This document shows, piece after piece, positions 1-56,694 of a stretch of 56,694 bases of DNA (positions are counted from its first letter, which is position 1; every line of letters starts with the position of its first letter). Source of the stretch: a virus; IMG/VR virus record IMGVR_UViG_3300021375_000032, positions 1 to 56,694 of that record; one strand, given 5' to 3'. The notes beneath the pieces are model-generated. The model was given only the letters and a program-made list of their open reading frames with translations, searched no databases and was not told the DNA's origin. A program made the translations under genes and the position numbers.

Positions 1-353
1 AGATTGGTCGTCATGTGGATACTTTGGTACTCGGGTGTTGCATCACTGCAATAATGGTCTATAACCTTCCCAAAGTATTTATATGCAGTAGGTTCGCCGC
101 CACTAAAGCTAAAGTGAAAGTCAGTAAATCCGTTTGCACGAGCTTGACGTTTTATTTCGTCTATTGTGCGAGTGTAAACTTCTAAGGCTTGATGATCAGG
201 TGTGCTGCTTCTAGCATAGGGCCAGCAGTATGAACAATTATAATTACAGAACCTCGCAAGAATCCAAGACACTGTAAACAAGCCGGTATCCAACAAAGTT
301 TTTTGTCCGAACTTTGTTATGTCCTCAAACGGTATGTTTTGAAAATTGTTCAT
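1..353 (-). CDS. Radical SAM enzyme, C-terminus cut off by window edge
   Basis: The first 117 residues are visible. They carry the radical-SAM cluster motif C-x3-C-x2-C (Cys36, Cys40, Cys43 in CNYNCSYCWP), followed by a SGGEPT motif at about residues 84-89, the usual SAM-contacting GGE element. The enzyme should therefore bind a 4Fe-4S cluster and cleave S-adenosylmethionine to start radical chemistry; the substrate is unknown. Unlike the two other radical-SAM genes in this operon it has no cysteine-bearing N-terminal extension, so it belongs to a different subfamily. The ATG at 353 lies inside the end of the upstream gene (29-nt overlap), with no clear Shine-Dalgarno sequence, suggesting translational coupling. 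The class is certain; the specific function cannot be assigned. Confidence 0.85.
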   Translation of the reverse strand, partial: MNNFQNIPFEDITKFGQKTLLDTGLFTVSWILARFCNYNCSYCWPYARSSTPDHQALEVYTRTIDEIKRQARANGFTDFHFSFSGGEPTAYKYFGKVIDHYCSDATPEYQSIHMTTN

Positions 354-1008
354 ATAACCAATCATAATCGTTTATTTTTTTAAGTGCTTCGATATTGCCT
401 CGACTTGCTATTCCGTAAGCAGACCCTGCTTCTGCGCCTTTAATAGCCCATTCTCCATAAGGACGGTCTTTCCCAACTGTCTGCCAGACATGTAATCGAT
501 GTTCTGTTTCTTCATTTTTCTGCCTATCTATAATCTTACTACTAAGTTTACAACATTCTCTAAATGCACTGCGCCATGTGCTAAACTCGTCTGTGTTAAA
601 TGCTGTAATGTTTGCAATTTCTTCTACAGCGATAAATTTATCACTAATACTTGTAGTCATATCAGGCTTAGATAAATCCATATTCATTGTTAATTTACGA
701 GGAAATAATTTTACTCCCCCATACCCGTATACCAAATCATTAACAGGGTTTTGACTGCGCCATACATGAACATGATCTTGCTGGTGCTCAGGAACTTTAT
801 AATCAAAATTAAAGTCATCGAAGATTATTGCATCTGCATCTACAATCCAACACATTTTAGTAAAGCATTTCTTAGCTGCTCTAATATGTGCTTGGTGTAT
901 TCCGTTAACGCCATGTACACGTTTAGCCATAGGAAATCGAGCTTTTAATAAAGAATAATTAGCGTCTGCACTAGGTTCTTGGTAACTTATGAATACAATA
1001 TCATACAT
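325..1008 (-). CDS. GT-A-like glycosyltransferase family protein, paralogue of the 4631-5548 gene
   Basis: This 227-aa protein aligns along its length with the 305-aa protein at 4631-5548. Shared blocks are an N-terminal YDIxxxSYxEPxAxxNY segment, AKRVHGVxG, a VDxD motif (IVDADA at about residues 55-60), GYGGVKLFPRK, a WRxxFRE segment and VGKDxxxGEWAI. A nucleotide-sugar-like N-terminal strand followed by a DxD motif fits a GT-A fold, in which DxD binds the metal and sugar nucleotide. That is inference from motif layout; I do not recognise a characterised family. It follows the SGNH gene after 12 nt and has its own perfect sigma70-type promoter (1015-1043), whose predicted start site falls on or next to the ATG, with no Shine-Dalgarno sequence. 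It is shorter than its paralogue, lacking about 75 C-terminal residues. Confidence 0.7.
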   Translation of the reverse strand: MYDIVFISYQEPSADANYSLLKARFPMAKRVHGVNGIHQAHIRAAKKCFTKMCWIVDADAIIFDDFNFDYKVPEHQQDHVHVWRSQNPVNDLVYGYGGVKLFPRKLTMNMDLSKPDMTTSISDKFIAVEEIANITAFNTDEFSTWRSAFRECCKLSSKIIDRQKNEETEHRLHVWQTVGKDRPYGEWAIKGAEAGSAYGIASRGNIEALKKINDYDWLYEQFSKHTV

Positions 1009-1014
1009 TACGTT

Positions 1015-1043
1015 ATTATACTACCTATTACTGCTATTGTCAA
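1015..1043 (-). promoter_or_regulatory. Consensus sigma70-type promoter, probably leaderless
   Basis: Read on the minus strand, TTGACA (1043-1038) is followed by exactly 17 nt and then TATAAT (1020-1015), a perfect match to the bacterial housekeeping consensus. Six bases (AACGTA) separate the -10 box from the ATG at 1008, so a normal start site would fall on or within a base or two of the A of the start codon. No Shine-Dalgarno sequence lies at usual spacing. The -35 box sits in the end of the SGNH gene. Confidence 0.75.
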
Positions 1044-1827
1044 TTAATTTATAGCACGCATTTGCAAGCCAATTATGGGCAGCAACACCAGGATGTGATC
1101 CGTCTCTAGCCGGGGGGTCGGGCAGATTCCATAAAGTTGGATTGTCAGTAACATTAAGTAAATAGTCGTTAAAAGTATGCTTATCCCAAGTCATCCAGTG
1201 TATAGTTGTTCCATACTGCTTTGCTACTACATTCGCCCAATCAATATAATCTGTAGCATAACACGCCGAAACGTCTTCTGTAAACACACTAAATATCTGT
1301 TTATGCCGTTTTTTACTTATTATCCCGTAATGATTTACAAGGACAGTATTATAGTGCCATCTCTCAGAATGTGTATGATACTCTGGAAGAAATATCCTGC
1401 CAGGAGGCGGAAGTATTATGAATGCATCACTAACAGGATGAAGTCTAATAAAGGAAGTAAATACCTTTATTATATTTGCTATTGAAGACCCTGGCATACC
1501 TAGATTAGGAATATTTGGTATATTTAATCTTTTTGCAAGTAATTCAGAAGCTGGAGTGTTAACACCAATGCCAAAAGTACAACTACATCCAAAAAATGCA
1601 GGGGACTTTTCAAATGTCCATTCACCGCCACGAAACCCGTGTTTGTTAATATGATACTCCCACGGATCTTTTTTATAATCAATCTCTGGCTCATTATAAA
1701 GGTACGGTGTTGAGTATGATTCGCCTACACGGTTTAACAGCATACTTGAATGGTGAATGCCGTGATTATGTTTATATAACTGATCTATTTTTATTTTTGA
1801 TGATTGTATTTGAGAATATTTATTCAT
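1021..1827 (-). CDS. SGNH/GDSL-type hydrolase (putative esterase or acyltransferase-like)
   Basis: This 268-aa protein shows the SGNH family landmarks. Block I is FFGCSCTFG with the likely nucleophile Ser82, a block II-like NLGMPGSS lies at 108-114, and block V is RDGSHPG with Asp242 and His245 completing the triad. The usual block III GxND is not obvious; a PPPGR segment lies in that position. SGNH enzymes commonly remove or transfer acyl groups on sugars, so next to glycosyltransferase-like genes a role in O-acyl modification of a glycan is reasonable inference. There is no signal peptide, suggesting action in the infected cell. Its ATG overlaps the upstream radical-SAM gene by 8 nt. The fold is fairly sure; the substrate is unknown. 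Confidence 0.75.
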   Translation of the reverse strand: MNKYSQIQSSKIKIDQLYKHNHGIHHSSMLLNRVGESYSTPYLYNEPEIDYKKDPWEYHINKHGFRGGEWTFEKSPAFFGCSCTFGIGVNTPASELLAKRLNIPNIPNLGMPGSSIANIIKVFTSFIRLHPVSDAFIILPPPGRIFLPEYHTHSERWHYNTVLVNHYGIISKKRHKQIFSVFTEDVSACYATDYIDWANVVAKQYGTTIHWMTWDKHTFNDYLLNVTDNPTLWNLPDPPARDGSHPGVAAHNWLANACYKLIDNSSNR

Positions 1828-3268
1828 ATGTCGCTAGTTCTTTGTCAATATTTTTAGGATCAGGAGTTAATACCCATCCTTCTTTTTCTGCAAGTTCTGT
1901 AATACTTGCATCAGTATCTGGAATACTTTCTACCCAATCTGTTAGTATCTTAGGAAATACACTTAGGCTTTTATTTCTACGAACATCATATTGTGCATAA
2001 AATGTTTTAAAGTCACGCCATAGTGTAACTGGATTACTTGTTCTACGGTGTGGAGCATCTACCGTAACAAGATAATCAATTAGTCGTTCAATACTTGCTT
2101 TTTCAAATTCACTCCATCCAATATCGTTTTTATGTTCTTGATACCAAGTAGATAATTGCTTATGACAATGATCTTTAATATGATTAGGCAATGCTAACGG
2201 ACTTTGAAAACTTGGAAACCTTAACAAGTTTAAGCTTACTGACGGAGTTCTACTTTGTGTAAGTTCTTTTAATTTGTATACTTCATCTAAAAAGTCTGTA
2301 ATACTAAATAGGCAAAGACTATTAATAGTCATCATAATATGCACGCCTTTATAGTTTGCTTCTGTTAATACACGTTTAATATTAGATAACCACTGTTCAT
2401 AATCTAATCCATCACGAATATACTCTGCTTGAGCACCTACTGCTTCACAGCTTGTATACAATTCGAAGTTCTTCATGCCTTGAGTTTTTTCAATTAATTT
2501 GTCTATAATACTTTCTTTAGCAATAAGGTTACTATTAATTGCAAATCTCATGTCCGAATCTTGATTATTAAACCAGTCAAATAACTTCCAAGTATTTGCA
2601 CTCATCATGGGTTCGCCGCCTGTGATGCGCAATTCTTCTAAACTATCTGATAGACCGCTATCCCACCATTTCCAAAATGCTTGAATATAAGGATTATCTT
2701 CGTCATTATCATAAGGCTGTGTCCACGAACCGTCTTGCTGAAAGGCACCCGCGCCGTCACTTACAAGATTAGTATAATTACCATTCTTTTTAATATCTTT
2801 TGCCCATGTAGTACTAAAACTTGCATTACAATAACTACAAGCTAAATTACATGTTCTGTCAAACGCAATTTCAAATGTTTTTAAATTAACATTTGCATGA
2901 TGATCCATATCGTATGCACGTTGTAATTCTTCGTCGGAATAGATAATACTTTTAAAAGTCCTGTCACTAACTGCGTCGTTTTTCATATCTTCCATTTTCC
3001 AGCAGTATTCGCACTCAGCTGGGCGTTCACCGTTCTGCATCATGCGGCGCATTTCTTTTTTGTGCTTAGTATTATGAATAGCGGTGTAATCTTCTTCAAC
3101 TTCTACTAATGGAATTTTGTGAGCAGGCGGGTGATGACAACTGGCCGTAGTGCCGCTTCCGAGCCAGGTAGTAGCATTAAACCACTTAGCACCGCAAAAG
3201 CTTGTACTTTTGCTGTCTATTACCCGATTTCTATATTGCTGTAGACTTTCGTCAGGCTTCTTTGGCAT
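1820..3268 (-). CDS. Twitch-domain radical SAM protein (copy 1)
   Basis: This 482-aa enzyme has a radical-SAM cluster motif CNLACSYC (Cys140, Cys144, Cys147) and RITGGEP at 214-220. Before the SAM domain lies an extension with four cysteines, Cys25, Cys44 (SCHHPPAHKIP), Cys86 and Cys89 (ECEYCWKMED), which resembles the N-terminal twitch region of the class annotated as N-twitch radical SAM proteins and probably binds an auxiliary Fe-S cluster. All four positions are identical in number to those of the neighbouring 460-aa paralogue. The reaction is unknown; relatives occur in phages and bacteria without assigned function. The start overlaps the upstream gene by 17 nt, so the two copies are likely co-translated. 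A gene duplication is the simplest origin. Confidence 0.85.
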   Translation of the reverse strand: MPKKPDESLQQYRNRVIDSKSTSFCGAKWFNATTWLGSGTTASCHHPPAHKIPLVEVEEDYTAIHNTKHKKEMRRMMQNGERPAECEYCWKMEDMKNDAVSDRTFKSIIYSDEELQRAYDMDHHANVNLKTFEIAFDRTCNLACSYCNASFSTTWAKDIKKNGNYTNLVSDGAGAFQQDGSWTQPYDNDEDNPYIQAFWKWWDSGLSDSLEELRITGGEPMMSANTWKLFDWFNNQDSDMRFAINSNLIAKESIIDKLIEKTQGMKNFELYTSCEAVGAQAEYIRDGLDYEQWLSNIKRVLTEANYKGVHIMMTINSLCLFSITDFLDEVYKLKELTQSRTPSVSLNLLRFPSFQSPLALPNHIKDHCHKQLSTWYQEHKNDIGWSEFEKASIERLIDYLVTVDAPHRRTSNPVTLWRDFKTFYAQYDVRRNKSLSVFPKILTDWVESIPDTDASITELAEKEGWVLTPDPKNIDKELATYE

Positions 3269-4634
3269 TCCATTCCTCTAATAAGTTGGCAAACTCCGGA
3301 AAAGTTTGGCTAAAATTTTTGTTTCTTCTTTTATCGTATGCGTGTATATATCTTACAAAATCTTGACGATGTTCAGTTGCTGGCTTAGTGTTGCGTAAAT
3401 ATTCGCAAAGTCGGTTTATTTGATCGTACTCTTCTAAATAAATTCTGGCATATTTTTCTGGACTATAATACTTTAACCAATTTTTACAAGTTAGCTCAAT
3501 TGAATTAGCTATTTCTGTACGAGTTTTTTTATCTAATAATGTACACTGAAGATGGGGCGGCCAATGCATTATATTAATACTAAGTGGTATTCTATTCCAC
3601 TCAAAGCTATTATTATAGATTTTACGCAAATCCATAACTGCTGTAATAAACTCAACAAATGTTGTTAGACTTAAAATATTAACTGTAGTCATAATAGCAA
3701 CTGTACTGTTTGTTTCTTTAAGAAATCTTTGTATGTTTTTAAGCCAAACATTATAATTTAATCCGTCACGAGCATATTCAGCTTGTTCACTAATACTTTC
3801 TAAACTGGTGTAGATATCAACTTTTACGCCAACTACTGAAAGAGCATTAACCTTTTCAATTAGTTTATCTATTAGTTTATCTTCGACACAACCATTTGTG
3901 TTTATAGCAATGTCTAAATCTTTACGAGGATGCTCAATAAGATAATCTAATAGTTTCCAAGTATCTTTTGACATAGTAGGCTCGCCGCCTGTAATACGTA
4001 ACACTTTTAAATACGGCAATGCATCAGGAAACCATTTCCAAAAGGCTTCTACATACGGATTATAGTCTCTGTTTCGATATGGCATTTTGCCAGACTGTTC
4101 TAAATAATTTAAATCATGTGCGCCGTGTTCAGTTGGATAAGGACCGTTTTGTTTTACATCTTCCATCCATTTACTGCTAATCTCAGGCGAACAATATGCA
4201 CATGCAAAGTTACATGCATTGCTAAAACTAACTTCTAAATAACTTGGGTATACATTGTCTTGCGGATTGCTTTTTGCAATATCTTCAAATCTATCCCATG
4301 CCCATGTGTCGCTTGTTTTATAATGTCTGTCACTAAAGTAATTTTTATCTAAGTCTTCAATCTTCCAACAGTATCCACATTCGCTAGGACGTTCTCCATT
4401 AAGCATCTTAGCACGTTGTGCTTTTTTAAATTGACTGTTGTGTAATGCAGCAGGATCTGTTGCAATTTCTTCTAATGGTATTTTGTGCGGTGCCGGATGG
4501 TGACAACTGTGATTGTATCCATTTTGAAGCATAAGTGTAGTTTGTAGCCATTTAGCCGTACAAAAACTACAACTTACGTTGTTAATTTTTTCACGCTTTT
4601 CTTTAAGTATTTGGATACGCTGTTCGTTGCTCAT
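3252..4634 (-). CDS. Twitch-domain radical SAM protein (copy 2)
   Basis: This 460-aa paralogue of the gene at 1820-3268 has cluster cysteines Cys141, Cys145 and Cys148 (CNFACAYC), RITGGEP at 213-219, and the same N-terminal cysteines Cys25, Cys44 (SCHHPAPHKIP), Cys86 and Cys89 (ECGYCWKIED). It also shares a YNPYVEAFWKW-like block before GGEP. The pair is diverged across the rest of the length, so the copies may act on different substrates or form a heterodimer; both are inference. The start ATG shares an ATGA overlap with the stop of the glycosyltransferase-like gene upstream. The function is unknown beyond the radical-SAM class. Confidence 0.85.
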   Translation of the reverse strand: MSNEQRIQILKEKREKINNVSCSFCTAKWLQTTLMLQNGYNHSCHHPAPHKIPLEEIATDPAALHNSQFKKAQRAKMLNGERPSECGYCWKIEDLDKNYFSDRHYKTSDTWAWDRFEDIAKSNPQDNVYPSYLEVSFSNACNFACAYCSPEISSKWMEDVKQNGPYPTEHGAHDLNYLEQSGKMPYRNRDYNPYVEAFWKWFPDALPYLKVLRITGGEPTMSKDTWKLLDYLIEHPRKDLDIAINTNGCVEDKLIDKLIEKVNALSVVGVKVDIYTSLESISEQAEYARDGLNYNVWLKNIQRFLKETNSTVAIMTTVNILSLTTFVEFITAVMDLRKIYNNSFEWNRIPLSINIMHWPPHLQCTLLDKKTRTEIANSIELTCKNWLKYYSPEKYARIYLEEYDQINRLCEYLRNTKPATEHRQDFVRYIHAYDKRRNKNFSQTFPEFANLLEEWNAKEA

Positions 4635-5548
4635 AACTTTTCTATAAACCTTTGATGATCAGTTCTCGAAGGATGCTGATATACTGATTTAAAGAATTTA
4701 CTTTGTTGTGCATCAAGTGGTTGTTCTGCGATAGGAATATCTAGTTGATCAATTAATTTAATACCATATTCTTCGATTTCGTAATCAACATCTTCAATTG
4801 ACTCAAAAGAAACTTTCCATAAATCATTTAGATACTTAAAGTCTCGAACTTGAATGTAATCCCAGTCAGTACACATAGTCATGTACAATCCTGCTCTTGT
4901 TCCAAGTATAGCCCAGTCACCGTTTTCTATATCTTTGCCCACCATACTCCATATGTACAGCCAGTGCAAGCAGCGCCAGTGATTGTTTTTTAGTTCTTCT
5001 TTCGAAATTCTTACGCCGCGATCAGTTGCAAGTTTAACACCTTCTCTAAATCCTGCTCGCCATGCTTGTGCAGGAGTTTCATTATTGTACACATCGCTAT
5101 AACAACTGTTCATTTGAATATATTGTGCATCCCAGCAAAAGTCTACTTGAGCATGAGCATTATTAGGATCTGCATTTTCGTGTGTGCGCATATTAAGAAC
5201 GTATTTTTTAGGCCAACATTTTAGTCCGCCGTTGCCGTACATTAAACCATTAATCTCATTTCTGCCGCACCAGCTAATTACAGTATTTTGTAAATCTGCG
5301 TGTTCATCAAAATCAATTTCTTGATTTAGAAATTCTTCGCGTATGCGATTGTCGCCGTCTACTGTAATAAAGCGTTCTGTTTCACTTAATTCTGCGCAGG
5401 CTTTGTGTGCTGCATCTGATCCTTCTACTCCGTGTACACGCTTTGCCCAAGGTACCTTTTTACATAAGTCAGCATAGTTTTTTTCAGCATTAGGCTCGTC
5501 GTAACTAAGATAAATGATATCGTAATCGATTGGTTTAAATTTTGTCAT
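4631..5548 (-). CDS. GT-A-like glycosyltransferase family protein
   Basis: This is the longer (305-aa) paralogue of the 325-1008 gene. It opens with a strand-like YDIIYLSYDEPNAEKNY and AKRVHGVEG, and carries TVDGDN at about 72-77 as a likely metal/nucleotide-sugar DxD motif. It shares YGNGGLKCWPKK, AWRAGFREG and VGKDIENGDWAI with the paralogue. The extra C-terminal 75 residues are acidic and not recognised. Position between an unknown 311-aa protein and the two twitch radical-SAM genes, with 1-nt and 4-nt overlaps, makes it part of one transcript. Glycosyl transfer is inferred from fold-level motifs; acceptor and donor are unknown. Confidence 0.7.
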   Translation of the reverse strand: MTKFKPIDYDIIYLSYDEPNAEKNYADLCKKVPWAKRVHGVEGSDAAHKACAELSETERFITVDGDNRIREEFLNQEIDFDEHADLQNTVISWCGRNEINGLMYGNGGLKCWPKKYVLNMRTHENADPNNAHAQVDFCWDAQYIQMNSCYSDVYNNETPAQAWRAGFREGVKLATDRGVRISKEELKNNHWRCLHWLYIWSMVGKDIENGDWAILGTRAGLYMTMCTDWDYIQVRDFKYLNDLWKVSFESIEDVDYEIEEYGIKLIDQLDIPIAEQPLDAQQSKFFKSVYQHPSRTDHQRFIEKL

Positions 5549-6483
5549 TATATAATCTCGTGTGCATAGTTTTCAAAATATTTTGCTGTATATATACTTA
5601 CATTGTTAGCATCATGTTCTACATCATATATGAACGGAATAGTTGGCGAAGATTCCATAACTAAATCACCTACAGTAAATTCTAAACTTCTATAAAATAT
5701 ATTAGGATCGTGTTTAGCAGTAATACTAAAATAAAGTGTTTCTTTAGGATTATACCCGCTCATACGTAAGAATTTTTTAGTATGAATATTAAGTGAAATT
5801 CTCCAAACACCATCATTGGTATTTTGTCGTATAATAATATCATATTTTTCGTTATTAGAAACAGGTTCGAAATCAAACACAAATATACTATTATTTTTTA
5901 GAATCAAATCTCCAATATCTATTGTATTATCTATTTTTAGTTCTTTATTTTCATCACTGAGCAATTTTACATTTTTGACAATAAGTTCTGCATTGTCTAT
6001 ATTAAATTTAGTATTTGCAGGTTGATCTTTTATTACTTTGTAAACATTGTTATTTTTCCAAACATGCTGACCTGCAAGATGAAATAATTCGTCATACCAT
6101 ACATCAATATGCATACCGACATATTGAGGGGTTAGTATTTGTCGTTTAGTAAAATCATCTATGTATTCTCTAATATCAAGCATCGGTAACTGATAACACA
6201 TTGTGTCTGCGGTTTTAAACGTATCATCATATGCAACTTCTTTTAATCGTAGCTGTTTTAAACTAACATCATATGCAATTACAAATTCGTCTGTGCGTCT
6301 TTCTCCTGTAAGAATAGGCTTAACTTCGTTAGTTTCAATTTCAAAAACTTCAAAACCCTCTTCAGCAATATTTTTTGAACTAATCTTATGTATTTTGCCA
6401 TTTTCTTTGTTGTAATATACATAAGATTGAGTACTTGCAGGGACTGTACTAAGTCGATTAATTAATGATTGTAAATCAGACAT
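5548..6483 (-). CDS. Conserved accessory protein of unknown function
   Basis: This 311-aa protein has no motif that I recognise. It has no signal peptide, membrane segment or cysteine cluster; it is rich in beta-strand-like alternation and acidic/asparagine residues, and includes a histidine/tryptophan patch (DVWYDELFHLAGQHVW) near residues 128-143. The start ATG overlaps the upstream glycosyltransferase-like gene by 8 nt, and its TAA overlaps the next ATG by one base. Tight packing inside the radical-SAM/glycosyltransferase operon suggests a shared process, perhaps as substrate or accessory subunit, but this is only context. A structural prediction would be the most useful next evidence. Confidence 0.6.
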   Translation of the reverse strand: MSDLQSLINRLSTVPASTQSYVYYNKENGKIHKISSKNIAEEGFEVFEIETNEVKPILTGERRTDEFVIAYDVSLKQLRLKEVAYDDTFKTADTMCYQLPMLDIREYIDDFTKRQILTPQYVGMHIDVWYDELFHLAGQHVWKNNNVYKVIKDQPANTKFNIDNAELIVKNVKLLSDENKELKIDNTIDIGDLILKNNSIFVFDFEPVSNNEKYDIIIRQNTNDGVWRISLNIHTKKFLRMSGYNPKETLYFSITAKHDPNIFYRSLEFTVGDLVMESSPTIPFIYDVEHDANNVSIYTAKYFENYAHEII

Positions 6484-7318
6484 TTATTAGACTCCTGTGT
6501 CTTTCTAATACTGGTGATTTTTCTATAAAATCTTTTTCTGTATAATGCAGTATTCCAGTTTGGGCATAATTACCAATTTTTATGCTTCCGTCTTTAGATA
6601 CATAAACGCCTACTTGATCCTGCCAGCTTGATTGCACATTTGTCCATCCTTGACAATGAGGCTTCATATGTGTAAAACTTGGAAATTTTGCAATTTTGTT
6701 TGTAATAGTAGATTCGCAATCTAATATACGTGTTACAATAGCAGCACATACATCTATACTTACATGTTTAGGACGAGTCGATCCTTCTAGATGCTGTTCA
6801 TAAAATGCTTCCCAATTGTTAACTACTAATTCTAACCAATTATAAAACTCTTGAGCAAAATCACATTTTTTAAAATAGTGAAATCCACTAAACAAGTTAG
6901 GTAACTTGTTTTCTATAAATGTTTTTCTATAGTAACTGGTGTCTGCACGTTCGCCTCTGTAATTTAATACATTGCTAGCGAAAAACATTTCATACTTAGA
7001 CAAAAATTTCCACCATGTATCAATATTTTGCAATATTAACATGTCAGTATCCATTACAATTGTTTCATCGTATGGAGTTGCGTGGTATAATTTCCAACGA
7101 TTTTCAACTTTCCAGTCTGAATTTTCAGCACTGTCATTAAACGGAATAGGAATAATTTTATCAAACAATTTTTTATATTCATCTGGCACGTTATCGTTTG
7201 TAACAATACTAATAGGTACACTGTTATGTACTTGCAAACTCATTGCTAATACGCATGCTTGTTCTACATAATTGTCTGTTGTGTTATTTTGGGCAAGAAC
7301 TACAATTCCTTTAGTCAT
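6476..7318 (-). CDS. GT-A-like glycosyltransferase (copy 2 of a tandem pair)
   Basis: Translated from the ATG at 7318 this is 280 aa. A longer reading would need a TTG at 7336, but the ATG gives the same MTKG opening as the neighbouring paralogue and has an AAGAG sequence 7 nt upstream, so I prefer it. The protein has an N-terminal Rossmann-like strand, PISIVTND, a FDKIIPIPF segment and the motif YDETIVMDTDMLI, where DTD is the expected metal/sugar-nucleotide site of GT-A enzymes. A CxxGW-like patch (HCQGWTN) lies near residue 222. The ATG sits inside the upstream stop region as ATGACTAA, an 8-nt overlap repeated at the next junction upstream. Confidence 0.75.
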   Translation of the reverse strand: MTKGIVVLAQNNTTDNYVEQACVLAMSLQVHNSVPISIVTNDNVPDEYKKLFDKIIPIPFNDSAENSDWKVENRWKLYHATPYDETIVMDTDMLILQNIDTWWKFLSKYEMFFASNVLNYRGERADTSYYRKTFIENKLPNLFSGFHYFKKCDFAQEFYNWLELVVNNWEAFYEQHLEGSTRPKHVSIDVCAAIVTRILDCESTITNKIAKFPSFTHMKPHCQGWTNVQSSWQDQVGVYVSKDGSIKIGNYAQTGILHYTEKDFIEKSPVLERHRSLINV

Positions 7319-8162
7319 CTGCAAACTCTTTATCAATTATTCTATTAAGGCTAATTTTATTCATTACATGAATACTTTGTCCTGATGTTTTTAATGCTGT
7401 ATACTCACCTAAATAGTCTTTCTTTTCTACTAAAAACATCATATCATCGCCGTTTAATTGCCATAGTACATCTTTATCAATAGTATACATCATACTTCCT
7501 GGTAAATCTTGTACAAAATTTCCGTTTTGAAATCCGTTCATAATATGTATAGCAATACTAAAAGCAAAATCATTTCTAAATAAACTGGATGTTATTTGAT
7601 AAACACGTCTATAATGATTCCATTCATCTTCGATATGTTTTATAAGATCAAAGAAAACTTTGTTTGTTTGTGTTTTTCTAAAATACACAACGGTTGCCCA
7701 GTAAAACTCAACACTAGTATTACTAATAAATTCAAATTCATCCTCTTCTCTAACCTTTGCAATATCATCTGACTGTCTATATAACATAAGATTAGATTTA
7801 GATTCAAAACATGATTTTAATAAGTCGTTTGATATAATGTAATCTGTATCCATTAGCAGTGTTTCGTCATAGGGCGAAAGATCATAAACGCTTGCTCTAT
7901 TACTGTTTTTAAAATTAGCGGTCTTTTTAGATAAACTACCGTCAAAGAAATATCGAGTATTTGTTCCTTTAGAATATTCTAAAGGAATAATTTTATCAAA
8001 ATCCTTAGTACCAAACGTATCTGTCAAATAGTCTACACTATCGGTAGCAATAGTTACAGGCATACCAAGATGATTTTTTATTCTTCTTGCCAGAAACACT
8101 GCTTGTTTTACATAGTCTATAAAACCGTTATTTTTTGCAATTAAAAATACACCCTTAGTCAT
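7311..8162 (-). CDS. GT-A-like glycosyltransferase (copy 1 of a tandem pair)
   Basis: This 283-aa paralogue of the gene at 6476-7318 shares MTKGVFLIAKNN, PVTIATD, FDKIIPLEY and YDETLLMDTDYII (DTD metal motif). The ATG at 8162 is preferred over the TTG at 8168 because it matches the paralogue and forms the same ATGACTAA overlap with the preceding stop codon. Conservation is strongest in the nucleotide-binding half; the C-terminal halves differ, as expected if the two enzymes use different acceptors. It probably acts in the infected-cell cytoplasm because there is no signal peptide. The target, whether host glycan, phage fibre or DNA, cannot be told from sequence. Confidence 0.75.
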   Translation of the reverse strand: MTKGVFLIAKNNGFIDYVKQAVFLARRIKNHLGMPVTIATDSVDYLTDTFGTKDFDKIIPLEYSKGTNTRYFFDGSLSKKTANFKNSNRASVYDLSPYDETLLMDTDYIISNDLLKSCFESKSNLMLYRQSDDIAKVREEDEFEFISNTSVEFYWATVVYFRKTQTNKVFFDLIKHIEDEWNHYRRVYQITSSLFRNDFAFSIAIHIMNGFQNGNFVQDLPGSMMYTIDKDVLWQLNGDDMMFLVEKKDYLGEYTALKTSGQSIHVMNKISLNRIIDKEFADD

Positions 8163-8505
8163 AATCAACTAATTTCTCTATACTTCTGTTCTTTTTTAAA
8201 TTTACATACGCTGTGTGATATGTGTTAGATGCAGAAGCATATTGATTTAAAATTTCGCCATAAAAATTATCTAAATCATGTACTAAGCAAGGAATATTAT
8301 TGTCATCTACAAGTACAACTTCATCTTGATCTGCTGATACCATTACACTTACAAATGTAATTAATTCACGAGTAATCGTAAACTGTGATCCACTGTAAAA
8401 ATAAATTAATGATTCTTGATATTTTTCTGCTAACAATCTTTTTTGAGTGTTAAGTGTCAACATATAATTAGAAAAGTCTAGTGCTTTTTCTAAACGCTCA
8501 TCCAT
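8155..8505 (-). CDS. Small conserved phage protein, first gene of the accessory operon
   Basis: This 116-aa protein of unknown function appears largely helical, with an N-terminal amphipathic segment (MDERLEKALDFSNYML), a central strand-like stretch (ITRELITFVSVMV, then EVVLVDDNNIPCLV) and a charged helix near the end. No catalytic motif is visible. It is the promoter-proximal gene of the 8505-to-1 operon, with AGGAG placed 7 nt before the ATG and a consensus sigma70-type promoter just upstream. Its stop overlaps the first glycosyltransferase gene by 8 nt. I have an impression of similar small proteins near tail-fibre genes in marine myophages but cannot name a family. Confidence 0.65.
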   Translation of the reverse strand: MDERLEKALDFSNYMLTLNTQKRLLAEKYQESLIYFYSGSQFTITRELITFVSVMVSADQDEVVLVDDNNIPCLVHDLDNFYGEILNQYASASNTYHTAYVNLKKNRSIEKLVDYD

Positions 8506-8531
8506 AGTTAAACTCCTAGTTTATTACTAGT

Positions 8532-8560
8532 AGTATATATTAGATTTAACGTATTGTCAA
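8532..8560 (-). promoter_or_regulatory. Sigma70-type promoter of the accessory operon
   Basis: On the minus strand TTGACA (8560-8555), an exact 17-nt spacer and TATACT (8537-8532) precede the 116-aa gene. The predicted start site near 8525 leaves a leader of about 20 nt containing AGGAG. The -35 and -10 hexamers and spacing are identical to those before gp47 (46146-46174). This gives the operon an early-type promoter separate from the late tail-fibre genes directly upstream. Confidence 0.75.
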
Positions 8561-8571
8561 GAGCAGACTGG

Positions 8572-10809
8572 TTATGGATTTACCTGAACACTTGCGCCTG
8601 CTGATCCGCCAGCTGTTGATATACTAGCATTCCATGTACCAACTATACCCAATGTACTTGATACACTGCCAGAAAGATCACTGGAAGGAATAGTGCCGCC
8701 ATCTGGCCCTGTAATAATTACACTTGCTGATGATGCTCCATTAGCATTCCAAGATATAGTATACACTGTACTATTAATAGTTCCAGAGCTTGGTGTAAAG
8801 CTAATACTAGGGGGCGGTATTACAGGAGGGGGCGGTGGAGGAGAACTTACTGTTACTGATGCAGATGCGCTTCCGCCACTAGTATCAATTGTTGCACTCC
8901 ATGTGCCGACTATGCCTAATGTACTCGATGCAGACCCGCTTGCATCAGTAGTATTATATGTCGGTCCTTCTGGAGAATTTAATGTAACTGTTCTCGATCC
9001 TGCGCCAGCATCATCCCATGATAGTGTATAAATTGTATCATTGATATATCCAGAACTCGGTGTAAAGCTAATGCTCGGATCTGCTGGTCTTGCAGTTCCT
9101 GACCAACTTCTAGAGAACGACTCTGTACTGCTATAAAATAAGAACGAGCCGGTGCCGGTGCCAATTGTTAATGGTTCAATGCCAAGGATAACCGAACGAC
9201 TCTGGCCGGCGCTCATTGAGAAAGAAGTTGATGCTCCTGGACTACTTATTCCGTCTACGGATACACTCCACTGACTAGGTCTACTTGTTTCTTGAACTAT
9301 AATCGATCCGCTTCCACTGTTGCAAGTTACTGTATATGCATAGCTAACAGTGCCTTGAGATATCGGTATATTAAAGTTCATGTCAGAAGCAGGACTGACC
9401 GAGAAAGTAAATCCTGCAGGAGTTGGACCCGGAGACGGACTCGGATCTGGTGGCGGAGTTGGTGGCGGAGTTGGTGCAGGTGTTGTGCTAGTATCACCAA
9501 TATTAACAATGCCGCTAGTTGCTAGTATTTCTCCAGAAACTGAACCCGATCGTAAACTAATTGAAAAACTTTCAACTCCTTCTGTTGCTAAGTCATTGCT
9601 AAGTGTTCGTGTAATTGTACCGGCATTGTTATTAATAGTAACTGTACCAGATGTTACTCCATCAGTAAAATCTAAGCCAGTTGGCTGGCTGCTGGATACT
9701 GCATTTGTTGACCAATATAATGTTGTAGAGTTTGAAACATTAGTAGTTGTAATTGTAAATGACGCATTTGCACCTTCGTTAGCGTTTGCAGGTCCGCTAA
9801 TATTATAACTCGGTGTAATAACACCTGATAATGTTCTTATGGTTGCTCCTACTGGCGGAGAATCAATAATAACTGCATCATGTACTGTTCCGTTAATAGA
9901 TATTTGACTGCTAGGAGTTGCTGTTGATATACTACTATTAAATGTACCAAATACTGCTTCATCAATTCCATAAGTAAGATCATTAGGAAGTCCGTCTGTA
10001 AACTCTACTTTAAATTTTATAGCAGATGTACCATCTAATGTTGTTTCATTAGTAGCATATATGTTATAACTATTACGAGAATAAACCGCGCCGCCGGTTG
10101 TAGAATAAACTAATTGATATGTTGAATTAAGATCATAATTTCCTATACTAGATCCAGAACCAATTCCTGCATTATTAACTGTTGATTCTGCCTTGAAACT
10201 AGTTGTTCCCATAATGTTTAATATTGTTTGCCAGTCTACTGTTTTAGCTTGACTTCCTGTATAATCAACCGATGCACCAAACCGAATTTCGCCGCCGGCG
10301 TTAAAAAAATGTCTCCTATCAAGGACAGACGGAAATGTTACTGTAAAAATATGACTAAGTGTTCCATTCCATGAACCCGAACTTGCGGGACGGGTACTGC
10401 TTGCTTCTGGTAAACTAGCTATAGTTAAGTTAGCAGGAGCAACAATTAATCTATCAGTATCAATACTAGTTGCTAATGATTCTAATCCTAAAATATATGC
10501 TTCTTCAATTTTATCAGCAGTTGCAGTATTAGCTTCGTAATCACCGATTACAAATTCGTCAATAGCAACCGATGCTCCAACTTGATGTGAACGTGTCCTA
10601 ATTAAATCAATATATAAATCTTCGTAGTCTTGTGCAGAAACTTTATCTGCATTAGCAAGATCATTTGCTGCACGAGAACCAACCACACTGTTTGTACTAA
10701 ATGGTTGGCCGTAGCCGTAAGTGGCAGAAATATCAGCAGAAGTGCCAAGTACTAAATTTACTTGATTTCTAAGTGTGTTATATCTACTTGCTAATATAGT
10801 TACTGACAT
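8572..10809 (-). CDS. Tail-fibre/adhesin protein with Calx-beta-like and Ig-like domains
   Basis: This 745-aa protein has an N-terminal 300 residues that match the 307-aa protein at 10871-11794: helical start, RSHQVG, SGSWNGTLSH, RRHFFNAGGEIRFGA, DWQ and SSIGNYDLNSTYQ. After this come a Calx-beta-like stretch (about 340-430), a Pro/Thr/Ser linker (about 441-466), a beta domain of about 100 residues, and two tandem Ig-like repeats (about 575-650 and 665-745) separated by a poly-proline linker. Both repeats share SISFTPSSGxINxTxYTxSW and STLGIVGTWxAxIxTxGGSA. The architecture suggests a surface adhesin attached by the common N-terminal module. It has its own late-type promoter. Annotation as fibre rests on domain style and neighbours. 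Confidence 0.75.
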   Translation of the reverse strand: MSVTILASRYNTLRNQVNLVLGTSADISATYGYGQPFSTNSVVGSRAANDLANADKVSAQDYEDLYIDLIRTRSHQVGASVAIDEFVIGDYEANTATADKIEEAYILGLESLATSIDTDRLIVAPANLTIASLPEASSTRPASSGSWNGTLSHIFTVTFPSVLDRRHFFNAGGEIRFGASVDYTGSQAKTVDWQTILNIMGTTSFKAESTVNNAGIGSGSSIGNYDLNSTYQLVYSTTGGAVYSRNSYNIYATNETTLDGTSAIKFKVEFTDGLPNDLTYGIDEAVFGTFNSSISTATPSSQISINGTVHDAVIIDSPPVGATIRTLSGVITPSYNISGPANANEGANASFTITTTNVSNSTTLYWSTNAVSSSQPTGLDFTDGVTSGTVTINNNAGTITRTLSNDLATEGVESFSISLRSGSVSGEILATSGIVNIGDTSTTPAPTPPPTPPPDPSPSPGPTPAGFTFSVSPASDMNFNIPISQGTVSYAYTVTCNSGSGSIIVQETSRPSQWSVSVDGISSPGASTSFSMSAGQSRSVILGIEPLTIGTGTGSFLFYSSTESFSRSWSGTARPADPSISFTPSSGYINDTIYTLSWDDAGAGSRTVTLNSPEGPTYNTTDASGSASSTLGIVGTWSATIDTSGGSASASVTVSSPPPPPPVIPPPSISFTPSSGTINSTVYTISWNANGASSASVIITGPDGGTIPSSDLSGSVSSTLGIVGTWNASISTAGGSAGASVQVNP
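8575..9085 (-). repeat. Two tandem Ig-like domain repeats
   Basis: Two repeat units of about 240 nt, starting roughly 267 nt apart, encode the end of the 745-aa fibre. DNA similarity is still visible, for example around 8632-8665 against 8900-8932 (CCATGTRCCRACTATRCC core). This implies a duplication followed by divergence. Repeated Ig-like folds are common at phage surface-binding tips. Confidence 0.7.
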
Positions 10810-10833
10810 CTATCATCTCTTTTTGTTATCAAG

Positions 10834-10841
10834 TATTTATT
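10834..10841 (-). promoter_or_regulatory. Late-type -10 element (AATAAATA)
   Basis: The minus-strand octamer AATAAATA differs at one position from the T4 late element TATAAATA and lies 25 nt before the ATG at 10809, in the 61-nt gap before the 745-aa fibre gene. No -35 hexamer is present, as expected for gp55-dependent promoters. Confidence 0.55.
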
Positions 10842-10870
10842 TAAAAATATTTCAAGCACAAAAAGTTTGA

Positions 10871-11794
10871 TTATGCTAATGTTTGTGTATTATAGTAAGA
10901 CGGTGCTGATACTACTACGTCACCGTTTGCACGATAATGTTGAATTGTACTTTCTAATCTGCCATCAACGTTGTTGTCAACATTATTATCAAATACTACA
11001 TCATTGAATTCAATTCTAAAAATGATACGTGTATCAATATCTGAACGTGCTTTAACAGTATAAATATTGCCAGCATATACTGCACTATATGTGCCGCTGC
11101 CAACTTTTGTGTATATATCTTGATATGCACTTGTTAAATCATAATTACCAATCGACGAGCCGCCGCCAGTAGTTGAAACTGTTGTTTCTGCACTAAATTT
11201 AATTGTTCCTACTTGCGAACATAATTGACTCCAATCTAATCCTTTAGGTGTTGAAGATCCGGTGTTGTTTGCACTAATTCGTATCTCGCCGCCTGTATTA
11301 AAGAAAAAGCGTTTGGCGTCAGCTGAACTAAATGTAGCAGTTACTTCGTGATAAATTAATCCGTTCCAAGAACTAGTTCTTGCACTAGATATAGCAGGTT
11401 CTAATGCAGATTGTGTAGGATGTATAAGTTGTTTATCTGCTTGAACTTGTGCCATTAGATTTTCAAAGTCTACTATTCCCTTTTTAAATCCGTCTGGGTC
11501 TATTGAAGTTACGCCATTATCGTTAATAAACGAACTTGTTTGTTCTGCAACAATATTAAGATTCTGTATAACTTCAGCAATTCCTATATCAGTTACGCCT
11601 ACTTGATGCACTCTTGCTTTAAGTATGTCGGTATAGATAAGATTTATATCTTCAGCAGTTATAATATCATCAGTATTATTAACTGGTAAACTAGAAACTA
11701 TTTGTCCATATCCGTTTTGTCCGGACCCGGATCCTAGTATTAGTGCAATACTAGATTGTAAGTTATTAATTCGTGCTGCTGTGATATCTGCCAT
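10871..11794 (-). CDS. Tail-fibre-type protein, short form
   Basis: This 307-aa protein is equivalent to the N-terminal module of the 745-aa fibre, without its Calx-beta and Ig extensions. Shared elements include ARVHQVG, SSWNGLIYH, RFFFNTGGEIRISA, a GLDWSQ segment and SSIGNYDLTSAYQ. A well placed AAGGAA lies 5 nt upstream of the ATG. It probably forms or caps a short fibre, or serves as attachment base for others. It is co-transcribed with the 495-aa fibre (9-nt gap). The role is inferred from homology to the longer neighbour and its position among structural genes. Confidence 0.65.
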   Translation of the reverse strand: MADITAARINNLQSSIALILGSGSGQNGYGQIVSSLPVNNTDDIITAEDINLIYTDILKARVHQVGVTDIGIAEVIQNLNIVAEQTSSFINDNGVTSIDPDGFKKGIVDFENLMAQVQADKQLIHPTQSALEPAISSARTSSWNGLIYHEVTATFSSADAKRFFFNTGGEIRISANNTGSSTPKGLDWSQLCSQVGTIKFSAETTVSTTGGGSSIGNYDLTSAYQDIYTKVGSGTYSAVYAGNIYTVKARSDIDTRIIFRIEFNDVVFDNNVDNNVDGRLESTIQHYRANGDVVVSAPSYYNTQTLA

Positions 11795-11803
11795 GATGAT
11801 TCC

Positions 11804-13291
11804 TTAAACTTTTAGTACACATTCTACTAGTTTTTCGCCCTCATCACTATTGCTTTCGAGTGCAACACCGACTAAACTTCCTCCGTTAATTGCTGTGCTT
11901 GCACAACCGTTATCATTAACATAAACTTCTTGCCCTTTTTTAACTGCACCTATAACACGAACTGGTAAACGCCCTTTAAGACCAATGTATTGACCTTCTG
12001 CTTCACTGTTCATCATCACAGCAGGATCAGTTGATACAACACCAATTGCAATTGTACCTACACTTGCTGCTTCAACTTCGTGATCTTCGTGTGCGCACAC
12101 TGTAACTACTGTTCCAGGTGCTAGTTCTTCTGCTGTAGAATACTTTTCTGCTAAGTCAGCATAACGTGCTTGTGTTGCTGTACCTTGGAACAAGTTTGCA
12201 GCAATTGATCCAGTTGCATCTCTAACTGCAACTGTATTATTAGTTGCACTAGCACTTGCACTACGGAAATCACTACCTACTCTTAGTGTAGAAGCTTTAG
12301 ACGCTTCGCCTGTAAAGTTAGCAGCATAAACATTTGACCATCCTAGACTAGCACTACCTAATGTAAATGTGTTGTCTGCTGCTGGTACAACTCCAGTTGA
12401 TGTAACTGTGCCAACATGTGTTAGTACGCCTGCGCCGCTAGTAACTTTTAGTTTAATGGTGCCATTATTAGTAATATTTTGTATAATACCGTCAAAACCG
12501 TTGTCATCAATCTTTATTTGTAGATCTTGTGATGCGCCTATTAGTATTCCGTCATCTGTTTGGGTTTCAATTGCACTTGTAAATATAGTGTTGCCTACGC
12601 CTGTTTGTACAAAGTTTGCTGCTGCAACTCCACCTAGCTTTTCAGCATTAGTAGCAGTTCCGTGGAATCTATCAGTTGTACTTGTGACGCCAGCTGTGGC
12701 TAGTTTAGTATTTCTTAGGGTAATGCCTTTATTAATTCTATCAAAGCCTTGTGATATAAGTGACGACTCACTAGCATTTAAATCAAACGTAGAAAGACTT
12801 ACAACATAAGTTGTTTCGTCCTCAATAACAGCAGCAATTATTCCTCTTGTTGTACTTGTAGTATCAAGAACTTCTAGGCTTTGCATTTGGGTTACACCTT
12901 CGCCTGCGTTCTGTGGTCCTATAAGTACAAAGTTTGTACCGTTGTATACATATAATTGATCGTTGCCACTGTCCCACCAAAAGTCGCCATTGGCTAAACC
13001 GGTTGGCTCTGCTGCTCCGATTTCTGCGCCGCCTGTTGTGCGCCACTGTGTGCCATCGTAAAATTTTAATTTACTTGTTCCGCTATCAAACCATACTTGA
13101 CCACTAATTGGTCTTGCTGGCTGATTTGCTCCGCTAAAGTTTTCTAACAAAAACAAGAAGTTTTCGTTTTGTATTTCACCGTACCCTGCGTAGTTTTTAC
13201 CGATGAATTTTAGGTCAGTTGTTTGATCAACTGTTCCATCTTCCACTGTGGTTAGCAGTGTGTTGTTATATCTGTCTATTGAATAAGCCAT
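11804..13291 (-). CDS. Tail-fibre protein with C-terminal YADLAEKY domain
   Basis: This 495-aa protein has an N-terminal block shared with the 636- and 684-aa proteins: YAGYGEIQNENFLFLLENF, GQVWFD, LKFYDGTQWRTTGG, GDFWWD and a LYVYNG segment, two WYDG-type repeats typical of marine phage fibres. The middle is a repetitive beta-rich shaft. The C-terminus starts with YADLAEKYS, then PGTVVTV, GVVSTDPAVMMNS and LKGRLPVRVIG, resembling the fibre C-terminal domains annotated as peptidase-G2-like; self-cleavage is not shown here. It is first in its transcription unit behind a GATAAATA element. It is likely a receptor-binding fibre. Confidence 0.75.
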   Translation of the reverse strand: MAYSIDRYNNTLLTTVEDGTVDQTTDLKFIGKNYAGYGEIQNENFLFLLENFSGANQPARPISGQVWFDSGTSKLKFYDGTQWRTTGGAEIGAAEPTGLANGDFWWDSGNDQLYVYNGTNFVLIGPQNAGEGVTQMQSLEVLDTTSTTRGIIAAVIEDETTYVVSLSTFDLNASESSLISQGFDRINKGITLRNTKLATAGVTSTTDRFHGTATNAEKLGGVAAANFVQTGVGNTIFTSAIETQTDDGILIGASQDLQIKIDDNGFDGIIQNITNNGTIKLKVTSGAGVLTHVGTVTSTGVVPAADNTFTLGSASLGWSNVYAANFTGEASKASTLRVGSDFRSASASATNNTVAVRDATGSIAANLFQGTATQARYADLAEKYSTAEELAPGTVVTVCAHEDHEVEAASVGTIAIGVVSTDPAVMMNSEAEGQYIGLKGRLPVRVIGAVKKGQEVYVNDNGCASTAINGGSLVGVALESNSDEGEKLVECVLKV

Positions 13292-13321
13292 GTTCTTATG
13301 TAACCCCTAATGCTATTATAT

Positions 13322-13329
13322 TATTTATC
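13322..13329 (-). promoter_or_regulatory. Late-type -10 element (GATAAATA)
   Basis: The minus-strand GATAAATA is one base from the T4 late consensus and sits in the 42-nt gap upstream of the 495-aa fibre gene, about 30 nt before its ATG. The same octamer occurs before the gp6 gene at 36855-36862, which supports a functional motif. Confidence 0.55.
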
Positions 13330-13333
13330 GTTT

Positions 13334-15244
13334 TTATGGATACGCAGTAGTTCCTACGAAATCCCAACTTGTTCCGTTTGACTGGTATGTCATTAAAGTT
13401 CTTTCTGGTGTAAGGATAACGTTACCACTAGCTCCTTCAGCAGCAAATGCAATATCTTGCACTACTGATTCATTCTGTGTTCCGTTTGAATCTACTGCAA
13501 TGTAGCTTACATTTTTTGCACCTTCTACATCCACGCCTTCAACTGTTGCTCCAGCATAAGACGTTGTGTGTATACGTGCAGTTTTATTAGTGTTTAGTGT
13601 TACAGCCGGATATAAATCATTTAAGTAAGCTGCAACTGCTGATTGCAATGTAAGACCTGTTCCTAAACCAGTAATATCCATACTAAATACTACTGGATCT
13701 GTAGCAATTTCTTGGTCGACGTACTCTTTTGTTGCAACTGTATTATTTACTGATTCTGTTACAGATAACAATGCAGCTTGTCTTGCGCTAACTGCTTTGG
13801 CTACACCTGTAATTTTCTGGTTATCTGTAATGTTAATATCATTACCAGCTGTAATTGCAATACCATTAGTAGATGTAATTGCCATATCATTAGTAGATGT
13901 AATTGTTTTACCATCAATATTAACTTCATCAATTTGTAATGATAAAAGTGTACCAATTTGATTCAAGTCTAATGCCTTAGTAACATTTACTAATGTATCA
14001 TTTGTTAGTTTATCAACGCCGCCGATTTTGTAACTTGAAGTATTACTTAATAAGTCAAAATTTACGTTTGAAGTAAATGCATTTGTTACATTTTTCCAAA
14101 GTATATCTTTACTTCCTGCACTACTATTAACTTGTATGCCTGAACTGTCTGCCTGTGCATCTGTTAGTTCTGTACTGTCATTAAGTACGCCAATTTCAAT
14201 AATCTTATCTTCTACTCTTAGTGTTTGTATATCTAATGCAACTCTGTCGCCTTCGACAATTAAGTCACCTGTAACTCTTAAATCACCTTCGACATCTAAT
14301 GTATATTCTGGTAATCTGTTAGTAGTAAATATACCAACTCGTGCTGTGCTTGCATCTACATAAATTGCATCAACAGAAATAGATCCAAAAGACGTCGATT
14401 TAACACGTAAACTTAAATCGTGGTCAGTAAGTTGGTTTTCAATATAAAAACGTGGACCAACAACTTTTTGTACGTTGTTCTGAGATAGTCCAATTGTTAA
14501 ACCGCCTGAGTTTTGAATTGTTAGTGTACCAGTCGTAATACCGTTTGCAGTCGATGGTAGGAAACTGTCAGCAGTTCTAACAATGCCAGTAGTAGTTACA
14601 AGAGCATTTGCAGAATTTGCAATTCCTCTAAATTTAAAATTAGCAGTATCAATTATGTTGTATCCTACACGAATAATTCCATTTGGATTATCTGCTGTAA
14701 CTAATCCTAAAACTCGTTGTGCATAAATTGGAGTAAATTCAATGCTACTAATTACCGCAGAAAGAGTCCCGCCGGTATATAAGTACACCACTGTTCTCGA
14801 TCTACTTTGTTGATCAAGTATACTGCCGACTTCAAATCCGCTCTTGCCTTGAGTTACTGTATATTGCGGACCCATCAGCATTAAGTCAGTGCCGTCAAAC
14901 GCATAAACTTGATTGTTTAGATTATCAATCCACATGTCGCCTGCAACCATTTGTGGACGAGTATTTTGTACAATCGGACCGCCGCTAGCTTTCCATACTG
15001 TTCCGTCATAAACTTTTAAACGCTGATCTGCATTATCCCACCACGTTTGTCCTGTTAACGGATTACTTGGCGCAGCAGTATTACTAAAATTTTCTAGTAA
15101 ACGAATAAAGTTTTCGTTAAAGTATTCTCCGTATCCTGTATAGTTTCTACCAACTAATGTAAGATTAGTACTAGCTGTATCAATCTGTCCATCGATTAAG
15201 TCTAGTAGCAGAGTGCCGTCTGTTTTGTTTAGTTGATAACTCAT
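13334..15244 (-). CDS. Tail-fibre protein
   Basis: This 636-aa protein shares its N-terminal module with the 495- and 684-aa fibres: NLTLVGRNYTGYGEYFNENF, LLENFSNTAAPSNPLTGQTW, LKVYDGTVWKASGG and a GDMWID repeat. A long beta-rich shaft follows, including EYTLDVEGDLRVTGDL, a pattern seen in intertwined trimeric fibres. The last 120 residues (from MDITGLGTGLTLQ) are a distinct C-terminal domain I do not recognise. The gene starts 3 nt after the 684-aa fibre stop, so they are co-translated. The function is presumably host recognition; receptor unknown. Confidence 0.7.
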   Translation of the reverse strand: MSYQLNKTDGTLLLDLIDGQIDTASTNLTLVGRNYTGYGEYFNENFIRLLENFSNTAAPSNPLTGQTWWDNADQRLKVYDGTVWKASGGPIVQNTRPQMVAGDMWIDNLNNQVYAFDGTDLMLMGPQYTVTQGKSGFEVGSILDQQSRSRTVVYLYTGGTLSAVISSIEFTPIYAQRVLGLVTADNPNGIIRVGYNIIDTANFKFRGIANSANALVTTTGIVRTADSFLPSTANGITTGTLTIQNSGGLTIGLSQNNVQKVVGPRFYIENQLTDHDLSLRVKSTSFGSISVDAIYVDASTARVGIFTTNRLPEYTLDVEGDLRVTGDLIVEGDRVALDIQTLRVEDKIIEIGVLNDSTELTDAQADSSGIQVNSSAGSKDILWKNVTNAFTSNVNFDLLSNTSSYKIGGVDKLTNDTLVNVTKALDLNQIGTLLSLQIDEVNIDGKTITSTNDMAITSTNGIAITAGNDINITDNQKITGVAKAVSARQAALLSVTESVNNTVATKEYVDQEIATDPVVFSMDITGLGTGLTLQSAVAAYLNDLYPAVTLNTNKTARIHTTSYAGATVEGVDVEGAKNVSYIAVDSNGTQNESVVQDIAFAAEGASGNVILTPERTLMTYQSNGTSWDFVGTTAYP

Positions 15245-15247
15245 CTA

Positions 15248-17302
15248 TTATTGCCCCGTATAAATTATGTAATTAACTGCTAAGTAAGGATTCATAACAC
15301 CTAATGGCGTTCCTAATGCAGATTCAGTTTTGATGCCGCCGCTGGATGCAATTCCTTGTGTTCCGCCTAATCCTGGCTCAATAGGCAATGTAATTGCATT
15401 ATCATCAACAGGTTCGCCTGCTCCAACTCTAACACCATAAAATTGTGTTCCGCTATCGCCTTCTAGATCATGTTCGTGTTCTGGTAGATTATTAGTTCCT
15501 ATTGTTGTTGTTTCATTGCCAGCGTTCCCGCCAATAGCATCAGCAGCAATGTCTGTTACTCTATTTGCACTTGGGCCACCCATGTTGTCAAGACCTAGTG
15601 CAAATCTGCCTCTAAAGTCTGGCAATGTAAATTTAGCAACACCGTTGTCACTAACTAAACTAGCATCTTTAAAGTTATGTTGAATTGCAATCCAAAGTTC
15701 GTTGTAATCAGACTTATTAACTTCTTGTCCGTCACATAGTAACCAACCATCAGGTGCTTCTTCTCCACCAAATGGCATCATTGCTCCAGCTGGTACTAGT
15801 GGAATTGTTTTTAAGAAGTTACGTTTTGTAATTCTGTATACACCAGTAGTTCCTGTTGTTACGTTTAATAATAATTCGTCTGCATTTCCTGCATCATACG
15901 TAACTTCTTTGTTACTAATAAAACTGTTTGCAATATTTACTGCAAATGTTTTTGTACTGCCACCTGTTTGTCCGTCAAATTCAAAGCTGTTTGGTTCTAC
16001 ATCACCACTTAGTGTAAAAGTAGTAGCACTTGCTAATCTGTCTGCCGAACCGGCCCTGCCACTTACTGTACCACTTACGTTACCTTGTAGATTACCAAAG
16101 AATGTTGTTGCATAAACTTGATCATACTTGTTAATCGACGTACCAATATTTCTTACACTATTACTATCAGGAGATATATTACCTGTTTGTAGTACACCGC
16201 CAACATCAACGTCGCCGCCAATGTATGCATTAAGTGCAATACCCAAGCCGCCTGTTGTTACAATACTTCCTGTGCCGATTGATAATGAATTTTCAGTGCT
16301 TGTAACTTTTAATATACCGGTCTCAGCTGCGCCTGCTTTGGGCGCAATCTTAATGTTACCTTTTACATCAATAGTTTCTTCAGGCGCATTATTATTAAAT
16401 CCTACATTACCATCACTGTTAATACTTATAATAGTCGGAGTTAAATTTCCGTTACGCATTCTAACATCAATACTTGATCCACTAGTATTGTGTTGTATTA
16501 TACCAGTTTCACCATCAATACCTAAACTTAGTTGGCCTCCGGTACCTATTTTAACACCGTCATTACTTTTAACACTTAATTGGAAATTTGTACTGCTTGC
16601 TGCATTTCCTCTTAAAAAGTTACTTGCAGGAATTGCAGTATTGCCAACTACTAATGCTTCTGCTTTTTCAGCTGTTCCGTAATACTTTAGTGCCTGTAAT
16701 CCAACAATTGCTTCATCTGCAATGTTCATGCCAGGATTAATACCTTTTCTAAATCCTTTAATTGATACTTTTGGTATAAAACTTTGACTACTAATAATAA
16801 TTACTGGCTGATCTTCAACTTTAATTGCTAGCACGTTGTATGTTATATCATCAGTGCCTACAATTTCCTGTGCTTGTGCACCAGTTAATAGTCCATCACT
16901 AAAATCTGGACCAACTAGTACCCATGAACTGCCTGTAAATAAATATAGCTGCTGACTTTCTGTGTTGACCCACAAGTCGCCTGCACTTGAATTTGCAACA
17001 GCCGGTGCAGCACTAGCCTTTTTAAGGCCGCCGCTCGCTACCCAGTTTGTACCGTCGTATACTTTAAGCTGATCAACTCCGTCTGTAGTATCATACCAAA
17101 GTTGTCCTTCTACTGGACGAAGAGGAGGTGTTGTATTTGCAAAATTTTCTAGTAAGTGTAAGAAGTTTTCGTTTACTGCTTGACCATACGCTGTAGTGCC
17201 TCGTCCTGGAAAATTTAAACTTGTTTCGCTATTAAGTGTGTTGTCTTCTACTGTAATTGAACCTTTATTAACAGTGTCAGTGTAACTTATTGTATATGGC
17301 AT
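15248..17302 (-). CDS. Tail-fibre protein with tail-collar domain
   Basis: This 684-aa protein has the shared fibre N-terminus (AYGQAVNENFLHLLENFAN, GQLWYD, LKVYDGTNWVASGG, AGDLWVN). The shaft includes a PEETIDVKGNIKI repeat. The C-terminal 180 residues carry a phage tail-collar type domain: PAGAMMPFGG, APDGWLLCDGQ, LPDFRGRFALG and LPEHEHDLEG, ending in MNPYLAVNYIIYTGQ. In T4-like fibres this domain occurs in short tail-fibre type tips, where it is near the metal-binding, receptor-contacting head. AGGAG lies just upstream of the ATG. It follows the 200-aa structural gene by 10 nt. Confidence 0.8.
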   Translation of the reverse strand: MPYTISYTDTVNKGSITVEDNTLNSETSLNFPGRGTTAYGQAVNENFLHLLENFANTTPPLRPVEGQLWYDTTDGVDQLKVYDGTNWVASGGLKKASAAPAVANSSAGDLWVNTESQQLYLFTGSSWVLVGPDFSDGLLTGAQAQEIVGTDDITYNVLAIKVEDQPVIIISSQSFIPKVSIKGFRKGINPGMNIADEAIVGLQALKYYGTAEKAEALVVGNTAIPASNFLRGNAASSTNFQLSVKSNDGVKIGTGGQLSLGIDGETGIIQHNTSGSSIDVRMRNGNLTPTIISINSDGNVGFNNNAPEETIDVKGNIKIAPKAGAAETGILKVTSTENSLSIGTGSIVTTGGLGIALNAYIGGDVDVGGVLQTGNISPDSNSVRNIGTSINKYDQVYATTFFGNLQGNVSGTVSGRAGSADRLASATTFTLSGDVEPNSFEFDGQTGGSTKTFAVNIANSFISNKEVTYDAGNADELLLNVTTGTTGVYRITKRNFLKTIPLVPAGAMMPFGGEEAPDGWLLCDGQEVNKSDYNELWIAIQHNFKDASLVSDNGVAKFTLPDFRGRFALGLDNMGGPSANRVTDIAADAIGGNAGNETTTIGTNNLPEHEHDLEGDSGTQFYGVRVGAGEPVDDNAITLPIEPGLGGTQGIASSGGIKTESALGTPLGVMNPYLAVNYIIYTGQ

Positions 17303-17312
17303 AATTTACTCC

Positions 17313-17915
17313 TTACCCTGCTAAACTTTGTACACGCACTGTGTAGTCGATTTGAATTAATCTGTTGAGCGACTTTTGTACAGGGTGGAAAATAACATGA
17401 GTAATTAATTTGCCAGTGCCGCTTGTACTGTAACTTCTTAAACCTAATTCATCAAACACATACGGACTATCTGTTGCACTAGCTGTATCAAATGCATCTT
17501 GGCCGTTTGGTTCGCCGTAGTCCAACAAGCAACTTACTACAATATCAGTATAGTTTGTACCACTAACATGTCTTGTTTCTAGTTTATTACGTACAGGATC
17601 TGTATTATTTACACTTCTGTCATCAACAACCTTAGTATAGGTTTGGTTATATAGACTTGCATTTGTGCCAGTACTGTTTGGCGTTAGATATGTAATAATA
17701 CCGGTTGGATCGACACTTGTGCCGCCGTTGCCAAATGACATTTCATATATAAAGCCTTGCCCAGCATTTGACAAACTTTCTGCTAATGCAATACTCATAT
17801 TTTCATAATGAATTGCATTACGCTTATTAATATAAACTTTTTGTGATTCAGGGTCGAATATCTTAATATGTCCCTGAACTAATACTCCGTTTGTGTCTTG
17901 CATGTTATCGCTCAT
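17313..17915 (-). CDS. Conserved virion structural protein, probable baseplate-fibre connector
   Basis: This 200-aa protein contains HIKIFDPESQKV, INKRNAIHYENMS, MSFGNGGTSVDPTGIITYL, LLDYGEPNGQD and a C-terminal THVIFHPVQKSLNRLIQIDYTVR segment. I recognise the general pattern from structural gene clusters of marine T4-like phages but know no demonstrated function. Its place between the giant baseplate protein and the fibre genes, and its role as first gene of a late unit that includes two fibres, suggest a connector or fibre-attachment part. A late-type AATAAATA lies 20 nt upstream of the ATG, overlapping the stop codon of the giant gene. Confidence 0.6.
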   Translation of the reverse strand: MSDNMQDTNGVLVQGHIKIFDPESQKVYINKRNAIHYENMSIALAESLSNAGQGFIYEMSFGNGGTSVDPTGIITYLTPNSTGTNASLYNQTYTKVVDDRSVNNTDPVRNKLETRHVSGTNYTDIVVSCLLDYGEPNGQDAFDTASATDSPYVFDELGLRSYSTSGTGKLITHVIFHPVQKSLNRLIQIDYTVRVQSLAG

Positions 17916-17934
17916 TTATTTGTTTCCTATACTG

Positions 17935-17942
17935 TATTTATT
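17935..17942 (-). promoter_or_regulatory. Late-type -10 element (AATAAATA) overlapping a stop codon
   Basis: The minus-strand AATAAATA spans the TAA stop (17940-17938) of the giant structural gene and lies 20 nt before the ATG at 17915. An AGGAAA ribosome-binding sequence sits between. The placement suggests a separate late transcript for the 200-aa protein and the two fibres behind it. Confidence 0.5.
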
Positions 17943-20900
17943 CAGGTAGCTCGGATGTTCCGGCACGTACGAATCTTGCAATTGAATTTTCTGTATCACC
18001 TAGTGCTGTACCTAGTATTGTCCAACTTTGTCCTACTTTCTTAACAACTGTTACTCGTGTATCTTTTGCAGGAGTAGTAAGTAATGTAATTTCATTTGTA
18101 TCTGCGTTAAATGTAAAGTCTGCTGCAACTGATGTATCGCCGTCTGGACTATCTAATGCTGTTGCATAGTTAAACACATCTAGTGCCGTCTTACGCATAC
18201 GCACACCGCCTACAAACACTTCAATCTCATTAATCGATGCTACTGGGTAACCAATCTCAAACGTTGCTGTAAGACCGTCTGCTCCTATTTTTTTAGTTCC
18301 ATCCTCTACATAAGATGCATTATAAGATAAAATTTGATCTTTATACGGAACAGTTTTACTTATGTTTTGATCAAATACTTTTGTATCTGTTGCATATGTA
18401 TCTTTAACACCAGTACCTAATGTACCTCTGCGTAGTTGACGTAGCGTGTTTTCTTCTTTTACAAAGTATTCAATACGCTCGCCTTCAATAAAGATCACAC
18501 CAGGTAAGTTTTGACCTTTGTTTGGTTCTGATAATTCACTTGCATCGTCTAGTTCAATTCTTAAATCATAATAATTTAATGATTGTGCTAATTTAGCAGC
18601 AGATTTATCAAGACGTTTGAAATGTGTTCTATTAAGCATGTCTTTAAATTGTCTATAAGAAAATTTAGGCTTGCTAACTGGTGCTGTAAAATGTATAATA
18701 TCAATAACATCATTTGCTGCCGGCTGTCTAACTAGTTGTACTTTTAACTTGTCGTCAGTTACAGAATAGTCTACGCTAGGTGTTAATAGTTCACCGTTTA
18801 CACTTACCCATACATACTGTGCATCAACTGCTGGTTTACGTAATGTAACTTCGCCAACTGTTAATCTGTTATAGGTAATATAATCAACATCTTCAGGTAT
18901 TAGTGTTGTTCTCGATACAACATCGTAATTAATACGTTCAATTCCTAATAAGTCGTGATTTGCAAATTGTATTATTTCTACTACTGCACCGTTGATAGGA
19001 GCAGTATCTAAAGTAATACTTTTACCATTGATTCTATAATCGCCGTCAGTAATTACATACATTTCAATTAAATTACCCGGAATACCAACATCGTCAGTAA
19101 GAGTTATACTACTATTAGCTATTTCAAATCGCCAATCTAAAGGAGTAAATTTCTCTTCTCCATTTAAGAAAATTTTAACATCTGCAACATCTAAACTACC
19201 TTGCGGCATTTGGAATATTTCTAATGGATACTCTCTTTGATTGTTTTCAGGTATTGTATACTGAATATTATATCCTGCATTTAATATTTTATTGTCAACT
19301 TTAACTATTATATTATGCTCACTCGGAATCGCATAAAGTGGCGCACTTGCAAGTGTAAACTCTCTAGTAGATCCGTCTCCTGTAAATACGTCTTTGGTAA
19401 TTTGACTATAATTAATTTGTTCATCTGCTGAAAATACAGTATAATTAATTACAGCACCGTTTAATACTACTTCCTCAAATCTAATAACAGTTTTAGATGT
19501 AGTGTCTGATTTAAATGCTACAACTGTTTGTTGTACTCCATTAATGCTTGCATACACGCTTGCATTTTCTTCCCAGTCAACTGTTGTTTCAAACTCTGTA
19601 GTTGAACCATCACCAACAAGTTGTCCAAAGTCTAATATATTTTGTATACCTTGGGAAACTGTTACAATATTAAGCTCGGCGCCTACAACTGCTGTATCAA
19701 GTGTTACGGTATTTGCACTCCAATTAATAGTGTACTCAGTTTGTGGAAGTATAATATTATTAACTTTTACAATAACTGCATCACTACTATTTGGTGTAAC
19801 ACCTAAATCATAAGTTACAGTACTGTCCATAATATAACTTTGGCTGTTAATCACTCCTTGTCCTTGGCTATCTCTTGTGTACACTTTAATATCTAGTGTA
19901 TCAAGGACTTGTCCAGGAACAACTTCTTCAGGACCGGCGCTTGTAGTTGGAGTAACAAATCCGTCACCGTCAACAATAATTTCTTCTGCTGCTATACCAC
20001 GTGCTGTTGTATATGCTAAGTCGCCGCCTGTTAGCGCAGTATCATAACTTTCTGCATCAGGAAGAACGCTACCGTCACTTGTTGTTTTTCTTACAACAAA
20101 TACATCATTGTCTAATAATTCTATTCCCAAATCCTGCACATAAACAATGTCTGTAACGCCGTCACCTGTAATGCTGTTTGTAATAGCATACACGTTTGTC
20201 GGAGTTCCTGCATCATAATTAGGATCATCAATTCTTACACCGTTTTTATATAAGTTATAAACAACACCATCTTCTAAAGGAGCACTTAATTGTACTGCAA
20301 TAGTCGAGCCGTCTGCTGTAAATACCTCGTCTTCAAATGTGTCGTCGAACTCGTCCCAGTTATCTGTGTACCATGGCAGACTATCAAACCCACTTGGACT
20401 CGAGAAGTCAAAACTGCGTACTTCAACACCGCCGTAATCTACACCAGTCATTAACTGTGCCAAGTCGTTGCCGTACATTCCTGCAATCGGATTGTAAGCA
20501 AATTTAATTCTGTCTTCTGCATTTAACATGCTTAACGGAATATTGTACTCAACACGTATTACAGAGTTAAGCTTAGGAGGCGTTGCAAATAATATTTTAC
20601 CTTGTTCTCTTACATAAGATTTATCTGTGTTTTTAATATTCTCAAATGTATATTTGCTACGCAATTGTAAAATATTATCTACGTAAACATTAACTTTTTT
20701 AATGTCAAGATCCATTGGCCATTCAAGGAAGAATCTATTTTCAAATCCTGTTCCTGTAAATGTTTCTGTTTTAGCTAATGTATCAAAAGTGAATGTTCCG
20801 CTAGTTCTGTCAAACTTAATTTTAATACTCGGCGTTCTTACAACACCGTTACCCAGTACTGCTGTTGCTCTCGCAGGAGTACCTGTTTCTACTTGTGAGC

Positions 20901-23900
20901 CGGATATAACAACAGAAGGCGCACTAGTATATCCATTACCTGGGTTAGTTATTTTGATGCTAGTAATTTTGCCATAACCTAAGTATGCCTTTGCAGTTGC
21001 GCCTGAGCCGCCCCCGCCTACAAGTGTAACAGTAGGCTCAAATGTAAATCCTGAGCCACTACTGCCTAATTGGATTTCTGTTATTTGGTATCCGAGATTA
21101 TCTTTCCAATTTTTACGTGGATAAACAGATATATCTAGATTTTCTTTTTGTATTTCATTATCAACAATAATTGCATTACTTGATTCTATTGATTTTATAA
21201 GTTTATTATAGAAAGGTGGTAGATCAAAATCACTTATGCTACTATTTGTAGGATCAATAGCAGTATATTCACTAACAAACTCTCTAATTTTTGTCGAATA
21301 CGGTTTAAATTCTTCAACAAAATCTTGATAGCTTTGTAAATTATCGTTATTAAATGTTATATCTTGTTGACTTAAAGATTCTCTATTATGTTTTGCTTTT
21401 ACAAAACTAGTTTTAAACATCCAGTCAACTGATTGCTGTTCTGACATTACATATCGTAACGCTGCCATAAACAGTTGATTGTATTCAATTTCTAAAGCAT
21501 TTGTAAATAGTTTATCTCTAATAGTTTCGAGTATAATTCTTAATTCAACACTCGGATTATTATCAAAGAAATTACTATCAAAACTGCGGTTACTATATCC
21601 TACAGCGTTTTTTGAATAATCATATAGTGTATCTTTAAATTGTATTGTGCCGTTTTGACGGCCAATTGTTTCATAATTTATAGTATAATCTTCACTATCT
21701 TGATTATCAATTTTACGAAGTAATAACCAACCACCAGATCCTACATTTTCAATTTTTGTAATATCTCCAATGTTGTTACTTAGTGATGGAATTTGGTATG
21801 ATCCTAGAACTGTATCATTAATATTTGTAAATTGATTATAGCCTTCTGCGTACCAATCTATATAATTCCAGTATAACTCAACATTATAACTTTGTATTTT
21901 TCTTCTATACCATTCAGTACCGTTCCACGAATACAATGCCCATTTATCTTGTACAGATTCGTCTGCATTAATTAATACAGTAAACGGTCTAATTGTAATT
22001 GTTGTAGACGAATTATAACCCGATCCTGTATTAGTAATATTAACATCAGTAATCTGACCTAAGCTATTAATAATAATATCAAAATCTGCATCTACACCTT
22101 CTCCATTAATCTTAAAGCTAGGAGCAACTTTATAACCACGTCCTGAATCTGTAATGTTTATTCTCGAAATTCTACCATTAGTAATTACAGGAGTCAATAC
22201 CGCAGGAGTAATTTTATTTGTGCTTACAAATTTAAGATCTGCAAAAGTGTCAATAGCTAGATCATATTCTTTTGATATTAGCGTTGGCAAGGTATCTTTC
22301 TGTGTTAGTGAAGAAATATCATATTCGTCTACTATAAGATTTTCAGAAAGTTTTAGATTTATTCTCTCAATAGTTTGTTTCAGTGCTTCAAATCTATTGA
22401 CAAACATACTTTGTCTTGGACGGTTTTGTACGCCGTAACGATTTTTAACAGTAATAGTTGGATCAGGTACAATTCTATTATTGTCATCAAAACCAATTAA
22501 GCTGTCAAACCACTTACGTTCAATATCAGGATCAGGCTTACTTGTTTCTAATCCGTCTGATATTAGTTTATACTGGCTGTGTATGTTTTGTAATTTTTTA
22601 GGTCCAGTTGAATATTTAATATTCAACACTAGATCGTCGTTGTCAACAAATGTGTCAAAGTTATTAAGTACAAATTTATTATTAGAAAGCAAGCTTAAGA
22701 ATGGATAAGCCTGTATTCTAGGATTTTCTATAAGAGCTGCAATGTCGCGAATACTTAATCTTCTATTCTCTAACACCGGAACTACAACACTATTGACTAT
22801 CCAGAAATAATATTTGTTATTAAAAGTTTTACTAAACTCATCATAGGTTATTTTAGTTGAATACCTAGCGTCACCAAATAAACTTGTGCCACTAATTCCG
22901 TTAGCTATACCATCAGGAGTATCAGCAATGCCATCTCTAATGCTCGGTATAAGGTTACTTTCTACCCACTCATATACATCAATTCTTGCGCCAGGTGTTA
23001 GTTTATTCCAATTATTTTTTTGGAAAGTAGTTGAACCTTGATAAGCGTGTGTAAATTTAGCAGTACCAATATTCCACCATACTTGCCCAACGTGTTTATC
23101 AGTCCATGCTCTGTTAGGATCAACTGAACTATCCGATGTATTACCTGTATTATATACTGCTGGATCAAACGGAGTTTTGAATGTAATTTCTTGATCAGCT
23201 GGTCCTGCAATCTTACCCTGTACTGGATCAATGTAATCTATATAACTTACAATTCTATTTTCGCGCTTGTTGTATAAAAAGGCGCCTTGGATATTATCAA
23301 CATCTACAGGTGTAATGCCTTCTTTAAGAATGTTCCAACCAAACACTCCTTTGTTTTTTCTAAAGTCTAGTAACTGTCCCTTAGTACTATCGTTGAACTG
23401 ATCTGGCATTCCAATATAAACGTGATTGCTATTAGCATAAATGTTTTCGCCGAATGTAGTTTGTGTTAGTGGATATACAAACTGCTCTGAATAGATTAGA
23501 CTTTCGTTAACTTCTTCGTATACATAAACAACACCTTTGTCTAACTTAACATTTCTAAAGTTTGTAAAATCTCTGTCAAATGTAGTTACTGTATCTTCTG
23601 TTTCAGCATATACACTTACATCGAATGTAGTTGGAATAATTTGATCGCCATTTAAACTCGATACTACTAAATTATCAGTGCCAAAGTCTAATCCAAATCC
23701 AAATCCTTCACTTTCTTCATTTTGTGGTGGCGTTAAGGTTTGTGTTAATACAAACGTGCCGTCTGTTTGTGTATATACATAAACAACACCTTGATTAACT
23801 TTGTTAGTATCGACTAACATTGAACTAATTGCCAGCTGCGTTCCTGCAGGATTTAGTGCAACTTTATCTGCCCATGCTGTAACATTGTCAGGTGCGGTTA

Positions 23901-26900
23901 TTATTTGATCTACTTGGAACTGATCACCTACTGCACGATAAATTACAAGTTTTGTATTTACAGTACTATCGTTGTCTGCTTCTTGCTGTTTACTTGTTAC
24001 AACTAGTACTTGTGCATCGTTACTAATATCAAAATTCTTACTAAATTCTAATATATTTTCAATAGGATCAAATACTTCTTCGTTATAAAATGCATTTGCT
24101 GTTAAGTTAGGCAAATACCCTACATAATCAATATTAGTACTCAACAAAGTCCAAGAGTTATTTGATTCACTAGGAATTGATGCTCCAACTGCTATATTAG
24201 TAGCAGCTTTCCATAATTTATTATCTTGTACAACAATGTTTTCTTTTTTATAAGTGTATGTATTATCAAATACGCCGCGGTAATTTGAATCTTTACCGTG
24301 TTTCCAACTTATATTATTCCAATAAATCGGATCTGTAATTACATTTTGTGAATTAGTTGTTGCTTTTTGGCAGATGTAGTAATTGTCTTTGTATATTACA
24401 ATATCATTAACTTCGTAAGCTGTAATTTTATATTCGCCTTTGAAACTATCAGTTAGTTTTGTGCCATGGCGGAATAATTCAATTGATCCAGGATGAGCTC
24501 TTCTTTCAGTAGAGTCATCGCCTGGTAGTACAACACTGTTGCTGCTAACTAATAACGTATAATAGTTTCCTGTTTGTACTATTTTAACAGTTTCGCCGAA
24601 GTTTCTATTAGCTTCTCTATACTCTGAAACAAAAACATTTTGGAATCTATAAGTTCCATCGCGCAATTTTCTGTAAATAGCAACAGCACCTTCATTTTCA
24701 ATTGTTTTTTCTGTTCCGAATTCATTAGCTGGAATATTATAAATTTGTATATAATCTTTGTTTAAGCTAAACGGTGGGTTTGGCAAACGTTCGATTCCCA
24801 ATTCTGTTGTCTCATCAAAGAACCAATATTCTTCGTCAATGATTTTCGGAGTTTCAACAATGTCAAAATTAGTAGTATTCTCAAATACTACTAATTTACC
24901 TACAAGAGAATTTCCTAGTATTATACTGTTGTTAATATCTGTTATAGTACCAATTGCACGATCTACATCAGTTGCGCCGCGCAACGACGTGTTTGCCTTT
25001 CTACGTATTTGAAAGCGTCCGATATTTGATTGTTCTAACCACTCGCCGCTTAATACTTTTAAATAAATTCTAACATTGTTAAATTTTCTCTGCATAAACA
25101 TAACTTCTGCACTACTAGTAGTAATGCTTGTTAATGCTAAACCGCCTTGACCGTCTCTTGGATATTGGATATCTTCAACAATATCGCCAACTTGTGGTTC
25201 AAATGCAAACCCTTGGAAATCAAATTCGCTTAATTCAAAATCGATATAACCGTCCCATAGATCAACAATAGTCTGCTGTTTGTTTATATTGTTATATGTA
25301 AAGCCTGCTCCTGCAACATCGATTATTCTATTGTCAAGATTATATAATCTCATTTCAGTAGTATCGCCCACTGTTAAAGTGTCGCTATAAGTTTTACCAA
25401 CTCTAACTACCCACTTGTTACTTAATACATCTTGCTCGACTCCATCTTGTGCATCGGCTCCTGCTGGATCTCCTCGATATGATAATTGCTCGATGTAACT
25501 TGCTTGGTTCTTGTTAGTTACATATACACCAATTGCGCCAACAGTATCTTGAATGTTATAGTATTCGTTAAGATCTCTTACTGATCCTTGTAGTTTAATA
25601 TCAGCATAAACTAATCCACGACCAGTATCATAATATATACCGTTGTTTGAATATTCAAATCCAGTGTTAATCATCCAATAGCCAGCAACTGCATCACTAG
25701 GTGTATATGTTAACTCTTCAGTATAAAATCCAACAAAGTCTAGTTCTTCAATAAACAGCTCGCCTGTAACATCAAATACACCGTTTGTATTTTTAAGGTA
25801 TACAACCGCACTGTCTCTACGAGTACTTACATAAGCTACTTCGGCACTACCTGTATTAGTTGTTACAATAGATCCTACAACTGGTAAGGATATAAATGTT
25901 TCAAGAAATAACACATGGTCAATTTTTTCAACAATCGTATGTTCTTGAGATATAAAATCTTTATTGATTAACGGAATATTCCCGTCAAATGGGATGTAAT
26001 TATCAAGTGTAGGATATGTATAGCTACGCTGATTCCAAAATAAATTTAATATATCGCCTGGTTTAGTACCAATATACATATCTTTAGGAGCACGTACTAG
26101 TAAGTGACTTGTTGTATTATTTTCTAATCCTGGGTCGCCGGCTACTAAAAGATTTAACGTTGTGCTATCGCTGTCTGCTTGAGCAGCAATATTTATATAT
26201 GTATCAAATGTACTAAAAGGCTGATTTTCAATTGCTGGAAGTATTTCTCTATTTGTTTTCCATAAACTTTCTCTATATCGTACAATATCATTTTTAGTAT
26301 AAGTAGCATCTGGTTGAAAATCAAAAGTCTCTTGGCTAGTATTAGCATCAATTTTATATGCTAGTTTAGTTTTCACACTACTTGCATTTGGTATACCTAC
26401 AACAAGGTATTCGCCGTCTGGTGATACTGAAATACTTTTACCAAATTTAATATTACTGATATTAAATAAATTATCATCTTCAAAGATTATTTCTTGGTCT
26501 AGTATTAAATTATTTTGTTCTCTAGTTCTTCTATAATAAGAAACTTTTCCATTTGCATCATCAGGTGCTGAAACAAAAACATTATTGTTATCATGTGTTA
26601 TAGCAACGCTATCACTAAATTTTTGATCTGTACTATCATATTCCGAAGTATTAAAAATAGATTGAGAATTTAGATATACAGGATTATTTTCTAAAACAGC
26701 CCATTCGTCATTATAAGTATCAATCCATAATTTTTGATTGTCGTATATTGTTTGGTTAGTTGCAGCATTTATTTCGGCAACATTATCAACTCGTATTGTT
26801 CTTAATGTAGATATTACATAACTTTCATTGTTTTCTACTTCAAGGTCTGTTATTTCGTTATCTAACGGAACTCTAATTCTAACAGTATTAAGGTTAATAC

Positions 26901-29900
26901 TATCAATCTCGTACAATCCGTTAATATTATATGTTTGTGCTTCACGAACTCCGATGTAATCTCCTACAACAAAGTTTTCAATTGCCCACTTGTCTAAAGT
27001 TAGTTCAACTAACCTTAGTCTGTTTGTAGCAACTTCAGTAATAAGAGTGTTTATACCAATAACATTAACTTTTGATCTTATTAATTGTTTTACTGTCCAA
27101 GACTTATTGTCTGTGTCTGTTACCCATATAGTATTTCCAAGACTGATTAAATTAGTGTTAACTGATGCAAGATCTAATAAGTTGCCTACAACAAAATCAA
27201 CATCATCTTCATTTACATATCCTGAAGTTCGAATATACTCATTAGTTAAAGGTTTAGTCGGAAATGGTGCATGATCGTAGTCTGCAGGCTTATCAAATAC
27301 TTCATTTGGAAGTATTCTGTATATTTTATCAAAGTTAGTTGCAGGTAATGTGTTTACAAGTTCAACTGCTTGAGGAGATTCTTGCATTTTATCTTGTTTC
27401 AAGTTATATTCAACCTGCTGTACATCATCAACAGCACCGTAACGTCCAACTTGAATTGCCCACTCTTCATAGAATTCTAAATTGTCAGTTGTATTGCCTA
27501 GTGCATTAAACAATTTAGTAAACACATTTAGAGTGCCTTTGTCTGCTATCGCACCTCTATAGAATTTAAATTGACTTACATCGTCATTTATAATATTAGC
27601 AAGATATTGACGTTTTTGATATCCGATCAAATGCTGTGCCATTGTTTGCTGTTCGACATCAAAGCTATCTGAATCTAAATCGTAAAAATCGGTAAACTGT
27701 GTAATTCTATAATCAAAGTTAGTCATCAACTGTGACTCAGGCTTTTCGCTAAGTCTATACCAGAAATTAGAGTTAAAGTTTTGTGACCCTGATACATTAA
27801 TTGTTGCTACATAATAATATTGTTTGTATTTTACAATGTCACCGATATGATAATCTTTCCAAGCAGTCCAGTCAGTAAATCTTGCATCATCGTAAACAAA
27901 TCCAGGAATATTTAATCCACCGTTCCAGTTGTCTGATCTATAACCGTTAACACGAATACGCTCTTGTCTATATCCAGTTGCAGGATTATATATAGTATCA
28001 TTGAAGTCTGTAGTATTATCAAGTAATACTACATGTTCTTTTTGTACTAATGGCAATGCAACGTGATATAATCCTTCTTCAGTGCCTACTGTTTCAATAC
28101 CAAAGCTATTTTGATCTCTTAATAGACTATTAAATTCAGAATCTAAAAATAAACCGTCTGCCTTGAAAACATTATATCCGTAAAATTCATCTTTAATATT
28201 ATCAACTACATAGTAATCTCTCTTAAACTCTATTAAGTTTGCACCAGGACTTAAGGCAATTAACGAGTTATTTGCCCATCCTTGTGTTGTCCAGAACAAG
28301 AACTGTTTTGCTGCTGTATTCCAGTTTTCAACTTCATTAGTGCCGCTAATAACATTTTCAAAACTAAATCCAATCTCTAGTTGTCGTGCGCTATAACCTA
28401 ATATAAAGTCAACAACTTCTTGTGCTGTACTAAAACGACTTCCGTATTGCAAACGTTTAACTGAAGTAGTATCAAAGTTTTTCTTAAACTCTGCTGTTCG
28501 GCCGCCGGTAAGAGGCAATGCAGGAAGTTTGACAATATTGTCTGTATCAAATGTTTTGCTACTAGTAAATGAATCAATAACTCTGTAGTAAGCATTGTTA
28601 TGTAAAATTACTTCTCCACTTAGGTATGAAGTATTTGAATCCCATAGAACTACTTTTTCACTTATGCCGCCAACTGTTACTACACTTGCTGACGAATCCT
28701 GTATTGAACTATAATATTCAAAATAAGGTTTTTCTAAATTATAACCCCTAACAATATAGCCTAGTTCAGCCCGTTCAACTACTATTCCACTATACACTGC
28801 TAGTTTGCTGGGACTACTTGTATTTAAGAAAACTTGATAATTTTCTTGTGGTACAAAAATGCCATCTTGAGTAAGAGATTGTGTAGGAGATCTACTATCA
28901 AGTACTAGATTAAATTTTTCCTTACTTGTAAACCCTGCAATTTTAATAGCAAGTTGGTTAGTAATGTTTTTTAATTCAGTTTTATAATCTTCATAAACTG
29001 TTAGAATATCACTTGCAACTAGATTGTAAATGTAATTTACTAATCCAGATGTATTAGTTCTAACATCTGATTTAAATGTATTCGGTAAGTTTAAATCTTT
29101 GAGAACGATCGGTTTGTTAGTTGTTATATCAACCCATTGATTTGCTAAATTTTTGGATATTCTTGAAATATCAAACCCTAATCCCATAGTTTTTGCAGGT
29201 TGATTTAACAACATTGTTGTTAATACTGAAAACGGATATTCAGAACTTCTGCGCCATGCATTTTCTACAGGGGTATAATCTCCAAATTTAAAATTATTAG
29301 TTGCACTTCTTATATCAAAATCTTTAGCATATCTTGAATCTAATGGTGATAATAATTTTCCAGTACTATCAACTGGGATAAAATTAGTTAACCCAGGGCG
29401 AGCATATTTAGGATTAATTCTTGTATTATTAGGCTCTGCAATTTTTCCTTCTTCGAGATCTTTCCAAAGTACTAAGTTATCGCCTGTATAAGGAGCAGGA
29501 CCATACACTGTATTCCACCAGTTTGGTTTAGTTGTTATACCAAGCATCTCCCAAGGATGACTGTGCGGACGGTCAGTGTCAAATGCTCTTACATATACAC
29601 TTCTCCAAAATCCTGGATTTATATTTCCGGATGGAGACTTAGTTTCACTATAGTTAAATGTCCAATTATTAGTTCTGTCATAAAACGTATTATCAGTATA
29701 ATTTGTGTCATTTAAATTTTCTAAAAGCCAACTTTGAAAATTGCCAATCAATGTATTATCAATTTCTGTTTTTGTAAATTCATTTGTTCTAAATTCGCCG
29801 CCGATAAAAGCATTAACATCTAATCTATCAGTCGAATATTCAGCTTTAATATTATTAAAAATTCTTTTTTCAAATTCCAACAGCAATTCGTCTCTAAAAT

Positions 29901-32900
29901 CTTTATATGCTTTTATATAGCTGCCGTCGTGTCCGCGAATAAATGCAACACCGATAGGATATTCATCTATTTCAATGTCGTCATTACCTGCCAATATGGC
30001 ACCTTCGGTAGGAACATAAAACAATTTATTCATACCTACAAAAGTATAAGATTTCGATGCTGCGCCTTTGCCTGCTGCACTCTTTGATGTATATACTGGA
30101 TAGAACCAACCTCTGTTACCAGTTGCTTCATCTTCGCCGTATATTTTAAACGGACCAGATGTTTCAGGAACAGTAGCTTGCACTGTGTCGTCAATAGTTA
30201 ATTCGGGATAGTATTTTGGATATAAACCTAGCTTACTTGGAGTAGGTGCAATAAAACTTCCGTCGGTTTTGTCATACTCGTGTATTTCAATTATATCATT
30301 TTCTACTTGTCCGGCATCAATCGAAACGTATCCTGCTACATTAAAATTATAATCTTTGGTGTGTGTTAATTGTTCATTGTTTAAATAAACAAGAATACTT
30401 TTTGAACTTAAATCAGTTAAATTAAAATTATTAGTAACAGGATAATCACGAGTCCTTGCATCATAAACAGTATATTCAATTTTGTTAAATGCTCCTGTCG
30501 CAATCATATCTGAGAAATAAAATGGCTGTGATTGTAACTTATCACTATTAATTGTTTTTAATATAAGATCAACATGTTGTTTTACAGGACCATCATACCC
30601 TAAAGACGAAGCAGTATCTAAAAATATTTTTTTATATCTTGTATACTCTTTATTTGAATATTTTAATGCTTTTATAATATTATATTTTTTATTTGTTATA
30701 TGATATAACGGTAAATTAATGGTACCACTATGCTTAACAAAACGCTTGCCATACTTATCAAGGTCGCCTAAGTCACGTAGATTGCTCTGTCCTAAATAAT
30801 TTCCAGTATATCTAGGAATATCTTCCAACATACTATCAACGTGGTCAATTACTTCACCAAGAGTAAATTGACTAACATCATCATTTAACGGATTACGTTC
30901 TAGGTTATACGGAAATTCATAATAGCCATTGGTATTTTTTATAATTTTAGTATCTGTTTTAATCTTAATAACATCATTTATTTCTAAAGGTTTATTAAAA
31001 ACAACCACTACGTTATCATTGCTTTTGTCAATTGTGTAATCAGTATTAATTAATTTTAGTTTATTATTAACAAACACAACTACTTTTAAATCTGTAATAC
31101 TACTAGAGTTGTCATAACAATTAATTACAAAATTATTATTTTGGATATCTGATGCAGAATATTGTGTTATAACATATTGTTTACTAATTGTTGGTGTACT
31201 ACTAAATCCATTAACATATGAAAAATCAGTTAAACTTTTATACTTTTTTAAATATCCACTATCAATTTTTTGTGTATATAAATCTTCTTCTGTTTGGTAT
31301 GTAAATGTATCATTTAATAGATTAAAATCAAATACAATATCTCCGGAGTTTTCGATAGATTTATAACTTAGTGCAAAGCCTAATTCAGTATCAACTGTGC
31401 CTTCGCCTTGTGCATAAGAAAATAGTTTAGTTCCTTTAAATGTAGACGATCCGTAATATGTTTCATCGCTATAATTATTCCCATTAACATCACATACTTC
31501 GAACATAGGAGTTTGATTTCGTGTTGTTTTTTCTTGTGCAAGTGTCCATTTGCCGCCTTGATAGTGGTAACTTTTACCTGAATTTTTTACACCCTGTGTA
31601 ACTAATACAGTTTCAAGATCGATTGGATTAGTATCGTTAGTTTCGACTAAACTAATTTGTCTATTATTGCTGATATTAACAAATTTTACTTGATATATTT
31701 TTCCACTTACTAGTATATCAGTATCTGCTGCAAACAATACTCGCATATTGTCAGCAAGTTCTACGCCGTCAATATTATATCCTAATTGTCCTTCGATTGT
31801 ACTAAAAACATCTGTAGTAAAAGTGTCAATTAAATCAACATCTTGTTTAGCAACAGCTCCAAAATTATTTAACTTTAGTCCAGCTTCAAATTCAATAATT
31901 GGGCGTTTTGCACGAGTTAATTCGTCAACGTTAATTGGCAAATCATTATATTCAAAACTTTTTATAATTACGTCTTTGTGATGCCATCTATTATAACGAC
32001 TCCAAGCATTTCTATCCAGTGAAGCTCTATTAACAACAATGTAATCTTTTTCTGTTGCATATGCACTTGCATCACTAAATGGCAACGTATCAAAATTATC
32101 ACTGTCAAATGCAATACGTTTTGTATCATTGTATGCTGCTGGAATAATTAAGTTACTGTCCTTAATTAGTTTAATTTTGTCGCCAACACCTTCTACATAC
32201 CAATCGTTAGTTTCATACTCAACGGGTAAGACATCACCTTGAAATCTAATTTTCATTCCGTTAGATAATTCAACACCGTTTGCACTTAAATAAGTTTTCT
32301 TGCCTAATATTTCTTCAGCAACATTAAGAAATGCATTTTCTTCAATGTCATAAATTCTAAATTGTCCACTTGTATCTACAGCATTTTTACTAATATAAAA
32401 TAATCTGTCAGGAGCATTAAAAGGTATTGTAAATTCAATTGTGCCTTTTTCAATGTATGCAACTGCTACTTCATCGCCTTCTTCACCTAACTTACGAATA
32501 CCGTCTGGATATAGTGTACTAACATTATCGTCGTCAGCAAAAGTAACACTTCCGCCGCTTGGTAGAATAATATATTCTCCTTGGTCGTATTCATTACCGT
32601 ACAGAACTGTATCAAATAATCCATCGGCACGTAGTCCTTCTGTTCCTGCTGTTAAAATTGCAGTACCAGGAGTAAATGTTCTACTAATAGCAATAGCCAT
32701 AGGATGACCAGGTGCATCAATTTCAAAACGATATGTTTGGCCGCGATATAATTTTAAATTAGGATTACGTGTTAATCCGTCATTAAACACGTAAGAAATG
32801 TTATCGCCTTGATCCTCGGTAGTAACAGTATATGTACTAACAATGTCTCTACTTTGACCTCTTACAGGTATACTAATAGGCCCATTTGGCATCCAATAGT

Positions 32901-33342
32901 ATTCACGGAAGTTTACAAATTTGTCCCAATCAATATTTGGGTTCCATGCATAAGTTTCTTGGCTGTTTAATCTACTATGATTGTCTGTGTTTGCACCAAA
33001 TACACCTAACTGTCCAATATAATCATTATAGTCTTTATAGAAAGTTACATTGTTGTAGTTGTCTTTGATAACTGTCGCAGGCTCTAACTGATAGTTTGTT
33101 CTGTCGGCAGTTACATCATCTATATAATTGTCTGTAGTTTTATATGCTTTAGCAGTTGTTCTGCCATAGTAGCCGTTAATTTTTTCTGCAACACCTGGCT
33201 GTATAAGCTGGTCTAGTGTACCTTGTAAAAACTTTTTATTTGCTTGTGTTCTAAAGAATTTAGGTAAAAAATCACTCGCAGTAATTTTATTGTTTTGTCC
33301 TGGTACTGGCAGGGCGCTTTCGTTTTGATCATTTTTAGCCAT
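17938..33342 (-). CDS. Giant 5134-residue baseplate/tail structural protein
   Basis: This single uninterrupted frame is 15.4 kb long. The N-terminus resembles large baseplate-wedge-associated proteins of marine T4-like phages. Visible modules, by approximate residue: short carbohydrate-binding-like units with WxxxxxYxxGDxVxYxxxxY patterns near 1580, 1836, 2355, 2985 and 3035; FG-GAP/propeller-like pieces (FGKSISVSPDGEYLVVGIP) near 2247, 2310 and 3303; glycine-rich GxGYxSAPxVxI units near 3744 and 4110; and FTGDGSTxxFxL beta modules near 4200, 4345, 4580 and 4655. No enzyme motif was seen. Its ATG overlaps the gp6 stop as TAATG and a GGAGG lies 12 nt upstream, so it is coupled to gp6. A gp7-position wedge protein or large peripheral host-contact structure is inferred. 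Confidence 0.75.
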   Translation of the reverse strand: MAKNDQNESALPVPGQNNKITASDFLPKFFRTQANKKFLQGTLDQLIQPGVAEKINGYYGRTTAKAYKTTDNYIDDVTADRTNYQLEPATVIKDNYNNVTFYKDYNDYIGQLGVFGANTDNHSRLNSQETYAWNPNIDWDKFVNFREYYWMPNGPISIPVRGQSRDIVSTYTVTTEDQGDNISYVFNDGLTRNPNLKLYRGQTYRFEIDAPGHPMAIAISRTFTPGTAILTAGTEGLRADGLFDTVLYGNEYDQGEYIILPSGGSVTFADDDNVSTLYPDGIRKLGEEGDEVAVAYIEKGTIEFTIPFNAPDRLFYISKNAVDTSGQFRIYDIEENAFLNVAEEILGKKTYLSANGVELSNGMKIRFQGDVLPVEYETNDWYVEGVGDKIKLIKDSNLIIPAAYNDTKRIAFDSDNFDTLPFSDASAYATEKDYIVVNRASLDRNAWSRYNRWHHKDVIIKSFEYNDLPINVDELTRAKRPIIEFEAGLKLNNFGAVAKQDVDLIDTFTTDVFSTIEGQLGYNIDGVELADNMRVLFAADTDILVSGKIYQVKFVNISNNRQISLVETNDTNPIDLETVLVTQGVKNSGKSYHYQGGKWTLAQEKTTRNQTPMFEVCDVNGNNYSDETYYGSSTFKGTKLFSYAQGEGTVDTELGFALSYKSIENSGDIVFDFNLLNDTFTYQTEEDLYTQKIDSGYLKKYKSLTDFSYVNGFSSTPTISKQYVITQYSASDIQNNNFVINCYDNSSSITDLKVVVFVNNKLKLINTDYTIDKSNDNVVVVFNKPLEINDVIKIKTDTKIIKNTNGYYEFPYNLERNPLNDDVSQFTLGEVIDHVDSMLEDIPRYTGNYLGQSNLRDLGDLDKYGKRFVKHSGTINLPLYHITNKKYNIIKALKYSNKEYTRYKKIFLDTASSLGYDGPVKQHVDLILKTINSDKLQSQPFYFSDMIATGAFNKIEYTVYDARTRDYPVTNNFNLTDLSSKSILVYLNNEQLTHTKDYNFNVAGYVSIDAGQVENDIIEIHEYDKTDGSFIAPTPSKLGLYPKYYPELTIDDTVQATVPETSGPFKIYGEDEATGNRGWFYPVYTSKSAAGKGAASKSYTFVGMNKLFYVPTEGAILAGNDDIEIDEYPIGVAFIRGHDGSYIKAYKDFRDELLLEFEKRIFNNIKAEYSTDRLDVNAFIGGEFRTNEFTKTEIDNTLIGNFQSWLLENLNDTNYTDNTFYDRTNNWTFNYSETKSPSGNINPGFWRSVYVRAFDTDRPHSHPWEMLGITTKPNWWNTVYGPAPYTGDNLVLWKDLEEGKIAEPNNTRINPKYARPGLTNFIPVDSTGKLLSPLDSRYAKDFDIRSATNNFKFGDYTPVENAWRRSSEYPFSVLTTMLLNQPAKTMGLGFDISRISKNLANQWVDITTNKPIVLKDLNLPNTFKSDVRTNTSGLVNYIYNLVASDILTVYEDYKTELKNITNQLAIKIAGFTSKEKFNLVLDSRSPTQSLTQDGIFVPQENYQVFLNTSSPSKLAVYSGIVVERAELGYIVRGYNLEKPYFEYYSSIQDSSASVVTVGGISEKVVLWDSNTSYLSGEVILHNNAYYRVIDSFTSSKTFDTDNIVKLPALPLTGGRTAEFKKNFDTTSVKRLQYGSRFSTAQEVVDFILGYSARQLEIGFSFENVISGTNEVENWNTAAKQFLFWTTQGWANNSLIALSPGANLIEFKRDYYVVDNIKDEFYGYNVFKADGLFLDSEFNSLLRDQNSFGIETVGTEEGLYHVALPLVQKEHVVLLDNTTDFNDTIYNPATGYRQERIRVNGYRSDNWNGGLNIPGFVYDDARFTDWTAWKDYHIGDIVKYKQYYYVATINVSGSQNFNSNFWYRLSEKPESQLMTNFDYRITQFTDFYDLDSDSFDVEQQTMAQHLIGYQKRQYLANIINDDVSQFKFYRGAIADKGTLNVFTKLFNALGNTTDNLEFYEEWAIQVGRYGAVDDVQQVEYNLKQDKMQESPQAVELVNTLPATNFDKIYRILPNEVFDKPADYDHAPFPTKPLTNEYIRTSGYVNEDDVDFVVGNLLDLASVNTNLISLGNTIWVTDTDNKSWTVKQLIRSKVNVIGINTLITEVATNRLRLVELTLDKWAIENFVVGDYIGVREAQTYNINGLYEIDSINLNTVRIRVPLDNEITDLEVENNESYVISTLRTIRVDNVAEINAATNQTIYDNQKLWIDTYNDEWAVLENNPVYLNSQSIFNTSEYDSTDQKFSDSVAITHDNNNVFVSAPDDANGKVSYYRRTREQNNLILDQEIIFEDDNLFNISNIKFGKSISVSPDGEYLVVGIPNASSVKTKLAYKIDANTSQETFDFQPDATYTKNDIVRYRESLWKTNREILPAIENQPFSTFDTYINIAAQADSDSTTLNLLVAGDPGLENNTTSHLLVRAPKDMYIGTKPGDILNLFWNQRSYTYPTLDNYIPFDGNIPLINKDFISQEHTIVEKIDHVLFLETFISLPVVGSIVTTNTGSAEVAYVSTRRDSAVVYLKNTNGVFDVTGELFIEELDFVGFYTEELTYTPSDAVAGYWMINTGFEYSNNGIYYDTGRGLVYADIKLQGSVRDLNEYYNIQDTVGAIGVYVTNKNQASYIEQLSYRGDPAGADAQDGVEQDVLSNKWVVRVGKTYSDTLTVGDTTEMRLYNLDNRIIDVAGAGFTYNNINKQQTIVDLWDGYIDFELSEFDFQGFAFEPQVGDIVEDIQYPRDGQGGLALTSITTSSAEVMFMQRKFNNVRIYLKVLSGEWLEQSNIGRFQIRRKANTSLRGATDVDRAIGTITDINNSIILGNSLVGKLVVFENTTNFDIVETPKIIDEEYWFFDETTELGIERLPNPPFSLNKDYIQIYNIPANEFGTEKTIENEGAVAIYRKLRDGTYRFQNVFVSEYREANRNFGETVKIVQTGNYYTLLVSSNSVVLPGDDSTERRAHPGSIELFRHGTKLTDSFKGEYKITAYEVNDIVIYKDNYYICQKATTNSQNVITDPIYWNNISWKHGKDSNYRGVFDNTYTYKKENIVVQDNKLWKAATNIAVGASIPSESNNSWTLLSTNIDYVGYLPNLTANAFYNEEVFDPIENILEFSKNFDISNDAQVLVVTSKQQEADNDSTVNTKLVIYRAVGDQFQVDQIITAPDNVTAWADKVALNPAGTQLAISSMLVDTNKVNQGVVYVYTQTDGTFVLTQTLTPPQNEESEGFGFGLDFGTDNLVVSSLNGDQIIPTTFDVSVYAETEDTVTTFDRDFTNFRNVKLDKGVVYVYEEVNESLIYSEQFVYPLTQTTFGENIYANSNHVYIGMPDQFNDSTKGQLLDFRKNKGVFGWNILKEGITPVDVDNIQGAFLYNKRENRIVSYIDYIDPVQGKIAGPADQEITFKTPFDPAVYNTGNTSDSSVDPNRAWTDKHVGQVWWNIGTAKFTHAYQGSTTFQKNNWNKLTPGARIDVYEWVESNLIPSIRDGIADTPDGIANGISGTSLFGDARYSTKITYDEFSKTFNNKYYFWIVNSVVVPVLENRRLSIRDIAALIENPRIQAYPFLSLLSNNKFVLNNFDTFVDNDDLVLNIKYSTGPKKLQNIHSQYKLISDGLETSKPDPDIERKWFDSLIGFDDNNRIVPDPTITVKNRYGVQNRPRQSMFVNRFEALKQTIERINLKLSENLIVDEYDISSLTQKDTLPTLISKEYDLAIDTFADLKFVSTNKITPAVLTPVITNGRISRINITDSGRGYKVAPSFKINGEGVDADFDIIINSLGQITDVNITNTGSGYNSSTTITIRPFTVLINADESVQDKWALYSWNGTEWYRRKIQSYNVELYWNYIDWYAEGYNQFTNINDTVLGSYQIPSLSNNIGDITKIENVGSGGWLLLRKIDNQDSEDYTINYETIGRQNGTIQFKDTLYDYSKNAVGYSNRSFDSNFFDNNPSVELRIILETIRDKLFTNALEIEYNQLFMAALRYVMSEQQSVDWMFKTSFVKAKHNRESLSQQDITFNNDNLQSYQDFVEEFKPYSTKIREFVSEYTAIDPTNSSISDFDLPPFYNKLIKSIESSNAIIVDNEIQKENLDISVYPRKNWKDNLGYQITEIQLGSSGSGFTFEPTVTLVGGGGSGATAKAYLGYGKITSIKITNPGNGYTSAPSVVISGSQVETGTPARATAVLGNGVVRTPSIKIKFDRTSGTFTFDTLAKTETFTGTGFENRFFLEWPMDLDIKKVNVYVDNILQLRSKYTFENIKNTDKSYVREQGKILFATPPKLNSVIRVEYNIPLSMLNAEDRIKFAYNPIAGMYGNDLAQLMTGVDYGGVEVRSFDFSSPSGFDSLPWYTDNWDEFDDTFEDEVFTADGSTIAVQLSAPLEDGVVYNLYKNGVRIDDPNYDAGTPTNVYAITNSITGDGVTDIVYVQDLGIELLDNDVFVVRKTTSDGSVLPDAESYDTALTGGDLAYTTARGIAAEEIIVDGDGFVTPTTSAGPEEVVPGQVLDTLDIKVYTRDSQGQGVINSQSYIMDSTVTYDLGVTPNSSDAVIVKVNNIILPQTEYTINWSANTVTLDTAVVGAELNIVTVSQGIQNILDFGQLVGDGSTTEFETTVDWEENASVYASINGVQQTVVAFKSDTTSKTVIRFEEVVLNGAVINYTVFSADEQINYSQITKDVFTGDGSTREFTLASAPLYAIPSEHNIIVKVDNKILNAGYNIQYTIPENNQREYPLEIFQMPQGSLDVADVKIFLNGEEKFTPLDWRFEIANSSITLTDDVGIPGNLIEMYVITDGDYRINGKSITLDTAPINGAVVEIIQFANHDLLGIERINYDVVSRTTLIPEDVDYITYNRLTVGEVTLRKPAVDAQYVWVSVNGELLTPSVDYSVTDDKLKVQLVRQPAANDVIDIIHFTAPVSKPKFSYRQFKDMLNRTHFKRLDKSAAKLAQSLNYYDLRIELDDASELSEPNKGQNLPGVIFIEGERIEYFVKEENTLRQLRRGTLGTGVKDTYATDTKVFDQNISKTVPYKDQILSYNASYVEDGTKKIGADGLTATFEIGYPVASINEIEVFVGGVRMRKTALDVFNYATALDSPDGDTSVAADFTFNADTNEITLLTTPAKDTRVTVVKKVGQSWTILGTALGDTENSIARFVRAGTSELPE

Positions 33343-36300
33343 TAGTAACTATAACCTCCACCGGTGTTTGAACTGCTTGATGTATTAGATGTTGATGCAC
33401 TACTTGTTATTCCTGATGTTATAGCAGTTGATACACTATTAATTACTGTACCGCTTGCTTGTAGGTTAATTGCTGTTAACTGATCAATTGTTTCAATATC
33501 ACTTACTTTAGCAGCACTTGCAAATATTTCGTCGGGTTCGCTTTTTATCTCAAATAAGCTACCAAAACTTTGTGTAGTTTGTCTTGGTACTATTAGTATG
33601 CTTACTAGCTTTGGTGATAATTCATTCATAATATAGGCACTAAGTTCTTGGAAATAAAATGTTTCTCCAAAGTCCCAGTTTTCAATATCAAAAAATTTGT
33701 TAATCGCTTCGATAATTTGTGATTTTAATTCATTGTCATTAATAACTAAGTTAGTATTTTTAACAATCTTAAATTTAACTTGTAAATCAGCCGGTGCCGT
33801 ATCACCGAATAATATTTTGTACTTTACTGGATGATAAATGATTTCGTCGCTAATTGATTTAATCTTATTAATCTCTGTTCCGTAACTTCTAAACAATTCG
33901 TCGTTGCTAGGCGGTTTAGGTTGTATTAAAGTTGTTCCAGCAATATATTGTTTAACTTGCGTATCATATGTTTTAGATAATACATAAGTATCGATAATAT
34001 TACTTGCACTCGGATCTATCCTATAGCCACTGTCAGCAACATGAATATAATGGAATTTTAAATCTGCTCTTCCAAAATATGCTTTATAGTCTGTATTAAT
34101 TGTTGTATTGTTTAGTGCTTTATTAAGTTTTCTAAAAATACCTTCATCGATTAGATAAAATATTTGTCCTTCTAAACGGCTGCTATAAGGAGCAATTAAT
34201 GCTTCATTTTGAACAATAATAATTTCAGCATTTGTATTTGCAAAATATTTAAAATCTTCTACACCGTCAGTTGTTGTATATTTCTTTTGTAATATTAATT
34301 TAGCTGCTGTAGAAATTGAAGTGTCTTCTTCGCCTACAATTTGCTCAAAGATATCTGGATCATCAACTACGCCGTCGTCATCTAAGTCAATAAACTGTAC
34401 TTGAATTTTACGACTGTCTAAGTATCCTTCTACATCTCTGTATGCGTCAGTAATTGTCCAGCTAAAATCTCTAGTAAACGGAATCAGTTCGCCAGGCTTT
34501 CTGTTAATATTTAAAATATCAATTTTGTCTCTAACAATTTGACCAGTGGCCGGATCATAAATTTTATCAGCTGCATCAAAGAAGAATCTAATCTCGTCTG
34601 CACTTTCCATTACATATCTTAAATTACGGTATGTAATTGTATATTTTTCTCCGTCGGTTTTAAAATATAACATCCAACTTGCATCAAGATTTTCACCTGT
34701 TGTATCACCTGCTTTACCTGGTGCCCACTTATTAAGAGTGTTAATGTTTTCTGCTAGTACTATTTTCCATTGTCTATCATATTGATCATAACGCAGCGCA
34801 AAATCATTGTACTCAAAAACTTGATCAATTAATTGTGTTTTTATATCATTAATTAATACTTTAGAAAAGTTTGGAACAATTTGTTGTAGTATTGCATCAG
34901 AAGGCAATACATCATTAACTACAATAGGCGCAATTCCGTCTTCGTCAATAACAGTCCCGTTACCTGTTACTGAAATAACCTTTACCCATTTGTATGTTGT
35001 TTTTCCTAAATGATCTACAACTCCACTATTGTCCATTAACGTACCATCAGTCATAAAGTGCTTGCCTTCTGGTGCAACAAATTTTAACATAGTTCCTGCT
35101 TCTAATAAACGTAAACTATTAGCTGTAAATGAACCTACGTTATAAGGATTTTCATCAATATCTCGAAGTAGCCCTAAAGTTTGATTTGTACTAGTGCTAG
35201 ACTGTAGCCACGATGCATTAAGGTCACTAACAATAATTTTTGGATATTTTGCAAGATAAAAGTTTTGAGCGTTTACACTACTTAACATACCTTCAATTGT
35301 ATTATATATAACACCTTCAATGTCTGTTTGAGTTGCAAACGTAAAAGACTGCTTTTCTACAAATTCTTCTTTATAGAGCACACCATCATCAGCAAACAAA
35401 CTAGTATTTGAATATTTTCCACTAGCATCTTTTAAATCAAAGAAACGACTTATTCCGCTTGAAATTCTGTTTGAACTTTTAGTCTTAATAATATCTTGAC
35501 TAATAGCAAGAGGACCAATATTATAATCTTCACCTGTAATTAATCTGTTTTGTGTATAATAAGTTGCAGGTGCATTTTGTTTAATTTCTGTATTAGTTTC
35601 AGTAGCAGTACCGTTGCTAATTGTATAATTTAATTTAAACCCAATAGTAAGTGTTTGTCGTGCACCAGTTCTTGATTGATAAGGAATATCAATACTTACT
35701 GTTCCAACTGCACTAGGTGTAATTACACTTCTTGTATTATTACTAGTTCTATAATAAGTTCTAAAATTTCCCGAAGGCAAATTACCAAAAACCCCGTCAC
35801 TAAAGTTTAAATTAATTCTATCTCCAATGCGACTAGTTACAGCAAAGACATCTCTAGTTTTATTAAATAAACTGTTATAGATAACGTTGTTGCCTTCTAC
35901 GGCATCAATTTTTGTCCATTCGTTATTTTCAAATCCTGCACTGTTTAATGAAAATAGCCATACGTCACTGTCATTAATATTTTCAGCATCAATTTGCACT
36001 GCTTGATTTGGTGTTGGATTGGAAACATTAAAATTACCTGTTTCAAGCTTACCTTGACGGAAATGCATAAAGAATCCAGTGTTTGAACTACCTGCACCTT
36101 GGCCGTCATCTCTAAATAGAAACGCAGGACTATTACCTGGTAAAGGTGCTTCTTCTAAAATACTGTCATCTATGATATCAGTACTTACAATTTCAAAACG
36201 TGTGCCTACGCCTTCAATACGCTTAGTAAACGGATAAATTGCTTGCCCTGTATTTGTAGCATTTAAACGATATTTTTGTGTTTGAACATCTGCAATCAGT

Positions 36301-36830
36301 GCAGATTTTAAAGGATTGCCTATTGAATTTGAAAGCGGTAATGCTGAATTTAGTATTTTTGTAAATTGTTCAAAATAATTTGTGTTAGTTTGATCATTCC
36401 ACTTAATTGTAATTCCTGCTAGATTTAAACCATTTGAATCTAATAGATTTTCAGTTGTTTTAATTGTGTCAAATTTTAGTAAACCGTTTGCTGCTTGATT
36501 TCTGCGAGGGTTATATGACAGCATACGTGCAAGACGTAATACGCTTTCTCTGCGTTCTGCCGTTTCAAGGAAGTTTTCACGTGCGTTTAAATCAATACGG
36601 AATGATAAGTTTTGCCCAAGGAATGCAATCATATCAATTAGTGCAAGATATTCGCTAGACTCAATATAGTCGTTAAAATCTTCTGGATAATTCTGACGTA
36701 AGTAGTTGATCATCGTACGGCGTAGATTGTCAAAGTCATAACTTTGAAAATCAGCGTTACGGAATGATTGGTAAATTCTTTTCCAGTCCTCAGCTACTAG
36801 TAGCCTTGACTGTCTATCATTTGAAGACAT
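33342..36830 (-). CDS. 6: Baseplate wedge protein gp6-like
   Basis: From the ATG at 36830 the protein is 1162 aa; AAGGAA is 7 nt from this ATG but only 1 nt from the in-frame ATG at 36836, so the second is preferred. The N-terminal RNADFQSYDFDNLRRTMINYLRQNYPEDFNDYIESSEY is the hallmark of T4-like gp6 wedge proteins, and a LIDMIAFLGQNLSFRIDLNARENFL block follows. gp6 dimers form the inner ring that links the wedges of the baseplate. It is much longer than T4 gp6 (660 aa), with the extra length mainly in the middle and a Ser/Gly-rich C-terminal tail. It follows gp25 as in T4-like gene order. Confidence 0.9.
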   Translation of the reverse strand: MSSNDRQSRLLVAEDWKRIYQSFRNADFQSYDFDNLRRTMINYLRQNYPEDFNDYIESSEYLALIDMIAFLGQNLSFRIDLNARENFLETAERRESVLRLARMLSYNPRRNQAANGLLKFDTIKTTENLLDSNGLNLAGITIKWNDQTNTNYFEQFTKILNSALPLSNSIGNPLKSALIADVQTQKYRLNATNTGQAIYPFTKRIEGVGTRFEIVSTDIIDDSILEEAPLPGNSPAFLFRDDGQGAGSSNTGFFMHFRQGKLETGNFNVSNPTPNQAVQIDAENINDSDVWLFSLNSAGFENNEWTKIDAVEGNNVIYNSLFNKTRDVFAVTSRIGDRINLNFSDGVFGNLPSGNFRTYYRTSNNTRSVITPSAVGTVSIDIPYQSRTGARQTLTIGFKLNYTISNGTATETNTEIKQNAPATYYTQNRLITGEDYNIGPLAISQDIIKTKSSNRISSGISRFFDLKDASGKYSNTSLFADDGVLYKEEFVEKQSFTFATQTDIEGVIYNTIEGMLSSVNAQNFYLAKYPKIIVSDLNASWLQSSTSTNQTLGLLRDIDENPYNVGSFTANSLRLLEAGTMLKFVAPEGKHFMTDGTLMDNSGVVDHLGKTTYKWVKVISVTGNGTVIDEDGIAPIVVNDVLPSDAILQQIVPNFSKVLINDIKTQLIDQVFEYNDFALRYDQYDRQWKIVLAENINTLNKWAPGKAGDTTGENLDASWMLYFKTDGEKYTITYRNLRYVMESADEIRFFFDAADKIYDPATGQIVRDKIDILNINRKPGELIPFTRDFSWTITDAYRDVEGYLDSRKIQVQFIDLDDDGVVDDPDIFEQIVGEEDTSISTAAKLILQKKYTTTDGVEDFKYFANTNAEIIIVQNEALIAPYSSRLEGQIFYLIDEGIFRKLNKALNNTTINTDYKAYFGRADLKFHYIHVADSGYRIDPSASNIIDTYVLSKTYDTQVKQYIAGTTLIQPKPPSNDELFRSYGTEINKIKSISDEIIYHPVKYKILFGDTAPADLQVKFKIVKNTNLVINDNELKSQIIEAINKFFDIENWDFGETFYFQELSAYIMNELSPKLVSILIVPRQTTQSFGSLFEIKSEPDEIFASAAKVSDIETIDQLTAINLQASGTVINSVSTAITSGITSSASTSNTSSSSNTGGGYSY

Positions 36831-36854
36831 GTGCATTTCCTTGTTTACTGATAA

Positions 36855-36862
36855 TATTTATC
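36855..36862 (-). promoter_or_regulatory. Late-type -10 element (GATAAATA)
   Basis: The minus-strand GATAAATA lies in the 58-nt gap between gp25 and gp6, 25 nt before the preferred gp6 start. The short leader carries AAGGAA. The unit it drives would contain only gp6 and the giant gene, about 19 kb. Confidence 0.55.
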
Positions 36863-36888
36863 TTATAGGAAAAAGTGCGTATTTAATT

Positions 36889-37329
36889 TTAAGACTGAAG
36901 CAAGCCGTTTTCTTTATCAAATTTAAAACGTAATTGATCTGTTATACCGAATGGCAAAACTATAATTGTGCAATCAATTTGTATACCTTGTTCATAAGTA
37001 TCAATAATAATATCATCAGCTTTTATTCTAGGATCATAATTAATAATACGTGTTACGTCTTCAATTATGGCTTCTTGTACTTCAATAGTAAACGGTTCGT
37101 ATAATATATCCCAAATAATTGTGCCAAATGTAGGATCACTTAGCTTTTCAGTTTGACGTATATGAAAATGATTAATTAAATCTTGTTTAATTAGTTCAAA
37201 ATCGTATATACTAAAACTCTTAGCATCAGCAACTGTTGAAAATCCTCTGTATTTTCTTCCAGTAGATGCTGTTTGAGCTGTAGAGTTTACTGTTACACGT
37301 TTATATAAGTTTTTTTCTAATTGGCTCAT
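36889..37329 (-). CDS. 25: Baseplate wedge protein gp25
   Basis: This 146-aa protein has the conserved gp25/GPW features: DFELIKQDLINHFHIRQTEKL, the core PTFGTIIWDILYEPFT near residues 66-82, and DVTRIINYDPRI. gp25 is the most conserved wedge component of contractile injection systems and sits at the inner baseplate contacting the sheath initiator. The length is similar to T4 gp25 (132 aa). It follows the spike gene after 16 nt, matching the conserved gp5-gp25-gp6 order seen in many marine T4-like phages. Confidence 0.93.
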   Translation of the reverse strand: MSQLEKNLYKRVTVNSTAQTASTGRKYRGFSTVADAKSFSIYDFELIKQDLINHFHIRQTEKLSDPTFGTIIWDILYEPFTIEVQEAIIEDVTRIINYDPRIKADDIIIDTYEQGIQIDCTIIVLPFGITDQLRFKFDKENGLLQS

Positions 37330-37345
37330 ACTATATTTACCTTAA

Positions 37346-39829
37346 TTATTGTGCATTACTTGTAGGTGTAACTGATCTTGTAGCAGCACTATTATCCGTT
37401 GGATCTGACACTGGAGGATTTGCTTGTGCTTCTGCAATTTCTTGTTCTAAACTTCTAAGTGCATCTGCTTCTTCATTGTGAAATCTGTTAACAACACTAT
37501 TTCTAACTGCTTGTGTACTACTGGGGAAATATCTTGCACCGTTTCCTGCTCGTCGTTGGGCATAAACTGCTCTAATTAGTGCAGCATCAGTAGGCTCTGT
37601 TGCGGTAGGAGTGTTTGGCGGATACCCTAAAGTTTCTAATGCATTTCTAAACACGCTTGATGCACCCCCAGCGCCGTGTTGTATTGATGTAGAAAAACCC
37701 ATTTGATTTACAGTTGAAGATCGTAATTCGAGATCAAGTCCTGTTCCATTTTTAATTCGTCTAATGCCAGGAAGATAGTATTGTATCCCTGCATATTCGC
37801 TTTGTGCTGCGCTGCCTGCGGCTGTTCCCATAACCTGTGCCCATGCTGCCTTGTATGCATCTGTGCCTGCTCTTGCGCCGGTAGGCCCGCCGGCTGCTGC
37901 TAATTGTGATTCTAAATCAGGATGAGCGGTAGCTAACCAATTGTGGAATTCATTTAATGATCCGGTGTTTGCTGCTAATTGATATTTTCCGTAACTCCAG
38001 CCGCCTGTGCTATCCCAGCCTATAATTGCAGGATTGCCTCGAGATTCATACCGCTCACTCAATGCACCAATATTATCATCGAATGTATAATCGCTTGAAT
38101 AATCACCAGGTGGTACACCAGGTTGTCCATTGCTGCCTGGACGACCTGCATTTCCTGTGCTAACGTTGCCGCCGCTTCCTTGCACAAATGCACTTGACTT
38201 TCTACCTTGTAAATTCTTGTTAAAGGTATCCGGAGTAAGTACACGATCTGCACTAGGAAGTGCTCCAGGTGCGTCTCTATCTGTTTGAATTTTCTTAAAC
38301 GACAACGGATCTAAATTTTCATGATGAGGCCAAGGCTCATGTTGTGGTGACCTTGCAAGTATACTTTCAACACTTGATATTTGGCCGCCTGGTTTTACCT
38401 TCGGTAATGTGTTTACAGTTAAAGTTCGAACCTCACTTGCAGGACTTGCAACTGGTGCAGTTGGTCCATTCATATGTACATATATTGCAGTTTCTCTATG
38501 TTCTTTTGCACTGTTAATAAAAGTATTGCCGCTGGTCGATGTTAATCTATTATCTTGTTCTGTTTTGATATGTAAGTTTCCAGTAGTATCAATATATTGA
38601 TTTGCCTTTACTTTTATATGTTGATTCTGTCCTACAGTAATTTTACTATCTTTACCAACATGCAGGTTAAAATTATTTTTAGATTCAATCTGTACTCTGC
38701 CAGATTCTACTCCAGAAGTATTACGCCCTGCTGCTTTGATATTAACATTTCTTCCTGCTTCCATGTTTATATCACGTTCAGCATTAATGTTTAAATCATT
38801 ATCAGTGCTAATACTAACACTATCGTGTGCATAGATGTCAATTTTACCATCACTGGTCATTTCGATCCAAGTAGTGCCGCGAGCATTTCCGATATAAATC
38901 AAATCTTCTGAATTATTCATTAGTATCTGATGACCAGTACGTGTTCTTAGACGTAATAATTCATTTTGGGGTATAGTTCTGTCGCCGCCTGGTTCGTTTG
39001 CGCCTTTGTTTTTATAAATTGGTGGGCCGTCTTCTGCATGTGTTGCACGTACAAAACGCTCGTCGCCATCATCCATTACAATTGACGAGCCGCCTAATCT
39101 ATTAGATGGAGAAGAAACTTTCTGTCCTTTGGTGCCGATTTCTGATGTAGGCGATCCGTCTCGGCGATCCTTAGGACCAGGTGTGCTTATACCAAATACC
39201 ATACTTGGTATTTCTCGTCTTGCACTACTTGTGGTTGTTCCTCTAATTTCGTCGTTTAGCAATCCTTGTATTTCAAGAGTTTCTGCAAAATCTTTATTGT
39301 AAGGTTTTTCAAAAAGAGTAGGATCAACTCTTGAGCCAGTTTCAATTGCTTTGTTGTACTCGCCTGTTGGCAATTTGCGTCCTCTTAAACTTGGAGGCGT
39401 TATTCCTGTTGTATTTTCAGTTGATGCTCTGCCATCAGGAACCATAAAATTCATATAATCTGCTGGTATACATCCTATCCAATAACCAAAATTAGGATTG
39501 CCTTCTGCAAAGATTACAAGAACTTTTGTGCCTACGTCTGGCGGAACCATCCACATGCCATAACTTTTTTGTGTATGCTCATATCCGTCATTTGCAGTAA
39601 GTGCAGCATTTGGAGTGACTCCGTAAAAAGGACTAAGGTATTTTACGTTTAATAGTTGTCCGCTACGTTCAGGCGTGCCACCTGAACTAGTGTAACGCAA
39701 TAATTCAACAACAAGTCCGCCCATATATTTTGTATCTAAGTTATTAACTACAATAGCTTCATAGGGACCTGAATTTCTAAATCCAGTTGTTTGCGAACTA
39801 GTAGTTCTTGTATAATTTCCGTTTGACAT
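37346..39829 (-). CDS. 5: Baseplate hub spike gp5-like with C-terminal cell-wall hydrolase domain
   Basis: This 827-aa protein has an OB-fold-like N-terminus (about 25-125; YEAIVVNNLDTKYMGGLVVELL, then VPPDVGTKVLVIF), a repetitive beta-helix region (about 326-450) with alternating hydrophobic strands such as DLNINAERDINMEAGRNVNI, typical of gp5/VgrG spikes, a low-complexity linker, and a C-terminal domain (about 580-783). The last starts with LSERYESRGNPAIIGWDS and GGWSYGKYQLA, resembling lysozyme-like or VgrG-associated peptidoglycan hydrolases; the glutamate in SERYE is a candidate catalytic residue. In T4 gp5 the lysozyme lies before the beta-helix, so the order here differs. It would pierce the envelope and cut peptidoglycan during injection. 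Confidence 0.85.
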   Translation of the reverse strand: MSNGNYTRTTSSQTTGFRNSGPYEAIVVNNLDTKYMGGLVVELLRYTSSGGTPERSGQLLNVKYLSPFYGVTPNAALTANDGYEHTQKSYGMWMVPPDVGTKVLVIFAEGNPNFGYWIGCIPADYMNFMVPDGRASTENTTGITPPSLRGRKLPTGEYNKAIETGSRVDPTLFEKPYNKDFAETLEIQGLLNDEIRGTTTSSARREIPSMVFGISTPGPKDRRDGSPTSEIGTKGQKVSSPSNRLGGSSIVMDDGDERFVRATHAEDGPPIYKNKGANEPGGDRTIPQNELLRLRTRTGHQILMNNSEDLIYIGNARGTTWIEMTSDGKIDIYAHDSVSISTDNDLNINAERDINMEAGRNVNIKAAGRNTSGVESGRVQIESKNNFNLHVGKDSKITVGQNQHIKVKANQYIDTTGNLHIKTEQDNRLTSTSGNTFINSAKEHRETAIYVHMNGPTAPVASPASEVRTLTVNTLPKVKPGGQISSVESILARSPQHEPWPHHENLDPLSFKKIQTDRDAPGALPSADRVLTPDTFNKNLQGRKSSAFVQGSGGNVSTGNAGRPGSNGQPGVPPGDYSSDYTFDDNIGALSERYESRGNPAIIGWDSTGGWSYGKYQLAANTGSLNEFHNWLATAHPDLESQLAAAGGPTGARAGTDAYKAAWAQVMGTAAGSAAQSEYAGIQYYLPGIRRIKNGTGLDLELRSSTVNQMGFSTSIQHGAGGASSVFRNALETLGYPPNTPTATEPTDAALIRAVYAQRRAGNGARYFPSSTQAVRNSVVNRFHNEEADALRSLEQEIAEAQANPPVSDPTDNSAATRSVTPTSNAQ

Positions 39830-39831
39830 TT

Positions 39832-41067
39832 TTAAAATGGTCCTGTTTGTCTTGGATTACGTGCAGTTACTGGTGGGCCAAACTCACCGTATTGAGAAGA
39901 GCCAAATCCTGCTGCTTCTGCACTAGCAGCAGACGACATAGTCGACGGGCCTTGTGATGGTGTTACAGTTTGTCCGCTATTATTTCTACTTGGTCCGTTG
40001 TTAGGAGTATACACTTTTTTTCCTGTATTAAAATCATATCTATCAAATCCTGGAGTGATAGGCTCGTATATATATACGTTTGGAGGGCGTGGCTTTGCTG
40101 TAGCTGAACTTGTAGGAGTCGACGGAGGCTGTGTAACTGTAGTAGGCGCTGTTGCTGTAGCAGCAGCATCTGCTCTACGTTGCGCTAATTCAGCTGCCCC
40201 GTTGCCTCTGCCTCCTCTGGCACTAGGAATTACTGATGCAGGTGCAGCGGCTGCTGCTCTAGCTTGTCTTAATATAGCATCATCATAAGGCACTGACGCA
40301 GGCGGAGTTGCGCCTGAACCTGATCCCATATTTTGTGGTAAACACGGTCTTGGACCGTCTGATTCAATTTTTCCAGTAGCTCCTGATACTACTGCCGGTC
40401 CTGCACCTCCAAATGCATCTAAGCTGACATCAGCTTCTGTAACTGCCGGTCCTGCACCTCCAAATGCATCTAATCCAACTTCTGCAGGTATGGTTTGGCT
40501 TTCTGTAACAACGCCTGCGGCGCCTGGTTTTGCAGTAGTGGTTGTTTCAACTGTTGTGCCTGTAGTTGCTCCGGTAGTAGACCCAGTCTGTGATTCTGGA
40601 CGATTGTCATCGATTGCCGGATCTCTAATATAGATAGGATAACCCTGAAATGTATCAACTTTTATTCTGCCAGAGCCTAAGAAGTTTAAATTTGATTCGG
40701 TTTTGAAATCTTCCATAGTTGCAGAACCTTCTTCTACTAGAATAGAAAAATATTCTACACTATGTCGAAAATATAATTGTACAAATCCAGCGTCGTAATC
40801 TGCATTTTCTAAAATCCAGTAGTGTTTGTTTTTTTGATAACTCGGCAGTCCAGCATCTTCATTATCGATAACTAATACTACTGTTGCACTACTACCAGGT
40901 TTTCCACTAACAATATCTGGACCATATTTTTCCATATCTGCAAAGTTTTGAAAAGTCCACATATCTTCAGAATTTTTCCAAGGACCTTCAGTACTTACAG
41001 GAACTGCATTTGTTTGATCTAACTTATTACTGCTTTCTTCTGGTAAGCCGACATCTTCTTCTGACAT
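39832..41067 (-). CDS. Hub-region structural protein with low-complexity C-terminal half
   Basis: This 411-aa protein has a compact N-terminal half (about 1-155, including WKNSEDMWTFQNF, HYWILENADYDAGFVQLYFRHSVEYFS and GYPIYIRDPAID) that looks folded. The second half is Thr/Ala/Pro/Ser-rich and disordered. Two copies of LDAFGGAGPAV lie in the middle, reflecting a 51-bp tandem duplication (40391-40473). The gene sits between the spike and the 994-aa hub-region gene with gaps of 2 and 4 nt, so the product is probably part of the central hub. The function is unknown; I do not recognise the family. Confidence 0.55.
   Translation of the reverse strand: MSEEDVGLPEESSNKLDQTNAVPVSTEGPWKNSEDMWTFQNFADMEKYGPDIVSGKPGSSATVVLVIDNEDAGLPSYQKNKHYWILENADYDAGFVQLYFRHSVEYFSILVEEGSATMEDFKTESNLNFLGSGRIKVDTFQGYPIYIRDPAIDDNRPESQTGSTTGATTGTTVETTTTAKPGAAGVVTESQTIPAEVGLDAFGGAGPAVTEADVSLDAFGGAGPAVVSGATGKIESDGPRPCLPQNMGSGSGATPPASVPYDDAILRQARAAAAAPASVIPSARGGRGNGAAELAQRRADAAATATAPTTVTQPPSTPTSSATAKPRPPNVYIYEPITPGFDRYDFNTGKKVYTPNNGPSRNNSGQTVTPSQGPSTMSSAASAEAAGFGSSQYGEFGPPVTARNPRQTGPF
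40391..40473 (-). repeat. 51-bp tandem duplication inside the 411-aa gene
   Basis: A 32-nt sequence is identical at 40391-40422 and 40442-40473, giving a period of 51 nt (17 codons). Each copy encodes LDAFGGAGPAV. Exact identity implies recent duplication or gene conversion, and the frame is kept. Confidence 0.9.
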
Positions 41068-41071
41068 AGTA

Positions 41072-44056
41072 TTATCCTAACAAACTTCTAACACGATTTT
41101 TGGCTGCATCTGTTACTGAATTTATTTTATTATTTACTGCACCTGTAGCAGCATCTCTTGCCTTATTAACTATCTCAAGATCAGCAGCAAGTGCATCAAG
41201 TGCATTTGTTTCGTCGCCAGGTCTTATATTAGGTAATGCTCCTCTTATTCTTGCACTTGATACGCTGCCTATTGCAACAAGTGCTTTGTCTGAAATTCCA
41301 GTAATCTCATTAAGAGTACCTGTTATACCCTGTTCAAGTCCTGCACCGATATTTCCTAATACATTTGTTGCACTAGAAAGTGCAGTTTCCAGTGCTTGCT
41401 GTGTTGCAGCATTATCCATGCTCATTTTATTATCAATTGCTGGCATTAAATTTCTTATATCGTCTTGCGAAGGGGCAGGTTCGCAATCGGTCCCAGGTGT
41501 TGCTGATGCTCCAACTGTTCCGTCTGATTGTACGCCATCTTTATTCAATGCTGCTGAATTATCAACTTGTACTACACCGCTTGGACCTGTAGTTGCTTCG
41601 TCATCTTGACCTCTGCGTCTAATCATTTTAAGAGTCTGTGTAAACTTGCCTTGATTAAAGTTATTAACTACTGCCCATATTTGGTATATTCCACTAAAAC
41701 CTGGAACAAGCTGAGGGAATTCCATAGTAGCTCCTTTTGTTTGGTAATCAAATGGAGTTCTAAAATTTACTACACAAAATACTGATTGATCCAACGCATT
41801 TAAAGTACCGTCTTGCATTATACTCGGGCTCGATCCTTTGTCTGCAACATGATTGCCTGTTTGTTGTGGAATAAAATACGGGTCTCCCATTATTTCCATT
41901 TCCGCAGTAACCATATCTACAGTCATATTTGTAATTTTATCATTAAAAACTTCTGCAATTTTACGTCGGATATCATTGCTGCCGGTGGCTGACGGAAGTG
42001 CTACTTGTGTAATCTGTTGTGTTCCGCCCATTGCTTCATTTGCAGAGTTTAAATCTCCTGTTTGCATAGTTGTTGTGCCACTGTCTGTTCCATTCCCTGA
42101 AGAAGTAGTTTTTGCTCCGTCTGGATCACGCAAGGGCGCAGTATTCATGCCTAAATCTGCATATGCTGCCATCATAAATGCATTATTAAAATTAATATTA
42201 AAATTTAATACATCTTCATTTTTGCCAGTGTAGATATAATTATATTCTTTCACTGCCATCTTTCTTAGGCCAGCGTTATTTGTCGCACGTTTGTTGTTAT
42301 TAATTGTAACTGCTTCGTCTACTTCGTATTCGATAACACTATATACATAAACTTTTGGACGGCGGCCCATTGTTGCTTCAGTCAACGGGCTTTCATCAAA
42401 ATAAACATGAGTGTCAATTCTAAACCATTTGTTTAATCCGTTTGTAGTTTCTTGAGTTGCACGTTCAGCAGCATATTCAGATTGCATTATAGTTTTTTCG
42501 ATAATATCTGTTATTCGCTCGTTTTGATTAAATTGTAGTTCTCTAGTCTTATCAATAGGCTGTGTTGCTTGATTACCAGGATCAACAAGTCCAGATTCTG
42601 GATCAGTTGCTGCTGCCGGCTCTGCTTCTCCTGATGACCCGGGTGCATTAGTGTCTTGATTTATTGGACTTATTCCAATTGCATTCATTTGATTGGTGTC
42701 TTCGGCAAAACTTTTTAATATAGCATACGTTTGGCTGGGTTTAGTAACTGTTATAGTTGTAGGACTAAACGAACCGCGCAATCCATCATCTGGTCCTGTA
42801 TAACCTCTACGTTCTGCTTCTTGTTCTTCTGGTGATGTAGTGAATGCCGATTCGTCAACATTACCAGCAGTTAATGCCGCGTGTAAGAGTTGTCTATTTT
42901 TTGGAAAACAAATTACATATCTATCATACGGTGCAAGTGCGCCTGCTTCTTCTAGATCTTCGATTGCTCTATTTATCGACCCTGTTAACGATTGATCGTT
43001 TGTTTCCAACACTTCATGACATAATGTGCCAGCAGCTCGAACAGAACTATTAATTTTATTAATATTATCAGAAAGCCCTGTTTCGCTCATTGGTACTGCT
43101 TTTACTTCATATTTACTGCCTTGACCTGAAACATTAAAATCCATATTGATTATTTGTATAGGCACGAACATCGGTTGTCCTATAAAGTTTGCATCAGTAG
43201 AACCGTCTTGATTCCATCCAACAAAATCAATTTTCAAACAAAACGGTGCTTGAGTATAGCCACTATATCCAGCGGCGCTTGCAGATCCAATAACTGCTTG
43301 AATAAAATTTCCCATACTATAAGGTTCAATAACAGTAAATGTTAAACTAGTGCCCAATGTTAATCTAGTATTTGGATTTGGAGCAACAATACTATCTAAA
43401 TTAATATCGTCAATATAATATTCTGCGTGATCACTTGATCCGCCGCCTGTTTCGTCAAACACTTGATAACGCTTGTTTAAATTTCCGCCACTGCTTTGTA
43501 TTACATAATTTTTAAAGCCGCCTGCACTTCTATACAGCTCCGGATTGTTATATTCTGTAGGATCAAGAACTCCTAGTGTTATAAAATAATTAAATCCATT
43601 GTGATTTCTTAGAGGATTAGGTATTTTGCTTGCAGAACTATCATCTCCTTTATAAGAAGGTCTAAACCCACTATCTAAAAAGGTATCAACAGCAACACTG
43701 CGTTCAGATAATTCTCTAAATTGTTCTAATTGTAATCCGTATTCGCCGCCTACTATACCTGCTAAGTCTGCTACACCACGTTCTACAATTTTTAGAGCAT
43801 TATTTTGTAATCCCGTTAGTTCTTCTGCATTAGCAATTAAGCCGCCTAACTTAGTTTGTATGCCGCCAAGTAATTGATTTCCTAGAGCACCTTGTGCTGC
43901 ACCTAATAATGCACCTTTGATGTCACCGCCCGATAATGCTGAATTAATTAATTGACTATTGACACCTGATACAGCAGAACTAATGCGCTGACTAACAGTG
44001 TTTACAACTGACGATTTTAAATTACTTTTTAAAGATGCACCTAAATTAAATGCCAT
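41072..44056 (-). CDS. Baseplate hub-region structural protein (gp27-position)
   Basis: This 994-aa protein begins with a small-residue-rich N-terminal segment. The folded core includes NGFNYFITLGVLDPTEYNNP, AEYYIDDINLDSIVAPN and TFTVIEPYSMGNF, and near residue 820 a VPGFSGIYQIWAVVNNFNQGKFTQTLKMIRRR segment, a pattern I associate with tail-hub or tube-like domains in marine T4-like phages. Together with its position between gp53 and the spike, this supports a hub component filling the gp27 place. T4 gp27 is only 391 aa and sequence similarity is not evident, so the identity is inferred. The C-terminal 130 residues are Ala/Asn-rich and helical. Confidence 0.6.
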   Translation of the reverse strand: MAFNLGASLKSNLKSSVVNTVSQRISSAVSGVNSQLINSALSGGDIKGALLGAAQGALGNQLLGGIQTKLGGLIANAEELTGLQNNALKIVERGVADLAGIVGGEYGLQLEQFRELSERSVAVDTFLDSGFRPSYKGDDSSASKIPNPLRNHNGFNYFITLGVLDPTEYNNPELYRSAGGFKNYVIQSSGGNLNKRYQVFDETGGGSSDHAEYYIDDINLDSIVAPNPNTRLTLGTSLTFTVIEPYSMGNFIQAVIGSASAAGYSGYTQAPFCLKIDFVGWNQDGSTDANFIGQPMFVPIQIINMDFNVSGQGSKYEVKAVPMSETGLSDNINKINSSVRAAGTLCHEVLETNDQSLTGSINRAIEDLEEAGALAPYDRYVICFPKNRQLLHAALTAGNVDESAFTTSPEEQEAERRGYTGPDDGLRGSFSPTTITVTKPSQTYAILKSFAEDTNQMNAIGISPINQDTNAPGSSGEAEPAAATDPESGLVDPGNQATQPIDKTRELQFNQNERITDIIEKTIMQSEYAAERATQETTNGLNKWFRIDTHVYFDESPLTEATMGRRPKVYVYSVIEYEVDEAVTINNNKRATNNAGLRKMAVKEYNYIYTGKNEDVLNFNINFNNAFMMAAYADLGMNTAPLRDPDGAKTTSSGNGTDSGTTTMQTGDLNSANEAMGGTQQITQVALPSATGSNDIRRKIAEVFNDKITNMTVDMVTAEMEIMGDPYFIPQQTGNHVADKGSSPSIMQDGTLNALDQSVFCVVNFRTPFDYQTKGATMEFPQLVPGFSGIYQIWAVVNNFNQGKFTQTLKMIRRRGQDDEATTGPSGVVQVDNSAALNKDGVQSDGTVGASATPGTDCEPAPSQDDIRNLMPAIDNKMSMDNAATQQALETALSSATNVLGNIGAGLEQGITGTLNEITGISDKALVAIGSVSSARIRGALPNIRPGDETNALDALAADLEIVNKARDAATGAVNNKINSVTDAAKNRVRSLLG

Positions 44057-44057
44057 A

Positions 44058-44357
44058 TTAGAATCCTAATGTATTGCGTAATGCTGCTGGATCTGGTAGA
44101 TATATTTCTGTACCTGCTACAAAATCAAAAATAGGATCTTTTAATGTATCTAAATTTCTTTGTGCAAATACCCACCATAATTCTTTTTTACCGTAAGTAA
44201 TGTGTGCTAACAAATCTGGACGATATGTAAATTCAGTTGTAATTACAAAAGATATATCATTCTGATTTACAGGAACAGGTCTAGGAGATAATATATCTAG
44301 ATAGCCGTTTCTATTAATTGGCGTTCTTGCATACGGGCTTAAACTATTTTTTTCCAT
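44058..44357 (-). CDS. 53: Baseplate wedge protein gp53
   Basis: This 99-aa protein has FTYRPDLLAHITYGKKELWWVFAQRNLDTLKDPIFDFVAG, the conserved core of gp53 and LysM-like wedge proteins. In T4, gp53 (196 aa) joins wedges into the ring around the hub; this version keeps only the core domain, as is common in marine relatives. The ATG overlaps the upstream stop by one base (TAATG). Confidence 0.85.
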   Translation of the reverse strand: MEKNSLSPYARTPINRNGYLDILSPRPVPVNQNDISFVITTEFTYRPDLLAHITYGKKELWWVFAQRNLDTLKDPIFDFVAGTEIYLPDPAALRNTLGF

Positions 44358-45211
44358 TATACAAATCCTTCATCGCCATTAACATGCCCGCCGCTTGCAA
44401 ATTGATTTAAACTAAATCCTGACTGTGAACGTCTTGCATACTGTGGCTGTAATGTAACTGTAATAGAGCTTTGTGTAGGAACATAGTTTGGCAATCCATT
44501 TACTGTACACTGTATATAATCTACATCAACTGGTAAATCTGTTGTAAAGTTTGTAATTACAACAGGAATATTGTTTAAAACGTGTTTACCATAACCGTTT
44601 AGTCTACAAACTACTGGCGGATTGCCTAAAGGATAACTGTTACCATAAAACATTTTAGTTGCACTTCTTAAAAAGTGCAAACATGCAATCCAATACTTTG
44701 CATCGTTTTCGTTTTCTTGATAAAATTCGCCTGTGATTGTAATTGCATCAACTTGACTATTTTCATATGCATTGTAAGGATAATTTGTATGTGTAGGTTG
44801 TATTTGGCTGTAGTTTGCACTATGACTTAATAGTACTGTAGGGTTAAACGGAAATATCATTCTGTTTCCTGTATTAAATGCACTTGACCCGCTAGCTTCC
44901 CTCAATGGTGCTAGTATGTCACCGTTGTCTAGAATAACGTCAGGAACACTAATACTAACACGCCAGTCACTTGCATCCGAAACTGAATTGTTAGACGAAA
45001 TTATAGCACGTGATATTGTTCTATTGTTTGGTCCGCCGCTGTTGAAGCCGCCAGTTTGGTTGATAAATGTTGCAGCAAGTTTTCCAAGTGGGCCGAGACT
45101 GCCTAACTTTTGATTAATGGTATCACCAATTGCGCCTTTAACAGCACTTTTTGCATCGCTGACAATACTACTAACAAAGTTGCTTGCATCGAAATTAATT
45201 TTAAACGGCAT
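44357..45211 (-). CDS. Baseplate tail-tube junction protein (gp48/gp54-like)
   Basis: This 284-aa protein has a segment DWRVSISVPDVIL, then TITGEFYQENENDAKYWIACLHFLRSATKMFYG, LNGYGKHVLNNIPVVITNFTTDLPVDVDYI and a C-terminal SITVTLQPQYARR. These match the tube-initiator and cap family that sits on the baseplate and nucleates tube polymerisation. I cannot tell gp48 from gp54 by eye; only one such gene is in the window. It is the first gene of a six-gene late unit running to gp25. A late-type ACTAAATA lies 24 nt upstream and AGGAG is in the leader. Confidence 0.75.
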   Translation of the reverse strand: MPFKINFDASNFVSSIVSDAKSAVKGAIGDTINQKLGSLGPLGKLAATFINQTGGFNSGGPNNRTISRAIISSNNSVSDASDWRVSISVPDVILDNGDILAPLREASGSSAFNTGNRMIFPFNPTVLLSHSANYSQIQPTHTNYPYNAYENSQVDAITITGEFYQENENDAKYWIACLHFLRSATKMFYGNSYPLGNPPVVCRLNGYGKHVLNNIPVVITNFTTDLPVDVDYIQCTVNGLPNYVPTQSSITVTLQPQYARRSQSGFSLNQFASGGHVNGDEGFV

Positions 45212-45234
45212 AATTATCGTATCTCCTACACTAC

Positions 45235-45242
45235 TATTTAGT
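45235..45242 (-). promoter_or_regulatory. Late-type -10 element (ACTAAATA) of the hub operon
   Basis: The minus-strand ACTAAATA lies 24 nt before the ATG at 45211 and differs from TATAAATA at two positions, so it is the weakest late candidate here. Its outer base is shared with the first base of the plus-strand -35 box of the gp55 promoter (45242-45247). Confidence 0.4.
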
Positions 45243-45270
45243 TGACAAAATTAACAGAGTATATTATAAT
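45242..45270 (+). promoter_or_regulatory. Consensus sigma70-type promoter of gp55
   Basis: TTGACA (45242-45247), 17 nt and TATAAT (45265-45270) match the bacterial consensus perfectly. The predicted start near 45277 gives a leader of about 19 nt before the preferred gp55 ATG (45296), with GGAG at 45286-45289. This is an early or host-polymerase promoter. Confidence 0.85.
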
Positions 45271-45295
45271 ATATATAACATAACCGGAGATGTCA

Positions 45296-46144
45296 ATGAG
45301 ACCTAAAAATTATCTGAATAATAAAGATATACTTAAAGAAATACACAAATCAAAAAATCAATTCAACAGCTATCTTGCACCAGAATATGCAGATTACGAT
45401 ATTATTCTGCCAAGTGTTGACAAAATTAACCGTTTGACTGTTGCAGAAGCAAAGCGTAACAAAGCAAAAAAGCTATCATCTGCTGAATACGAACGTCGTA
45501 AAGGACTCGGGGAGAAGGTTAAGCAAGCAGAGTGCGAAACACTTGCATCTGAAATTACAAAAGAAGAACTAATCTTCCGTGTAATGACGTTTGATCATAT
45601 TCCAGAAGAGCCAGGTCGTAAAAAGAACCCAAAGACTGTTGCCGATACACGAGTTAAACTTCCGTTTCCTCCCTTTCAACATTACAAATATAACGACGAA
45701 GGCGAAATTGTACTAGTAGGCAAAAGTCACTGGGTAGGCGGCATGGACAACGGACATTTTAGTCATCAACATGGTAAAGCAACAGACAAACTTGCTATGA
45801 TGTGGTTAAAACTTGTTGATCGTTATGCTACTCGCGGCAATGTTCGTGGTTACACTTACAATGACGAAATGAAAGGTCAAGCTATCTTGCAACTTTCACA
45901 AATTGGACTACAATTTGATGAATCTAAGTCAGATAATCCGTTTGCTTACTACACAGCAGCAGTTACTAATAGTTTTGTTCGTGTTATCAACATAGAAAAA
46001 CGCAATCAAAATATTAGAGATGACATTCTTGAAATGAACGACTTGAATCCAAGTTACACGCGGCAAAATGCAGGCGAATGGGAAGCAAGTGTGAAGCGAA
46101 ACGAAGAAGCACCATTAACAGAATACACAAATGCCAAAAAATAG
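45296..46144 (+). CDS. 55: Late-promoter sigma factor gp55
   Basis: GGAG (45286-45289) abuts the ATG at 45290 but is 6 nt from the ATG at 45296, so the 282-aa product starting MRPKNYLNN is preferred. The C-terminal half (about 160-256) has ATDKLAMMWLKLVDRYATRGNVRGYTYNDEMKGQAILQLSQIG and NPFAYYTAAVTNSFVRVINIEKRNQNIRDDILEMN, the conserved gp55 sigma region. gp55 binds host core polymerase with the sliding clamp to read TATAAATA-type promoters, which occur before structural genes here. T4 gp55 has 185 aa; the roughly 100 extra residues are N-terminal and basic, with a PPFQHYKYNDEGEIVLVGKSHW segment unlike anything I recognise. Confidence 0.9.
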   Translation: MRPKNYLNNKDILKEIHKSKNQFNSYLAPEYADYDIILPSVDKINRLTVAEAKRNKAKKLSSAEYERRKGLGEKVKQAECETLASEITKEELIFRVMTFDHIPEEPGRKKNPKTVADTRVKLPFPPFQHYKYNDEGEIVLVGKSHWVGGMDNGHFSHQHGKATDKLAMMWLKLVDRYATRGNVRGYTYNDEMKGQAILQLSQIGLQFDESKSDNPFAYYTAAVTNSFVRVINIEKRNQNIRDDILEMNDLNPSYTRQNAGEWEASVKRNEEAPLTEYTNAKK

Positions 46145-46145
46145 G

Positions 46146-46174
46146 TTGACAACTGTTAATATTTACTATATACT
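46146..46174 (+). promoter_or_regulatory. Sigma70-type promoter of the gp47-gp46 operon
   Basis: TTGACA (46146-46151), 17 nt and TATACT (46169-46174) start just 2 nt after the gp55 stop. The predicted start near 46181 leaves a 20-nt leader with GGAGG at 46190-46194. The hexamers are identical to the accessory-operon promoter at 8532-8560. Confidence 0.85.
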
Positions 46175-46201
46175 TTAACAAGTATATATGGAGGATACTC
46201 T

Positions 46202-47218
46202 TTGTTTAAAAAAGCTGCGGTGTTTACGGACATCCATTTTGGTTTGAAGGGCAATAGTCGTGTTCATAACGAAGATTGCGAAGAATTTATTGATTGGTAT
46301 ATAGAACAAGCACAAGCTGCCGGTTGCGAGACTGGCATCTTTTGCGGAGACTGGCATCACAATCGTAATTCACTTAATCTTACCACTATGGATGCAACAA
46401 TCAGAAGCATGGAGAAGCTAGGTGCTGCATTTGAGAAGTTTTACTTCTTTGATGGTAATCACGACTTGTATTATAAAGACAAACGTGACGTTAACAGTAC
46501 TGCTTTTGCTAAACACATTCCAGGAATTACATTTGTAGACGAAATTCTTATTGAAGATGACGTTGCACTTGTTCCTTGGCTGGTTGGAGACGAGTGGAAG
46601 AAGATGAGTGACATAAAAACAAAGTATTTGTTTGGTCACTTTGAACTTCCTAGCTTCTATATGAACGCTCTAGTGCGTATGCCAGATCACGGTGACTTAA
46701 AACCTGAGCATTTTAAGCATCAAGACTATGTTTTTAGCGGACACTTCCACAAAAGACAAAAACAAGGTGCTATTCACTATATCGGCAATGCATTTCCGCA
46801 CAATTATGCTGATGTAGGCGATGACGACCGTGGTATGATGATACTTGACAAGGAAAATAACCTAGAACCAGAGTTTATTAACTGGCCTGATTGTCCTAAG
46901 TACCGTACTGTTACCCTTAGTCACTTGATTGACAATGCAGATACCTTTATTAAGAGTAAAATGTACCTGCGTGTAACACTTGACTTGCCTATTAGCTACG
47001 AAGAAGCAAGTTTTATCAAAGAAACATTCATTAACAACTACGGATGTCGCGAAATTACACTGATTCCGCAAAAACAACTAGAAGAAATGAGTACAGAGCT
47101 TGATATTGCACAGTTTGAAAGTGTAGATCAAATAGTAAGCAACGAAATTGCAGAACTAGACACTAACAACTATGATAAAAGTATGTTGCTACAGATTTAT
47201 AATGGATTAGACCACTAA
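46202..47218 (+). CDS. 47: Recombination endonuclease subunit gp47 (Mre11/SbcD family)
   Basis: This 338-aa protein is nearly the same size as T4 gp47 (339 aa). Phosphoesterase motifs in order: TDIHFG (Asp10, His12), CGDWHHN near 50, FDGNHDLY near 85 and SGHFHKR near 180, supplying the two-metal site. With gp46 it processes DNA ends for recombination-dependent replication and degrades host DNA. The start is TTG, supported by GGAGG 7 nt upstream; the ATG at 46188 is out of frame. gp46 begins on the base after its stop. Confidence 0.93.
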   Translation: MFKKAAVFTDIHFGLKGNSRVHNEDCEEFIDWYIEQAQAAGCETGIFCGDWHHNRNSLNLTTMDATIRSMEKLGAAFEKFYFFDGNHDLYYKDKRDVNSTAFAKHIPGITFVDEILIEDDVALVPWLVGDEWKKMSDIKTKYLFGHFELPSFYMNALVRMPDHGDLKPEHFKHQDYVFSGHFHKRQKQGAIHYIGNAFPHNYADVGDDDRGMMILDKENNLEPEFINWPDCPKYRTVTLSHLIDNADTFIKSKMYLRVTLDLPISYEEASFIKETFINNYGCREITLIPQKQLEEMSTELDIAQFESVDQIVSNEIAELDTNNYDKSMLLQIYNGLDH

Positions 47219-48988
47219 ATGATTAAGATCAAAGACTTAACCGTAAAAAACTTCATGAGTGTGGGCAATCAGACTCAAGCAGTAGATTTTGACCACGAAC
47301 AATTAACACTTGTACTAGGTGAGAACTTAGATCAAGGTGGCGATGACAGTGGATCACGTAATGGTACTGGTAAAACTACTATTATTAACGCATTGAGCTA
47401 TGCATTATATGGACAAGCGTTAACTAATATCAAACGTAACAATCTTATTAACAAAACTAACTCAAAAGGCATGTTAGTTACGCTTCAATTTGAAAAAGAC
47501 GGCAATAATTATCGTATTGAACGTGGACGTTCACCAAATATCTTTAAATTCTATATGAATGATCAAGAAAAGTTGGTAGATGAGTCACAAGGCGACAGTA
47601 GACAGACACAAGACGATGTAAACACACTGTTAGGCATGAGTCATGACATGTTTAAGCACATTGTTGCACTGAATACCTACACAGAACCGTTCTTGAGTAT
47701 GAGAGTTAACGATCAAAGACAGATTATTGAACAGTTGTTAGGTATTACTATCCTTTCAGAGAAGGCTGATGCACTAAAAGAACAAACACGTCAGACAAAA
47801 GATGCTATCACTGAAGAAACTCTAAAGATCAACGCTATTCAAACAGCTAATGAGAAGATTGAAGGTAGCATCGACGGACTTAGAAGAACACAACGTGCAT
47901 GGATTGCAAAGAACAAGCAAGATCAAGACAAACTTGCAGGTGCAATTGAAGAATTAGAGAAGTTAGACATTGAAACTGAACTGGATGCACACGAAAAATT
48001 AGCAAACTGGACTGAGCATAACAATGCCATCCTTGCTCTTAGAAAAGAATTAGGCACACTTGAGCCTGCACTGCAACGTGCTGACAAAAGTGTAACCAAA
48101 GCAGAAAAAGATATTGCAGAACTAGAAGATGCTACTTGTTATACTTGTGGTCAAGAACTTCATGCAGACAAAAAAGCAGAGATTGCAGAACGTAAAGGCA
48201 AGGAACTAGAAGATGCTATTGCTTATCAAACAGAAATTACTGGAAAAGTAAAAGATGTTGCACTTGCTCTTGAAGAAATTGGTGACATCAACGGTAAGCC
48301 CACTACATTCTATGACACTGCTAAAGAAGCATACGAACACAGAAGCAATGTAGACAATCTAAAGAAAGCTCTTGAAGATAAAAGTCAAGAAACTGATCCA
48401 TATGCTGCACAAATTGTTGAGCTAGAAGAAACTGCTATTCAAAAAGTAGACTGGAACAGTGTTAACGAACTTACAAGTTACAAAGAACACCAAGAGTTCT
48501 TGCTCAAGTTGCTAACAAACAAAGATAGTTTTATTCGAAAAAAGATTATTGATCAAAACTTAGCGTACTTGAACAATAGACTTACATATTATCTTGACAA
48601 ACTAGGATTGCCACATCAAGTGTTGTTCCAAAACGATTTGAATGTTGAGATTACTCAACTAGGACAGGACTTAGACTTTGACAACTTGTCACGTGGCGAA
48701 CGTAACAGACTTATCTTAGGTCTCAGCTTTGCGTTCCGTGATGTTTGGGAAAGCTTGTATCAAAATATCAACTTGTTGTTCATTGACGAGCTTATCGACA
48801 GTGGCATGGACACTGCTGGTGTTGAAAATAGTTTAAGTGTCCTCAAGAAGATGGCAAGAGAGCGTAGCAAAAACATCTATCTTATCTCGCACAAGGACGA
48901 ACTTATCGGTCGTGTTAATCATGTGTTGAGAGTTGTAAAAGAAAATGGATTTACAAGTTATGCAAATGACTTGGAGGTAGTGGAATGA
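47219..48988 (+). CDS. 46: Recombination endonuclease subunit gp46 (Rad50/SbcC family)
   Basis: This 589-aa ABC-type ATPase (T4 gp46 is 560 aa) has Walker A SRNGTGKTT near residues 46-54, long coiled coils flanking a zinc hook CYTC near 306-309, the signature LSRGERNRL near 489, Walker B LLFIDELID near 519 and an SHKDELIGR H-loop. ATP-driven closing of the dimer opens the gp47 nuclease to DNA ends. Its ATG follows the gp47 stop directly and its stop overlaps the next gene as ATGA, so the complex is made stoichiometrically. Confidence 0.94.
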   Translation: MIKIKDLTVKNFMSVGNQTQAVDFDHEQLTLVLGENLDQGGDDSGSRNGTGKTTIINALSYALYGQALTNIKRNNLINKTNSKGMLVTLQFEKDGNNYRIERGRSPNIFKFYMNDQEKLVDESQGDSRQTQDDVNTLLGMSHDMFKHIVALNTYTEPFLSMRVNDQRQIIEQLLGITILSEKADALKEQTRQTKDAITEETLKINAIQTANEKIEGSIDGLRRTQRAWIAKNKQDQDKLAGAIEELEKLDIETELDAHEKLANWTEHNNAILALRKELGTLEPALQRADKSVTKAEKDIAELEDATCYTCGQELHADKKAEIAERKGKELEDAIAYQTEITGKVKDVALALEEIGDINGKPTTFYDTAKEAYEHRSNVDNLKKALEDKSQETDPYAAQIVELEETAIQKVDWNSVNELTSYKEHQEFLLKLLTNKDSFIRKKIIDQNLAYLNNRLTYYLDKLGLPHQVLFQNDLNVEITQLGQDLDFDNLSRGERNRLILGLSFAFRDVWESLYQNINLLFIDELIDSGMDTAGVENSLSVLKKMARERSKNIYLISHKDELIGRVNHVLRVVKENGFTSYANDLEVVE

Positions 48989-49185
48989 TAGAAGATGACG
49001 TACATGATATGCTTATAAAAGCGTATCTAGATTATTTTAAAGCAAACGAGAAGTTTGAAAAGATGAACAGTGTGCGGACACATCGCACAGTACGAAGATG
49101 CTTGCGCGATATTCGAGCATTAGCAAAAGAACGTGCAGAAGAAATACATGAAAAACACAACACAACAAGGCAAACCAGAAAGTAA
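48985..49185 (+). CDS. Small basic helical protein downstream of gp46
   Basis: This 66-aa protein has an acidic N-terminal helix (MIEDDVHDMLIKAYLDYF) followed by a strongly basic half (RTHRTVRRCLRDIRALAKERAEE, RQTRK). It resembles short histone-H1-like phage proteins with a repeated (K/R)xx(K/R)xL pattern and may bind nucleic acid, but there is no diagnostic motif. It is translationally coupled to gp46 by a 4-nt overlap. Conservation next to gp46 in relatives would support a role with the recombination complex. Confidence 0.55.
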   Translation: MIEDDVHDMLIKAYLDYFKANEKFEKMNSVRTHRTVRRCLRDIRALAKERAEEIHEKHNTTRQTRK

Positions 49186-49217
49186 TTAAAATAAGTCAGG
49201 CACTGGTAAGTATACTC

Positions 49218-49667
49218 ATGCAGTGGACTTACCGAGGACAAACAATTGACACTATACCAGACGAGTATGAAGGATTTGTTTATCTTATTACCAATACCAC
49301 TACAGGCCAAAAATACATAGGCAAGAAACTAGCAAAGTTTAAAACTACTAAGCCACCCCTAAAAGGCAAGAAAAATAAAAGACGCGGCTACAAAGAAAGC
49401 GACTGGAGAGACTATTACGGATCCAGTGATAGATTAAATGCAGACGTAGCGGCACTAGGCGAAGATAAGTTTACAAGAGAAATATTATACCTATGTAAAG
49501 GTAGAGGCGAAATGTCCTACATAGAGGCACGAGAACAGTTTGATCGTAGAGTACTCGAAACAGATGATTACTACAATGGAATCATTAATGTTAGAGTTGG
49601 CGGCTCAGACAAACTCAAACAGGCATTGCTAGAACATCACATCCAGGCAAAACAATCCAACACATAA
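49218..49667 (+). CDS. GIY-YIG nuclease-like protein (SegE-like)
   Basis: This 149-aa protein has, near the N-terminus, GFVYLITNTTTGQKYIGKK (about 16-34), the paired VYLI and KYIGK motifs of the GIY-YIG fold. They are followed by a lysine-rich insert, then WRDYYGSSDRLNADV, a catalytic-type arginine context, and a glutamate in YIEAREQFD (about 111). T4 SegE and related free-standing homing endonucleases share this layout, and similar genes are common in marine T4-like phages. No DNA-binding C-terminal extension is present, and there is no clear Shine-Dalgarno sequence. Directly downstream lies the 528-nt structured non-coding stretch. Nuclease activity is plausible, not shown. Confidence 0.75.
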   Translation: MQWTYRGQTIDTIPDEYEGFVYLITNTTTGQKYIGKKLAKFKTTKPPLKGKKNKRRGYKESDWRDYYGSSDRLNADVAALGEDKFTREILYLCKGRGEMSYIEAREQFDRRVLETDDYYNGIINVRVGGSDKLKQALLEHHIQAKQSNT

Positions 49668-49940
49668 GGTTGGCGGGCTAGTTCGAAAATACCGCTGTGG
49701 AAAAAGCTACCGTATAGGAGCACACGTAACATACTGATCGACTCCCCAGAGGGAGGAAGCCATCAAACAAATTGGGCTCACAGGTTGGTATAGATAGATT
49801 GTTGGCTGTCGAAAAACTGCACATTACACATAAAAACTCTTTAGCAACAGGAACGAAGCGAGAGGTAGTTGGAAACAACGATGTCGACGTAGGTTGGGAA
49901 AGGTCAGAGCCCATTGTGTAGCAGTATAACAAACACCTAC
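49668..49940 (+). ncRNA. Putative structured non-coding RNA, family not recognised
   Basis: This is the first half of the only gene-free stretch over 300 nt. G+C is about 45% by hand count over 49681-49920, visibly above surrounding genes. Helices found by eye: GCGG/CCGC (49673-49676 with 49692-49695), CTCCC-CAGA-GGGAG (49742-49755), a GNRA hairpin GTTG-GAAA-CAAC (49868-49879), and a long-range 7-bp pairing TGGGCTC (49773-49779) with GAGCCCA (49907-49913), extendable by ACAA/TTGT past a 2-nt bulge. CTCT/AGAG (49837-49840 with 49861-49864) closes an inner branch. GGTTGG occurs three times. It does not match tRNA, tmRNA, RNase P or group I/II cores as far as I can see. Strand assumed from the upstream gene. 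Confidence 0.45.
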
Positions 49941-49988
49941 TTCCAATGTCTATGGCTGGATAAGACTCACATGAAGTTATATCTTTTT

Positions 49989-50157
49989 AGACGACGGGGC
50001 CGTAACAGGTTCCGTCTGACTGAAACAATCTACATGAAATTAATACAATATTACATTCGTAATATTGCTTGTTCATATATAAATCATTTAATTAAAACGA
50101 AGTATATGTAGTTTGAGCGTTAGCGAAAACTAATATCTACGAAGTAGATATTCAAAC
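49989..50157 (+). other. Hairpin-rich spacer between the putative RNA and the next late gene
   Basis: Three hairpins stand out: AGACG/CGTCT (49989-49993 with 50013-50017), a perfect 9-bp stem CAATATTAC/GTAATATTG with loop ATTC (50046-50067), and a perfect 9-bp stem AATATCTAC/GTAGATATT with a 3-nt loop (50132-50152), which is further enclosed by GTTTG/CAAAC (50111-50115 with 50153-50157). None is followed by a clear U-run, so they are not textbook terminators. They may end or protect the upstream RNA, or act as processing sites. The remaining sequence is AT-rich without a credible gene. Confidence 0.5.
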
Positions 50158-50162
50158 AGTTA

Positions 50163-50170
50163 AATAAATA
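50163..50170 (+). promoter_or_regulatory. Late-type -10 element (AATAAATA)
   Basis: AATAAATA, followed by C as in the other late candidates, lies 26 nt before the ATG at 50196, with AAGGA at 50183-50187 in the leader. It separates the structured region from the late head gene. Confidence 0.55.
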
Positions 50171-50195
50171 CATTACAGTATTAAGGAATACCACG

Positions 50196-50744
50196 ATGAA
50201 AATGAATGACTTACTTGTTGAATCACAGCTTGATGAATTTATACCTCTGACTAAACAAGGCAGAGCTATTAAGAGAGCTGAGAAAGCAGGTGCTGCTGAT
50301 TTAAAGCAAACAGTGCAAGACTTAACAACTGAATTTGCAAGTATGTTAGGGACTCAAGGCAAGAAATTTAAAACTGCAACTACTGATGATGTTATTCAAT
50401 TTTTACAATCTAAAAAAGTAGACACTAAAAAAATTGATGCTAAACAGCCTATGGATTCAAAAAGAATTCAAACAATCTTTACTACGTTAGTTAAAGATAA
50501 AATGGGTGGTAAGAATGTTGCAGGCGCTGCTGATAAAGCTGAACAGCCGGCAACTGATCCTAAAGTATTAAAGACTGTGTATGCTCAAACTAAAGATGCG
50601 TTTGCTCAACTTAATATGAAAGAGAAAAGACGTTTACTTGCTGCTCTTGAAAAAGACATTTCTGCTAACGCTAGAAAGCCAGCAGCTAAAGCGCAACCTG
50701 CTCCGTCATCAAAGCCAAGAGTAAGAATAAAGCCACAAGCTTAA
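50196..50744 (+). CDS. Putative capsid-targeted internal head protein
   Basis: This 182-aa basic protein is rich in Lys, Ala and Gln. The N-terminus MKMNDLLVESQLDEF resembles the capsid-targeting sequence of T4 internal proteins (MKTYQEFIAE), including an L-x-E site (LVE, residues 7-9) of the kind cut by the prohead protease gp21. If so, the product is packed into the prohead, trimmed, and injected with DNA. The C-terminus is an Ala/Pro/Lys tail that would suit DNA contact. A late-type promoter and AAGGA precede it. The assignment is inferential; an alternative is a scaffold component. Its stop interlocks with that of the opposing gp51-like gene. Confidence 0.5.
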   Translation: MKMNDLLVESQLDEFIPLTKQGRAIKRAEKAGAADLKQTVQDLTTEFASMLGTQGKKFKTATTDDVIQFLQSKKVDTKKIDAKQPMDSKRIQTIFTTLVKDKMGGKNVAGAADKAEQPATDPKVLKTVYAQTKDAFAQLNMKEKRRLLAALEKDISANARKPAAKAQPAPSSKPRVRIKPQA

Positions 50745-50947
50745 AAGAATGGCATCTGAGTTTTCTTAGTTGTTTCTAAGTTGTCTTTGATAATGTCATT
50801 GATCAACTGCCGATCTTCGAAAGATAGACAAAATCCTTCGTCTAGTGTTATGCCGCCACGCATATACCAACAAAGTCTCATTATTTCTGATTTAAGTTCT
50901 TTTTGTTGATTTTCGTAGTTTTTAACTTCTTGTAGGATCTCAGCCAC
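50741..50947 (-). CDS. 51: gp51-like baseplate hub assembly protein
   Basis: This 68-aa protein starts at a GTG (50947). The central WYMRGGITLDEGFCLSFEDRQLINDIIKDNLETTKKTQMPFF matches the short family found beside gp26 in T4-like phages (W-x-M-RGG, ED-R, NxxTTKxxxxPF). It follows the gp26-like gene by 17 nt, as 26-51 do in T4. T4 gp51 is needed for hub assembly and is considered catalytic rather than structural. The frame runs antiparallel to the internal head protein and overlaps it by 4 nt at interlocked TAA codons. Confidence 0.65.
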   Translation of the reverse strand: MAEILQEVKNYENQQKELKSEIMRLCWYMRGGITLDEGFCLSFEDRQLINDIIKDNLETTKKTQMPFF

Positions 50948-50964
50948 TGGCCAAGCTAAGATCC

Positions 50965-51846
50965 TTATTCGAAAAAATTTGATTGATCAAATGTTACTGG
51001 TACTTCCCACTCTTCTGGAACGCCAGCGGCAACATCTTCCTCATTACTTTTTACTTTAATAGGCTCAATTGCAAACTTTTTACGTTGTTGTTCTAAATGG
51101 TCAGTTATACCTTTAAAAAATTCTTTATCAACATTATCAACAAATTCTTCAATGTGAGATTGAGATGTTACTTCGTCGTCGCCTATTTGGATTTTAGCAA
51201 TACTTTTACTCAACATATTTACAGTTAGGTCTGTAAGCTTTTTAAAGCTTTCGCTAAACCTACTAAGTTTTTCTGAGTCATCCATATTATCGTCATTAAC
51301 TAAACTAAAGATACGTTGCTCTTCAAAAGTTTTTAAATTGCTATCGGTAAATTCTTTGTAGCTGAGAGGCTTTAACTCTACGTTAATATCATTTAACTTT
51401 AATATATTTTCGTATTCTGGAGTTACAAGTTTATTTAAAATTTGTCTTAGATCTACACTAAATTCTCTTTCTTCACCAAGAACAGGAACTCTTGTAGTAA
51501 TATCTAATTTTTCACCATACGTAGCAATTCTTATTGCTACAAGACAAGCGTCTAGGTCAACACTAGGCATAAGCCACGGGTTAGTAATATTTGGAATACA
51601 ACTTTTAATAACATCGACTGTTGCTTGACCATTAAGTAAAGCATCTGGAGTTTTAATAATTAATTCATCCTTTGCTGTCATTGCAAACACTGGTAATTCG
51701 CCAGTTTCTGGCATATTTAATACACCTTCTGGATAAAATTTTCCACGTGAAGGCAGTGTAATGTACACTTTAGGTTGACGAAAATATTTACGCAAAGGAT
51801 TTTGCTCAATATTAGTGTTAAATTCCGCAGGGTTAAATTCTGGCAT
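50965..51846 (-). CDS. 26: gp26-like baseplate hub protein
   Basis: This 293-aa protein contains RKYFRQPKVYITLPSRGKFYPEGVLNMPETGELPVFAMTAKDELIIKTPDALLNGQATVDVIKSC, the characteristic front of T4 gp26-type base plate proteins, followed by NPWLMPSVDLDACLVAIRIATYGEKLDI. gp26 takes part in building the central hub with gp51, gp27, gp28 and gp29. A GGAGAG ribosome-binding sequence lies 4 nt before the ATG, and a perfect TATAAATA is 44 nt upstream on the same strand. Confidence 0.85.
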   Translation of the reverse strand: MPEFNPAEFNTNIEQNPLRKYFRQPKVYITLPSRGKFYPEGVLNMPETGELPVFAMTAKDELIIKTPDALLNGQATVDVIKSCIPNITNPWLMPSVDLDACLVAIRIATYGEKLDITTRVPVLGEEREFSVDLRQILNKLVTPEYENILKLNDINVELKPLSYKEFTDSNLKTFEEQRIFSLVNDDNMDDSEKLSRFSESFKKLTDLTVNMLSKSIAKIQIGDDEVTSQSHIEEFVDNVDKEFFKGITDHLEQQRKKFAIEPIKVKSNEEDVAAGVPEEWEVPVTFDQSNFFE

Positions 51847-51857
51847 GATGCTCTCCG

Positions 51858-51865
51858 TATAAATA
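51858..51865 (+). promoter_or_regulatory. Late promoter -10 element (TATAAATA) of the tape-measure/portal unit
   Basis: This is an exact T4 late consensus octamer 59 nt before the GTG start of the tape-measure gene. It is oriented toward the opposing late element at 51890-51897, 24 nt away. Confidence 0.75.
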
Positions 51866-51889
51866 CAATGTATAAGTATGTATCTATCT

Positions 51890-51897
51890 TATTTATA
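51890..51897 (-). promoter_or_regulatory. Late promoter -10 element (TATAAATA) of the gp26 unit
   Basis: This is an exact late consensus on the minus strand, 44 nt before the gp26-like ATG. Its transcript would run across the plus-strand element at 51858-51865, so the two promoters face each other within the 77-nt divergent gap. Confidence 0.75.
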
Positions 51898-51923
51898 TGC
51901 GCACATAACTTAGGGATTAAATA

Positions 51924-54587
51924 GTGGCTGAAGAAGTAAACATTGGTAATGTAGGTGGTGAAGGAGTTGCAAGTGAAGTAACTCTTGCCAATCTATTAAG
52001 TGTCACAGAAAAGATGGCAAGAAAAGCCGGCATTGATCCTAAAGATGTTAACAAAAAACTCAAAGCACTGAGTACGGCAACAGAAGATACTATTAAAGTT
52101 AGTACAAAACACAGGGATGCCCAAAAGAAGAATACCAAAACACTAAATGTAGCTACTAGCGCACTCAAGAAACTCAGCAGCGCAGCAGGCGGAGCACTAT
52201 TGTCAACGTTTGGTGCTCTTGCAAGAAGTGGCACTGAAATGACTAGAGCGTTCATCAACGGTGAAACTTCGATGACTGCATTTGCAAGTCAATTGCCGCT
52301 GATAGGAAACCAGCTTGGTATTCTAACCGGATTGTTTGATAATACGTTTACTGCATTTCAAAATGTTGCCCAGGCGGGTGCTGCATTCAACAACAGTCTT
52401 GTTGAACTAAGAAATACAGCCGCAGGCGCTATGATGCCATTAGACGAGTTTACTTCGATGGTGGTTGCAAATAGTGAAAAACTTGCAGCATTTGGTGGCA
52501 CAGCAACGCAAGGTGCTCAGCAAATGGTCAAGCTCAATAAAGCTCTTGGTTCAAATAGAACTGACTTGCTGAATATGGGTTTAAACTTCCAAGATATAAA
52601 CGAAGCGTTGATCGATTACCAATATCTAACACGAGCTGGTAGTAGAACCGAACGAGGACAACAGCAGTCTGCTAAACAACAAGCGGCAGCCGCAGCTGGG
52701 TACACCAAAAACTTGTTGACTCTTGCTAAACTAACAGGTCAAGATGTCAAAAGTCAACAAGAAAAGATTGCAGTAGCGCAAATGGATATTGCAATGCAAA
52801 AGAAGCTTGCTACTCTGACTGAAGATGAACGTGATAAGTTCAATCTACTAATGGCAGATGCACAATCTGCCGGTCCAGATGCAGTAAGAGCATTACAACA
52901 ACAATTTTTAAACATGCCGCCTCTAACTGAAGGTATGGCTCTGTATCAATCACAATTCGGCGAAGCGTTCAATGTATTTGGCCAAGGTCTTGATGCAGTG
53001 TATGATAAAAATGTCAAAACTGCTGATTTTGAACAACAGTCATTAGACAGACAGCTTGCTGTTATGCAAGGTATGGATGCTGCCTCTGCTAGACTTGGCA
53101 CACTACTTGAAGTTGCTGCTGCTGGCGGAGAAGGTTTACCAGCTACACTAAATGAAATTTTTGCTAATTCAGGATTAAAAATGGACGCTTATCTAGACGA
53201 ACGAGGACGTCTAGATGTAGCAGCAGCACAAGCAGGTATGGATGCCGCAGCCGCCGAAGCAGCCGCCCGTGCCGCCGAAACAAAAATTATGGCAGATTTC
53301 TATTCAACAATAACACAGATGCAATCAGCATTTCAAACCAGCATTATTACTCCTCTGATGGAAGCAGTTACACCTGCATTAAGTGCATTGGTCGAAGCTA
53401 TACGCGGACCAGTTGACGAAGCTGGCGAACCGTTAGGTGAAAGTGGATTTATGTCTGCAATTACAAAAGTAGGCGATTATATAAACAATACACTTGCTCC
53501 TGGTATACTTGAGTTTATTAACAACCTTAAAGATCCATCTAAAAATCCGCTTGATGTTATATCTGGAGTGATAAAAGATTTCTTCTTAGGTACAGAAATA
53601 CAAGGGCCACTTATGCCTGGACAAGAAAGAGATCGCTCAGGAGGCCTTATCGAAACTGCAATAGTTCCACTATTATCAGCTGCTGGAGATGCTATAGTTG
53701 AAGGTGTAAAAGCCTGGTGGAGTGACCAAAGTCTCTTTACACAAACAATGATAGCAGGCGCAGCAGCTCTATTTGTTGCAGGCGGCCCACTTTCTGCTGC
53801 TATGGTTGCTGGTGCATCGGCAGCATTTGGCGCAGCAAGAAATGCAATGAGACCTTCTACAACTACTGCACCGGGACCAACTGTAGGCCGAGATCCTAAA
53901 ACTGGAAGATTTACACGATTACCAGACGCAGGCGGAAGTAAATTAGGCAGACTTGCTCGGTTAGCAGGCCGTGGCGCAAAATTTATTCCAGGTGTTGGAC
54001 TTATTGCTGCTGGTGCAATGGGTGCGTTTGATGCAGTATCAGGATTCAATGCTGATCCAAATGCAAGCATGGGCGAAAGTTTTGGAAACGCTGGTAGTAG
54101 TGTAATAAACGGATTAACATTTGGGTTACTAGGACGTAGTCCAGATGAAATTGCTGCTGATGCTGCCAACGGTAACGCTAATTCTAATGGTGCAACACCT
54201 CTTTCAACAGCAGAATTAGCAACCGTTAATAATCCTACACTACAAGACAACATAGACGCACTAAAATCACTTGACGTATCGTCAGTTAGAAACTATACTG
54301 AAGCAGTAGAAGGATTAGTCGAAGCTCTAAACAAGTTAAACGAAGAGTTGTCTCAAGATAATGATACAACGTTTACAAGTAGAGCAGACGCAGGAGAGCT
54401 TTTAAGTGGCATTAGTGCATCCACAAGCGGTACAAGTCAGAGCACAGAACAGTTAAATAACACTATGCATCAGGTCCTAGTATTATTAAGAGAGATGCGT
54501 GACATTGATATAGGTGTTGAACGCAATACAAGAAATATAGTAGGAAGCAATTTAGCCCGAGGCAATGTAAGTAGTGTTGGACGTTAA
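51924..54587 (+). CDS. Tail tape-measure-like protein (gp29 role)
   Basis: This 887-aa protein starts at a GTG. It is long and alpha-helical with Ala-rich segments, small hydrophobic stretches that could insert in a membrane (about 610-640, AGAAALFVAGGPLSAAMVAGASAAFG, and about 690-705, FIPGVGLIAAGAMGAF) and a C-terminal coiled segment. These are typical of tape measures that set tail length and help DNA entry. Position with gp26/gp51-like genes agrees with the T4 26-51-27-28-29 cluster. It is longer than T4 gp29 (590 aa), suggesting a longer tail if the ruler model holds. Sequence similarity to gp29 is not evident, so the label is by pattern and context. Confidence 0.7.
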   Translation: MAEEVNIGNVGGEGVASEVTLANLLSVTEKMARKAGIDPKDVNKKLKALSTATEDTIKVSTKHRDAQKKNTKTLNVATSALKKLSSAAGGALLSTFGALARSGTEMTRAFINGETSMTAFASQLPLIGNQLGILTGLFDNTFTAFQNVAQAGAAFNNSLVELRNTAAGAMMPLDEFTSMVVANSEKLAAFGGTATQGAQQMVKLNKALGSNRTDLLNMGLNFQDINEALIDYQYLTRAGSRTERGQQQSAKQQAAAAAGYTKNLLTLAKLTGQDVKSQQEKIAVAQMDIAMQKKLATLTEDERDKFNLLMADAQSAGPDAVRALQQQFLNMPPLTEGMALYQSQFGEAFNVFGQGLDAVYDKNVKTADFEQQSLDRQLAVMQGMDAASARLGTLLEVAAAGGEGLPATLNEIFANSGLKMDAYLDERGRLDVAAAQAGMDAAAAEAAARAAETKIMADFYSTITQMQSAFQTSIITPLMEAVTPALSALVEAIRGPVDEAGEPLGESGFMSAITKVGDYINNTLAPGILEFINNLKDPSKNPLDVISGVIKDFFLGTEIQGPLMPGQERDRSGGLIETAIVPLLSAAGDAIVEGVKAWWSDQSLFTQTMIAGAAALFVAGGPLSAAMVAGASAAFGAARNAMRPSTTTAPGPTVGRDPKTGRFTRLPDAGGSKLGRLARLAGRGAKFIPGVGLIAAGAMGAFDAVSGFNADPNASMGESFGNAGSSVINGLTFGLLGRSPDEIAADAANGNANSNGATPLSTAELATVNNPTLQDNIDALKSLDVSSVRNYTEAVEGLVEALNKLNEELSQDNDTTFTSRADAGELLSGISASTSGTSQSTEQLNNTMHQVLVLLREMRDIDIGVERNTRNIVGSNLARGNVSSVGR

Positions 54588-54596
54588 GGAAAATAA

Positions 54597-56363
54597 ATGA
54601 GTTGGAAAAAATATTTTACTCCAGTACCCACAGGAGATAATCAAAACGGTAGCTATTCGCCGCTGACCAGTCGAGGTAATGGTAATATGGCTGGCCCTGC
54701 TCGCTCTAATTATTCAAGTTATTTGCCTGATGTTTATGTAGGCTCTCCTAATCGTGTTGAACGCTACGGACAATACAATACTATGGATCAAGACAGTGAA
54801 GTTAATGCTGCACTTGATATTCTTGCTGAATTTTGCACACAAAAGAATAAACAAAACAATACTCCGTTCCTTGTAGACTACAGAGGCAAAACTGCAACTA
54901 ATAGTGAGATTACTATTATTGGGCAGTATTTGCAACAGTGGAATAAACTACAACACTTTGAAACAAAGATATTTAGAATATTACGCAACGTATTTAAAAT
55001 GGGAGATCAGTTCTTCTTACGAGATCCAGAAACTAAAAAATGGTTTCATGTTGATCCTGCAAACGTAACACGAATTATTGTAAACGAATCAGAAGGTAAA
55101 ATTCCTGAGCAATATGTTATTAGAAATGTAAACTTTAATTTTAAAGACGGCATTGCAACAACTCCATATGTAAACAACGGCAACATGAGCCCTGCAGGCG
55201 GCGGACAGTATAGTAGTTCAAGCACAGTAGGCGGAGGCGGAGCCAAAGGTATGGTAGGTCCGCAGTCTAGTATGAGCGGATCAAGATTTACAACTGATGA
55301 TAGTGAATTTACAGTTGATGCCGATCACGTTGTGCATTTAAGTCTAAGTGAAGGTTTAGATAACAATTATCCATTTGGTAATTCATTACTTGAAACTATT
55401 TTTAAAGTTTACAAACAAAAAGAATTACTTGAAGATGCGATTATTATCTATCGAGTACAACGTGCGCCTGAGCGCAGAGTATTCTACGTTGATGTGGGTA
55501 ACATGCCAAGTCACCTTGCTATGCAATTTGTCGAGCGTGTCAAAACGGAAATACATCAAAGACGTATCCCATCGTCAACAGGGGGCGGCCAAAATGTTAT
55601 AGACAGTTCATATAACCCCTTGTCAATCAACGAAGACTACTTCTTCCCTCAAACAGCAGAAGGTAGAGGTTCTAAAGTTGAAACACTTCCAGGCGGTACA
55701 AACTTAGGAGAGATTGATGACCTTAGATACTTTACTAATAAGTTGGTACGCGGCTTACGTATCCCAAGTTCGTACTTACCAACTGGAGCAGATGATTCAG
55801 CTTCGCAATATAATGATGGCAGAGTGGGAACAGCTTATATCCAAGAGCTACGCTTTAATACCTATTGTGAACGTTTGCAAAACTTAGTTGTTGAAGAGTT
55901 TGACACAGAGTTTAAACGCTACTTACTCGAAAAAGGTGTAAACATTGACACTGCAATGTTTGATCTTAAATTTCAACCACCGCAAAACTTTGCAAGTTAT
56001 AGACAAGCTGAAATTGATAATGCTCGTGTACCAACATACACACAGATGAGTGCTATTCCTTATATTTCAAATCGCTTTGCAATGCAACGCTTCTTAGGAT
56101 TGTCAGAAGAAGAACTTGCAGAGAACGAACGTCTATGGCGCGAAGAAAACGAAGAAAATCTTGAGCCAATTCCAGGAGATGCAAATTCAGAAATGCGCGA
56201 CGCAGGAATTAGTAGTGCAGGAATTGCAGATGACTTAGGCGGAATAGAGGATGAAGCACCTGAAGGTGCTGGCGGCGAAGACGGCGGTGACGGAACAGCA
56301 CCTGACACTGTTACAGGACAAGAGCTAGGAGCTCCGGCACCAGGAACTGAACAAACGATATAA
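54597..56363 (+). CDS. 20: Portal protein gp20
   Basis: This 588-aa protein (T4 gp20 is 524) has QYNTMDQDSEVNAALDILAEFCTQ, KMGDQFFLRDP, VVHLSLSEGLDNNYPFGNSLLE, YRVQRAPERRVFYVDVGNMP, NEDYFFPQTAEGRGSKVETLPGG and RGLRIPSSYLPTG, which are all classic gp20 blocks used as a marine myovirus marker. Twelve copies form the head-tail vertex ring through which DNA is packaged. A Gly/Ser-rich insert lies near residues 195-230, and the C-terminal 60 residues are acidic and disordered. It follows the tape measure by 9 nt with GGA upstream. In T4, gp18-gp19 precede gp20; here the tape measure does. Confidence 0.96.
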   Translation: MSWKKYFTPVPTGDNQNGSYSPLTSRGNGNMAGPARSNYSSYLPDVYVGSPNRVERYGQYNTMDQDSEVNAALDILAEFCTQKNKQNNTPFLVDYRGKTATNSEITIIGQYLQQWNKLQHFETKIFRILRNVFKMGDQFFLRDPETKKWFHVDPANVTRIIVNESEGKIPEQYVIRNVNFNFKDGIATTPYVNNGNMSPAGGGQYSSSSTVGGGGAKGMVGPQSSMSGSRFTTDDSEFTVDADHVVHLSLSEGLDNNYPFGNSLLETIFKVYKQKELLEDAIIIYRVQRAPERRVFYVDVGNMPSHLAMQFVERVKTEIHQRRIPSSTGGGQNVIDSSYNPLSINEDYFFPQTAEGRGSKVETLPGGTNLGEIDDLRYFTNKLVRGLRIPSSYLPTGADDSASQYNDGRVGTAYIQELRFNTYCERLQNLVVEEFDTEFKRYLLEKGVNIDTAMFDLKFQPPQNFASYRQAEIDNARVPTYTQMSAIPYISNRFAMQRFLGLSEEELAENERLWREENEENLEPIPGDANSEMRDAGISSAGIADDLGGIEDEAPEGAGGEDGGDGTAPDTVTGQELGAPAPGTEQTI

Positions 56364-56366
56364 ATA
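56359..56366 (+). promoter_or_regulatory. Late promoter -10 element (TATAAATA) overlapping the gp20 stop
   Basis: This exact TATAAATA contains the gp20 TAA (56361-56363). The expected start site, 6 nt beyond the octamer, falls at the ATG of the 82-aa gene (56371). That gene has no Shine-Dalgarno sequence, so its message could be leaderless or it could depend on coupling to gp20, with this promoter serving later head genes. Confidence 0.55.
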
Positions 56367-56370
56367 CAAT

Positions 56371-56619
56371 ATGATACTTAGAGAATTATTTTATCACGAC
56401 CCGGAAACTGTTGACTCTGTAGAAGACAAACGCTACGAGGCAGACTATGATGACTCGCCTATGAAAAAAGACGATACTCGCAAAACACGGTTAACTCTAA
56501 GCCAAATCAATAGAATCCGCAAAGCATCTGAGCTACATACAGAAGAAAAGCGTAAAGAACAAGAGTTCGTAAAGCAAATGTATGGATTAGCAGCAAACGC
56601 AGAAGCTGGCGGAGTTTAA
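56371..56619 (+). CDS. Small prohead-core-type protein between portal and downstream head genes
   Basis: This 82-aa acidic protein (MILRELFYHDPETVDSVEDKRYEA, then DDTRKTRLTLSQINRIRKASELH and EFVKQMYGLA) is of a type regularly found right after gp20 in marine T4-like phages, at the place of T4 gp67/gp68 prohead core genes. It probably belongs to the assembly core; similarity to gp67 itself is not clear. It starts 8 nt after the portal stop, without a ribosome-binding sequence. Confidence 0.65.
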   Translation: MILRELFYHDPETVDSVEDKRYEADYDDSPMKKDDTRKTRLTLSQINRIRKASELHTEEKRKEQEFVKQMYGLAANAEAGGV

Positions 56620-56622
56620 TTA

Positions 56623-56694
56623 TTGAAAAAAACAGCATTTGTGCTAGGCAATGGCACTAGCAGAAAATCAATCGATTTAAATCAACTAAAAGAA
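56623..56694 (+). CDS. Start of a further gene, truncated by window edge
   Basis: Twenty-four codons from a TTG start run open to the window end; GGAG (56611-56614) is 8 nt upstream, supporting that start. The visible KKTAFVLGNGTSRK segment has a hydrophobic strand followed by a glycine-rich turn, as in nucleotide-binding Rossmann-type N-termini. I have an impression of similar short proteins near gp20/gp21 in marine phages. The function cannot be assigned. Confidence 0.5.
   Translation, partial: MKKTAFVLGNGTSRKSIDLNQLKE

Follow-up and report, generated by a model that had tools for sequence, protein, structure and literature searches.

In T4-like marine pelagimyophages, a host-recognition cluster between VrlC and the neck gene gp14 places tail fibers beside GT8-type glycosyltransferases, radical-SAM gene cassettes set two related genomes apart, and modification of the host O-chain was proposed (Zaragoza-Solas et al., 2020; PMC7029224). 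Detection of middle and late promoters failed in these phages (PMC7029224). The locus described here lies on a 56.7-kb viral fragment (the whole stretch analyzed, hereafter the window) from a marine, T4-like phage that is uncultured. Its relatives, which number in the dozens, also have such an enzyme set adjoining tail-fiber genes, with a middle part that varies between phages. Like the pelagimyophage cluster, it combines fibers, glycosyltransferases and radical-SAM cassettes, but it belongs to another phage lineage, is built on a fixed GTc...GTd frame, has a sigma-70 promoter separate from the fibers and is matched by counterparts in bacteria (Table 1). An earlier, sequence-only reading of this DNA, which knew of no defined function for such a gene set, was partly outdated; the published cluster is partial prior art. 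The locus also resembles O-antigen and capsule loci in that constant flanks enclose swapped sugar-tailoring genes, here with a sharp exchange point at a start codon; unlike those loci it is phage-borne, is led by radical-SAM enzymes, and shows no Wzx or Wzy. Portal and baseplate proteins are closest to those of Atu_ph07, Phosso and PA5oct, and tblastn revealed no cultured phage that has GTa, GTb, GTc or GTd. The Moraphage lineage (PMC12619734) was weighed as the phage group, and nothing was found in its support.

The operon comprises ten minus-strand genes, all overlapping or nearly touching in the ORF list, that run from position 8505 to the left window edge in the order U116, GTa, GTb, U311, GTc, rS1, rS2, SGNH, GTd, rS3; as the window is a viral fragment, the operon extends beyond that edge. 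If GTa begins at the internal ATG 8162, GTb at 7318 and rS3, last in the operon, at 353, the junctions are exactly those first described: overlaps of 8, 8, 8, 1, 4, 17 and 8 nt, a 12-nt gap and a 29-nt overlap. The view of these genes as one translational unit needs a correction: a sigma-70 promoter precedes the operon and a second one precedes GTd, so the genes do not merely prolong the fiber unit.

Table 1. Features of the locus in the window; the functions given for all operon proteins are predictions.
Feature	Position	Strand	Description
U116	8155..8505	-	116-aa first gene of operon; no family match
GTa	7311..8162	-	GT8-like, putative GT-A glycosyltransferase; start ATG 8162 or TTG 8168
GTb	6476..7318	-	GTa paralogue, 30% identical; start ATG 7318 or TTG 7336
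U311	5548..6483	-	311-aa modular, beta-rich protein (alignment, AF2 model)
GTc	4631..5548	-	Predicted GT-A fold protein, unnamed family; fixed left cassette flank
rS1	3252..4634	-	Twitch-domain radical-SAM, CNFACAYC, 460 aa; NF033640 335.1 bits
rS2	1820..3268	-	Twitch-domain radical-SAM, CNLACSYC, 482 aa; NF033640 301.4 bits
SGNH	1021..1827	-	Putative SGNH-type hydrolase or acyltransferase, 268 aa; motifs GCSCTFGIG, DGSHPG
GTd	325..1008	-	GTc paralogue, 35% identical; fixed right cassette flank
rS3	3..365	-	Third radical-SAM, CNYNCSYC, cut by contig end; PF04055 E=2e-12
Exchange point	1009..1561	.	L003 homology ends at 1561, returns at GTd start codon 1008 (blastn, window vs L003)
Promoter, operon start	8532..8560	-	Sigma-70 type, TTGACA-N17-TATACT; 11/12 match
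Promoter before GTd	1015..1043	-	Second sigma-70 type, TTGACA-N17-TATAAT; 12/12 match
Late motif of fib495	13322..13328	-	ATAAATA of fiber gene fib495 (11804-13291; context); relatives 58/58
Upstream fiber/adhesin-like gene	8572..10809	-	745 aa (context, outside operon); own late motif ATAAATA at 10834-10840

The four glycosyltransferase-like proteins fall into two paralogue pairs, GTa/GTb and GTc/GTd, as first proposed. A GTa/GTb profile matches the GT8 enzyme glycogenin (E=7.6e-6), though weakly and in part, the match covering about 110 of 284 positions. The DxD motif is conserved in 116/116 GTa and 113/114 GTb sequences. GTb matches PHROG 1903 (E=4e-6), and neither single window protein matches Pfam GT8. 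For GTc and GTd, searches of Pfam, NCBIfam, PHROG and PDB sequences gave no match that would place them in a named family. The AlphaFold model of GTc (pLDDT 87.7, pTM 0.88) retrieved 11 PDB matches with E≤0.001 in Foldseek, all of them glycosyltransferases, at TM-scores of only 0.22-0.39; the best fold match, a weak one, is a glycosyltransferase acting on the PBCV-1 capsid. DxD occurs in 116/116 GTc (as VD[GA]D) and 60/61 GTd sequences, and fusions found elsewhere join GTc to GTd and a radical-SAM protein to GTd. We regard both as putative GT-A fold glycosyltransferases, the fold having been modeled for GTc. The concern that the glycosyltransferase-like proteins might lack a nucleotide-sugar site was not borne out, given the retained DxD and the GT-A fold of the GTc model.

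All three radical-SAM assignments hold. rS1 and rS2, which are 39% identical, score well above the curated 170-bit cut-off of NF033640 (N_Twi_rSAM), and rS3 matches PF04055. The CxxxCxxC motif is present in 216/216 members of the rS1/rS2 community. In relatives rS3 is about 330 aa long, with a 93% identical copy in L066; its truncated window sequence scores 26.8 bits against NF033640. Viperin was not supported as the identity of rS3: for the fragment tested, the N-terminal radical-SAM part alone matches (E=3e-10, 40 bits vs a cut-off of 180). Twitch radical-SAM proteins are numerous in these marine viruses, and on the 123-201-kb contigs of several long relatives 5-9 NF033640 members exceed the cut-off and radical-SAM matches number 11-14 per contig. 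We know of no reaction assigned to this family.

The remaining proteins are less easily classified. The putative SGNH hydrolase shows the expected motifs, with the Ser block (GxS) in 18/21 and the DxxH block in 20/21 community members, but no Pfam lipase or SGNH model scores above cut-off (DUF6473 alone matches, below cut-off), making the assignment a motif-based one. Family searches gave no match for U116, which is contiguous with GTa and GTb in 117/118 GTa loci. The U311 model (AF2; pLDDT 84, pTM 0.44) has uncharacterized phage proteins as its BFVD matches and no reliable match in PDB. Its inserts vary in number, with 0-2 repeats weakly like carbohydrate-binding module 5/12 (CBM_5_12 matched in 3 homologues at E=0.017-0.048, none reaching the cut-off). 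The suggestion that the 311-aa and 116-aa proteins serve as substrate or scaffold gained no positive support.

Comparison with related uncultured phages reveals a constant frame around a variable interior. The order U116-GTa-GTb-U311-GTc is fixed, whereas the GTc-to-GTd interval is a swappable cassette with 24 gene contents among 61 loci, comprising radical-SAM, SGNH and nucleotide-sugar enzymes. Cassettes or their flanks encode UDP-sugar dehydrogenase, epimerase, DegT, hexapeptide transferase and carbamoyltransferase. In L003, otherwise 95-99% identical to the window, a 45%-identical SGNH allele and two extra genes replace the window SGNH gene; the C-terminal 417 aa of the 745-aa fiber/adhesin-like protein are also missing from L003. 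The enzyme genes co-occur and are not scattered among unrelated neighbors. To the sequence-only reading, the set had looked like a complete modification pathway. Strict synteny in diverged relatives, co-occurrence in Bdellovibrionota and the two types of fusion argue for one pathway, but "complete" is too strong, since cassette content differs between phages and the operon continues past the window.

The operon and the fiber genes appear to belong to different promoter classes. At the U116 promoter position, 94% of 70 unique relatives have a sigma-70 match of at least 10/12, compared with 5% of shuffled sequences, the relatives not being statistically independent; before GTd, the same threshold is reached in 64% of 39 GTd relatives. 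The fiber genes, unlike U116, have no conserved sigma-70 promoter. Conversely, the T4-type late motif ATAAATA lies upstream of fib495 in 58/58 relatives and before U116 in 0/68; it is found 18-43 nt ahead of structural genes and never ahead of U116, and late-promoter control of the operon was therefore rejected. The exact motif TATAAATA showed no overall enrichment. The other well-placed strong sigma-70 sites in the window precede the late-sigma gene and SbcD, and in a second phage lineage (L041 type) a strong sigma-70 site also heads that lineage's radical-SAM operon. Judging from these sequence-assigned promoter classes, the operon is probably transcribed early and separately from the fiber unit. 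No terminator was found between the fiber gene and the operon, which leaves room for late read-through. At the U116 promoter, an inverted repeat that overlaps the -10 element shows only mild enrichment (45% vs 17%).

Counterparts of part of this gene set occur in bacteria. About 10 of 144 Bdellovibrionota genomes contain GTc and GTd together with three radical-SAM families and a methyltransferase (for rS3 and GTc, hypergeometric p ~2e-11 with phylogeny ignored), the rS3 orthologues being ~50-55% identical to the phage family, and several of these modules adjoin GT2 genes. A search that lacked a positive control detected neither GTa nor GTb in the bacterial genomes, so the phage pathway is not identical to the bacterial one. 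A literature search found no paper on Bdellovibrio radical-SAM/glycosyltransferase loci. Among cultured phages, Vibrio jumbo phage K566 encodes four twitch radical-SAM proteins, two GT8 proteins (E 8e-8 and 2.5e-12) and LpxC (E 1.3e-40) together. The K566/K567 region resembles the present locus in its radical-SAM and GT8 content, with a weak GT4-like protein in addition, but its proteins are only ~25% identical, GTc and GTd were not found there, and K566 has LpxC alongside.

Together, we consider it somewhat probable that this operon encodes a phage pathway, expressed early, for remodeling the surface glycan of the infected cell, probably LPS core or O-chain. GTa/GTb and GTc/GTd would transfer sugars, and the radical-SAM enzymes and SGNH hydrolase would make or tailor unusual ones, for which relatives add nucleotide-sugar dehydrogenase, epimerase, aminotransferase, acyltransferase, carbamoyltransferase and methyltransferase. 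Because phages exchange the cassette genes that lie between GTc and GTd, each phage would write a different glycan. The likely benefit would be receptor masking, which would hinder competing phages and keep the phage's own progeny from being lost on debris. What the sequences show is gene content, folds or motifs, the fixed frame with its swapped cassette, the separate promoter class and the bacterial counterparts; from these we infer the sugars used, the target in the cell, the timing during actual infection and the benefit. Against it count the direct adjacency of the fiber genes, the possible late read-through and the failure to find GTa/GTb in the bacterial modules; nor was there any sign of a polymerase, flippase or ligase close to the operon. 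More tentatively, and with more doubt than belief, GTc, GTd, the twitch and SPASM-type radical-SAM enzymes, rS3 and the methyltransferase may constitute one undescribed module for a radical-modified surface sugar, shared between marine jumbo-type phages and scattered Bdellovibrionota, of which the phages would carry a fast-changing variant that is turned on early and rewrites the host surface.

The earlier reading left three targets open: a host surface glycan, the phage's own fibers or a small molecule. The first is favored by the promoter classes, by the sugar enzymes of the cassette, by the bacterial copies and by the lpxC gene that adjoins the K566 set. Glycosylation of the neighboring fibers or adhesins, in which radical-SAM enzymes would act on side chains or sugars and so change receptor binding or shield the virion, would fit the constant position directly downstream of the fiber genes, the missing terminator, the failure to detect GTa/GTb in the bacterial modules, and the weak resemblance of GTc to a capsid-modifying enzyme. 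We nevertheless judge it unlikely: fibers and operon differ in promoter class, cassettes contain nucleotide-sugar synthesis genes, and the GTc/GTd/radical-SAM/methyltransferase core is present in bacteria without phage fibers.

Many characterized SPASM/twitch enzymes act on peptides, and many peptide maturases appear among the weak NCBIfam matches, as would suit a RiPP-like peptide-derived or small-molecule product whose precursor is modified by the radical-SAM enzymes and glycosylated as in mycofactocin. This is improbable, as cassettes instead hold sugar-nucleotide enzymes, and no exporter or peptidase was seen; a precursor peptide was rejected because no short ORF of at least 45 aa recurs in the bacterial modules, a threshold that could miss shorter precursors. 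Phage glycosyltransferases can also glycosylate DNA (cited in PMC12619734), and those that do are made before late genes, so the early-type promoter would suit glycan hypermodification of phage DNA against host nucleases. Placement beside fibers, strong variability, bacterial chromosomal copies and the LpxC neighbor in K566 make this very improbable. The thymidylate synthase family was detected in 1 of 6 virus records searched and was indistinguishable from ThyA.

For host-surface glycan remodeling, the fixed core, the GTd fusion partner, the bacterial counterparts and the K566 set beside lpxC provide a testable glycan-modification hypothesis. If it is true, some widespread marine phages would reprogram the host surface through hypervariable carbohydrate chemistry, which would be relevant to superinfection exclusion and to the coevolution of ocean phages with their hosts.

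The ten-gene overlapping operon proposed in the sequence-only reading was borne out for each gene and each junction. From the promoter onward, it encodes U116 (116 aa), the GT8-like pair GTa and GTb, U311 (311 aa), the GT-A-like protein GTc, the radical-SAM enzymes rS1 and rS2, an SGNH protein, GTd, and rS3, a truncated radical-SAM protein of a group other than rS1/rS2. Both rS1 (335 bits) and rS2 (301 bits) belong to N_Twi_rSAM (cut-off 170). GTa and GTb are paralogues (30% identity) whose combined profile matches glycogenin. GTc and GTd are also paralogues (35% identity) without sequence matches to any family; the predicted GTc model is confident, and its top PDB fold matches are glycosyltransferases at low TM-scores. 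DxD motifs of the GT-like proteins are near-invariant among relatives. Motifs suggest that the 268-aa protein is of SGNH type. Among relatives, U311 ranges from 185 to 461 aa through repeat insertion; its repeats match CBM5/12 under the cut-off, and its fold matches are uncharacterised phage proteins.

The 56,694-base viral record is a single contig carrying T4-type genes (late sigma factor, SbcCD pair, baseplate proteins, and portal). The closest relatives of its portal (47-50%) and baseplate (about 35%) are from the jumbo phages Atu_ph07, Phosso, and PA5oct, so this uncultured virus is related to that branch of the T4 superfamily. The structural region includes one very long ORF (see table).

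Coordinates of features in the window and related loci
Feature	Record	Position
Inverted repeats, e.g., AGTATATAATTACTAATATACT	window	8505-8550
C-terminal 417 aa of 745-aa adhesin-like protein	window	8574-9863
5134-aa ORF	window	17938-33342
LpxC homologue (PF03331, E=1.3e-40)	L231 (Vibrio phage K566)	22336-23142
Radical-SAM domain of 635-aa fusion protein	L177 / L221 (Oligoflexia MAG)	aa 8-381
GTd domain of same protein	L177 / L221 (Oligoflexia MAG)	aa 400-629

U116 is preceded, at a distance of 27 nt, by a sigma-70 promoter (TTGACA-N17-TATACT). Sites scoring at least 10/12 precede U116 in 94% of 70 unique, non-independent relatives versus 5% in shuffles that keep base composition only; among relatives, none precede GTa, GTb, U311, GTc, radical-SAM genes, or fibres. 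A second site lies upstream of GTd in 64% of 39 relatives, and of strong sites across loci (n=238), 106 lie ahead of U116 and 48 ahead of GTc/GTd-family genes. In the window itself, the remaining well-placed strong sites lie ahead of the late-sigma and SbcD genes. Upstream of the fibre gene fib495, the T4-type late motif ATAAATA is present in 58/58 cases, against 0/68 for U116; window copies precede baseplate, fibre, and adhesin genes. By analogy with T4, this pattern marks the operon as putatively early class. No terminator was found between the adhesin gene and the operon, so late read-through could occur. In many relatives, inverted repeats overlap the -10/start region of the U116 promoter, possibly forming an operator.

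Relatives comprise 142 loci from two viral-contig scans, some sharing one contig. Loci were picked by homology to rS1 or GTc, which biases rS1-GTc co-occurrence; other operon genes were unselected. U116-GTa-GTb is contiguous in 117/118 GTa-bearing loci, and fibre genes lie upstream in conserved order. Between GTc and GTd, 24 cassettes carry 0-5 radical-SAM genes each (n=61 loci with both ends), along with SGNH proteins of several families, UDP-glucose/GDP-mannose dehydrogenase, epimerase, DegT aminotransferase, and hexapeptide transferase; a carbamoyltransferase occurs among flanking genes. Several long relatives encode 5-9 N_Twi_rSAM proteins over cut-off and 11-14 radical-SAM matches. The window and locus L003 share 95-99% identity across 13 kb, yet L003 carries a different SGNH allele (45% identical) with two additional genes behind it, one of them radical-SAM, and homology restarts precisely at the GTd start codon. 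Separately, the adhesin-like gene of this near-identical locus stops after 328 aa, lacking the C-terminal region of Pro/Thr/Ser-rich linkers and Ig-like repeats. In a second phage lineage (L041, L043, L050, and L059), which has one protein 34% identical to Pelagibacter phage Mosig, rS1/rS2-type genes are accompanied by those for a desaturase, an Asp-hydroxylase, a GNAT, a methyltransferase, and a UDP-glucose dehydrogenase; GTa/GTb are absent.

Bacterial genomes were scanned with a GTc/GTd profile. MAG contigs of phage-derived look share operon synteny (e.g., L145-L148, L150-L152, L154). On Bdellovibrionota chromosomal contigs, GTc, GTd, twitch and SPASM-like radical-SAM enzymes, rS3, and a methyltransferase lie close together, with GT2 genes among the neighbours. 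Across 144 Bdellovibrionota genomes, GTc occurs in 9, rS3 in 9, both in 8, the twitch enzyme in 8, the other (SPASM-like) radical-SAM in 11 (9 at E<1e-100), and the methyltransferase in 12; GTa/GTb were not found. In one genome GTd, rS3, the twitch enzyme, and GTc are consecutive (gaps about 10, 10, and 180 bases). GTc-GTd and radical-SAM-GTd fusions were found, the latter including a 635-aa protein. In Rhodobacteraceae chromosomes (L168, L170, L173), a C-terminally extended GTc domain lies near a caspase-like/Sel1-repeat protein and glycosyltransferases; Photorhabdus genomes (L174-L176) place a GTc/GTd-family protein amid GT2/GT4-like and transporter-like genes.

Among cultured phages, only Vibrio phages K566/K567 match rS1. 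K566 interleaves two GT8 proteins and one weakly GT4-like protein with four twitch radical-SAM proteins, a few genes from a homologue of LpxC (lipid A synthesis). The PagP annotation of a neighbouring gene was unconfirmed by Pfam.

Fibres, GT8 enzymes, and radical-SAM cassettes also occur together in the pelagimyophage host-recognition cluster, for which host O-chain alteration was proposed (PMC7029224). The window locus is of the same kind but a different lineage; in the literature searched, none of the early promoter, GTc/GTd frame, bacterial module, or fusions had been described before. The main rival is that the operon decorates the virion. The early promoter class, sugar-nucleotide enzymes, cassette exchange within a fixed frame, bacterial copies, and LpxC neighbour favour a role in remodelling a cell-surface glycan; its sugar substrate, target, and benefit are inferred. 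If the operon does remodel such a glycan, its position beside the fibres would reflect that receptor binding and receptor alteration evolved in linkage.
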